A stretch of 37,605 nt of DNA, from contig JAFGAO010000168.1 in assembly GCA_016933615.1 (NCBI GenBank), forward strand, positions 1 through 37,605, written 5' to 3'. The notes beneath the pieces were generated by a model. That model saw only the letters and a program-made list of their open reading frames with translations. It searched no databases and was not told the DNA's origin. Shown one piece after another: positions 1 through 37,605 of this stretch. Position 1 is the stretch's first letter. The number at the start of each line of letters is the position of its first letter. The position numbers were made by a program, and so were the translations under genes. The stretch is from Acidobacteriota bacterium (lineage in GTDB: Bacteria > Acidobacteriota > UBA6911).

Positions 1-2
1 TC

Positions 3-56
3 AAAAAGCAGATCGCCAAAACCCTGGTGAAGCGCGCGCTGCTGGCCGCCGTATAA
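3..56 (+). CDS. 3' end of an unidentified gene entering from the left
   Basis: Seventeen codons rich in Lys, Ala and Leu run from the window edge to a TAA stop. The composition resembles the basic helical C-terminus of a bacterial protein. A second frame is also open through this stretch, so the frame choice rests on composition and on the stop falling just before the repeat cluster. No family can be assigned from so short a piece. Confidence 0.35.
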   Translation, partial: KKQIAKTLVKRALLAAV

Positions 57-64
57 ATCGGATT

Positions 65-225
65 GGGCGAACCTTGTGTTCGCCCTTACTGGCGATAAGC
101 GAGGTTTCAGGGAAAAGGAAAAAGGGCGAACACAAGGTTCGCTTCCACGAATACCCGCCTCTGGAATGTAACGATTTCAGGTGCGCTGATTGAATGAGAA
201 AGAAGGGCGAACACAAGGTTCGCCC
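65..225. repeat. Cluster of three REP-like palindromic hairpins
   Basis: Three copies of the palindrome gggcgaac-N5-gttcgccc lie at 65-85 (one orientation), 124-142 (opposite orientation, last two bases of the arm changed) and 205-225 (opposite orientation, complete). Each complete copy can form an 8-bp stem with a 5-nt loop reading acaag or its complement. They fill the gap between the left-edge gene and the 3' end of the oxidoreductase gene, a typical place for REP-type elements. They may also act as a bidirectional transcription barrier; no T-tract makes them classic intrinsic terminators. Confidence 0.8.
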
Positions 226-253
226 CTACGGCATCCTCAGGTCCCATTTTCAA

Positions 254-2314
254 TTAACCTAATCTGTTCTTTTTTTGAAGGGTGTCCGCGATTTTCTTTA
301 ATCCCATTTCCTCCAGTGTTTCTCTTTTGGGCCAGCCGCTGGCGCTGTTCCAGCCTTCGAAATTATAGAACCTGGTCTTCCATTCCTCGAATTTCGACCG
401 GTCGAGAACCCTGCCCATACAGGCGCCGTAGGACCATTTTCCGTTCTCGTATACCGGAAGGTAGTAAGGGGAATCGGTCGGGACGTCGTAAACATATCCG
501 GCAAAGACTTCCATGTCCCGGTGCCTGCCCTGCAGCACCCATATGGAGCGGTCCATATTCCAAATCCTGCGGCCGATCTCCACCCCGTCGGTGAAACTGA
601 TGTCTGAGCCGGTAACGGCGTTTAGGAATTTAGGTTCGCCTTCCGGCGTGGCACCCGACATATCCGCGCTGTTCGGAGTGAAGAACAGGGGCCACACCCA
701 GTCGCAGTACAGGATGGATTGAATCCAGAATCGGGAATAATGCCTGTGCCAGGCGATGGTTTTGACCCTGTTTTCGGAGTAGATGCCCGTAGGCCCTTCA
801 CTGTAATCAAACATAAACGGGTCCCCGGTATAGGGCGCTACCTTGGAAGACAATATCTCCACGACTTTTTCCGCGGGCAGCACCGGTTCCGTGTCGGCCC
901 CGAACGTGATCCCGGGCATGTAGTGCACGGCGAAGCTTATGCCGTGCTCATTGATATCCCGTTCTCCCAGGATGGAGCCGTAGCCCCATTCCGGTTCGAG
1001 CCTGGGGTCGTTGTGTTGGTAATAGCCCCAGTTGGGCAGCGTCAGGAGCCCGCTGCCGGTATCCTCTTCATATCTGCCCCAAGCCTCGGCTGCCCGGGCG
1101 ACTCCGCCGCCGAGGGCTTCCCCTATATCCTGTCTGTTCGCGATCTTTCGCATCAGTGCGTGGACGAATTCCACTTTGCCGAAGAGCTCCATCGGCAGGT
1201 CGCTCTCGATTTTTTTCCCCCGTCCCAGCAGGCCTTTCTTGTGGAGGGCTTCAATATAGGCCAGCATCGGGCGCATCTGAAAAGCGTTCACGCCGTACTG
1301 CTGCACCAGATCGCAGGCTACCTTGCGGTCCTTGGGGGAGTCCTGGATGCCGATCGCCCAGATTGTGTCTTCGCAACTGGATTCATTGCTGATTGCGCCG
1401 GCCAGCCGCTGGCGGCAGGCTTTGGCGCAGCCGGCGCATGCCTGAGCCCGCGCCGGTTCAAAGGGAACCTGTTTATTCAGGAAATTATCATCGGCCGGAC
1501 TGTTGTTGACGGGAGAAAAAACAAAGGCATTCCGGGGCTCTTCCATTCTCGGATTATCCACGTCGTACTGGAATTTCCGGTACCAAAGCCGGGCATCCAT
1601 CAGGGATTTGGGATCGGCGATGTGCACGCTTCCCGTCCCGACGACACTGACGGCCTTCAGTTTCTTTGCGCCGAAGACCGCGCCGAAGCCTCCCTGTCCG
1701 GCGCCGTTGCCCGCGTCATGGATGAGGCAGGCAATCCTGGCCAGGCTCTCTCCCGCCTGCCCGATGCACAGTACGGCGGGCTTCTGGGTAGTGCAGCGCT
1801 CTCCGATGTCGGCCCATTCGCCGAATCTGGAGCCTGGATTGACCCGCCTCCAGATTTCCTCCTGGGTCTCCATGACGTCCAGGCCCCAGAGGGTTCGCGC
1901 GTTTTCGAAAGAAACCTTGTCGTCGGTAATCTGCACCCACACGGGGTCGTCGGAGGCTCCTTCTACAACGATGCCGTCCCACCCCGCGTATTTGAGCTGC
2001 GCGGAAAAGCGGCCGCCGAAGTTGCTGCGTGTAAACCATTCCACCGGGTATCCCTGCGGGCCCAGGCCCTGCACCTCGCACCTTCCCGCGGCCGAGGGAA
2101 CGACCACGCCCGAAAAGGGTCCGGTCATGATAGTCAACACATTCCTGGGATCGAGAGCGCTGAAAGGGAGCTGATCGCCTACAAGGTCCCAGAAGATTGC
2201 GGAACCGATGCCGTGGCCTCCGCCGAATTTCCGGTATGGTTCCGTGTCCAGCGTGCCTGTGGCCTTCCGGGTCAGGTTGATTCTTAATATTTTGCCCGTG
2301 TATCCGCCTGTCAT
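254..2314 (-). CDS. Aldehyde:ferredoxin oxidoreductase family protein (tungsten/molybdenum bis-pterin enzyme)
   Basis: The protein has 686 residues from the ATG at 2314. That start is preceded by a GGGGGG-rich ribosome binding site and yields the family's usual N-terminus (GYTGKILRINLT). AOR enzymes hold a W or Mo bis-pterin cofactor and a [4Fe-4S] cluster in the cytoplasm and interconvert aldehydes and carboxylates with ferredoxin; the BamB subunit of class II benzoyl-CoA reductase is a relative. A CxxCxxxC motif near residue 290 (ACAGCAKAC) and a Cys at about 537 (YCDW) are the likely cluster ligands. The C-terminus carries the family signature FYNFEGWN..SGWPKR. At 686 residues it is longer than the roughly 600-residue archaeal AOR. 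No ferredoxin or hydrogenase-like partner subunit is adjacent, so the substrate and complex cannot be predicted. Confidence 0.92.
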   Translation of the reverse strand: MTGGYTGKILRINLTRKATGTLDTEPYRKFGGGHGIGSAIFWDLVGDQLPFSALDPRNVLTIMTGPFSGVVVPSAAGRCEVQGLGPQGYPVEWFTRSNFGGRFSAQLKYAGWDGIVVEGASDDPVWVQITDDKVSFENARTLWGLDVMETQEEIWRRVNPGSRFGEWADIGERCTTQKPAVLCIGQAGESLARIACLIHDAGNGAGQGGFGAVFGAKKLKAVSVVGTGSVHIADPKSLMDARLWYRKFQYDVDNPRMEEPRNAFVFSPVNNSPADDNFLNKQVPFEPARAQACAGCAKACRQRLAGAISNESSCEDTIWAIGIQDSPKDRKVACDLVQQYGVNAFQMRPMLAYIEALHKKGLLGRGKKIESDLPMELFGKVEFVHALMRKIANRQDIGEALGGGVARAAEAWGRYEEDTGSGLLTLPNWGYYQHNDPRLEPEWGYGSILGERDINEHGISFAVHYMPGITFGADTEPVLPAEKVVEILSSKVAPYTGDPFMFDYSEGPTGIYSENRVKTIAWHRHYSRFWIQSILYCDWVWPLFFTPNSADMSGATPEGEPKFLNAVTGSDISFTDGVEIGRRIWNMDRSIWVLQGRHRDMEVFAGYVYDVPTDSPYYLPVYENGKWSYGACMGRVLDRSKFEEWKTRFYNFEGWNSASGWPKRETLEEMGLKKIADTLQKKNRLG

Positions 2315-2375
2315 TGGAGGTCCCCCCTGATCTGAGCTGTGATTCTTTCGAAGCGAAAAACTGTTACGGTCATGC

Positions 2376-2540
2376 ATCGGGGTCGGAATCGGGTTCGAGA
2401 TTTAAAAAACCGACCCCGATACCGAACCCCAAAAACTCATCCGCAGTCGCAGGATATTCCATCCGGCTTCGCTCTAGCCGAAGCGAAGCTTCGGCCCTGC
2501 TTCAGCCTTCGCCTTCGGCTTCGCCCGGAAACCGTGCCGA
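2376..2540. repeat. Inverted-repeat-rich intergenic DNA upstream of the oxidoreductase
   Basis: An 11-bp perfect inverted repeat, atcggggtcgg at 2376-2386 and ccgaccccgat at 2410-2420, interleaves with a second pair, gggttcg at 2391-2397 and cgaaccc at 2423-2429. Further on, gccgaagc-gaa-gcttcggc at 2477-2495 forms an 8-bp hairpin, followed by more cttcgg/cttcgc words to about 2530. The rest of the gap up to the leader peptide at 2793 shows no convincing gene. Confidence 0.6.
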
Positions 2541-2792
2541 TTCCGGAATTTAATTTCTGCCGTCGGACTATAGTATAGGAAAAGAAAACCCGGGCGCACC
2601 AGGGAATTTCAGCTTCACAAATGTTCCATCCCTCATCAGTACGGCCTTAAACAAATGCCGGTGCGCGCTTTTTTACTCTGGCCCTCTGCACTGCGAAGTT
2701 ATATATTTACCCATACAACCGCGGAACCAGGGGATTTCGACGGTTGCGTTTATAAATATAAATTAAGAGTTGCACAGGAAGAAAGAGACGGA

Positions 2793-2849
2793 ATGAGCCT
2801 GCTCGAGCGTGTCCATTATTATTACGGCTCCCATCGACCCGGTCCATGA
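2793..2849 (+). CDS. Tyrosine-rich leader peptide (attenuator)
   Basis: A short reading frame encodes MSLLERVHYYYGSHRPGP, with three consecutive Tyr codons (TAT TAT TAC). An AGGAAGAAAG purine-rich ribosome binding site lies upstream, and an intrinsic terminator begins about 40 nt after the stop. The arrangement matches transcription attenuation of amino-acid operons: ribosome stalling at scarce Tyr codons would alter RNA folding before the terminator. The genes just downstream are remnants of DAHP synthase, prephenate dehydrogenase and chorismate mutase, the pathway to tyrosine, which supports the reading. A GAGCC at 2795-2799 can pair with GGCTC at 2826-2830, enclosing the Tyr codons. GGGCT near 2850 could pair weakly with GGCCC in the terminator arm, but no strong antiterminator was found. 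Confidence 0.65.
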   Translation: MSLLERVHYYYGSHRPGP

Positions 2850-2889
2850 GGGCTCTGTCCGCACTTTCTTTTTTCAGGATACAGAAAGC

Positions 2890-2926
2890 AAAAACGGCCC
2901 GCCGGGATGATCGGCGGGCCGTTTTT
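2890..2926 (+). terminator. Intrinsic terminator / attenuator hairpin of the tyrosine leader
   Basis: The arms aaaaacggcccgccg (2890-2904) and cggcgggccgttttt (2912-2926) are perfectly complementary, giving a 15-bp stem with a 7-nt loop that ends in a T-run. It sits between the Tyr leader peptide and the DAHP synthase remnant, so it probably works as a conditional terminator. Confidence 0.9.
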
Positions 2927-2964
2927 ATTTAATCCTTTTGCAGCTCGGGTTAGGGAGAACATTC

Positions 2965-3327
2965 ATGATCATTATCTGTGAAGCCAAGGCGACGGAAGCC
3001 CAGGTCAAGGCGGTGGAGAATAAGATAAAGGAAGCGGGGCTTACGGTGCACCGTTCCGACGGCGTCGAGCATACCATCCTCGGCGTGGTCGGGGACCGCA
3101 ACCGGCTCGATATCGGCGCGGTTTCCATGATGCCGGGAGTCCGGGACGCCGTCATCGTTTCCACGCCCTACAAGCTCGCAAGCCGCGAGTTTCATCCGGA
3201 GGATTCCGTCGTGCGCGTCGGCGAGGAAAGACTGATCGGAGGACTGGAATGTGGCAGGGGATTCTGGAATCCAATAGGGACGGCATTGCCCGGGCGCTCC
3301 GCCGATTTCATCAAAGCCTTTCGTTGA
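2965..3327 (+). pseudogene. DAHP synthase N-terminal domain remnant (aroF/aroG-type, truncated)
   Basis: Translation from the ATG at 2965 (GGGAG ribosome binding site) starts MIIICEAK and contains VGDRNRLD and PYKLASREFHPEDSVVRVGEERLIGG. These are the ferredoxin-like regulatory domain and linker of type I-beta 3-deoxy-D-arabino-heptulosonate-7-phosphate synthases. The homology stops exactly where the catalytic barrel should begin (the usual next block is an AGPC-containing strand). About 27 unrelated residues follow before a stop at 3327. The barrel, roughly 250 residues, is absent. The following DNA, in another frame, encodes the tail of prephenate dehydrogenase, so a deletion near 3241-3248 appears to have joined two genes of one operon. 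If translated, the product could not catalyse the first shikimate step; an assembly error remains possible. Confidence 0.75.
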
Positions 3328-3743
3328 TAAGCGGCCTGGTTTCGGATCAGGGGGTGGCTCTCGCCTGGGAACGGGCTGCGGTCCGGCGTCGGAAGATGGA
3401 GCCCGAGAGCTTGCCCAAGCCGCGCAAGCGGGATCTGCGCGGCATGATCGACGAGTACGACCTGCAGATTTTATCGGCCCTCGCCCGCCGGATCGAAGCG
3501 GCCCGCCGGATCGGGGAAATAAAGAGGCGCCAATCGGCGCCGGTTGCGGACCCCGACCGGGAGAAACGGATGCTGAAGCGGAGGGAGGATTGGGCGAAGT
3601 CCCTGAATCTGCCCCCGGATTTTGTCGAGGAACTGTTCGCCGTCATCCTCAAGCACAGCACCCGGATTCAGGCGGAGACGGAAAGGAAAGCTCCCTTAGT
3701 TTCTTCAAAAATCACGGAGATAAATGAGATGCCGATTGAATAG
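3249..3743 (+). pseudogene. Truncated prephenate dehydrogenase-chorismate mutase fusion (C-terminal part, mutase domain intact)
   Basis: The frame begins with MWQGILESNRDGIARALRRF, which resembles the C-terminal helix of prephenate dehydrogenases, and runs without a stop into an AroQ-type chorismate mutase domain. The mutase domain (about residues 60-155) keeps the residues known from the E. coli enzyme: Arg in DLRGMIDEYD, Arg in LARRIEAARR, Lys in GEIKRR, the DPDREKRM stretch, and Ser and Gln in HSTRIQ. The dehydrogenase NAD domain is missing, its place taken by the DAHP synthase remnant one frame off. An internal ATG at 3396 could still give a stand-alone mutase of 115 residues, though its ribosome binding site is weak. 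The 3' end overlaps the opposing DnaJ-PilZ gene by 76 nt. Confidence 0.7.
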
Positions 3744-4363
3744 TTTTTCTCTCCTTTCTCGTCCACCTGCTTCTGATTGGTGACCACCGCGCATGCCTTG
3801 AGCAGGGGGGCGGTTATTTTCAGGACCGTGCCGCTGCCGAGGTTTTCACGGCACAGAAAACGCATACCCTTCGGGGAAAGGTCGATCATGGTTCCCTTTT
3901 TCGGGGTTTCCGGCCATTCGCAAGAATAGGCGATGGGATCGTTCTTTTTCATGCGTGCTATGGTGCGGCGCCTTTCGCGATCGAGGTCCGGCTGCCGGAA
4001 GGAGGGCAACGGCGAACCGCAGACGGGACAGATTTTGACTTCCGCGGATTTCGGGATTGCGAGCGGCTTCCTGCAGAAAGGGCAGCAGGCGGCTTCCGTA
4101 GAGCCCGGATCCGGCTTGGGTGGGGAGGAATCGGCCCTCTGGAAACGGTGCGCCCGGATTTTTTCGTCGTAGGCTGCCCTGCGCCTGGGGTCGCTCAATG
4201 TTTCGTAGGCTTCATTCAGGATTGAAGCTTCGGATGCGGACCCTCCCAGGTCCGGGTGGATCTTCAGTTCGCGCATCATGGTGCGGTAGCTGGCCCGGAT
4301 GATTTCCACCGGCGCATCGGGCTGGACTTTTAAAATGCGGTAATAATTTCTTCTGTTTTTCAT
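3668..4363 (-). CDS. DnaJ-domain / zinc-ribbon / PilZ protein
   Basis: The protein has 231 residues from the ATG at 4363, preferred over the one at 4387 because an AGG-containing site lies before it and the J domain starts at once. Residues 1-65 form a J domain (YYRILKV...KIHPDLGG...LNEAYETLSDPRRRAAYD) with the HPD motif that stimulates DnaK ATPase. Residues 90-125 hold two CxxC pairs (CPFC and CPVC), a zinc ribbon. The C-terminal part has RTIAR and DLSPKG, matching the RxxxR and DxSxxG signatures of PilZ, the cyclic-di-GMP receptor domain. I infer a cytoplasmic adaptor linking cyclic-di-GMP to chaperone recruitment; no target is evident nearby. Its 3' end overlaps the convergent chorismate mutase reading frame. 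Confidence 0.8.
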   Translation of the reverse strand: MKNRRNYYRILKVQPDAPVEIIRASYRTMMRELKIHPDLGGSASEASILNEAYETLSDPRRRAAYDEKIRAHRFQRADSSPPKPDPGSTEAACCPFCRKPLAIPKSAEVKICPVCGSPLPSFRQPDLDRERRRTIARMKKNDPIAYSCEWPETPKKGTMIDLSPKGMRFLCRENLGSGTVLKITAPLLKACAVVTNQKQVDEKGEKNYSIGISFISVIFEETKGAFLSVSA

Positions 4364-4649
4364 GATACCTATTGCATCAACGCGCATATTTTATGTCGGC
4401 GGGCTTCGATAGTCACCCGGATTCTGTTCTCAATTTTGAGCCGGAAAGCGCACATTGTGCCTCCTCTGCAGGCATCTTTTGATTCCTTGGCGTGCGGCGC
4501 CGCCGGGCTTTATTGGAATCATTGCCTTTACGGCGAGGATTGTCTTGCATTATTTTATTGGTAATCCGGTCGATGTCGGGCATCGATCCGGCGGCGTTCC
4601 CGCAGGATCCCCGATACCGCCGGACCGCATTCGAGCGGGAGGAGGCGCT

Positions 4650-5633
4650 ATGGAAAAACGTAAATTGGGTCTGAGGGTGCAAGTTTCTGCGATAGGCCTG
4701 GGTTGTATGGGGATGTCGGATTTCTACGGTTCGGCCGACGGCTCCGAATCCATGGCGACCATTCATCGCGCCATCGATCTGGGTGTTGATTTTCTGGATA
4801 CGGCCGACATATACGGCATGGGCCGCAATGAAGAGCTTGTCGGGCGCGCCGTTTCCGGGAGGCGGGACAGGGTTTTTCTGGCTACGAAATTCGGCAACGT
4901 CCGGAATTCCAGGGGCGATTTCGTGGGCGTCAACGGCCGCCCCGAATACGTGCGCGCATCGTGCGACGCGAGTCTCGGGCGGCTCGGGGTCGAAACCATC
5001 GACCTCTATTACCAGCACCGGGTGGATCCGCATACCCCGATCGAGGATACGGTCGGGGCCATGGCCGAACTTGTCCGCGCGGGCAAGGTGCGCTACCTGG
5101 GTTTGTCCGAAGCGGCACCGGACACACTGCGCCGGGCCTGCGCCGTTCACCCGATCCTGGCCCTGCAGACGGAATATTCGCTCTGGAGCCGCGATCCCGA
5201 AATCGGGATCCTCAATACCTGCAAGGAGCTGGATGTCGGCTTCGTGGCCTACAGCCCGCTGGGGCGCGGTTTCCTGACGGGCCGTTTTAAAAATAACGAA
5301 GATCTGGCTCCGGACGACTGGAGGCGCCGCCACCCCCGCTTCATGGGGGAAAATTTCCGGCACAACCTGCACCTGGTCGAGGCCGTCCGCTACATGGCCG
5401 AGGAAAAAGGCTGCACACCGGCGCAGCTGGCCCTCGCCTGGGTCCTGGCTCAAAGGGAGGACATCGTGCCGATCCCGGGAACCTGCCGCAGCCGGCACCT
5501 GGAAGAAAACCTGGATGCGTGCCGGATCCGCTTCACTCCGACCGAACTGCGCCGCCTTGAGGAGGCGTTCCCCCTAGGGGCCGCATCCGGCGACCGCTAC
5601 AACGCCCAGGGCATGCAGGCGGTCCATATATAA
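4650..5633 (+). CDS. Aldo/keto reductase
   Basis: The protein has 327 residues from the ATG at 4650, which follows a GGGAGGAGG ribosome binding site; further in-frame DNA upstream is non-family sequence. It is a TIM-barrel NADPH-dependent reductase of the Tas/YajO-like AKR group. The catalytic tetrad is visible: Asp in LDTADIYG, Tyr in the same motif, Lys in FLATKFG and His in LYYQHRVD. The cofactor-binding end carries [15 protein letters not shown]. Substrates of this group are diverse carbonyl compounds and cannot be deduced. The MATE transporter gene starts 13 nt after its stop, so the two probably form one transcript. Confidence 0.93.
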
Positions 5634-5646
5634 AAGGAGCGCAGCC

Positions 5647-7056
5647 ATTCCCGCCGAAAGAAAAGAAACCGCAGGCGTAAAAATCCTGCTCGGCGATCCC
5701 AAAAAAGCGATCATCCGGCTGTCGATCCCGATGGTCGTGGCAATGTCCTTTCAGACCCTCTACAACCTGGCGGATGCCGTCTGGGTTTCGGGCAGGGGTC
5801 CGGACTCCCTGTCGGCCGTGGGTTTCACCTTTCCGTTTTTCTTCCTGGCAAATGCGCTGGCCAACGGAATAGGCATCGGCGGCGGGGCGGCGATCTCCCG
5901 CAGAATCGGGGCCGGCGATAAGGCCGGGACCGACAAAGTCGCCGCCCACAGCGTCATTTCCAGCCTGATCCTCGGGGGGATTACCTGCGTCGTCATGTGG
6001 ATTCTGCTTCCCGCCCTGATGGAATTCATGGGCGCGACCGGAAACGCCCTGCGCCTTTCCATAACGTATTCCAGGATCATTTTCCTCGGGAGCCTGTTTC
6101 TTTTCTTCAACGCCCTCGCGGTTTCCCTGCTGAGAAGCGAAGGGGATGCGAAACGCGCGATGGTTGCCATGGCGCTCGGAGGAGTCGCCAATATCATACT
6201 TGATCCCGTTCTGATTTATGGCCTGGACCTGGGCGTAGCCGGGGCCGCTATCGCGACCGTTCTCTCGATGTTTCTGACGACGTTGCCTGCATTTTACTGG
6301 CTCTTTGTGCAGAAAAAGACATTTGTAACTTTCCGCTTCCGGGGATTTCGCTTCGACCGCAATATTCTCTACGATATCGGCAGAGTGGGGCTTCCCGCGT
6401 CCGTTTCGCAGATGTCCATGTCTCTGATGACGTTTCTGCTGACGACGATCATTGCCCGTGTCGGAGGGAGCATAGGCGTGGCGGTGTATACGAGCGGCTG
6501 GCGCATTGTCTCCATCGCCACCCTTCCGATGCTTGGGGTGGCCAGCGCCGTTACCTCCGTGACGGGGGCCGCCTTCGGGGCGTCGGATTTCAGGAAAGCC
6601 GCGACCGCCTATTTTTTCGCTCTCAGGACCGGAGTCGCGGTGGAGCTGGTTCTGGCCCTGGCGGTCCTTATTTTCGCCCCACAGATCACGTGGATTTTCA
6701 CCTGGTCCGAAGAGTCCAGTGTGCTGGTCCCGGAACTGGAGAAATTCCTTCGCATCGCCTGGGTGCTCCTTCCGACGGTGCCCTTCGGCATGCTCTCCTC
6801 GGGGCTTTTCCAGGGCACGGGGAAGGGCGTCTTCGCGCTGGCGGCTACCCTGATACGGACGATCGTGTTCACGGTCCCTTTCGCATGGCTTTTCGGGGTT
6901 CGCCTGGAATGGGGACTGCAGGGGGTCTGGATCGGCATAGTCGCCGCAGGGCTTGCATACATCCCTGTCGTCTTCGGCTGGGCGTGCCGCTACCTCAAAT
7001 CCCTTGTGCTCCAGGAATCCATCGGTGCTAAACTCGAAAAATCCGTTCCGACATAA
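5647..7056 (+). CDS. MATE family multidrug/cation antiporter with a probable ATT start codon
   Basis: This is a cytoplasmic-membrane exporter of about 470 residues with twelve predicted hydrophobic segments, typical of MATE proteins that expel drugs or metabolites using Na+ or H+ gradients. The N-terminal block IPAERKETAG...LLGDPKKAIIRLSIP and then QTLYNLADAVWVSG match family patterns. Between the in-frame stop at 5575 and the ATG at 5731 there is no ATG, GTG or TTG. Starting at 5731 would remove the first half of helix 1. An AAAAGGAG site at 5632-5639 lies 7 nt before ATT at 5647, which is in frame, so ATT is the best start. A substitution or sequencing error of ATG is an alternative. It follows the aldo/keto reductase gene at 13 nt. 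Confidence 0.88.
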   Translation: MPAERKETAGVKILLGDPKKAIIRLSIPMVVAMSFQTLYNLADAVWVSGRGPDSLSAVGFTFPFFFLANALANGIGIGGGAAISRRIGAGDKAGTDKVAAHSVISSLILGGITCVVMWILLPALMEFMGATGNALRLSITYSRIIFLGSLFLFFNALAVSLLRSEGDAKRAMVAMALGGVANIILDPVLIYGLDLGVAGAAIATVLSMFLTTLPAFYWLFVQKKTFVTFRFRGFRFDRNILYDIGRVGLPASVSQMSMSLMTFLLTTIIARVGGSIGVAVYTSGWRIVSIATLPMLGVASAVTSVTGAAFGASDFRKAATAYFFALRTGVAVELVLALAVLIFAPQITWIFTWSEESSVLVPELEKFLRIAWVLLPTVPFGMLSSGLFQGTGKGVFALAATLIRTIVFTVPFAWLFGVRLEWGLQGVWIGIVAAGLAYIPVVFGWACRYLKSLVLQESIGAKLEKSVPT

Positions 7057-7124
7057 CGGGAGCGTTTCGGGACTTTGGATCCGGAATTTCGATGCCGGTA
7101 TCGGGGCGCGGAAGGGCTGAAGAA

Positions 7125-8507
7125 ATGAAAAAGGATGAGGGGAAAATCGATGGGAAGCCCGCACCCTGTCGAATCCTGATTGTCGACGACGAAGAGACGG
7201 CTCTCGACCGCATGAAGAGCCTCATGGAGAGAAAAGGATTCGAGGTCCTTACGGCCCCGACCGGGGAGCAGGCGCTCTATTTATTGGACCGACTGAAATT
7301 CGACCTGGTGCTCACCGATCTGGTCCTGGGCGGCATCGACGGCCTTTCAGTGCTCGCATATTCCAAAAAGGTATCCCAGGATACGGAAGTCGTTGTCATT
7401 ACCGGGTATGCTTCGGTGGATTCCGCAATCCAGGCGACCCGGAAGGGCGCGTTTCATTATCTGCAGAAGCCGATCCGTTCCGACGAACTGTACCACATCG
7501 TGGAACAGGCTCTCGAGAGGAGCCGTTTGAAGACGCGGGTCCGGGAACTGGAGCAGGAAGGCGCATTCCACTCCCCCGATATCATCGGGAATTCACCGAA
7601 GATACAGGCAATAAAATCAACCATTGACAGGATGAAGCAGTCGGAAGCGAATGTGCTCATAGTCGGAGAATCCGGTACAGGCAAGGAGCTTATCGCCCGG
7701 GCAATTCACAATCACAGCAGAAGAAGGGACAGGCGCTTCCTGGCTTTCAACTGCGCTTCCTTCGCGGATGAACTCCTGGCCAACGAACTTTTCGGCCATG
7801 AAAAGGACGCTTACACCGGAGCTTCAAAGACCACCCCGGGGCTCCTGGAAAGCGCGGACGGAGGCACGGTTTTTTTCGACGAAGTCGGAGACATGTCCCC
7901 CACCATGCAGGCTAAGATACTGCGGGTAGTCCAGGAAAAAGAGCTGTTCCGGGTGGGAAGTTCCAGCCCCATCCCGGTGGATATCCGAATTCTTTCCGCA
8001 ACGAACAAAGACCTGAAAAAATTGGTGGAAGCGGGGATTTTCCGCCAGGACCTGTATTTTCGCTTGAACGTGATCGCCATCCAGCTTCCGACACTGGAGC
8101 AGAGAAAGGAGGATATACCGCTTCTCGGCATGAACTGCCTTAAAAAAGCGGCCGGCCGGATGGAAAAACATTTCGACGGTTTTTCCGAAGAAGCGATGGG
8201 CCTTTTGATGAACTACAGCTTCCCGGGCAACATAAGGGAACTTGAGAATATCGTGGAACGGGCCGCCGCCCTCGCCCCCGGAAGCCGGATTGAAGCCCGG
8301 GATCTGCCCTCCGACCTGCGGGCCTTTGAAACCGTTGCCTTTCGCAAGGAAAAGGGCATGATGAAAACCCTTTCGGAAATCCAGCAAGACTATATCCAGT
8401 GGGTACTTTCCCGGGTGGGACATAATAAAACCCATGCGGCTAAAATTCTGGGAATCGACCGCGTGTCGCTGTATCGGAAATTGAAGCAGCAGGAATTTGA
8501 AGAATAA
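7125..8507 (+). CDS. Sigma54-dependent NtrC-type response regulator
   Basis: The protein has 460 residues from the ATG at 7125 (GGAAGGG site upstream); an in-frame ATG at 7092 is possible but has a weaker site. Residues 20-130 form a receiver with acceptor Asp65 (VLTDLVLGG) and the conserved Lys in YLQKPI. Residues 160-395 form the AAA+ domain: Walker A GESGTGKE at 181 and Walker B GTVFFDEVGD near 247. The sigma54-contact loop reads DAYTGA (228-233) instead of GAFTGA. The C-terminus (HAAKILGIDRVSLYRKLK) is a Fis-type helix-turn-helix. Activated by phosphorylation, such proteins drive open-complex formation at -24/-12 promoters. Palindromic sites and a matching promoter lie immediately downstream, and a histidine kinase and lone receiver belong to the same cluster, so it probably regulates the operon at 8.8-17.5 kb. 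Confidence 0.93.
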   Translation: MKKDEGKIDGKPAPCRILIVDDEETALDRMKSLMERKGFEVLTAPTGEQALYLLDRLKFDLVLTDLVLGGIDGLSVLAYSKKVSQDTEVVVITGYASVDSAIQATRKGAFHYLQKPIRSDELYHIVEQALERSRLKTRVRELEQEGAFHSPDIIGNSPKIQAIKSTIDRMKQSEANVLIVGESGTGKELIARAIHNHSRRRDRRFLAFNCASFADELLANELFGHEKDAYTGASKTTPGLLESADGGTVFFDEVGDMSPTMQAKILRVVQEKELFRVGSSSPIPVDIRILSATNKDLKKLVEAGIFRQDLYFRLNVIAIQLPTLEQRKEDIPLLGMNCLKKAAGRMEKHFDGFSEEAMGLLMNYSFPGNIRELENIVERAAALAPGSRIEARDLPSDLRAFETVAFRKEKGMMKTLSEIQQDYIQWVLSRVGHNKTHAAKILGIDRVSLYRKLKQQEFEE

Positions 8508-8513
8508 AGTAAT

Positions 8514-8540
8514 AATTTGCAACACTATCAGTTGCAAATT
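8514..8540. promoter_or_regulatory. Palindromic activator-binding site 1 (candidate enhancer)
   Basis: Perfect 10-bp inverted repeat aatttgcaac-N7-gttgcaaatt, starting 6 bp after the response regulator stop. Each arm carries a TTGCAA core. There is no following T-run, so it is unlikely to be a terminator. It is about 140 bp upstream of the -24/-12 promoter, a normal distance for a sigma54 enhancer. Confidence 0.65.
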
Positions 8541-8595
8541 GTTACATGCTTCCTGATCGATAAACACGGACTCTTTAATGAATCCCCGCTTTTGC

Positions 8596-8612
8596 TGTTG
8601 CACGATGCAACA
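8596..8612. promoter_or_regulatory. Palindromic activator-binding site 2 (candidate enhancer)
   Basis: The inverted repeat tgttgca-cga-tgcaaca shares the TTGCA/TGCAA core with the site at 8514-8540 and lies about 65 bp upstream of the -24 element. Two related palindromes upstream of a sigma54 promoter and beside an NtrC-type gene point to binding by that regulator. Confidence 0.6.
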
Positions 8613-8677
8613 CCTCGCTCCCAGGGGGAATTACCCTAAATACTTCTTTTCTTTATATAAATCCCTCCAGGCTTCTT

Positions 8678-8693
8678 TGGACCACCAATTGCA
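8678..8693 (+). promoter_or_regulatory. Sigma54 (-24/-12) promoter
   Basis: The sequence TGGACC-N5-TTGCA matches the consensus TGGCAC-N5-TTGC(A/T), with the invariant GG at 8679-8680 and GC at 8691-8692 separated by exactly 10 bp. Transcription would begin near 8704, giving a leader of about 118 nt before the Usp-like gene. Placement between an NtrC-type regulator gene and the co-directional operon supports the call. Confidence 0.75.
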
Positions 8694-8821
8694 TTCTTTT
8701 GAAGCCCATGGTCCTATTCTGCAGCAGCCAAGGATGCCGCGATCCGGAAGTCACCGATACCGGCGCCTTGGCCCGCATTTCGCGAAAAGATTCTCGGCAG
8801 ATGCGGATCAACGGAGATGCG

Positions 8822-9250
8822 ATGGTCAGGGAAAAGAAAATTCTGGTCCTGTGCGAGGACTGCAACATCCGGGAGGAAAGCGTTCTTTATTCCATAGAAC
8901 TGGCCCGAAGGCTGGAGATGCCGATTCTGCTCCTGATGCTGGTCCAGGAGGCGCTGCGTTCATCCTGTCCGGAAGAAGTCCTGGTTAAGGAATTTGTGGA
9001 GCCGATCCAGAAGGCGCGGATCAGGGTGTCGAAAGACATCCGGTACGGAGGGGACAAAGCGGCTGAGCTGCTGAAGTACCTGGCCGTGCATTCCGGCCTG
9101 GCAGTTATCGTCTGGGGCAGCGACGAGAGGATGATCGGGAAGCTCGGCGCGGGAAAAACCTGCCATTGGCTCGGCAAGCTCACAGGCATGCTCCCCTGCT
9201 CCATCGTATCGCCGGTACCTAGAACCAGGGGCATGAGAGCAGGCACTTAA
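8822..9250 (+). CDS. Universal stress protein-like (UspA fold)
   Basis: The protein has 142 residues from the ATG at 8822 (GGAG five bases upstream). A longer frame from 8699 would begin before the predicted sigma54 transcript start and is rejected. The N-terminus EKKILVLCEDCNIREESVLYSIELARRLEMPILLLML follows the Usp pattern of a first strand and amphipathic helix. VIVWGSDE and the C-terminal LPCSIVSPVP match the later strands. The usual ATP-binding GxxGxxxxxxGS(S/T) motif is degenerate (GSDERMIGKLGAGKTCHW), so nucleotide binding is uncertain. It is the first gene of the predicted sigma54 operon, 24 nt ahead of the cytidylate-kinase-like gene. Confidence 0.8.
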   Translation: MVREKKILVLCEDCNIREESVLYSIELARRLEMPILLLMLVQEALRSSCPEEVLVKEFVEPIQKARIRVSKDIRYGGDKAAELLKYLAVHSGLAVIVWGSDERMIGKLGAGKTCHWLGKLTGMLPCSIVSPVPRTRGMRAGT

Positions 9251-9274
9251 AGAAAAAAAGGAGGATGGACTCCT

Positions 9275-10786
9275 ATGCAAATTATCTGCGTTTCCCGCGG
9301 CAGTTTCGGATACGGTAACGAACTGGCCGTGAAACTGGCGCAAAAATTGGGATACGACTGCATCGCCCGCGAAACCCTCACCGACGGGGCGACGGATCGG
9401 GGAATTCCCGTGGGCAAAATCGAATCGGCCGTTCTCAAGCGCCATCCCATCACCGAGGCTTTGGCCCTGCAGATGGAATTGATGAAGGCCTTCATATGCG
9501 AGCAGATATGCGGGCGCGCCCTGGAGAAGAGCGTAGTCTATCATGGAAGAACCGGCCACCTGGTCCTGCCCGGTATCAGCCATGTTCTAAGGATCCGGGC
9601 CATCGCCAACGACGAAGAGCGCATCAAGATGACCCTGCGGCGGATGCCGAACCTGACGCGGGAAAAGGCCAAGCGATACAACGACCAGGTCGATGAAGAC
9701 CGCCGCCGATGGGTTCGCACCCTGTACAACGCCGACTGGGAAGACCCCTCACTGTACGATGTTACAATCAACTTCCTGAATATGACGGCCGAGAATTCCG
9801 CATCCGCGCTGGTTTCCATAGCCCAGCTTCCGGAATTCAAGGCGACGCCCGCCTCGATGCAGGCCGTGCAGGACAGGCTCCTCGCTTCCCGCTGCCGGTT
9901 AGCCATAGGGAGGGACGACCGAACCCGGGAGATCGGCGTGACGGTGAAGGCGGACCACGGGAATGTCGCCGTCACTTATCTTCCGCGCCAGTCGAAAGAA
10001 GCCGCCTTTATTCCGGAGGTGCTGGGAAAAATTGACGGCATCCAGTCCATTGTCTGCACCGTTGCGACCACCAATATCCTTTACATCCAGGAAAGTTTCG
10101 ATCCCGACGCGCCTTCGCTGGAACAGGTCATCCAGGTGGCGGAAAAGTGGAACGCTTCCATCGAACTGATCCGTTTGCTTGAAGGAAAAGGAGCGGCGGC
10201 TCCTGAAGCCGTCACTGCGCCGGCTGCGGCGTCATCGGGTCGAGCCGCGGATGGAGGCATTCTGGACGACGCCTCGCCGGCATTGTCCCATGAGGGGCAT
10301 CCCGACGGCGTGGCTAAAACCTTCGACAAGCTGATTCAAGTGGGGCGGGCCAACACGGTCCGAACGATTCCGGGGGGGGCGCAGAAACTTCTTTCCAGCC
10401 TGAACCGGTCCGAGCAAAACAGCCTGGTGGTGGTCGGGGATGTTTTCCTGGCCAGAGAGATGTCGGTCCGGAAGCGCATGAGGCGGGATCTCATCAGTTT
10501 TCTGGCCGACCATTTAAAAATTCCCGTCATCAGCACGGAGGATCTCAAGGGCCAGTATCTCTTCGGAACCAAACAGTGGCTTCATATGGCCCTCTGCGCT
10601 GTCGCGACTGTCGCGGTCTACCTGGCTGTTTTCTACAATCAGGAGGCCGTTCTTCAATTCACATCGGCGCCCGGCACCGGGCGCCGGGTGCTGTCGGCCG
10701 CTCTGGTAGCGCTTTTTGTCCCGATAGTGGCCTGGATTTACGGCAGTTTTTCCCATTACGTTCTGAAGCTCATAAAGCTGGAGTAG
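9275..10786 (+). CDS. Cytidylate-kinase-like protein with BON-like and C-terminal membrane regions
   Basis: The protein has 503 residues with a good AAAGGAGG site. Residues 1-190 match the Cytidylate_kin2 family (ICVSRGSFGYGNELAVKLAQKLGY near the start); like that family it lacks a standard GxxGxGK[ST] P-loop. Residues about 210-285 resemble a BON domain (TVKADHGNVAVTYLP...IDGIQSIVC). Residues about 290-345 form an Ala-rich linker. Residues about 345-430 look like a degenerate Usp fold (NSLVVVGDVFLAREM...LKIPVISTEDLK). Two hydrophobic segments at about 434-453 and 472-492 anchor the C-terminus in the membrane. I infer a membrane-tethered nucleotide-binding or kinase-like sensor acting with the TauE/SafE permease encoded next; kinase activity is not assured. 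Confidence 0.8.
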   Translation: MQIICVSRGSFGYGNELAVKLAQKLGYDCIARETLTDGATDRGIPVGKIESAVLKRHPITEALALQMELMKAFICEQICGRALEKSVVYHGRTGHLVLPGISHVLRIRAIANDEERIKMTLRRMPNLTREKAKRYNDQVDEDRRRWVRTLYNADWEDPSLYDVTINFLNMTAENSASALVSIAQLPEFKATPASMQAVQDRLLASRCRLAIGRDDRTREIGVTVKADHGNVAVTYLPRQSKEAAFIPEVLGKIDGIQSIVCTVATTNILYIQESFDPDAPSLEQVIQVAEKWNASIELIRLLEGKGAAAPEAVTAPAAASSGRAADGGILDDASPALSHEGHPDGVAKTFDKLIQVGRANTVRTIPGGAQKLLSSLNRSEQNSLVVVGDVFLAREMSVRKRMRRDLISFLADHLKIPVISTEDLKGQYLFGTKQWLHMALCAVATVAVYLAVFYNQEAVLQFTSAPGTGRRVLSAALVALFVPIVAWIYGSFSHYVLKLIKLE

Positions 10787-10845
10787 TCCGGATCCGGCAG
10801 TGTTCATGGGAAAACGGATAGGGTGAATGCGGGAAGGATGAATAT

Positions 10846-11958
10846 ATGAACGAAATACTCGGGCATCAATTCATAGAAATGACGTGGTCCATCGCTCTGC
10901 AGGTCATGTTCCTCGGGTTCATCGGGGGGATGCTGAGCGGATTCATCGGCTCCGGAGGCGCGTTCTTCATGACTCCGGGGATGATGAACCTCGGGGTGGT
11001 GGGGAATGTGGCCGTGGCCAGCAACATCACGCATAAATTCGGGAAGGCCCTGATAGGATCCAGGAAGCACGCGGAACTGGGGAATGTCGACAAGAAGCTC
11101 TCCGTTTTCATGGCCATAACCGGGGCCATAGGAATTCAGCTTGCCGCATGGCTCATGGACCTTATGTCGGGCGGGGGGGATGCGCAGGAGGGCGGAGCCG
11201 GAGTCGACCTTTATATCAGCATCGTGTTCGTCGTCGTGCTTTCGATGGTGTCGCTCTCCATGCTGAAGGATATTATGAACACCCGCAGCGGGAACGGCAG
11301 CGGGCCCTCCACAAAGATTGTGGATTTTCTGAGCAGATTCAATCTTCACCCCATAATCCACTTCCAGGTGGCCGACGTCCGAGTCTCCCTGTGGGTGGTT
11401 CTGTTCTGCGGGTTGGCGACGGGGTACCTGGCCGGAACCATCGGCGTCGGGGGTTTCATAGGCGTTCCCGCCATGATTTATGTTTTCGGGGTTTCCGCTT
11501 CGGTGGCGGCCGGGAGCGAACTGTTCCTGGCGCAATTCAACGGGGCCTTCGGAGCGCTGACCTATGCATTCAAAGGCATGGTGGACCTGCGCCTGGTCCT
11601 GCTGCTTTTTTCCGGATCCCTTTTCGGCATTTATATCGGGGCCTACGGGACAAAGGTCGTAAAGGAGATCTTCATCCGCATGGTTACGGCCCTGATTATC
11701 CTTCTGTGCGTTCTGAGCAGGCTGGTCAATATCCCCACCTACCTGCAGCAGCTCGGATATCTCGATATGGATCCTTCCTATAATCCCTATTTCAACCTGG
11801 CGAGCAAGGCGTTGTTGTATGCCAGCGGGATAACGGGCGGGGCCCTGATCCTTTTCTTCGTACTGAAAGCCTATTTCCAGCGCAGGAAGATCCAGACAAG
11901 CCTGACGACGGGCGTTTCTTCCAAACAATCCGGGCCGATACCAGAGTCTTCCGTTTGA
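10846..11958 (+). CDS. TauE/SafE family permease
   Basis: The protein has 370 residues from the ATG at 10846 (GGAAGGA upstream). It has eight or nine hydrophobic helices and the two internally related family motifs: GFIGGMLSGFIGSGGAFFMTP near residue 25 and ATGYLAGTIGVGGFIGVPAM near residue 190. TauE/SafE proteins export or import small organic or sulfur anions such as sulfite, sulfoacetate or taurine; the substrate cannot be read from sequence. Residues 105-160 form a long soluble loop with GGGDAQEGG. The gene lies inside the predicted sigma54 operon, 59 nt after the kinase-like gene and 15 nt before the 328-residue protein gene, so the cluster probably regulates or energises this permease. 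Confidence 0.9.
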   Translation: MNEILGHQFIEMTWSIALQVMFLGFIGGMLSGFIGSGGAFFMTPGMMNLGVVGNVAVASNITHKFGKALIGSRKHAELGNVDKKLSVFMAITGAIGIQLAAWLMDLMSGGGDAQEGGAGVDLYISIVFVVVLSMVSLSMLKDIMNTRSGNGSGPSTKIVDFLSRFNLHPIIHFQVADVRVSLWVVLFCGLATGYLAGTIGVGGFIGVPAMIYVFGVSASVAAGSELFLAQFNGAFGALTYAFKGMVDLRLVLLLFSGSLFGIYIGAYGTKVVKEIFIRMVTALIILLCVLSRLVNIPTYLQQLGYLDMDPSYNPYFNLASKALLYASGITGGALILFFVLKAYFQRRKIQTSLTTGVSSKQSGPIPESSV

Positions 11959-11973
11959 AAAGGAGGGGGGGCC

Positions 11974-12960
11974 ATGGCTGGAATTCTTGAAAAAATAGGC
12001 GGCGGCGCTCGAATCCGTAACGCCCGGACGGAACTTCTCCTGCAATTCCTGAGATTCCGGAAATTTCTGGAGAATATGAAGGAAATGATCCGCATCATCG
12101 AGGATGGAAAGGACAAGCTCGGGGAGGAATACATTTTCGACAGGCATTATGTCCTGTCTCTGGTCGACGGCGTCCTGGAAAACGCCGCCATGATGGCGTT
12201 CGACGCATCCGTCCTGGCCCCGGCCGCCGGACGGAACGTATATCGCCGGCTCGATGCGCAAAGGAAATTCGCACGGGAGGAGTTTCTTCAATCCCCCGGC
12301 ATCATGCGCATGGAACATTTTCCCCTTTCGGCCGCCCATAAGGATAAAGACCCGGAGACGCTGCTTCTGTCGGCGGTAGTGAACTGGTTTACGGGCCCGC
12401 TGGAGCGGGGCTCGCCGTCCGTCATGGATTTTATCCGAACCGCGGCCGATGCCGTAATCGGCAATTGCGGGAAAGACGAACCGGTCGAAAATGCGGGCTC
12501 ATACTCCGGGAAAGTGAAATTGAGCGGCGGCGGCCTGCTGCAAACCTTCGATATAAACGGGATCGCACCGGCGGGAGGCAAGGGCTTCGTATCTCCGGGG
12601 GATATCCCGTGCCGCCCTTTCGGCCTGATGCGTTTGGGATCCGTTGAAAATCCCGTTTCGGCAGGAATTTCCGCAACGGAATCGGGAATCGAACGCCGGA
12701 TGATCTTCGACCGGGAATCGATCAGCCTAGGATTGCGCTGCAATGAAGGAAAAATCCATCTCGAAGCGACGCTTTCCGGAGACGTTGCCTCCGACTATAT
12801 TTTTCTGTATTTCCGGAAACCCTTCGATTCCAGGCACGAACTTTCCCGCGGATTTCAGGTGGAAGAAACCGGGGAGGGAATTTTAGCCTGGTATCGGGAT
12901 GTCCCGACCGACGACCTTGAGAAACAGCTGGTTCGACTGGGTTCCATTCTGCTTCGTTGA
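11974..12960 (+). CDS. Uncharacterised protein sharing terminal domains with the adjacent ATP-grasp protein
   Basis: The protein has 328 residues, an excellent AAAAGGAGGGGGG ribosome binding site, no signal peptide and no membrane segment. I do not recognise a named family. Residues about 18-105 are helical (LRFRKFLENMKEMIRI...YIFDRHYVLSLVDGVLENA) and align by eye with residues 20-95 of the ATP-grasp protein encoded two genes downstream. Residues about 240-326 (MIFDRES...YIFLYFRK...GILAWYRDVPTDD...LVRLGSIL) align with residues 690-793 of the same protein. The nucleotide and phosphohistidine domains are missing from this copy. I infer a non-catalytic paralogue that may pair with or compete with the phosphotransferase. 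Confidence 0.75.
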   Translation: MAGILEKIGGGARIRNARTELLLQFLRFRKFLENMKEMIRIIEDGKDKLGEEYIFDRHYVLSLVDGVLENAAMMAFDASVLAPAAGRNVYRRLDAQRKFAREEFLQSPGIMRMEHFPLSAAHKDKDPETLLLSAVVNWFTGPLERGSPSVMDFIRTAADAVIGNCGKDEPVENAGSYSGKVKLSGGGLLQTFDINGIAPAGGKGFVSPGDIPCRPFGLMRLGSVENPVSAGISATESGIERRMIFDRESISLGLRCNEGKIHLEATLSGDVASDYIFLYFRKPFDSRHELSRGFQVEETGEGILAWYRDVPTDDLEKQLVRLGSILLR

Positions 12961-13001
12961 GCCGGGCCGCCAGTCGGTTTACAGATAAGGATAGGTATCC
13001 C

Positions 13002-13379
13002 ATGAACAGAAACCTGCGGATCATGGTTATCGACGACGAGAATATCGTGGGCAAAAGGCTGAAACCGGCCCTGGAAAAAGACGGCGACATCGTCGAGGCC
13101 TTTACCGATGCCAGGAAAGCGCTGGAGCGTTTCAGCGAACAACAGTTCGATATCGTTGTGTCCGATATCCGGATGGACGATATCGACGGGCTCGAGGTCC
13201 TCGAACAGGTCCTGGCGCGTTCCGAAAAAACCAAAGTCATAATCATCACCGGGTACGCCACTGTTGAGGTCGCTCAAGAGGCATTGGTCAAGGGAGCTTT
13301 CGATTTCATCGCCAAACCTTTCAAGCCGAACGATCTTCGATCCATCATCGACAAGGCCGCCAAGGAACTGGACAAATGA
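13002..13379 (+). CDS. Single-domain CheY-like response regulator
   Basis: The protein has 125 residues from the ATG at 13002, with a GGATAGGT site; an in-frame GTG-type start at 12957 would overlap the previous gene and is less likely. It contains only a receiver domain: acidic pair in VIDDENIVG, phospho-acceptor Asp55 in VVSDIRMDD, Thr in IITGYATVE and Lys in FIAKPFKP. With no output domain it would act by protein contact or as a phosphate sink for the cluster's histidine kinase. It sits 24 nt before the ATP-grasp protein gene, so a direct interaction with that protein is a reasonable inference. Confidence 0.92.
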   Translation: MNRNLRIMVIDDENIVGKRLKPALEKDGDIVEAFTDARKALERFSEQQFDIVVSDIRMDDIDGLEVLEQVLARSEKTKVIIITGYATVEVAQEALVKGAFDFIAKPFKPNDLRSIIDKAAKELDK

Positions 13380-13403
13380 AATTCCGGGAAAGGGGGCGGA
13401 CTC

Positions 13404-15863
13404 ATGGCCGGGAAGCTGAAGGCCGAAGAGAATGACTATAACTGGAGATTCAGGTATCGCTATGAAACTCTGCGGGCGATCCTCAATCGAAACGGCCGGG
13501 TTCTCGAAATTCTTTCCGATCTGGAAGCGGATTACAATCATCTTGCTTTTTCCGATTTTCAGGTGCGCCGCTCCGTGAGGCGGTTATTCGATGAAACCTG
13601 CCTTATGGCCCAGGAACTCAATATCCTGAGCCATGGCCGGCATTCCGCTTTATTCGGCGCGCTTGACAGGATCCGGCGGGAGGTGAACGGAAAAGAGCAG
13701 GAGGTCTCCGAACGGCAGCAACGCCCTCTGTCGGTTCCTTTAAACGACGAGGAATCCCTGGATCCCGGCCTGGTCGGGGGAAAGGCCGCCGGCCTCTCAT
13801 CGCTGTATCACAATTTCCCCGGCCGCGTGCCGGAAGGCTTCGTTCTCACCACCGGCGCGTATGAGCAGTTTCTGAGAAAGGGGAAGCTGTTCGAACAGAT
13901 TCGGCTTCTGCTGAAGGACCTGGAGTATACGTCGGACCGGGACCGCTTCCGCCAACGGTCCGGATCGATCCGGGAAGCGATAGTTTCCGCGGAACTGCCG
14001 GCGTCCCTGCACGAGGAGATCCGCCGGCAAGCCGCCGCTTGCGGCGCGGCGGAAACCTCTTTATGGGCGGTACGGTCCAGCGCCGTCGGCGAAGACGGCA
14101 GGTTTTCTTTTGCCGGCCAGTTCGACAGTGTTCTGAATGTTTCCCCGGAGGATCTTCCGCGGGCCTACAGGGAAGTAATTGCGGGCAAGTTCAGCGAACG
14201 GGCCATCACGTACCGGATCCATTGTGGTTTCCGGGAAGTGGATACTCCCATGGCGGTCCTTTTTATGCCGATGGTCGACGCCAGGGCGGCCGGCGTTGCC
14301 TACACGGTAGATCCCGTGGACCCGGAATCCGACACCATGGCAATCCATTGCGTGAATGGCCTGGGTCAAGCGGTGGTTAAAGGCATCGGCGTACCGGACA
14401 GCATTGCACTCTCGCGGCAGGCGCGACCGGAAATCCGGCGCATGCAGGCGTCCGGGATCCCGGTCGAAAAGCTCGAGTACCTGTCTCGGGAAGAGATAAG
14501 GGAAGTCGGAGCAACGGCATGGAAAGCCGCCGTCGCCTTCGGCCACGATCTGGACATCGAGTGGGCTGTGGATAAAAACGGTCATGTCCGGTTGCTGCAG
14601 GCCCGCAGGGTGCAGCCGGCCGGTTCCGTTAAAACCGGGGAGGTGAAGCCCGGGAAGGGGACATGGCTTATCGGCAAGGGAACCACTATTTTCCCCGGAA
14701 GGGCTGAAGGCCCGGTTGCCGTGCGCTCCGCGGAAAATCCGGATCCCATTCCCAAAGGAGCCGTTCTGGTTGTCAGGCAGCCGACCCCGGACCTGGCGCC
14801 GCTGCTGTCCGAAGCCGCTGCGGTGATCGCGGCTGAAGGGAGCCCGGTGGGGCACCTGGCGACGCTTCTCCGGGAATTCGCCGTCCCGTCCATATTCCAG
14901 GCCGGCGGACAAATCGCGGATCTGCGGGAAGGCCATGTAATAAGCGTCGACGCCTCAAGGCGCAGGGTTTATCCGGGATCCCTCTGGCCGGGAATGAAAG
15001 AGCGCGTCCTGGCAAGGCTGGCATCCGCCGGGAAACGGAAAGAGGAGGGGCCGCTCTTCCGCAACATCCTGGCTTTGAACCTGGTCGATCCTTTCGGGCC
15101 GGGCTTCAAGCCCGGACGCTGCCGTTCCGTTCATGACGCCATCCGTTTCATTCACGAAATGGCCGTACGGTCCATGTTCCGGTTCGGGGATGAACACTCG
15201 AGATTCCTGAACCGGAAAACAAAGCGGCTTAAATCTGAAATCCCAATGCCGATTCATGTATTGTCCCTGGAGCAGGAACTGCCGGCGGAAGAAAAGGCCT
15301 TGGCGCCGGAATTTCTTTCCAGCACTCCTTTTGAAGCCTTCTGGAAAGGGTTCTCCGACCGCCGGCTTGCCTGGCCGGACCGCTGGGGCGGGGTCCACGC
15401 GGCGATCTCCAGCGATCTTCAGGATCAGGTGTTCGGCGGGGCGAAGGGCCCGCGCCGCAGAAAAGATCCCAATTACCTTATTTACGCCCGGGACTACATG
15501 AACTTCAACGCCCGTTTCGCCTACCACTACGCCATGGTGGATTCCCTTCTCGGGCCGGGAGAACGGAACAACTACATCCAGCTGCGGTTTCACAGCGGCG
15601 GCGGAAGCGATGAACGGCGAAAACGCCGCGCGGGGTTTCTGGAAAGGGTCCTGAGGGAGTCCCGATTCGGCGTGACCCGGGAAGGCGATCTGATCACGGC
15701 CTGGTTCCGGAATTACCCCTCGCAGGACACCCGGCTGGCCCTCACGCTGCTCGGCCGTCTCCTGGTCTGTTCGCGGCAGCTGGATATGTTGATGCACATG
15801 GACAGCGACGTTACAATGTTCGCGGATCATTTTCTGGCGGGGAAGTTCCAGTCATTTTCGTAA
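13404..15863 (+). CDS. PEP-synthase-like ATP-grasp / phosphohistidine protein with a novel C-terminal domain
   Basis: The protein has 819 residues from the ATG at 13404 (AAAGGGGG site). Residues 20-95 are helical. Residues about 120-420 form the ATP-grasp domain of PEP synthase/PPDK: VGGKAAGLSSL, LWAVRSSAVGEDGRFSFAGQ, GVAYTVDPVDPES and DIEWAVDKNGHVRLLQARR. Residues about 430-525 form the swivelling domain with candidate phospho-acceptor His484 in EGSPVGHLATLLREFAVPSIF. The usual PEP/pyruvate barrel is absent; residues 540-819 are an unrecognised domain ending in NYIQLRF and LITAWFRNYPSQDTRL. Rifampicin phosphotransferase has a comparable plan (ATP domain, different acceptor domain, His domain), so an ATP-dependent phosphotransferase with an unknown acceptor is the best inference. 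The terminal domains recur without the core in the 328-residue neighbour. Confidence 0.85.
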   Translation: MAGKLKAEENDYNWRFRYRYETLRAILNRNGRVLEILSDLEADYNHLAFSDFQVRRSVRRLFDETCLMAQELNILSHGRHSALFGALDRIRREVNGKEQEVSERQQRPLSVPLNDEESLDPGLVGGKAAGLSSLYHNFPGRVPEGFVLTTGAYEQFLRKGKLFEQIRLLLKDLEYTSDRDRFRQRSGSIREAIVSAELPASLHEEIRRQAAACGAAETSLWAVRSSAVGEDGRFSFAGQFDSVLNVSPEDLPRAYREVIAGKFSERAITYRIHCGFREVDTPMAVLFMPMVDARAAGVAYTVDPVDPESDTMAIHCVNGLGQAVVKGIGVPDSIALSRQARPEIRRMQASGIPVEKLEYLSREEIREVGATAWKAAVAFGHDLDIEWAVDKNGHVRLLQARRVQPAGSVKTGEVKPGKGTWLIGKGTTIFPGRAEGPVAVRSAENPDPIPKGAVLVVRQPTPDLAPLLSEAAAVIAAEGSPVGHLATLLREFAVPSIFQAGGQIADLREGHVISVDASRRRVYPGSLWPGMKERVLARLASAGKRKEEGPLFRNILALNLVDPFGPGFKPGRCRSVHDAIRFIHEMAVRSMFRFGDEHSRFLNRKTKRLKSEIPMPIHVLSLEQELPAEEKALAPEFLSSTPFEAFWKGFSDRRLAWPDRWGGVHAAISSDLQDQVFGGAKGPRRRKDPNYLIYARDYMNFNARFAYHYAMVDSLLGPGERNNYIQLRFHSGGGSDERRKRRAGFLERVLRESRFGVTREGDLITAWFRNYPSQDTRLALTLLGRLLVCSRQLDMLMHMDSDVTMFADHFLAGKFQSFS

Positions 15864-15939
15864 GGCTCGATTCCCCCGTACGGGGTTCGATGCGGGAGGT
15901 CTGCTTCCGCTTCGGGCAGCCGGCAAGGAACCTTCTATC

Positions 15940-17481
15940 ATGAACATGACGGTCCAAGACAACCCGATGCCGCCCGGCAGCCCGAACACTCCCAGTCGGG
16001 AGCTGGGCAAGGAATACCTCGAGGATATCGCCCTCAAGTCCCGGCCGGTCATCAGCATCCGCTTCAGGCTCTTCCTTGCTTTTCTGGTGATCTTTGCATT
16101 CTCCATGATTGTGGCTTTATGGTCCATTTACGCGCTTTCCGGCATCCAGGCTAAAATTCTTTTTCTGGAGGCGGCTGGCGACTATCTTGCCGAGATACAG
16201 CAGGCCCGCCGTTTTGAAAAGAATTTTCTTCTTTACGGGACCAACCTTGAAGATTCCATGCAGCACCTGCAGACCGCCGAGGAGATTCTTCAAAAAAACA
16301 AGAATACTATTGAGAAGATACTGGGGCGCAATTCCATCCGGGGCATGTCCCTCCAGTTGAGCAACTACCATAAGGTGCTGGAGAAGGTCGGCGAGGCCGG
16401 CGACACCGATGAACGGAACCGGTACGAGCCGGAGCTGCGCGAGTATGGAGGGCAGCTGGTTTCCGACGCCACAAATTTCGTAGAAAAGGAACGGGAGGCG
16501 GTCGAGGGGGCCCTTTCGCTCTCCCGCCGCGTCCCCTTTTACTTCCTCGGAATCCTGATGGTGTTGATCATCGTCATCACCTCGTTCCTGGTGAAGAACA
16601 TCCTTTCGACGCTGAACCGTTTCCTTGAGTACACCAACAGGATCGGGGAGGGGGACTTTTCTCCCATATTGCCGAAGAGGAAATACCGCGATGAATTTTC
16701 CCAGCTCGGGCTTGCCTTCAACCACATGATCCGCGAGCTGGACAAGCGCCACAAGATCCTGATCGAGTCCCACAAACTGCGCGCCGTCGGGACGCTGGTC
16801 GCCGGCGTCGCGCACGAACTGAACAATCCCTTGAACAACACCATGCTGACGGCAGGCCTCCTCGAAGAGGACTTCGGGCGGCTGCCGGACGAAGAGAAAC
16901 TGGATCTGGTCCGGGACATCATCAAGGAAACGGATAGGTCGAAGGTGATAGTCCGGCATCTTCTCGATTTCGCCCGCGCCAGCGAATACAAAATTGTCGC
17001 CATGGACCTGGAGAAACTGCTGGAGGGTTCCATACGCCTCGTTCACAACCGGGTCAAGCTGGCTAAGATCGACCTGCAGATAAAATTGACGCCGGACCTT
17101 CCCCCCGTTCACGGCGACGAACAGGCTTTGCAGCAGGTATTCATAAACCTCATTCTCAACGCCGTGGACGCTCTCCCCCCCAAAGGCAAAATCGCCATTA
17201 CCGATTCCAAAAGCAGCCAAGGGGGGTTTATAGAGATTAAAATAACCGACAACGGCGCGGGCATACCGGAGCATATCTTGCCCCGCATCTTCGACCCGTT
17301 CTTCACCACGAAAGTGAAGGAGAAGGGAACGGGCCTGGGTCTGTCGGTTTCCCAGGGGATCGTGCGCCGCCTGGGCGGGAACATCACGGTGGAGAGCCGT
17401 GTCGGCATGGGGACGACTTTTACGGTGCTTCTGCCGACAACCGAGGTTCCTTCTTCCGTTTCCGCCGCCGCGGACTCCTGA
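15940..17481 (+). CDS. Membrane HAMP sensor histidine kinase
   Basis: The protein has 513 residues from the ATG at 15940 (AAGGAA upstream). A first membrane helix lies near residues 45-68. A periplasmic helical sensor region of about 130 residues follows (rich in Glu/Lys heptads, recalling four-helix-bundle sensors) and a second helix near 195-218. A HAMP linker follows (NRIGEGDFSPILPKRKYRDEFSQLG). The H box is VAGVAHELNNPLN with His292. The ATPase domain has NLILNAVDAL (N box), DNGAGIP (G1), FDPFFTT (F) and GTGLGLSV (G2). It closes the cluster and is the likely phosphodonor for the NtrC-type regulator at 7.1 kb and the lone receiver at 13.0 kb. The periplasmic signal is unknown. Confidence 0.93.
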   Translation: MNMTVQDNPMPPGSPNTPSRELGKEYLEDIALKSRPVISIRFRLFLAFLVIFAFSMIVALWSIYALSGIQAKILFLEAAGDYLAEIQQARRFEKNFLLYGTNLEDSMQHLQTAEEILQKNKNTIEKILGRNSIRGMSLQLSNYHKVLEKVGEAGDTDERNRYEPELREYGGQLVSDATNFVEKEREAVEGALSLSRRVPFYFLGILMVLIIVITSFLVKNILSTLNRFLEYTNRIGEGDFSPILPKRKYRDEFSQLGLAFNHMIRELDKRHKILIESHKLRAVGTLVAGVAHELNNPLNNTMLTAGLLEEDFGRLPDEEKLDLVRDIIKETDRSKVIVRHLLDFARASEYKIVAMDLEKLLEGSIRLVHNRVKLAKIDLQIKLTPDLPPVHGDEQALQQVFINLILNAVDALPPKGKIAITDSKSSQGGFIEIKITDNGAGIPEHILPRIFDPFFTTKVKEKGTGLGLSVSQGIVRRLGGNITVESRVGMGTTFTVLLPTTEVPSSVSAAADS

Positions 17482-17608
17482 GAGCGGCAGGGTCCGCTAT
17501 GTCCGCACGCTGACAGTATGCCCAAACGGCTGCGAACTTCCCGCCCCGAAACAGGCGCCGGATCCGAAGGGATGTCGTTGTGCGCCCGCGGGGTGGAGGC
17601 AATGCTGT

Positions 17609-19648
17609 TTACGCCGGTTGTTCGCGGTATCCCAAGACCATCATGGTGATGTCGTCGTGCTGGGGCGCATTTGCGGAAAAGGAAAGGACGCTCTCCTCGA
17701 GACGGGACAGGATCACCGCGGCGTTCGATCGCGCATTCGACCGCAGGAGGTCCACCAGCCGCGGGAGACCGTACTCCTCCTGGGAGGAATTGAGGGCCTC
17801 GATGACGCCGTCGGTGAACAGCACCAGGTGATCGCCCGGCTGCATCCGGACGGAGCCCTGCTCGTAGGCCGCGTCGGCGAAAAGGCCGAGGACCGTTCCC
17901 CCCGTCTGCAGCTCCTTCATGGAACCGTCGCGGCTCACCAGGAGCGGGGCATTGTGCCCGGCGTTGACGTAGATGCAATTTCCTTCAGAATCGAGCATCC
18001 CGAGGAAAAAAGTCACGAAACGGCTGCCTGTCCCGCGCTGAACCAGTTCGCGGTTGACGCCGCCGATAATTGCGGGAATAGGCGCATCGAGGAAATTCTG
18101 CGCCGCGAACATTCCCTGAACCAGGGAGGCCAGGATCGCGGCGGGCATTCCTTTGCCCGCCACATCGCCCACCGCGAATCCGAAATCCCCGTTCTCCAGT
18201 TCGAAGTAATCAAAGTAATCCCCGCCGATGGAGTAGCAGGGCAGGCTCCGGCTGCAGGCCCGGATGAATTCAAGATTCCTGGTCGGCTGGGGAAGCAGGG
18301 CCTGCTGGATCTCTTTCGCGATGGCCAGCTGTTCATCGAACCTGCGTTTGTCCTGGGAATCCTTGTAAAGCCGGGCGTTGAAGATCGCCATCGCGGCTTC
18401 CGATGCCAGTGTTTCCAGCGCGTCGATGCGGGTTTCCGACATTTTGGAGCCGATATTGGGGCTGTCCACATAGAGAACGCCGATGGATTCAGCGGGGCCC
18501 ACGGTTGATGTGCCGAAGTTGTCGCGCGCGGTAATATAGCGCAGGGGAACGCAGGAAATGCTGCGCAAACCGAGCTGCCGCGTGGAATCGTGTCCCTCAT
18601 TTGCCTGATCGAAATCAAGATCCTTGATGATAACCGGGCGGCCGGTCCTGAAAACATCCTGGGGGACCCGCTTGCTCGTCCGGAAGCACGATCCGTCCAA
18701 CGAATGCTTGTTGTTGTCGCGGGCGCAGCGGAAGACCAGCTCTCCGCTTTGTTCCTTGAGCATGATGACTCCCCGCTCCGCTCCCGTCAGCTCAATCGCG
18801 GTATCCACAACCAGGGCGAGGAGGTCGTCAAGCACCGCAATGGAGCTGAGAGCCCGTAGAGCCTTGAACAGCTTCCCGACTTCCTTGAATCCGTAGAGCG
18901 ACAATCCGGTTTCGGCCCTGGGATCCGAGAGGCTCAGAAGGCTTTGCAGGAGATCCCCCTTGTGGAATGAAAGGCTCGTTCCCTGCGGGCCTCCAAGCTG
19001 AATCCTGTCCCCGTCGGTCAACCGGGCCTGCTGAATTCTGACGCCGTTGAGAAAAGTGCCCATCTTGCTGTCCAGATCGTGCAGGAAATATTCGCCGTCC
19101 TCGACCAGCACTTCGGCGTGACAGCGGGATACACCCCTCTGGCTCAAAATCAGGTCGTTTCCCCCGCTTCTCCCCAGGGTCATTCGCGGAGGGCTGATGT
19201 CGACCCTGTTTTCCTTTCCGCTCTCGTCAAGATAAAAAATGAGGGCGGTTACGGGCGAGGCCGGATTCTCCCGGCGGGACGGCAGCCTCTGGGCGAGGCG
19301 CCGGAGGCTGGCGCTCAGGGAATCGGGGGTGAGTGGGGCGGAAAGGACGTCGGCCGCTCCCTCGCGCCAGGCGTCGAGAATGGTGTTTTTGGTAGCGGAG
19401 TCGCTCACGATCACCACCGGCAGGGAAGGCTTCAGCCCGGTTTTCTGTTTCAGCCTTCCCAGGGCGCCGTCCTCTTCTTCGGCTTTCAGATAGACAATGT
19501 CTATCGGCTGCTCGCTGATCGGTTTTTTTGCCCTGTCTATATCGGCCGCGGTCCATATCCTGTGCCCGGAACGGGTTAAATGCGCCCGGGCGGAATCTTC
19601 CTCCCCGGCGTTGATCCCGATCAGCAATATATTATAGCAGTCTGCCAT
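17609..19648 (-). CDS. Pseudo-receiver / FHA / GAF / SpoIIE-type PP2C phosphatase
   Basis: The protein has 679 residues; the ATG at 19648 is chosen over an upstream start because a GGAG lies 8 nt before it. Residues 1-115 resemble a receiver, but the acceptor position carries Lys (IDIVYLKAEEED), so it should not be phosphorylated in the usual way. Residues about 150-215 form an FHA domain (LGRSGGNDLIL..RGVSRCHAEV...DSKMGTFLNG) that binds phosphothreonine. Residues about 255-430 form a GAF domain. Residues 445-679 form the PP2C core with metal ligands in GGDYFDY, VGDVAGKGMPAA, AGHNAPL, FTDGVIEA and HDDITMMV. It probably dephosphorylates the STAS antagonist encoded 77 nt upstream on the same strand, releasing it to bind a kinase/anti-sigma factor located elsewhere. 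Confidence 0.92.
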   Translation of the reverse strand: MADCYNILLIGINAGEEDSARAHLTRSGHRIWTAADIDRAKKPISEQPIDIVYLKAEEEDGALGRLKQKTGLKPSLPVVIVSDSATKNTILDAWREGAADVLSAPLTPDSLSASLRRLAQRLPSRRENPASPVTALIFYLDESGKENRVDISPPRMTLGRSGGNDLILSQRGVSRCHAEVLVEDGEYFLHDLDSKMGTFLNGVRIQQARLTDGDRIQLGGPQGTSLSFHKGDLLQSLLSLSDPRAETGLSLYGFKEVGKLFKALRALSSIAVLDDLLALVVDTAIELTGAERGVIMLKEQSGELVFRCARDNNKHSLDGSCFRTSKRVPQDVFRTGRPVIIKDLDFDQANEGHDSTRQLGLRSISCVPLRYITARDNFGTSTVGPAESIGVLYVDSPNIGSKMSETRIDALETLASEAAMAIFNARLYKDSQDKRRFDEQLAIAKEIQQALLPQPTRNLEFIRACSRSLPCYSIGGDYFDYFELENGDFGFAVGDVAGKGMPAAILASLVQGMFAAQNFLDAPIPAIIGGVNRELVQRGTGSRFVTFFLGMLDSEGNCIYVNAGHNAPLLVSRDGSMKELQTGGTVLGLFADAAYEQGSVRMQPGDHLVLFTDGVIEALNSSQEEYGLPRLVDLLRSNARSNAAVILSRLEESVLSFSANAPQHDDITMMVLGYREQPA

Positions 19649-19725
19649 AGACGATGCTCCGATGTCGCTGTTGCCGCGCACCACAAACAGCCTTGCCTGT
19701 TATTTCGTCGATCGCTCGATGCAGT

Positions 19726-20064
19726 TTAATGAAAGCTGGCAACGGCGGCTTTTTCTTCGTCGTAGGTGTCGAAAACGGTCATCAGCTTCGTAATCGTAAG
19801 CAGCTGTTTTATTTTGTTCGTCAAGTTGAGCAGCTTTAAATGCGCGCCGTTTCTGGCGGCGCTGGCGTAGCTGCCCACCAGTTCGCCGATCCCCGAACTG
19901 TCGATATAGCTGATTTCGCCGAGGTTGAGAAGGATCTTTTTCGCGCCGCCGTCCAGAAGTTCCCGGACCGTATTGCGGACCGACATCGTTCCCGCGCCCA
20001 GGGTGATTTTCCCGCTGCAATCCACTATCTTGACATCTCCAACCGTCCGTACTTCGATCTTCAT
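19726..20064 (-). CDS. STAS-domain anti-sigma factor antagonist
   Basis: The protein has 112 residues from the ATG at 20064, preceded by GGAGG; longer in-frame DNA upstream has no family match. The motif YIDSSGIGELVGSY holds the Ser (56/57) phosphorylated by RsbW/SpoIIAB-type kinases. KLLNLTNKIKQLLTITKLMTVFDTYDEEKAAVASF is the typical C-terminal half. Phosphorylation inactivates such antagonists and PP2C phosphatases reactivate them; the phosphatase gene directly downstream is the obvious partner. No anti-sigma kinase is encoded in the window, so the switch must be completed elsewhere or act on a non-sigma target. Confidence 0.93.
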   Translation of the reverse strand: MKIEVRTVGDVKIVDCSGKITLGAGTMSVRNTVRELLDGGAKKILLNLGEISYIDSSGIGELVGSYASAARNGAHLKLLNLTNKIKQLLTITKLMTVFDTYDEEKAAVASFH

Positions 20065-20162
20065 GATAAACCTCCATATCTCCGGAGAGGTCCTTTTGGG
20101 GACGTGTTCCAGTTTATATGCACCGGATTTTACGGTCGCCCGGCGGGAAACATGTCCCGCCG

Positions 20163-20597
20163 TCAAAACGCCGGTTTCGCCTTGAGCACGCCGAGCTGCA
20201 GAAGGATGCCGGTGAAATCGTAGATCCGGATTTCATTTGCTATCTTGCCGCCTGTAAAGTAGAACAGGCAGGAAAGGCGGAACTGGACTCTCTTTCCGGT
20301 GGGCGCGAGGCCGCAGAAATCCCTCTGCTGCGTGCCGGTCATCTTTATGAACTGCGCAGCCCGGTCCCGGTCAATCAACAGGCACTCGGTAATGTACTCC
20401 GCGTCCGGAAAAATTTTGTACCACTCCACGTAACTTTTATGGATTGCGCTGCGGCCCTTGATCTTTCCCCAAAGAGGGCTTTCTATTTCTCCGTCTTCGG
20501 CGTGGCCTATGGCAAGCGCGTCGGCATCATGGCCTTGCCAGGCTGTGTCCCTTTTTCTGAAAAAATCCGAAATTTCCGAGCGTTTCATGATTTTCAC
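20163..20597 (-). CDS. NTF2-like / SnoaL-like domain protein
   Basis: The protein has 144 residues from a GTG at 20597 or 141 from the ATG at 20588; the GGAGGG site is very close to the GTG and rather far from the ATG, so the start is open. The pattern of an N-terminal helix (SEISDFFRKRDTAWQGHDADALAIGHAED), a GxIKGRSAIHKSY segment and alternating strands (FIKMTGTQQRDFCGLAPTGKRVQFRLSCLFYFTGGKIANEIRIYDFTGIL) is that of SnoaL-like ester-cyclase folds. These fold families include isomerases, cyclases and pure binding proteins, so no reaction is claimed. It lies 98 nt upstream of the STAS gene on the same strand. An AT-rich candidate -10 (tataat, minus strand) lies near 20740 without a clear -35. 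Confidence 0.75.
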   Translation of the reverse strand: MKIMKRSEISDFFRKRDTAWQGHDADALAIGHAEDGEIESPLWGKIKGRSAIHKSYVEWYKIFPDAEYITECLLIDRDRAAQFIKMTGTQQRDFCGLAPTGKRVQFRLSCLFYFTGGKIANEIRIYDFTGILLQLGVLKAKPAF

Positions 20598-20869
20598 TCT
20601 CCCTCCGGCTCATTGCAGCCCCCCGGGGTCGCCGGGGATCCGTATCACCGGATTAGGCATTGTTTGCGGGCATACCGTTTCTCGGAAAACTCAGTGCGCT
20701 GCTTGGATACCTGGATAATTCGTTCTGTGAAACTGCGATTATTATATTCGAACCATACTGTTTGGAAAAGCTGAATTCAAGGTTTCAATTTTGTTTCAAT
20801 CGACGGCCTCCGGCCGGGTGATCCTGAGAAACGGTCCGGTCCTGGGAGTATTAATGAACGGCTTCCTTT

Positions 20870-23728
20870 CTATTGCACAAAACGGTGGATGAACCCGTGA
20901 AAGTCGATTTCGTCCGCATCCAGGCCGAACTGGTAGATGAAATGGCTGGCCAGCCAGGAGGAGACGACGGCCTGCAGGTAATTGCCGGGCACGCGCCGGA
21001 TAATATTCCCGATACCGACCATTTGAACCAGCGACGGCGGGCAATGCTTTTCCACGACGGCCTTGAATATCCCGGCGTCCTTCCATAAATCGGATTCCCG
21101 GATGGAATCCGAAACCCTGTTGATCCTGTCGCTCAGCCGGTCCGTCAGTATGGAAAAAGGAGTGCCGGATTTTTCGTGTTCGCTCCACAACACCTCGAAC
21201 TCGAGCCTGGCATTGTTCCTTATGGTGTAGAGGACATCGCGGATGTAACGATCCCGGAATTCCGGGACCTTTCCGCCGCGGACGCAGAGGTGATCGCCGT
21301 ACTCCCGGTCCGTCATCGCCAGGGAAGCCAGCACCTCCAGCGACGACGATGTGACCCCGCCCTTGTTCGCGCTCGCATCCTTGAAGATAAGCACGCCCTT
21401 CGCCTCCAGGGCCAGCCTCGCCTGCTGGGTCAGGAACAGGTTGGCCCCTTCCACGATGAACCTGAATCGGGGGGCCCCGTTGTCGTCCAGAAGATGTTTC
21501 CAGTTCTGAATGGTTATGGAATTGGGCCGCCCCCCGCAGGGCACGAAAAGGTCGGCCTTCAGCAGGGGGTGCAGGTGAAAGGTGTTGCGGAAATCCAGGC
21601 CGTCCACGACCTTTGTGCCGTCCGGAAGAGCGACATTCGCGTCGTTGATGCGAACCAGGAATCCGCGGGGGCCGAGTTTTTTTCGGCTGAAATATTCGAT
21701 CATGAGCCGCTTCCCGGCCAGTTCCTCCAGTTCCCGGCGGTCCAGACCGTCCGGATCGAACAGGACGCCGCTTCCGTCGATCACGCAGGTGGTGATGTCT
21801 TTGGAAATCCTGATCTCATTGCCGCCGAGATCGCCGTCCGGTCCGCCGGTCTGCGCTTTCAGAATCCTTTCCTCCCGCAAATCCAGCTTTCGCAGAATTC
21901 CGAGCACGTACTCGTGAACGGAGTTGGTCGTCATGCCGTAGACGTCGTGCGGGATGCCCCCTTCGGAAAGTTTCTTGCCCGTGGAAAAGGATTGCCAGAA
22001 CTTATAGCCCCGCTCCCGGGCGCGCCTGGAGGCGTAGCTCATCAGGTCGGCCGTGCCTTCGTCCGGGCCTATGAACAGGATTTCTTCCCTGCCGTAACTG
22101 TCCTTCACGGATTCGTGGGGCTGGATCACGTCGAGCAGCCCGTCGATATACTTCTGAAAGGCCACCTCTTCCCTGTCCTGGTACTCCAGGTTCAACAGGA
22201 TCGTCCCCTTGGATCCGCCTTCCGGAATATCTTTGTTCTTTTTCTGCTGGGTGAGGGCCAGGTTGTAATTTTCATCGAATATGGAATCGGAGTTCTTGTC
22301 GTAATTCTCGGAATCCCTCGATCGGACGATTCGAATGCCGCCGCGTGCAATATCCCGGAAACGGACGTGGAAGCCGCGCAGTTCCCTGGCGAGAACCATA
22401 AAGACGCCGTAGGGCTTCTCCTTATACTCGATCGGATCCAGGAACAGGCCCGCGTCCAGGCGGAAGGACAGGGAGGTCTTGTCCCGTTTGTAGAAATTCG
22501 TCTTCTGGACGGCTTTGTTGAAAAGATGGAAGAACTCCAGAACCGCGCGGTCGATCTCGTTGGGGGCGCCGTCGAAATTCAGGGGATCCCGGGTTTCATT
22601 GTTTAGGGCGGCGGGACTGAAGCGTCTTTCAAAATCGGCATACAGCTTTTTAATCGCTCCGGGGTTTTTGTATATGGTCTGGATGATTCGCGACTCCGTA
22701 TAGGAGTCTTTTACCAGGCGGGTCCTCAGGGTGCTCAGGATGTCCACGAGGTCCGGGCGGTCCTTCAGTTCCTCCCAGAGGGTCATGTATTCGATATTGA
22801 AGCTGCTTAGAAACTGATGGGTGAATTTCCAGGCGCTCCGGGCGTAAAACACTTCGTGCAGGGACAGAACGTGTCTTCGAATGAGAGGCGACAGCTCGTT
22901 TTCTGGATTCACGTAAGCCAGGCTTATATCGGTAATGATATTGTCCAGATGGGGCCGCGCCGAGGCCGCGTCCAGGTATACGGAAATGATCAGCCTCCCG
23001 TTGGAGAACGGTTCGGCGTACTTGTGGATGCTTACAAGCCCGTAGAAGTTGATGATGTCCGAGATGCCGGACATGATATTGTGAGCGCCCGACTGCGGCA
23101 CGGAAACCATGATGCGTATTTCTTCGCGCACCTTGTCGGTCACCTGGAAGTACGGCTGGTTCCAGGAGATGGATTCCTTCAATACCCTCCGGTACCGGTC
23201 CCGGGCTTCTTGCGTCGTCATTTCCAGGAACTGCCTCGCGGCCACCTTGTTGATGTCGGTTTCCGTAGCCGGTGCGTCGGTCATTTCGTAAATCGGCCGC
23301 GCGACGAAATAGCTTCTGAAATGAGACTGGAGATCGATTCCGGGCGTGCGGTAGCTCTGCAGGCGGTAGGAAGGGAAAAGAGTTTCCATCCGCCTCTCTA
23401 TTTCGACCGCTTTATCGTGCTCGTCGTTGACCAGATACATGGCGCTGTCGCGCTGTTCGCTCACGAAGTCCACGTCCAGCCGGTTGTTTCCGCGATTGAT
23501 GGCGATGACCTCGGCGGCCAGAATGGACTCGATGTGGCTGGCGATCGTTTCCGCCGGCGTTGTTAAAAAATAGTAGCGGACCATGCCGATTTTGCAGAAG
23601 AAGGTGTAGAGACCGCTTCGGACCCGTTCCCTGCAGAAAATCCTGTTTTGCAGGATGCGGTCTTCGATCCTTTTCACGGTCTCCACCGCCAGGCCTGTTT
23701 TCTCGGACGCTTCCTGATAAAAATCCAT
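20870..23728 (-). CDS. Large NAD-dependent glutamate dehydrogenase (GDH2-like)
   Basis: The protein has 952 residues from the ATG at 23728 (GGGGAG 9 nt upstream); in-frame DNA to 23818 is not needed. The enzyme deaminates glutamate to 2-oxoglutarate and ammonium with NAD+, feeding amino-acid catabolism. The N-terminal 430 residues form the long regulatory region typical of the roughly 1000-residue class. The catalytic part includes FRDIARGGIRIVRSRD near 460, the Lys motif GGSKGTILLNL near 501, GPDEGTADLMSYAS, TGGPDGDLGGNEI near 626 in the NAD domain, and VEGANLFLTQQARLALE. The most similar proteins I know of are bacterial and fungal GDH2 enzymes rather than the 180-kDa type. It is a single gene transcribed away from the secreted protein at 23968. 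Confidence 0.92.
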   Translation of the reverse strand: MDFYQEASEKTGLAVETVKRIEDRILQNRIFCRERVRSGLYTFFCKIGMVRYYFLTTPAETIASHIESILAAEVIAINRGNNRLDVDFVSEQRDSAMYLVNDEHDKAVEIERRMETLFPSYRLQSYRTPGIDLQSHFRSYFVARPIYEMTDAPATETDINKVAARQFLEMTTQEARDRYRRVLKESISWNQPYFQVTDKVREEIRIMVSVPQSGAHNIMSGISDIINFYGLVSIHKYAEPFSNGRLIISVYLDAASARPHLDNIITDISLAYVNPENELSPLIRRHVLSLHEVFYARSAWKFTHQFLSSFNIEYMTLWEELKDRPDLVDILSTLRTRLVKDSYTESRIIQTIYKNPGAIKKLYADFERRFSPAALNNETRDPLNFDGAPNEIDRAVLEFFHLFNKAVQKTNFYKRDKTSLSFRLDAGLFLDPIEYKEKPYGVFMVLARELRGFHVRFRDIARGGIRIVRSRDSENYDKNSDSIFDENYNLALTQQKKNKDIPEGGSKGTILLNLEYQDREEVAFQKYIDGLLDVIQPHESVKDSYGREEILFIGPDEGTADLMSYASRRARERGYKFWQSFSTGKKLSEGGIPHDVYGMTTNSVHEYVLGILRKLDLREERILKAQTGGPDGDLGGNEIRISKDITTCVIDGSGVLFDPDGLDRRELEELAGKRLMIEYFSRKKLGPRGFLVRINDANVALPDGTKVVDGLDFRNTFHLHPLLKADLFVPCGGRPNSITIQNWKHLLDDNGAPRFRFIVEGANLFLTQQARLALEAKGVLIFKDASANKGGVTSSSLEVLASLAMTDREYGDHLCVRGGKVPEFRDRYIRDVLYTIRNNARLEFEVLWSEHEKSGTPFSILTDRLSDRINRVSDSIRESDLWKDAGIFKAVVEKHCPPSLVQMVGIGNIIRRVPGNYLQAVVSSWLASHFIYQFGLDADEIDFHGFIHRFVQ

Positions 23729-23967
23729 TTGTCGGCACTCCCCGATCGTGCGCTGCGGCTCCTGTGAAGATGTCCGGGATCCGATTCTAATGCCTTCCGC
23801 TTCGCGAAACAAACACAACAGATTCGCCCGGGCAAAATAAAAATGTTCTCAAAAAATTACGTATATCTTAGTAGTTGATCTATTCTCATATCCTCCATTA
23901 TGATAGCGTCCTTGAAATCCTGATAGAGTTTTCGCTTCGCACTTTCCAAAAACCAAGGAGATGCGTT

Positions 23968-24969
23968 ATGAGGAAGGTCCTTATCATTGCCGCGGCGTTA
24001 CTGATTCTGATTCCTCCCGTCTTTGCGCAGAATACCGGTAAAAGCGTTTGCGGCCGGGCCTGTCTCGAGGATTATGTCGACAGATATCTGGATGCAATGC
24101 TGGAAAACGATCCCAGCCTCGAGCTTTTTTCCAGGGACTGCAAATTCACCGAAAACGGCGTGCGGCTGCCGTTGGGAAATGAAGGCCTATGGTTCGGCAT
24201 GTCCGCCAGGGGAGGCTACAAATTTTACGTTCCCGACGTGGAGACCCAGCAGGTTGCTTTCCTGGGTGCGGCCCGTGAAGGGTCCGCCGGCAAACAGGGA
24301 GAGGGCGCTCTTGTCGCGGTGGCGCTCCGGCTGAAAATATCGAACGGCCTGATTGCGGAGGCGGAGCAGCTCGTTATCCGGCCGGCCAGCGATACGATGG
24401 GCATGACCGGGGCGCTTTCCACCGGCGCCAGGGTGGAAAAGCTGGGCGCGCCTCACGCAATCTTCAGGGAGGAAATCCCTGAGGCGGAAAGAGCTTCACG
24501 CGAGGAGCTGATCCATACCGCCGACTATTACTTTTCGGGAATGCAGAAGAATGACGGCAAGGGCTATTACCCGTTTACGGACGACTGCCACCGCGTCGAA
24601 AACGGCATGCCGGCCACCAATGTTCCGGTTCCGGCGGGCCAGCAGCGGCCGGATCCGAAGACCGCGACCATGTACTCCTCCCATTGGGGCTGTAAAGAAC
24701 AGTTCGAATCCGGGCTTCTCAACTTCGTGACGCGCATCCGCGATCGCCGTTTCGTGGCCGTAGACAGGGAACGGGGGGTGGTATTCGCCTTCGGTTTCTT
24801 CGACCATGATTCCCTGAACTGGACCTGGCAGCTTGCGGAGCTTTTCAAAATTGAAAACGGCAACATACGCAGAATTGAAACAATCTTTCACCGATGCCCC
24901 TACGGCATGAATTCAGGCTGGAGCACCTACGAGCAGGGGATGTCGGACGGCATACAGAGCATTCGATAG
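23968..24969 (+). CDS. Secreted protein with two tandem NTF2-like repeats
   Basis: The protein has 333 residues from the ATG at 23968, preceded by AAGGAG; the open frame to 23875 begins with TTG and lacks a site. Residues 1-20 are a signal peptide ending VFA-Q, so the product is periplasmic or extracellular. The mature protein has two related halves: YVDRYLDAMLENDPS...FSRDCKFTENGVRLP and TADYYFSGMQKNDGK...FTDDCHRVENGMPA. These share a helix, then D-C-x(3)-ENG and later beta-rich segments ending GLIAEAEQLVI and GNIRRIETIFH. The pattern fits duplicated NTF2/SnoaL-like domains. Cys residues in both halves could form disulfides. I do not recognise a characterised family and assign no function. 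Confidence 0.7.
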   Translation: MRKVLIIAAALLILIPPVFAQNTGKSVCGRACLEDYVDRYLDAMLENDPSLELFSRDCKFTENGVRLPLGNEGLWFGMSARGGYKFYVPDVETQQVAFLGAAREGSAGKQGEGALVAVALRLKISNGLIAEAEQLVIRPASDTMGMTGALSTGARVEKLGAPHAIFREEIPEAERASREELIHTADYYFSGMQKNDGKGYYPFTDDCHRVENGMPATNVPVPAGQQRPDPKTATMYSSHWGCKEQFESGLLNFVTRIRDRRFVAVDRERGVVFAFGFFDHDSLNWTWQLAELFKIENGNIRRIETIFHRCPYGMNSGWSTYEQGMSDGIQSIR

Positions 24970-25063
24970 CCGCCGTCCATCCCGGTATTCAGTTTGCCGT
25001 TATCGGCAAGAGCGGGATCTTTGAAATAGAGCCGACGGGCCCGGCCGGGAGTAGATCCCCTTT

Positions 25064-25114
25064 GGGAAAAAGAAAAGCCCGCCTCCTGACAGCGCGCGGC
25101 GTCAGGAGGCGGGC
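25064..25114 (-). terminator. Intrinsic terminator for the DUF4382 lipoprotein gene
   Basis: The arms at 25077-25090 and 25101-25114 (gcccgcctcctgac / gtcaggaggcgggc) form a perfect 14-bp stem. Read on the minus strand it is followed by ttttctttttccc, and it lies 30 nt after the stop of the minus-strand gene. On the plus strand there is no T-run, so it may only weakly stop the convergent gene ending at 24969. Confidence 0.85.
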
Positions 25115-25143
25115 GGGTTGCCGTCCGTATCCGTCTCAGGGAA

Positions 25144-27033
25144 TTAAGGAATATCGGCAAGATGGATTTCGACGAGGTCGGTTGCAAGGACAGCCTCGGA
25201 ATCGTCGAAGTATCCCTGTTCGCTTAATTTTCCAACGGCATACCCCTCATCGAGCAGTTCCTCGATCCGGGATACGAAGTCATCAAAGAATGTTTGAATT
25301 TCAGTCGACCTGCCGATCTTCAGGATATACAGCCCCCTGCCGTCCCGGTCCGGTGCGATTACGGGCGCAGCCGGCAGATCGAAGAGATCGGTGACCACAC
25401 TGCCCCGCACCAGGTAGTGCAGCGGGCCGGCGCCGTCCAGGTCGACCGTCAAGCCTTCCGGGGAAAGTCCGGTAAAGGGCGTATCTGAGGCCGGCACCCA
25501 GTTGATCCTGATGAAAGCCTTGAGGTCGGTTACGTTAGTGACGGAAAAGGCCGAAAAATCGGGCGGCGCCATGCCGAACGGCGCGACAAATCCCTTGATT
25601 TTGACCGGTGTCCCGGCCGCAACTTCCCCGAGGTCCATTGTGGCGCTGTCGATCTCGTAATTTGCGGGGTCGGCGTCGAACTCGGGCGCCGTGCCCGTGC
25701 CGGTGAAATCAAAATTCCCGACCCTGAACTTGCCGATGGACTGCAGATCCAGCGTAAGCTCGGCCACCGGATCCTCCCCGTCCACTTCGACCACGTTTCC
25801 CCGCACGGTCGTCATCATCATGCGCACCATCCCGTCCGTAGCGTCCATTTCGAGGTTCCCGGGTTCCAGGCCGCTGAAGGCGCCGAACGCCGTGATGTGC
25901 TGGCCGACGGAAATATCGTCCTTTGTATAGATGTCGCCGCTGATCTGGCGGGTGACAAGAGTCGATTCCGCGACTTCAACCGTGACTTCGTCGTTGAAAA
26001 CGAAGCTTGTGCCGGACCGGATCAGGCTGGCTCCTTTTACCGTCAGGGTGTCGCCCGTTCGCGCCGCCACCCAACCGCTCACGGCATCGAACCCTGCGCC
26101 CGGTACGCTCGTTCCCGCATAGACTTCCCAGGCCTCGAATCGAAGTGGATTGAATCTGAGGGCGCCCAGGGCCGCAACCGGAGACAGGTAGCCGAGGCTT
26201 TCCAATTCCGACAATCCTTCCAGGCCTTCAAAAATCTGGCCGTCGATGTGAAAGACCGTCTCGTCATCCGTAATTACAGAGCGGATCCCGAAAAGCCTGT
26301 GGCTGTCCGTGAGCGCGCGGTAAAACGGGCGCAGGTTCACGGAAAAAGAGCTTTCGTCAAAATTAACGTCGTCGAGCAGGCCCCGGATTCGATGTATTTT
26401 GTCCGGATGGGTCCGGTTGACGTCGGCGACCAAAAAAGGATCCACGGTCAGGATCGGTGAACCGGGGACGCTGAAATCAACCTGGTTCGACGCCTGCAGG
26501 TCGAAATCGAGCAGCAGGTGCGCCGCAATGCCCGGCGCTATGGTGAGCCTGTTTCTGTCTTCCAGCCGGACCGACATTTCAAGGGTCGCGACCGGATTCC
26601 CGTCTTCGTCGACGATTCCGGTGACCTGAACGTTGTCGCCGCTTTCATTTTCAACCCAGATATCCGCGTTCTGGTAATCGAGGGTCATGGTGGCGGCCAC
26701 GTAGACCCCGGAGGGCACCGTCGCTGCCGTCAGAAATTCCGTCATTTCCGTATATTGCGCGAAATCCACCCGCGCCCTAAGCGGCAGGACCGACACTTCC
26801 GCCCCGTTTGCCTTCGTCAGATTCAAGGACAGTACATCCACCGTATAGCTGGAAAAATCGCCGGCCGCGTCGGTCAGGCTGATGACGATATCCCCCTCTT
26901 CGACGCCGCTCACAGGCGGGGCGCCGGTACTGGTTCCGCCTCCGGACGCGCATCCGGAGATCGCTAAAGCCAGCGCAGCCAATACGATAAAAATAAAAAC
27001 CGAGGATTTAAAATTTCTGATGCCGAATTCCAT
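25144..27033 (-). CDS. DUF4382-domain outer lipoprotein
   Basis: The protein has 629 residues from the ATG at 27033, which has GGAGG just upstream. A basic N-terminus, a hydrophobic stretch and the lipobox LAISGC indicate processing by signal peptidase II and lipid anchoring; a Gly/Ser/Thr-rich spacer follows. Residues about 45-190 match the DUF4382 pattern (GDIVISLTDAAGDFSSYTVDVLSLNLTKANG ... LLLDFDL). The rest is beta-rich with repeated segments of the DUF5666 kind (VSGWVAARTGDTLTVKGASLI; VRGNVVEVDGEDPVAELTLDLQSIG; VKIKGFVAP), suggesting several OB-like modules. Charge is strongly acidic, as in surface proteins. No enzyme motif is seen. It is monocistronic, with its own terminator. Confidence 0.8.
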   Translation of the reverse strand: MEFGIRNFKSSVFIFIVLAALALAISGCASGGGTSTGAPPVSGVEEGDIVISLTDAAGDFSSYTVDVLSLNLTKANGAEVSVLPLRARVDFAQYTEMTEFLTAATVPSGVYVAATMTLDYQNADIWVENESGDNVQVTGIVDEDGNPVATLEMSVRLEDRNRLTIAPGIAAHLLLDFDLQASNQVDFSVPGSPILTVDPFLVADVNRTHPDKIHRIRGLLDDVNFDESSFSVNLRPFYRALTDSHRLFGIRSVITDDETVFHIDGQIFEGLEGLSELESLGYLSPVAALGALRFNPLRFEAWEVYAGTSVPGAGFDAVSGWVAARTGDTLTVKGASLIRSGTSFVFNDEVTVEVAESTLVTRQISGDIYTKDDISVGQHITAFGAFSGLEPGNLEMDATDGMVRMMMTTVRGNVVEVDGEDPVAELTLDLQSIGKFRVGNFDFTGTGTAPEFDADPANYEIDSATMDLGEVAAGTPVKIKGFVAPFGMAPPDFSAFSVTNVTDLKAFIRINWVPASDTPFTGLSPEGLTVDLDGAGPLHYLVRGSVVTDLFDLPAAPVIAPDRDGRGLYILKIGRSTEIQTFFDDFVSRIEELLDEGYAVGKLSEQGYFDDSEAVLATDLVEIHLADIP

Positions 27034-27257
27034 GGTTTCCTCCAATTTTATGCCGTTCACGGGGCAAGCATTTGTTTCTTCATTTGTACTAAAACACCAG
27101 TCCGGGGGAAAAGTTTCGCTGCGTTTGCAGTCTTATCGGTTTTTCATTCAGGAAAGATTACAGGGCAGGATTTATTCGCAGCCGCCGTTTGGCAGGCATT
27201 TGAATATCCGGATGAGATCCGTGCTGTAGGATCATGAAATGCCTGCTTGTTCGACAT

Positions 27258-28634
27258 TCAAATGACCCGGAAGCCTCTCAGGAACAGGGTCGCGATCCCG
27301 AAATACACCAAAACGCCCAGCACGTCGACAACGGTGGTTACGATGGGCCCGGTGGCCACGGCAGGATCGATATTGAATCTTTCCAGCAGCAGGGGCGTGA
27401 TCGTGCCGCTACTGGCCGCTATCAGCATGGAAAGCATGAGGGAAACGCCGATGATAATGCTTAGAATCAATATGTCCTTTATGCCCGGATTGAACAGCAG
27501 CGTGAAAACGGTGAGAAGGAGCCCGTAGGTAATGCCGAGTATCGCTCCTATGAAGACCTGCCGGAAAAAGACTTTCGCAAGATGGTTGAAATCGATGCGC
27601 CCGGTTGATATTCCGCGAACAATGATGGTCGACGACTGCGTTCCGATATTGCCGCCCATGCCGATGACGATCGGCATGAAGGCTGCGAGAAGGACGAACT
27701 GTTTCACCAGGTGCTCGAAATTGGCGACGATAATGGATACGATGAAGCCGCCCAGAAATGTCGCAAAAAGCCAGGGGAACCTTGTGCGCGCCGATTCATA
27801 GGGCGTTTTCAGCAAAATCTCGCGGTCCTTGCCGACGCCGGCCATCTGGAGGAAATCTTCCGTCGCCTCCTCGCGCAGCACATCGATGATGTCGTCCACC
27901 GTCACGATCCCCAGGAGCACGTTGTTGTGGTCCACCACGGGAAGGGCCAGCAGATCGTAGCGGGAAGCGATGCGCGCCACCTCCTCCTGGTCGGTCTCGG
28001 GGGAGACGGTCAGCACGTTGGTGAGCATAATGTCTTTGAGTTTCGTATCCGGCTTCGCGGTCAGGAGCTGGCGCATGGACAGAATGCCGGTCAGCCGGTC
28101 GTTTTCATCCACGACGTAAACGTAGAAGACCATCTCCGTGTCTTCCTGTTCATGCACGGAATCGATCGTATCCCGGACGGTGTCTTCCTGCCTCATTTTG
28201 AAGGGCAGCGGAACCATGATCCCGCCGGCGGATTCCGGCGGATACATCATCAATTCCTCCAGCTGCCGGGATTCCTTTTCCTTCATGATGTCGAGGATCT
28301 GGGCTTCCAGTTCCTCGTCCAGGCTGCCGATCAGATCGGCCTGGTCGTCCGGGGCCATCTGGGTGATGATTTTTACGATTTCATGCGGGTCGAGCGTTTC
28401 CAGGATATCGTGCGCGATGGTGGCGTCCAGTTCCGAGATTAAATTCGCCTTGAATTCGTAGTCGTCTATTTTGCTGAAGACATACAGGCGTTCGTCCGCG
28501 GTCAACGACGGAAAAATCCTGGAAAGGTCCGCGTGGTGCGTTTTTACGATGATCTTTTTGATGCTCTGGACGGCGTTCCTGCGGATCAGACGGCGGAAGG
28601 TGTCCAGAAGAATAATGAATTCTCGGTCCCTCAT
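27258..28634 (-). CDS. mgtE: MgtE magnesium transporter
   Basis: The protein has 458 residues, with an AAGGAG site before the ATG at 28634. Residues 1-125 form the superhelical N domain (ADLSRIFPSLTADERLYVFSKI, MAPDDQADLIGSLDEEL). Residues about 130-255 hold two CBS domains (SAGGIMVPLPFKMRQEDTVRDTI; DIMLTNVLTVSPETDQEEVARIASRYDLLALPVVD). Residues 280-458 form five membrane helices with the pore signature PIVIGMGGNIGTQSSTIIVRGI. The homodimeric channel imports Mg2+ and its cytoplasmic domains close it when Mg2+ is high. The upstream gap contains a nested inverted repeat but no M-box riboswitch that I could recognise. Confidence 0.95.
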   Translation of the reverse strand: MRDREFIILLDTFRRLIRRNAVQSIKKIIVKTHHADLSRIFPSLTADERLYVFSKIDDYEFKANLISELDATIAHDILETLDPHEIVKIITQMAPDDQADLIGSLDEELEAQILDIMKEKESRQLEELMMYPPESAGGIMVPLPFKMRQEDTVRDTIDSVHEQEDTEMVFYVYVVDENDRLTGILSMRQLLTAKPDTKLKDIMLTNVLTVSPETDQEEVARIASRYDLLALPVVDHNNVLLGIVTVDDIIDVLREEATEDFLQMAGVGKDREILLKTPYESARTRFPWLFATFLGGFIVSIIVANFEHLVKQFVLLAAFMPIVIGMGGNIGTQSSTIIVRGISTGRIDFNHLAKVFFRQVFIGAILGITYGLLLTVFTLLFNPGIKDILILSIIIGVSLMLSMLIAASSGTITPLLLERFNIDPAVATGPIVTTVVDVLGVLVYFGIATLFLRGFRVI

Positions 28635-28705
28635 GGCGGGCTCCTTAGGTTATTGAGCGCGGACTCATAACCCTAATAAGATACTTGGTGGGCATTGCAA
28701 AAGAA

Positions 28706-28756
28706 ACCATTCCTTACAAAAAAAATCGGCTCCGGAGCCGGAGTTTAGGAAATGGT
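28706..28756. repeat. Nested inverted repeat between mgtE and the radical SAM gene
   Basis: Outer arms accattcctta (28706-28716) and taggaaatggt (28746-28756) are complementary apart from one bulge. They enclose an A-run at 28718-28725 and the perfect palindrome cggctccggagccg at 28727-28740. On the minus strand the palindrome is followed by a T8 run, so RNA running toward mgtE would meet a terminator-like hairpin about 90 nt before the start codon. It may be an attenuator, a terminator, or a small mobile palindromic element. Confidence 0.6.
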
Positions 28757-28857
28757 CCGGAATCCGTAGGGGCCGCTCAATCAAAAACTTCGCGAAAAAC
28801 AGGGGCCGCATGCGGTATGCTTATATCGCGACATTATTTAAGGAGGAGCCCTGATCC

Positions 28858-29916
28858 ATGTTCGAACAAGGCGCCATCCGCCCTCCAAACGAAGCCGGCA
28901 GCCTGCTTGTGCGCGTCACGCGCAACTGCCCCTGGAACCGGTGCCGCATCTGCCCGCCGTTCAAGGGGCTGAAGTTTTCCCTGCGCCCGGTGGAGGAAGT
29001 CAAAAAAGATATCGACGAGATGGCCGCGGTATACCCCACCGGCAGCGGCGGCCCGGAATCGGCGTTTCTTCAGGATGCCGACAGCCTGGTTGTGTCCACG
29101 GATAAATTATTGGAAATCATCGGCCATATCCGGAAGCGGTTCCCGTCGGTAAGGCGCGTGACCACCTACGCGCGTGCCAAAACCATGAAGCGGAAAAGCA
29201 TAGAGGACCTGAAGCGGTTGAAGGCGGCGGGGCTGACGCGGATCCACTCCGGAATGGAAAGCGGCTCGGCAAGCGTGCTCGCGCTGATACGGAAAGGGAA
29301 CACTCCGGACGACATTCTCTCCGGGGGGCTGCAGGTGGTGTCTTCCGGGATCTCCCTTTCCGAATACATCATGCCGGGCGTGGGCGGCCGCCGCTACAGC
29401 GAAGAGCACGCCAGGGAGACCGCGAAAATTCTCAACCGGATCCGTCCGGATTTCATCCGCGTGCGCACCATGGCCGTCCACCCGCTGTCGCCCCTGGAGC
29501 GCCTGATTTCCGAAGGCGCCTTCGAGCCCATGACCGACGCGGAAGTCGTGGCCGAGATCCGGCTGCTGCTGGAGCATCTCGACGAAATGCCCGCTCATTT
29601 CCGCTGCGGGGATTTCAGCCTCAATCTGCTGATGCAGGCGGACGGCCGCTTGGACCGGGACAGGCGGGCCATGATCGCCGAAACAGACAGGTTTCTCTCC
29701 CTGGATCCTCTGCGGCAGAAGGCTTTTTCGCTGATTCAGCGCTCCTATCCGGGAATGGTGTCCCTTGACGTGGTCAATGACGCAGAGCTCATGGAAGAAG
29801 CCGGGATGGAAATTGAGCGCCTGGAGGCGTCCGCACCGGACGGATTCAACCGGGCCATCCGGAGCCTCATGGCGCGGCAGCTCCCTCCCCTGCCTTCCGA
29901 CACCTGGCCGGAATAG
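28858..29916 (+). CDS. Radical SAM protein with a CX4CX2C cluster motif
   Basis: The protein has 352 residues with AAGGAGG upstream. The N-terminal VRVTRNCPWNRCRICPPFKG places Cys24, Cys29 and Cys32 in a CX4CX2C arrangement, one residue wider than the usual CX3CX2C of radical SAM enzymes. I believe some COG1032-like families do carry this CPW form. Other barrel elements are SAFLQDADSLVV (the strand 2 region), VTTYARAKTMKR, LTRIHSGMESGSASVL (substrate/SAM glycine and Glu region) and SEYIMPGVGG. No cobalamin-binding or C-terminal SPASM cysteines are present. The enzyme would cleave SAM to a 5'-deoxyadenosyl radical in the cytoplasm; its substrate is unknown. Neighbours give no hint. Confidence 0.87.
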   Translation: MFEQGAIRPPNEAGSLLVRVTRNCPWNRCRICPPFKGLKFSLRPVEEVKKDIDEMAAVYPTGSGGPESAFLQDADSLVVSTDKLLEIIGHIRKRFPSVRRVTTYARAKTMKRKSIEDLKRLKAAGLTRIHSGMESGSASVLALIRKGNTPDDILSGGLQVVSSGISLSEYIMPGVGGRRYSEEHARETAKILNRIRPDFIRVRTMAVHPLSPLERLISEGAFEPMTDAEVVAEIRLLLEHLDEMPAHFRCGDFSLNLLMQADGRLDRDRRAMIAETDRFLSLDPLRQKAFSLIQRSYPGMVSLDVVNDAELMEEAGMEIERLEASAPDGFNRAIRSLMARQLPPLPSDTWPE

Positions 29917-29991
29917 TCCGCAACGCCGTTCGTTTCAGAGAAAGACTCCTTGTGCTTCAGCGGAATATTCGGTCGATCATGAGGTTGAGGC

Positions 29992-30066
29992 GTGAAAGAA
30001 GGATCTCCTGATTTTCTGGAAATTCTGAAAATCCTGTCCAGGCAAAAAGCGGCGCGAACAATATGA
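29992..30066 (+). CDS. Possible 24-residue upstream ORF coupled to the ABC ATPase
   Basis: A GTG-started frame of 24 codons ends with a TGA that overlaps the ATG of the ABC ATPase gene (ATGA). The ATPase start itself lacks a good ribosome binding site, so translation could depend on ribosomes finishing this peptide. The product would be an amphipathic helix (FLEILKILSRQKAAR). The only upstream site is a TGAGG very close to the GTG, so the call is tentative. Confidence 0.35.
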   Translation: MKEGSPDFLEILKILSRQKAARTI

Positions 30067-31037
30067 GCGACTCCATAAATGTAGAGAATCTGTTTAAGCG
30101 GTTTGAAAATGTCGAGGCGGTTGCCGGAATATCCTTCAGCGTCGGGCAGGGAGAGCTGTTCGGCTTTCTCGGGCCGAACGGAGCCGGCAAGACGACCACG
30201 ATCAACATGCTCACGGGGCTGGCCCGGCCGGACAAGGGGGCCATTCGAATCGGCGGCATTGACTGCACCGGGAATCCTAAGGCCGCCCAGCGGCTGGTCG
30301 GCATCGTCCCGGACGAAAGCAACCTGTATCCGGAACTCACCGGTTTCGAAAACCTGTGCTTCTGCGCGGCGCTATACGGAATCGCGAAAGCCGAAAGGCA
30401 GTCCAGGGCCCGGGAGCTTCTGGATGATTTCGCTTTGACGCCGGCGGCGGACCGCAAGTTCGCCGGCTATTCAAAAGGTATGAAGCGCAAGCTCACCGTC
30501 GCCGCGGGAATCATCCACCGGCCTCCCATCCTGTTTCTGGACGAGCCCACCACGGGAATCGATGTTGCCAGCGCCCGGCAGCTGCGACAGCTGATAGCGA
30601 GCCTGCACCGGGACGGGACCACCATATTCCTGACAACTCATTACATCGAGGAAGCCGAGCGGCTCTGCGACCGCATCGCGTTTATCGTTTCCGGCCGCAT
30701 CGTTCGAATCGACACCGTGGAGCGGCTGGTACAGCCGGTCAGCGAGAAGCACGTGATGCGGATTGCCTGCGCCCAAATTCCGGCCGGCATAGAGGACCGG
30801 CTCGCGGAAGCGTTCCCGGAATTTGCGGTCGCACTGTCGACGGGCGGATTCATAAGGGTGGAATCCGGAAAGCCCGTTAAAGTCGGCCCCCTGGTACGCT
30901 TCCTTGAAGACAACGGTGCCGAGGTCAAGGAAGCGCGGCGTGCGCGGCCGTCTCTTGAGGATGTCTTCGTAAGCATAACCGGCGTCGAGGCGGACGCCAT
31001 GCGCAGGGAAAAGGAAAAGAAGGGAGGCGGCCAATGA
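30063..31037 (+). CDS. ABC-2 type exporter, ATP-binding subunit
   Basis: The protein has 324 residues. Walker A GPNGAGKT is at 37-44, the signature YSKGMKRKL near 138, Walker B ILFLDEPT near 156, and the H loop in FLTTHYIEEAERLCDRI. The C-terminal 90 residues (MRIACAQIPAGIEDRL...LEDVFVSITG) resemble the DUF4162-type extension of drug and Nod-factor exporters of the DrrA/NodI group. It hydrolyses ATP to drive the permease whose ATG overlaps its stop (ATGA at 31034-31037). The cargo is unknown; export of a drug, lipid or polymer is typical of this group. Confidence 0.95.
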   Translation: MSDSINVENLFKRFENVEAVAGISFSVGQGELFGFLGPNGAGKTTTINMLTGLARPDKGAIRIGGIDCTGNPKAAQRLVGIVPDESNLYPELTGFENLCFCAALYGIAKAERQSRARELLDDFALTPAADRKFAGYSKGMKRKLTVAAGIIHRPPILFLDEPTTGIDVASARQLRQLIASLHRDGTTIFLTTHYIEEAERLCDRIAFIVSGRIVRIDTVERLVQPVSEKHVMRIACAQIPAGIEDRLAEAFPEFAVALSTGGFIRVESGKPVKVGPLVRFLEDNGAEVKEARRARPSLEDVFVSITGVEADAMRREKEKKGGGQ

Positions 31038-31771
31038 AACTCTGGATCGCCTTCTGGAACATCCTGGCCAAGGACATGCGGACCTATTACCTGAAGCCGC
31101 CCAACGTCAGTTGGGGGCTTATCTTTCCCCTGGCGTGGACGGGCATGTTCTTCATCAGGTCCGGCAGCGGACTGGACAGTATTACGGCGCTGCTTCCCGG
31201 CGTTGTGGCCGTCGCCATTCTGTTCGGAACCACGTCGATGCTGTCGGTGACCGTCACGTTCGAAAAAAAGAACCGATCCTTCGAGCGGCTTCTGCTGGCG
31301 CCCATACCCTTCGAGCTTCTTATGCTGGCCAAGACCGGCGGGGCCATCCTGTTCGGCATGGCCAATGCCTTCGTGCCGGTCGTCATGGCGGCGTTTCTGG
31401 CCGATCTGTCCACGGTTTCCTGGGGCGTTTTTGTTCCCGGCGTTTTCCTGATTGCCGCAGCATCGACTTTTCTCGGCCTATTCATCGCCGTATCCGTGAG
31501 TGAGGTGTTTGAGGCCCAGACCTTTTCCAACTTCTTCCGCTTCCCAATGATTTTCCTGTGCGGACTTTTCTTCCCCGTAGAGAATCTGCCGGTTTTTCTG
31601 AAACCCCTGTCCTATGCATTGCCCCTGACCTACGGTGCCGATGCGCTGCACGGGGCCGTAGACGGCAGCCACTGCATGCCCTTCGCCCTCGACCTGTCTC
31701 TCCTCGGGGCGTTCTGCATAGGACTTTTCGCGGTGAGCCTCTGGAACATCAAACGGAAATGGATTGCCTGA
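31034..31771 (+). CDS. ABC-2 type exporter, permease subunit
   Basis: The protein has 245 residues and about six hydrophobic helices, with the ABC-2 membrane pattern: N-terminal FWNILAKDMRTYYLKPPNVSWGLIFPLAW, then FEKKNRSFERLLLAPIPFELLMLAK (the coupling-helix region) and the C-terminal IFLCGLFFPVENLPVFLKPLSYALPLTYGADALHG. It overlaps the ATPase gene by 4 nt, so the two are translationally coupled and form one exporter, probably as a dimer of each subunit. The 145 nt after its stop hold no recognised gene; the next genes converge on it. Confidence 0.94.
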   Translation: MKLWIAFWNILAKDMRTYYLKPPNVSWGLIFPLAWTGMFFIRSGSGLDSITALLPGVVAVAILFGTTSMLSVTVTFEKKNRSFERLLLAPIPFELLMLAKTGGAILFGMANAFVPVVMAAFLADLSTVSWGVFVPGVFLIAAASTFLGLFIAVSVSEVFEAQTFSNFFRFPMIFLCGLFFPVENLPVFLKPLSYALPLTYGADALHGAVDGSHCMPFALDLSLLGAFCIGLFAVSLWNIKRKWIA

Positions 31772-31916
31772 TCCGGGATTTTTCCGGGTTGAGCGCCATA
31801 AGCGGCTTTTTATTCGAGCAAACGAGGGGAAAGACTGCCTGTCCGGGAAGCGCGGCGATTCTATTCTTCGCCAAAAACAGCGGCCAGTATTGACTCTCTC
31901 ATAGTATGGCTTCATT

Positions 31917-32276
31917 TCAAAATGTTAAAACTTTGTCGCATTCGACGGTCCACCGGGCGAACTCCTTCATGTTGCTCAATTTCACGCCTTCGATGAGCGA
32001 TACCTTATCGGTGCCGCGTGCTTCGGAACAGCCGCCGCAGCTTTTCACTTCCCCGCCTTTGAGGATTACGGACTTGAGCATTCTCTCGATATTGTAGTAG
32101 CCGCTTGGGGTGTTTTGATTGGGCAAGCCGCAGAAAACCGCATCGGCAAGAAGGAATATCCTGATTCCCGCTTCTTCGCCGTGTTCTTTCTGCAGCGTCA
32201 TCGCCATCCTTAAAGCATTGTAGGCTTTTTCGGTTCCATAGGGGGCGTCATTGATGATAATCAGAATTTTCTGCAT
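31917..32276 (-). CDS. DsrE/F-family sulfur-handling protein
   Basis: The protein has 119 residues with AGGAAAGA before the ATG at 32276. The fold pattern KILIIINDAPYGTEKAYNALRMAMTL ... IRIFLLADAVFCGLPNQNTPSGYYNIERML matches DsrE-like proteins. Cys49 and the CxxC in SCGGCSEARG are candidate sulfane-sulfur carriers. DsrE-type proteins shuttle persulfide between rhodaneses, TusA-like carriers and reductases. It follows the ArsR-rhodanese gene at 14 nt, so the pair form an operon probably devoted to sensing and moving reactive sulfur. A plain DsrE-like protein without transfer activity is the alternative. Confidence 0.88.
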   Translation of the reverse strand: MQKILIIINDAPYGTEKAYNALRMAMTLQKEHGEEAGIRIFLLADAVFCGLPNQNTPSGYYNIERMLKSVILKGGEVKSCGGCSEARGTDKVSLIEGVKLSNMKEFARWTVECDKVLTF

Positions 32277-32290
32277 TCTTTCCTGACTCC

Positions 32291-32971
32291 TTATTTCGGC
32301 TCGTCTTCAACGGCGACCGGCAAACCGCGCGCCTTCCAGTCAAACACGCCCTCTTGCAGCCTGAATGCCTTGTAGCCATGCGCCTTGAGCAGCGCCACCG
32401 CTTCCAGCGAGAGCACGCAGTAGGGACCCCGGCAGTAAGCGACAATCTCGCGTTCGCCCGGCAGGTCGGAAAGCTTCCGTTCAAGTTCTTTGAGCGGAAC
32501 GGACAAAGCGCCGGGGAGATGCCCGGCCTGATATTCCTCGGGCGGCCTGACATCCAGGACCGTAACGGCGCCGTCCCGGACTTTCGCAAGGAGCTGGTCG
32601 CGGTCGACCGGTTCCAGATCGCCGCGGGCCTCCATAAAGCGGCGGGTAATGTCTCCCACCTCCGCCAGGCGGGTTTCCGCCAGCAGGCGGAGCGTCCTGA
32701 AAAATTCGCAAACCTTTTCGTCCGCCAGCCTGTAGGTGACGAAAAGGCCGGACTTTTCCGCTTCCACCAGCCTCGCCTCGCGAAGCGCCTTCAATTGCTG
32801 GGACACATTGGTAAGACCCAGGTCGGTCTCCCTGGCCAGAGCCTCAACCGTACGCGGACCCTGGCATAACAGATCCAGCAATTCGAGACGGCCGGGATTG
32901 GAAACAGCTTTGCCGATGCGGGCAAACTGTTCATAAATAGCAGTTTTGAAGCGACGGTTTTTGTTGGTCAT
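32291..32971 (-). CDS. ArsR-family regulator fused to a rhodanese domain
   Basis: The protein has 226 residues. Residues 10-100 form a winged helix of the ArsR/SmtB type (RLELLDLLCQGPRTVEALARETDLGLTNVSQQLKALREARLV). Residues 120-220 form a rhodanese domain with active-site loop AYCRGPYC, Cys180 being the persulfide-forming residue and Cys185 nearby. The DNA-binding part has Cys36 and Cys88, which recall but do not match exactly the thiol pair of the sulfide/persulfide repressors SqrR and BigR; no metal-binding CxC site is present. I infer a transcription factor that reads sulfane sulfur, with the rhodanese supplying the persulfide. It probably controls itself and the DsrE gene: a palindromic AT-rich element overlaps its promoter. 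The ATG has no ribosome binding site and the predicted leader is only about 12 nt. Confidence 0.9.
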   Translation of the reverse strand: MTNKNRRFKTAIYEQFARIGKAVSNPGRLELLDLLCQGPRTVEALARETDLGLTNVSQQLKALREARLVEAEKSGLFVTYRLADEKVCEFFRTLRLLAETRLAEVGDITRRFMEARGDLEPVDRDQLLAKVRDGAVTVLDVRPPEEYQAGHLPGALSVPLKELERKLSDLPGEREIVAYCRGPYCVLSLEAVALLKAHGYKAFRLQEGVFDWKARGLPVAVEDEPK

Positions 32972-33285
32972 AATAATTCAAAGATCCATAATTTATTGAA
33001 ATAGTGAATTAATGTCAAACGTTTTATCACTGTAAAAAAAGCCCGGCTTGGAATGCTTTCACGGCGGGTCCATTCATGCTTTCTTGGAAGCATGACGGAA
33101 CGGAAAGCGCATCGGTTTCCTTACCACCCCCCGCCCCAACGCGCGGCCCTGCAGGGGCCGGGAAGCAGCTAAAAATTTATTTTACACCGGACGGAGACCT
33201 TTTCTGGCTCGGCGGCCGCCCGCTTCGACGATTGATTGAAGATCGCGCCTTTGCAGGCAACGATTGGAAGTCGAATCTTTCCAAT
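32972..33285. other. Intergenic region between higA and the arsR-rhodanese gene
   Basis: Besides the promoter at its left end it holds a 7-bp hairpin (catgctt-N6-aagcatg near 33077-33096) and a GC-rich stretch with cggccc-N5-gggccg near 33150. An A7 run near 33035 acts, on the minus strand, as a T-tract after a short weak stem and may end the higBA transcript. No gene is recognised. Confidence 0.5.
32990..33018 (-). promoter_or_regulatory. Sigma70-type promoter of the arsR-rhodanese/dsrE operon with overlapping candidate operator
   Basis: On the minus strand a perfect TTGACA (-35; 33013-33018) is followed after 17 bp by TAAATT (-10; 32990-32995). The spacer and -10 carry an imperfect AT-rich dyad, AATTcActAtttcaaTaAATT, that would suit an ArsR-type repressor. 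Transcription would begin near 32983, about 12 nt before the start codon. Confidence 0.6.
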
Positions 33286-33591
33286 CTATGCCGCGGAACC
33301 AAGCCGCACCCTAATCTTGATCTCGACGCGCGATCCGAGCCTGTTGAGGATTGATATGAGGCGATCCACGGTAAACCGTCCGAGGTCTGCATTCCGGATT
33401 CGGGAAAAATCGGCCGCTGCAGTCCCGGTGCAGGCATGCGCGGCTCGGACGCTCAGGCATAGCCGGTCGAGCGTTTTTATGATCTCGGCGGCGAGGATCG
33501 CTTTGAGCTGTTCCACGTCTGCATTTTGATGTCCGAGGTCGCGGAAAGTGTTCCCGCCGCCCCGCGCTGTTTCCACCTTCTCCCTTTTCAT
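33286..33591 (-). CDS. higA: HigA-type XRE antitoxin
   Basis: The protein has 101 residues and overlaps the toxin stop by 4 nt (ATGA). It carries the short-antitoxin pattern NTFRDLGHQNADVEQLKAILAAEIIKTLDRLCLSVRAAHACTG and ADLGRFTVDRLISILNRLGSRVEIKIRV. This is a lambda-repressor-like helix-turn-helix followed by the usual strand and helix. It would bind and neutralise the toxin and repress the operon through the palindrome at 33972-33988. The recognition helix region (TAAADFSRIRNADLGRF) is somewhat diverged from the usual QxxVSxLxRG pattern, so DNA specificity may differ. Confidence 0.85.
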   Translation of the reverse strand: MKREKVETARGGGNTFRDLGHQNADVEQLKAILAAEIIKTLDRLCLSVRAAHACTGTAAADFSRIRNADLGRFTVDRLISILNRLGSRVEIKIRVRLGSAA

Positions 33592-33935
33592 CGCAACATC
33601 TCCTTCAATGCTCTTAGCCGATCTTGAATCAGGTCAACCTCATGCTTCGGCGTCTTAATGCCGCGAGTTGACTTCTTCCGGAACGTATGGATTACCCAAA
33701 TATCCTCGTCGAGCTGAACAGCATAGACAACGCGATACGCATCACTTCGAAACGGCAGGGCGATTTCAAATATGCCTGACCCCATCCCGTGCATCGGTTT
33801 TGCGATGTCCGCCTTGCCGCCCTCTGCTGCAATGGTCAAGGCGGTCAAGCATACCGAGCGGACTCCTTCGGGCCATTTCTCAAGTTCCTTGAGCGCCGGC
33901 TTGATCCACGAAATCGGTCTTGTGCTTCGAATCAT
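33588..33935 (-). CDS. higB: HigB-type toxin (RelE superfamily, Gp49-like)
   Basis: The protein has 115 residues. WIKPALKELEKWPEGVR and HGMGSGIFEIALPFRSDAYRVVYAVQLDEDIWVIHTFRKKSTRGIKTPKHEVDLIQDRLRAL are the typical Gp49/HigB core, with basic residues (Arg in DAYRVVY and Lys in FRKKS) where these mRNA interferases act. Such toxins cut ribosome-bound mRNA when the antitoxin is lost. Toxin first, antitoxin second is the normal order for this family. Its start has no strong ribosome binding site, which may keep toxin synthesis low. Confidence 0.9.
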   Translation of the reverse strand: MIRSTRPISWIKPALKELEKWPEGVRSVCLTALTIAAEGGKADIAKPMHGMGSGIFEIALPFRSDAYRVVYAVQLDEDIWVIHTFRKKSTRGIKTPKHEVDLIQDRLRALKEMLR

Positions 33936-33971
33936 TGATATGCTTCTCGGCTCAAGGTCATGTTGTTATAT

Positions 33972-33988
33972 TTGACAACCCCTGTCAA
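33972..33988. promoter_or_regulatory. Candidate higBA operator
   Basis: The perfect dyad TTGACA-N5-TGTCAA lies 37 nt upstream of the toxin start. On the minus strand its TTGACA could also be a -35 element. Autoregulation by HigA through such a palindrome is expected for the family; binding is inferred. Confidence 0.55.
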
Positions 33989-34137
33989 GCAGAAGGTTTT
34001 AGCCCGTCGGACATTTATTGGTTTGAGGCACTGAACCTATCGGTGGCGATTCTTTTCTGCGGCAGAATCCGGCGACGGTTGGTTTATAGCTATATCCTCC
34101 CAATCTATTGTTTCGGGCAGAGTGTTTTTATTCGCAG

Positions 34138-34497
34138 AATTTCAGGCCCGACAGTCTCAGCCGTACGGACGGGCGCTACGCTTTGAGCCGTTTCGTCGCG
34201 TGCAAGGCCCATTACCTGGCGCGCGGTTTTCTGGCCGGCAGCGACCGGTACATTCTCTGCGGATACGGCAGCACGGGACGGTCCCTCTTTCGCGCGCTTG
34301 CCGATCTCGGCAAGCGGCCGTCCCATATTGTCGAGGTGAAGCCTTCGCGGGTCGGCAAAAGGATTCACGGCGCTCCCGTGATCCCGCCCGGGGTTCTGCC
34401 CCGAATAGAAGCGCAACCGATTATCGTCTCGGTCGCACGGGCGACCCTCGGAGCTTTGGGCTTCATCGAAACAAAGGACTATGTCTGCGCTGCATGA
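34138..34497 (+). pseudogene. Orphan C-terminal fragment of a family 2 glycosyltransferase
   Basis: About 119 codons encode SLSRTDGRYALSRFVACKA, LARGFLAGSDRYILCGYGSTGRSLFRAL, GKRPSHIVEVKPSRVGKRIHGAPVIPP and LGALGFIETKDYVCAA. This is the nucleotide-binding-like C-terminal domain that follows the GT-A catalytic domain in many Desulfobacterota glycosyltransferases. The catalytic domain is missing; no start codon with a ribosome binding site precedes the homologous part. Near the end, SVARA runs straight into TLGALGF, where relatives usually have about ten more residues, so a small internal deletion is also likely. The 190 nt that follow, to 34691, hold no recognised feature. Confidence 0.65.
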
Positions 34498-34691
34498 TTA
34501 TCAGGAATTTTTCGGGGTCGATTTTTCAGGATTGGACCACAAGAAATGTTTGTCAACAAAGAGGTTGCCTTCATTGGCAGGGTAGCGGAGAACCATTACG
34601 GGAATATTTTGCCCCTTTTTGCCGAGCTCAAACCGTTGCGCACAGGCACTAAGGGCTCGCGCCAAAATGGAAAATTATTTTTGTGCGAATC

Positions 34692-35399
34692 CTAAGGTTT
34701 TTCTATCTCGCTGATAACCTGCCTGATGATGCGACGGCGATCCACGCCGGAAGATTCCGGGGAATTTTCATGGAATGCCGTCTTCAGTGCCGGCAGCGCC
34801 GCGCTACCGATTTTTATGAGTCCGGTCTTTGCCGATTCCACCGTTTCCGGGTCTTCAGCCGGGTCGATGGCGTCGATAAGAATTCCGATTGCCCGCTCGT
34901 CCCCTATCCGGGCCAGCGCCCGTATGGCGCTGTGGCGCGTGTCGGCCATATGGGCGGCGGCCATGAGCGCTTCAACGGCTGCGGGATCGCCGATCTGCCC
35001 GAGCGCATCGGCGGCCATCTCCCTGCCGAGCCAGTCCTCGTCCCTTTTGTTGAGCGTTTCGACGAGGATGGGGACCGCTTCCGGATCTCCAAGCAACCCG
35101 AGCGACGGGATGGCGGCGGCCCATATTCCCGTGCGTTCAAGGATATCCCGTTCGAGGATATCTATAAGCGGTTTGGCGAGTCGCCGATCCCCCAGTTCCC
35201 CCAGTTGCACCAGGGCATCCATGCGGGCCTGCCCGTCCGCGGTTTCGTCCCGGATGATCTCGAGCAGGGAAACCGCTTCCGGGGATAGATCCCCATATTC
35301 CAGACTTCCCTCTGGCGGGGAAGGCGCCGGGCCATGGGGACTACAGGATATAAACAATCCGGAGAGGACGAATGCGCAAATCCGTATAGGTGCTTTCAT
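34692..35399 (-). CDS. HEAT-repeat lipoprotein
   Basis: The protein has 235 residues from the ATG at 35399 (AGGAAG upstream). The lipobox LFISC at residues 15-19 predicts a lipid anchor. About four HEAT/PBS-type helical repeats follow, each with the A-x-x-x-L-G-x-x-G/D pattern: MDALVQLGELGDRRLAKPLID, AAIPSLGLLGDPEAVPILVE, MAADALGQIGDPAAVEALMA and AIRALARIGDERAIGILID. Such repeats form binding surfaces for partner proteins in the envelope. It lies 18 nt after the Sel1 fragment on the same strand, so the three genes from 36735 to 34692 may share a transcript. Confidence 0.85.
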   Translation of the reverse strand: MKAPIRICAFVLSGLFISCSPHGPAPSPPEGSLEYGDLSPEAVSLLEIIRDETADGQARMDALVQLGELGDRRLAKPLIDILERDILERTGIWAAAIPSLGLLGDPEAVPILVETLNKRDEDWLGREMAADALGQIGDPAAVEALMAAAHMADTRHSAIRALARIGDERAIGILIDAIDPAEDPETVESAKTGLIKIGSAALPALKTAFHENSPESSGVDRRRIIRQVISEIEKP

Positions 35400-35417
35400 A
35401 AGGCTTCCTGAAGGGTT

Positions 35418-35702
35418 TCAGTATCCCAGGTCTTTCAATCGTTTCTGAGCGTCGACACTGCCTTTTGCGGCGGCATCCCGGTAATGCCGGACTGCCAGGT
35501 TGACGTCCTTCGGCACGCCGTAGCCCATTTCATGCATATAACCGATGTTGAAAATCGCGATGACATTGCCTTGAAGACGGGCTTTGTTGTACAGCCTCAT
35601 CGCTTCCGCATAATCCGTTTGAACTCCCAGGCCCTGCCGGTGCATGGTTCCCAGGTTATTGGTGCCCGATGGGTCCCCCGCAAGATCCGCGCGCCGGTAC
35701 CA
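35418..35702 (-). pseudogene. Sel1-repeat fragment joined out of frame to the upstream gene
   Basis: The frame reads WYRRADLAGDPSGTNNLGTMHRQGLGVQTDYAEAMRLYNKA and IGYMHEMGYGVPKDVNLAVRHYRDAAAKGSVDAQKRLKDLGY, two Sel1 repeats and the start of a third, ending at 35418. The first repeat is already complete in sequence at 35702, inside the 3' end of the upstream gene and in a different frame, and no start codon precedes it. Only an internal ATG at 35645 could initiate. I infer the 3' remainder of a longer Sel1 protein whose 5' part was lost in a rearrangement. Confidence 0.65.
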
Positions 35703-36735
35703 TGAAGGATTCCAGGTCGGTGTAGACCGGGTTGTGCATGATATCGTGCATGAAATGCCGGATCATCTCCATCGTGATGCCCGGTTCGGTCGGATGGCGC
35801 GCCGTATCGATTTCCGCCCGGACGCCCTTTAATTTTGCCTGCAGCACGATAGTGTCGATGACGTCCTGGCCGGTAACGCCCTTTTCATGGGTTCCTTTTT
35901 CGAAATCAATCTCCTTCAAGCTGCTCTTTGAAGCATCCTCGTTCGCCAGCATGGCCCGTTCGGCGAATATCCTGCCGTGCTGCCCGACGTACACCTCCGG
36001 GGTTGCCATGCCGTGCGCGGTGCAGACGGCGTCGAAGGTATCGGCCGACATGCCGATCCGCTCGAAAACGAGGGCGTCGTAGCGCTGCTTCATGGCCAGC
36101 GCCAGCTCCCTGTTGCCGCTCACGAAGCTGAAGTCGATGTCTCCGGCGAGTTTCATCTGGTCCCAGTTCTCGGTGGCCCAGCCCCCGATCTCAGCCAGGA
36201 ATACCTTGTATTCGACGCCGTCGATGACGTTGCGGCCCCGGAATTCCGCGACCACATCCTTGATGGTGTCGTATACGAAATCTCTTCTCCAGGACAGCAG
36301 TTTGTGTTCCACGTAGGTGCCGCCGCCCTCGTATTTGCCTCCGAACAGATACCGGACACCGTCGATTCCGCGGAAAGTTTCCACTTCGGTCTTCAGTTCC
36401 ATCAGGAAAAAGCGCGGCTCTTTGGGCAGGTCCATCAGGGACAGTTTCCGGTAGAACTCCGCGGCGCCGAGGTTTCCGTGCTTCACGTCCAGCAGCATAT
36501 TGGCGACCGCGACTTTGGCGTCCGTAATGGAATAGCTGTGGATCACGTGGGGCATCGCGTCTCTTTCGGCCTGGCGACGCCGGTCTTTTTCCGCATCGGA
36601 AATGCCGGGTTCGGCCGAATCATCGGGCGGGATTATGCTTCCGGCCTGAGCGGATTGGGCGTATAAGCCGGGCGCGTTGAATATAAGAAGGAAGCAGAGA
36701 GAAAACAGCAGAAGGGAAGAAACGGGAATCCGCAA
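35656..36735 (-). CDS. Secreted protein of unknown function with a probably chimeric C-terminus
   Basis: The protein has 359 residues from a TTG at 36735 (GGGGG-rich site just upstream); no ATG would keep the signal peptide. Residues 1-26 are a signal peptide ending LYA-Q. The body has SYSITDAKVAVANMLLDVKHGNLG, GVRYLFGGKYEGGGTYVEHKLLSWRRDFVYDTIKDV and AGDIDFSFVSGNRELALAMKQRYDALVFERIGMSADTFDAVCTAHGMATPEVYVG. I cannot link it to a known family. The last 15 residues (from MVPARGS) overlap Sel1-coding DNA in another frame, so the natural protein was probably longer and this end is a by-product of a deletion or insertion. Confidence 0.65.
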   Translation of the reverse strand: MRIPVSSLLLFSLCFLLIFNAPGLYAQSAQAGSIIPPDDSAEPGISDAEKDRRRQAERDAMPHVIHSYSITDAKVAVANMLLDVKHGNLGAAEFYRKLSLMDLPKEPRFFLMELKTEVETFRGIDGVRYLFGGKYEGGGTYVEHKLLSWRRDFVYDTIKDVVAEFRGRNVIDGVEYKVFLAEIGGWATENWDQMKLAGDIDFSFVSGNRELALAMKQRYDALVFERIGMSADTFDAVCTAHGMATPEVYVGQHGRIFAERAMLANEDASKSSLKEIDFEKGTHEKGVTGQDVIDTIVLQAKLKGVRAEIDTARHPTEPGITMEMIRHFMHDIMHNPVYTDLESFMVPARGSCGGPIGHQ

Positions 36736-37038
36736 GACACACCCCCGGCATTCTGTTCAAAATAATGTTTATATCGGCCTTATCGGCCGTCATCATTGAC
36801 CAGCCCCCGGCATTTGTACCACTTTTTAACTTAGAGGCATAGAAATTTGGAGGACACCCATTCAACCCGATGTATGACGCATAATCCGGATTGATTCCGA
36901 GGGGGCGGACCCTGTGCGGATAAACAGGAAGTCGGAACTCATCGAATCTCTTCTCTGATCTTGCCGCTTGCTGGGAGTTTCTGATTGTTTGCGCCGGGAT
37001 CTGGAGGGCCACAGCGCAAGTGGCCTGCCGGCCCCGGC
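36736..37038. other. Intergenic region with no recognised feature
   Basis: This stretch separates the carboxylesterase gene from the secreted protein gene. The end near 36736 provides the GGGGG ribosome binding site of the latter. No gene, terminator hairpin or known repeat could be supported in the rest. Confidence 0.5.
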
Positions 37039-37605
37039 CTATTTCACAAAAGCTTCGCCTTCGGGAGTCCGTCTCCATGCGAAATATTGATCCATGACCT
37101 TGAGGGCATCGGCGCTGGGGACCGGACCTGTGTGAGGTGTCCGGGCAAAGTACATCAGCACGGGATTGGCGTCGCTGAACGCCGGCCAGCTGGGGAGGCC
37201 CGGGCCGTTGGGGTCGCCGGATTTGGCGAAGTTGGTCCAGTAGGTGGCCATGGCCTCCGAAATCGCCGCGTCCGATTCGACGGACTGCTGATTTGGATTC
37301 ATGTTCTGGAACACGTAAGCCACTTCCTGCCCGTGCGGCGATCCCTGTCCGGCCTTCGGTGAATCGGACGGATAATCCGGGTGCTGGTCGAAGTAGTAGT
37401 AAAACACCTTGGACTTGCCAGTCTTCGACTGCAATCGCGCCCAAATCCAGGTTTGCCATCCGAACGCCGCGTCGCGCATCAGGTCGCGGGCCGTTTTGGC
37501 CACCTTTCCTGTGCCCGGGGGATAGGCCGCGATGAGTCTATCGGCGAACGGGCCGAAGCGGGACTTCACATTGAAAATATAATCCTCCGGGGTCGCCGGG
37601 GGTGA
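37039..37605 (-). CDS. Type B carboxylesterase, C-terminal part (5' end beyond the window)
   Basis: The frame is open to the window edge and encodes the last 188 residues of a carboxylesterase/para-nitrobenzyl-esterase-like alpha/beta hydrolase. DRLIAAYPPG and LMRDAAFGWQTWIWARLQSK are typical of the distal domain. GSPHGQEVAYVF contains the catalytic His of the triad (family pattern GxxHxxEL.YVF). SEAMATYWTNFAKSGDPNGPGLPSWPAFSD is the hallmark C-terminal block. The nucleophile Ser and acidic residue lie outside the window. Members of this family are often secreted and hydrolyse carboxylic esters; the signal peptide cannot be checked here. Confidence 0.93.
   Translation of the reverse strand, partial: SPPATPEDYIFNVKSRFGPFADRLIAAYPPGTGKVAKTARDLMRDAAFGWQTWIWARLQSKTGKSKVFYYYFDQHPDYPSDSPKAGQGSPHGQEVAYVFQNMNPNQQSVESDAAISEAMATYWTNFAKSGDPNGPGLPSWPAFSDANPVLMYFARTPHTGPVPSADALKVMDQYFAWRRTPEGEAFVK

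Follow-up and report, generated by a model that had tools for sequence, protein, structure and literature searches.

The question raised by this locus is what is controlled by a regulator of the NtrC type that stands, in an Acidobacteriota genome, next to a permease, a kinase-like membrane protein and an ATP-grasp phosphotransferase. The original prediction, for the 37,605-nucleotide stretch of DNA analysed here (the window), was a self-contained sigma54/two-component module in which a phosphorelay controls an anion permease. The parts that it named are in place, mostly with Pfam support, among them the HAMP kinase, the lone receiver and a TauE/SafE permease well over the PF01925 cut-off. They lie on a single strand in the order NtrC-type regulator, sigma54-type promoter, Usp-like, cytidylate-kinase-like, TauE, 328-aa, receiver, ATP-grasp/His and histidine kinase, and the intergenic gaps from the Usp-like gene to the histidine kinase gene are 15–76 bases, as calculated from the coordinates (Table 1). 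Among ten further ORFs of the window that were scanned, three of them matchless, no sulfur genes were found.

Table 1 Features of the locus, with positions in the window.
Feature	Position	Strand	Basis and remarks
NtrC-type response regulator	7125..8507 (start 7092 or 7125)	+	Pfam Response_reg, Sigma54_activat and HTH_8
Two weak operator-like copies, 22 bases apart	8508 (4/14 mismatches) and 8530 (3/14 mismatches); span 8508..8546		
Perfect operator TGTTGCA-CGA-TGCAACA	8596..8612		pattern search
Sigma54-type -24/-12 promoter TGGACCACCAATTGCA	8678..8693	+	9/11 consensus letters; 82 bases past operator start
Small Usp-like protein, 142 aa	8822..9250	+	start chosen by eye; GGAG ahead of ATG 8822
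Cytidylate-kinase-like membrane protein	9275..10786	+	Pfam Cytidylate_kin2
TauE/SafE (TSUP) permease	10846..11958	+	PF01925, 120 bits (cut-off 32.6)
328-aa protein	11974..12960	+	N- and C-terminal domains of the ATP-grasp protein minus catalytic core
Stand-alone receiver domain	13002..13379	+	Pfam Response_reg alone
ATP-grasp/phosphohistidine protein	13404..15863	+	Pfam PPDK_N and PEP-utilizers; His484
Membrane histidine kinase	15940..17481	+	Pfam HAMP, HisKA and HATPase_c; hydrophobic segments 35-69 and 193-226

The regulator combines a receiver, a sigma54-activation ATPase and a Fis-type helix-turn-helix, with DAYTGA replacing GAFTGA; across 14 regulators, including that of the window, DA[YF]TGA occurs in 11, GAFTGA in 2 and EAYTGA in 1. 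The palindromic sites that had been described at this locus are real and conserved. Of 15 loci, 14 have a candidate regulator site, TGTTGCA-N3-TGCAACA, upstream of the operon, where 0.015 would be expected; the pattern was itself derived from loci belonging to the 15 tested. Three-site arrays with spacings of 21–22 and 67–79 bases are present in L015, L017, L020 and L025, and in the window the long palindrome AATTTGCAAC-N7-GTTGCAAATT consists of the right half of the first weak copy and the left half of the second. The window's own genome (82% complete) held no further operator place at up to one mismatch; as a reversed control pattern was also found there once, this search indicates absence of other sites and not enrichment.

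The -24/-12 promoter is likewise present and conserved in other loci. When the gap was shuffled 300 times, its score in the window was equalled or bettered 4 times, at least 8 of the 11 consensus letters were found in 13 of 15 loci, and in 11 of those 13 the score was beaten by no more than 5 of 300 shuffles (52 in L002, 35 in L023), with promoter and operator shuffles preserving base composition only. Both elements are present in 12 loci, and in 10 of these the distance from operator to promoter, obtained by subtraction, is 80–91 bases. Given this conserved site array and sigma54-type promoter between regulator and operon, the NtrC-type regulator most likely drives its neighbouring operon, and the conserved spacing, together with the absence of a second site in the same genome, bears out the idea of a single operon under a sigma54/NtrC regulator of its own.

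The full gene order was found again in four other MAGs with differing labels. Within Acidobacteriota, the window's phylum, the complete form was observed only in the window's genome and in G008. Of 25 ATP-grasp places, 20 have TauE no more than 8 kb away (0.75 expected) and 14 have the cytidylate-kinase-like gene (CytK) equally close (0.59 expected), in a count over 103 of 104 TauE rows and 80 of 81 CytK rows; in each case one split match had its second half dropped. These families therefore co-occur in other genomes, as the original prediction had expected of a conserved neighbourhood; such recurrence is more than chance, and judged by it the genes form a genuine and conserved operon. An alternative form carries an SLC13/DASS-type transporter in TauE's place: over 26 loci (the named set plus the window), TauE is found in 9 and the SLC13 type in 11. 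In neighbour counts over 49 loci, which skip the duplicates L001, L027-L037 and L061 and include the overlapping L053/L060 and the more than 95% alike L039/L040 and L044/L045, receivers, kinases and permeases are frequent neighbours of ATP-grasp genes, and the regulator and Usp stand at 13 and 14 of 41 well-flanked loci, respectively, a minority that limits the sigma54-operon reading. A split L022 copy was dropped from one analysis. In L017 the regulator, Usp, the 328-aa protein and the receiver are present, with neither CytK nor a permease among them, and the contig stops directly past the ATP-grasp gene.

The ATP-grasp protein had been described as lacking the PEP barrel, which agrees with PPDK_N and PEP-utilizers being its only Pfam domains. 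A helical domain is added N-terminally, and the barrel is replaced by a C-terminal domain of no known family, for which we found neither a Pfam match nor a PEP-barrel protein among the fold matches listed. The protein resembles PEP synthase and rifamycin phosphotransferase models; with PEP synthase and PPDK it shares the PPDK_N and phosphohistidine domains, with the catalytic residues tested, but it differs from both in the extra helical front domain and in the domain swapped for the barrel, which has no confident PDB match. In an alignment of 58 rows, including two duplicates, the ATP-grasp Lys, Arg, Glu and Gln, which we take to be the catalytic residues, are kept in all 58, and the His484 position is His in 55 (Ser in L020, Arg in one L026 copy). 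Conserved polar residues of the C-terminal domain, D578, H584, H708 and N723, could form a pocket. A fold for this domain by way of the DR_1245 structure was set aside as evidence (model confidence 73, best PDB match E 0.017), and the structure alignment (A6) is without L018, L022, L024, L025 and L026.

The 328-aa protein, previously noted as an unknown paralogue, proved to be a paralogue of the flanking domains of the ATP-grasp protein, a kinship that is weak by direct comparison and shown through intermediates. Taken alone, it was found in 2 of the 60 relatives searched, own genome included, and its slot elsewhere holds relatives of 608 and 789 aa. With the duplicates in L045 and L060 dropped, 37 of 56 ATP-grasp genes have a lone receiver no more than 400 bases away on their own strand, and the acid pair, phospho-Asp and Lys of the adjoining receivers are identical in 36 of 36; of the 19 ATP-grasp copies that have no such neighbour, 15 are in places where the flanks are intact.

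Usp-like sequences occur twice in the operon. The small Usp-like protein has no Pfam match itself, and its proposed identity is less firm than that of the other parts, with PF00582 matched by 4 of 15 orthologues (best E 3e-4). The protein encoded next to it has a Cytidylate_kin2 domain and two hydrophobic segments (434-455 and 470-494), whereas the proposed BON part scores poorly (E 0.31 with Pfam, for a relative; E 0.018 with Foldseek), and residues 263-422 form a Usp-like stretch, supported by profile comparison with the small Usp-like protein (E 1.8e-4) and by Foldseek matches. The Walker A lysine of CMP kinase is not conserved (alignment A3), the position being Asn in the window and L002, Lys in L003, L005, L021 and L026, Arg in L006 and Ser in L020; this kinase-like/Usp-like protein with a decayed P-loop is likely a nucleotide sensor and not a kinase. 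TeaD and KdpD, both among the Foldseek matches listed for its model as a whole, also have Usp domains, which serve a transporter or the regulator of one, but here Usp shares a protein with Cytidylate_kin2 and a membrane anchor. The TauE permease has a mean column identity of 75% among nine cluster members, and a sequence search with it gave no relative of solved structure; the SLC13-type form matches DASS and SLC13A1 structures. As for the histidine kinase and the periplasmic signal that the original prediction had the relay sense, no Pfam domain scored over cut-off between the kinase's two hydrophobic stretches, the sensor region in five kinases gave HAMP and no other Pfam domain over cut-off, and a HELNNP motif is present in 30 of 32 kinases.

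The carriers of the ATP-grasp family point to the physiology of the operon. In Acidobacteriota, where 27 of 395 genomes have dsrA, it is present in 17/17 carriers and in 10/378 non-carriers (Fisher 3e-23), or, by genus, in 13 of 13 carrier genera and 7 of 199 others. In a second phylum, dsrA was found in 105 of 107 carriers against 42 of 189 non-carriers, and the two carriers without a dsrA match both have sat. Because the 2 (first phylum) or 3 (second phylum) best candidates per genome were scored, at E 1e-100, ATP-grasp copies are undercounted. Of 25 named genomes with the family, three of which overlap the two phylum samples, 22 have dsrA, 21 of them above the curated cut-off. Furthermore, among the 27 dsrA genomes of Acidobacteriota, sat is present in 17/17 carriers and 3/10 non-carriers (p 1.4e-4), and in L042 sat, CytK, TauE, ATP-grasp and a further TauE are consecutive on one strand, with related orders in L038 and L044. 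The window's genome contains dsrA, aprA and sat, with sat and dsrA on contigs other than that of the operon. A search for DsrD, a marker of the reductive direction, gave no match in the tested genomes, nor in the control genomes. The family is not required, since dsrA genomes without it exist (10/27 in Acidobacteriota, 42/147 in the second phylum); that it tracks dissimilatory sulfate reduction is well supported by these gene-content surveys. The original reading of a self-regulated operon around an anion permease is supported, but it missed both this link and the exchange of TauE for SLC13.

Sigma54/two-component anion-permease operons of sulfate reducers are a known kind, and by its gene content the operon, which has an NtrC-type regulator, a -24/-12 promoter and an upstream candidate regulator site, probably belongs among them as a variant. 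Desulfovibrio vulgaris DVU0539/0540 and DVU0542-0545 comprise a sigma54 response regulator, a kinase, Usp proteins and a PSE-family transporter (excerpts of PMC10102598, PMC3333781 and PMC4641369). The likeness lies in sigma54 control through a two-component system, in Usp proteins as partners and in a putative transporter of sulfur anions, in a bacterium that reduces sulfate; the transporter family there is a different one, and the excerpts name no cytidylate-kinase-like, ATP-grasp or 328-aa protein and no lone receiver. The DASS sulfate-transporter cluster of Desulfosarcina variabilis, which with its relatives is described from a total of 26 species, also places two-component systems around a sulfate transporter in sulfate reducers, with a proposed link between uptake and energy state (main text of PMC11887813). 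It has WalR-type regulators, Cache-domain kinases and CBS proteins, and the words 'cytidylate' and 'universal stress' are absent from that main text and ATP-grasp from its section 14; on this comparison, by main text alone, the cluster may overlap our SLC13 form. In the main texts of the open-access literature, we found no paper naming the present gene combination.

The operon is probably a self-regulating, sigma54-controlled uptake module for sulfate (or a related oxyanion) of dissimilatory sulfate reducers, for which we infer the substrate, the direction of transport and the ATP-grasp step. The membrane histidine kinase would sense a signal and phosphorylate the NtrC-type regulator, which, via the site array and the sigma54-type promoter, would switch on the operon. 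Its products would be a permease, of the TSUP family in the window and of the SLC13 type at other loci, and partner proteins, namely the Usp-like protein, the kinase-like/Usp-like membrane protein, the receiver, the PEP-synthase-derived ATP-grasp/phosphohistidine protein and its non-catalytic paralogue. Sulfate activation directly alters ATP/AMP, through Sat and then the release of AMP by APS reductase, and the partners may tune anion uptake to the ATP/AMP state. The ATP-grasp protein would charge His484 from ATP and might pass the phosphoryl group to the neighbouring receiver or to a ligand of the C-terminal domain. A bolder version, which we hold to be speculative and unlikely, would make this protein an energy gauge of sulfate respiration, with ATP charging His484, AMP from APS reduction opposing it, and phosphoryl transfer to the receiver or the permease complex via the new C-terminal domain throttling uptake by the cost of activation.

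The same co-occurrence would be expected if the module served to export oxyanions or to defend against stress. The TSUP permease could export sulfite or another toxic sulfur anion, or answer a stress such as molybdate, with the Usp-like and kinase-like proteins as stress proteins: a TauE protein is termed a functionally characterised sulfite exporter in an excerpt of PMC5840216, and the D. vulgaris sigma54/histidine kinase/Usp/PSE-transporter cluster DVU0539-0545 alters fitness under molybdate (excerpt of PMC10102598). However, the permease is replaceable by an SLC13-type transporter, a sequence relative of DASS/SLC13 anion symporters, and sat, which stands for sulfate activation, follows the family more closely than dsrA does by itself and lies next to or near it in several genomes, so that we consider this explanation rather unlikely. 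It is also very improbable that the co-occurrence reflects phylogenetic hitch-hiking, or horizontal transfer shared with sulfate-reduction genes, with no functional tie. The window's C-terminal domain is 41–60% identical to cluster copies in MAGs with other labels and 26–35% identical to aligned copies from its own phylum's other carriers (84% in L002, of the same genus), as such transfer would have it; nevertheless, two phyla, the genus-level counts, the sat contrast within dsrA genomes and the operon-level closeness to sat concur.

What the ATP-grasp protein does can be read in two further ways. Along the lines of the original prediction, it would drive a phosphorelay from His484 through the lone receiver towards the regulator, as an alternative kinase input, and both the frequent adjacency of intact receivers and the conservation of His484 and of the ATP-grasp residues are in its favour. 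The ATP-grasp genes that have intact flanks and no adjacent receiver argue against it, as does the fact that we know of no case of His-to-Asp transfer from PEP-synthase-type domains, and such a relay seems improbable. Alternatively, this could be an ordinary two-component TSUP operon in which the ATP-grasp protein is a metabolic dikinase, with no signalling role, acting on a small molecule in the C-terminal domain, much as rifampin phosphotransferase phosphorylates its drug. The model resemblances and the four polar residues, which could shape a C-terminal pocket, suit a dikinase, but a non-catalytic paralogue is kept alongside the gene and the usual neighbours are receivers, kinases and permeases, which together suggest a regulatory complex and leave the dikinase doubtful.

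For a sulfate uptake module, the setting is one in which the sulfate importers of dissimilatory sulfate reducers and the regulation of uptake are treated as open (excerpts of PMC5840216 and PMC11887813). An ATP-grasp family with a new domain is nearly confined to dsrA genomes in the two surveyed phyla; often by anion permeases, sometimes by sat, and with its own sigma54 switch in the form seen in the window, it offers directly testable genes for that question, and it may serve to recognise sulfate reduction in metagenome bins from phyla that have been little studied. If true, the energy-gauge reading would set a novel type of signalling input alongside histidine kinases and the PTS. The operon gives a lead on how sulfate uptake may be controlled in sulfate-breathing bacteria.

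The NtrC-type regulator gene of the window is followed by a gap containing operator sites and a sigma54-type promoter, and then by seven plus-strand genes separated by 15-76 bases, which encode a Usp-like protein, a Cytidylate_kin2 kinase-like membrane protein (CytK), a TauE/SafE permease (TauE), a 328-residue protein (U328), a receiver, an ATP-grasp/His protein that lacks the PEP barrel, and a HAMP histidine kinase. The operon parts listed in the original prediction, a sigma54/two-component module around the permease, CytK and the ATP-grasp protein, all correspond to genes and sites present here. The phosphatase gene that comes next after the operon is also found in the same-genus relative (locus L002, 15188-17224).

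Features of the window.
Feature	Position	Strand	Remark
Aldehyde ferredoxin oxidoreductase	254-2377	-	
MATE transporter	5731-7056	+	precedes regulator
NtrC-type regulator	7125-8507	+	start 7092 or 7125
Gap with operator sites and sigma54-type promoter	8508-8693	+	
Weak operator copies	8508, 8530		half-sites may form the long palindrome at 8514
Operator, at most 1 mismatch	8596-8612		
ATP-grasp/His protein	13404-15863	+	PPDK_N and PEP-utilizers domains
FHA-GAF-SpoIIE phosphatase	17609-19684	-	next gene after operon
Large NAD-glutamate dehydrogenase	20870-23818	-	
DUF4382 protein	25144-27060	-	

A contig scan with the ATP-grasp protein as query returned 25 loci, with source labels including Desulfobacterales, Desulfobacterium, Latescibacterota, Myxococcota and Acidobacteria. 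The complete order regulator-Usp-CytK-TauE-U328-receiver-ATP-grasp-kinase is present in the window, L002 (77% identical to the window), L003, L006 and L020; the contig of L005 ends before the kinase and that of L004 begins inside CytK. Neither regulator nor Usp was detected at L021, and in L026 a 789-residue ATP-grasp paralogue occupies the U328 slot. In 11 loci (L007, L009, L014, L015, L016, L018, L019, L022-L025) TauE is replaced by an SLC13-type transporter, mostly alongside two short CytK genes; the transporter scanned, that of L009, matched CitMHS, Na_sulph_symp and TrkA_C. By sequence, the anion permease comes from two exchangeable families. At L017, whose contig stops after the ATP-grasp gene, neither a transporter nor CytK separates Usp from U328. 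For L008 and L010-L013 the sequence is too short for a form to be assigned. In L003 the first module is directly followed on the same strand by another (14061-21849), made up of TauE, an ATP-grasp paralogue, two receivers, CytK and a kinase. The ATP-grasp gene is in two reading frames, real or by assembly error, in L017 (3818-6324), L022 (6908-9332) and L025 (9980-12387).

The association extends beyond this operon form. Among 395 genomes of the window's phylum (counting its own, and otherwise limited to genomes at least 90% complete; threshold E 1e-100), 17 carry the ATP-grasp family, at 25 places. Of these places, 20 have TauE (PF01925) and 14 have CytK (PF13189) no more than 8 kb away, against 0.75 and 0.59 expected from gene density, in 15 and 13 of the 17 carriers, respectively. 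Of 49 fetched loci, 41 had at least 6 kb of flank, and of these we counted 35 with an anion transporter of either the TauE or the SLC13 type, 36 with a receiver, 33 with a histidine kinase and 29 with CytK, but only 13 with an NtrC-type regulator and 14 with Usp. The sigma54 part is therefore a property of the window's form, which within the phylum was seen complete only in the window's genome and in the same-genus genome G008.

The regulatory region of that form is itself conserved. The operator TGTTGCA-N3-TGCAACA, with at most 2 mismatches, occurs within 300 bases after the regulator in 14 of 15 loci (shuffles expect 0.015 loci), and 6 times in the remaining 266 kb of these loci. Four loci (L015, L017, L020, L025) have three-site arrays with spacings of 21-22 and 67-79 bases, and the window's long palindrome can be read as part of the same array. 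A -24/-12 element matching at least 8 of 11 letters was found in 13 of 15 loci, although in L002 and L023 it was equalled by 52 and 35 of 300 shuffles; it was not found in L016 and L025, where automatic ORF starts probably shortened the searched gap. Twelve loci have both element and operator; the distance from the beginning of the last operator to that of the element is 80-91 bases in 10 of them (82 in the window; outliers L023, 141, and L026, 184). In the window's own genome (82% complete, 298 contigs, the window being contig 127) there is a single operator with at most 1 mismatch; the reversed control also occurs once, so this indicates few other targets and not enrichment. By sequence this is a conserved regulator-operator-promoter unit, and the regulator seems to be devoted to this operon. 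In its sigma54-contact loop GAFTGA is replaced by DAYTGA, and DA[YF]TGA is found in 11 of 14 regulators.

Similarity of the ATP-grasp protein to PEP synthase spans the ATP-grasp and His domains. Lys127, Arg224, Glu386 and Gln399 are kept in all 58 aligned rows and His484 in 55, the exceptions being Ser (L020), Arg (one L026 copy) and a gap (the split L025 copy); judged by sequence, the kinase and receiver likewise retain their active-site residues. The last 290 residues stand in the place of the PEP barrel. They gave no Pfam match, the best PDB sequence match was unconvincing (E 0.13), and fold comparison yielded nothing confident; nine columns are invariant in a 30-member alignment (L558, D578, H584, P614, P642, H708, N723, G784, D794). 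By profile comparison, U328 is the ATP-grasp protein minus its core: its profile aligns to residues 13-109 and 606-762 of the L026 protein in the same slot, and to 89-191 and, weakly, 413-578 of a 608-residue protein in L021. These relatives have lost catalytic residues (K127I and E386V in L026, with the His kept; R224A and H484D in L021); by sequence, an inactive paralogue is retained. The CytK structure model (confidence 75) is closest to Cytidylate_kin2 and CMP-kinase structures (best E 1e-6), with lower-ranking matches to Usp (E 4e-3) and OsmY (E 0.018) structures; support for its BON part remains weak. The Walker A lysine of CytK is variable, so that a role as nucleotide sensor seems likelier than kinase activity. 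The small Usp-like protein, whose identity is backed by 4 of 15 orthologues, aligns as a profile to CytK residues 263-422 (E 1.8e-4).

Carriage of the family follows dissimilatory sulfate reduction. In the window's phylum dsrA (TIGR02064, E 1e-60) is present in 27 of 395 genomes, including all 17 carriers (Fisher 3e-23; by genus 4e-16), and in a second phylum, that of the Desulfobacterium-labelled source of L009, where 107 of 296 genomes carry the family, in 105 carriers versus 42 of 189 others (p 2e-42), these p-values being inflated by shared ancestry, which the genus-level figure and within-phylum design lessen but do not abolish. The two second-phylum carriers without dsrA both have sat. 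Among the 25 named genomes, 3 of which overlap the phylum samples, 22 have dsrA (21 above cut-off; L005, L017 and L022 without). The sat model (TIGR00339), which also matches assimilatory genomes, hit all 17 carriers versus 3 of 10 non-carriers among the first phylum's dsrA genomes (p 1.4e-4, inflated in the same way). The 7 non-carriers with no sat match may be sulfite reducers, or their Dsr may operate with no sulfate-activating step. Physical linkage also ties the module to sat and dsr. On contig 48 of genome G316 (L042), sat, CytK, TauE, ATP-grasp and another TauE are consecutive on a single strand, about 12-111 bases apart. In G316, HdrA-like genes (qmo, inferred by position), aprA, dsrA, dsrM and dsrK are also found at distances of about 4-22 kb from the ATP-grasp gene. 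G044 (L038) has sat, CytK, CytK, an unassigned stretch, CytK, TauE, ATP-grasp and TauE, and G054 (L044) has sat, CytK, TauE, ATP-grasp, CytK, TauE, receiver, CytK and kinase, with unassigned stretches between some. dsrA lies within 16 kb of an ATP-grasp gene on the same contig in 5 of 17 genomes (G014, G054, G086, G241, G316). Contig 6 of G241 holds an island at about 55-117 kb (L053, L060, L066) with at least 3 ATP-grasp copies, several TauE and CytK genes, dsrA and sat. In the window's genome, dsrA, an HdrA-like gene and aprA are on contig 169 and sat on contig 10; none is on the window's contig.

D. vulgaris has nine sigma54-dependent operons with TSUP or PSE transporters (PMC4641369), and molybdate elicits a response from its DVU0539-0545 cluster, which includes Usp proteins (PMC10102598; targets in PMC3333781). 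Another study describes a DASS cluster that also encodes two-component and CBS proteins, clusters related to it bringing the total to 26 species (PMC11887813); the SLC13 form may overlap this DASS cluster. A few genomes have TSUP genes close to sat or apr (PMC5840216). In the parts of these accounts available to us, ATP-grasp and kinase-like partners are unnamed, and the module would differ from these operons by its core ATP-grasp family, which, as far as our searches of the open-access literature go, is previously undescribed.

We propose that the permease imports sulfate, and that low sulfate or low energy would lead the kinase to activate the regulator. The Usp-like and kinase-like proteins could bind nucleotides and gate the permease, by analogy with TeaABC and KdpD, on which Usp proteins are reported to act. 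The ATP-grasp protein would form a phosphohistidine from ATP, releasing AMP as in the PEP synthase reaction, and then hand the group on. AMP is likewise a product of APS reduction, so such a protein could sense how costly sulfate activation is, a speculation that we regard as rather improbable.
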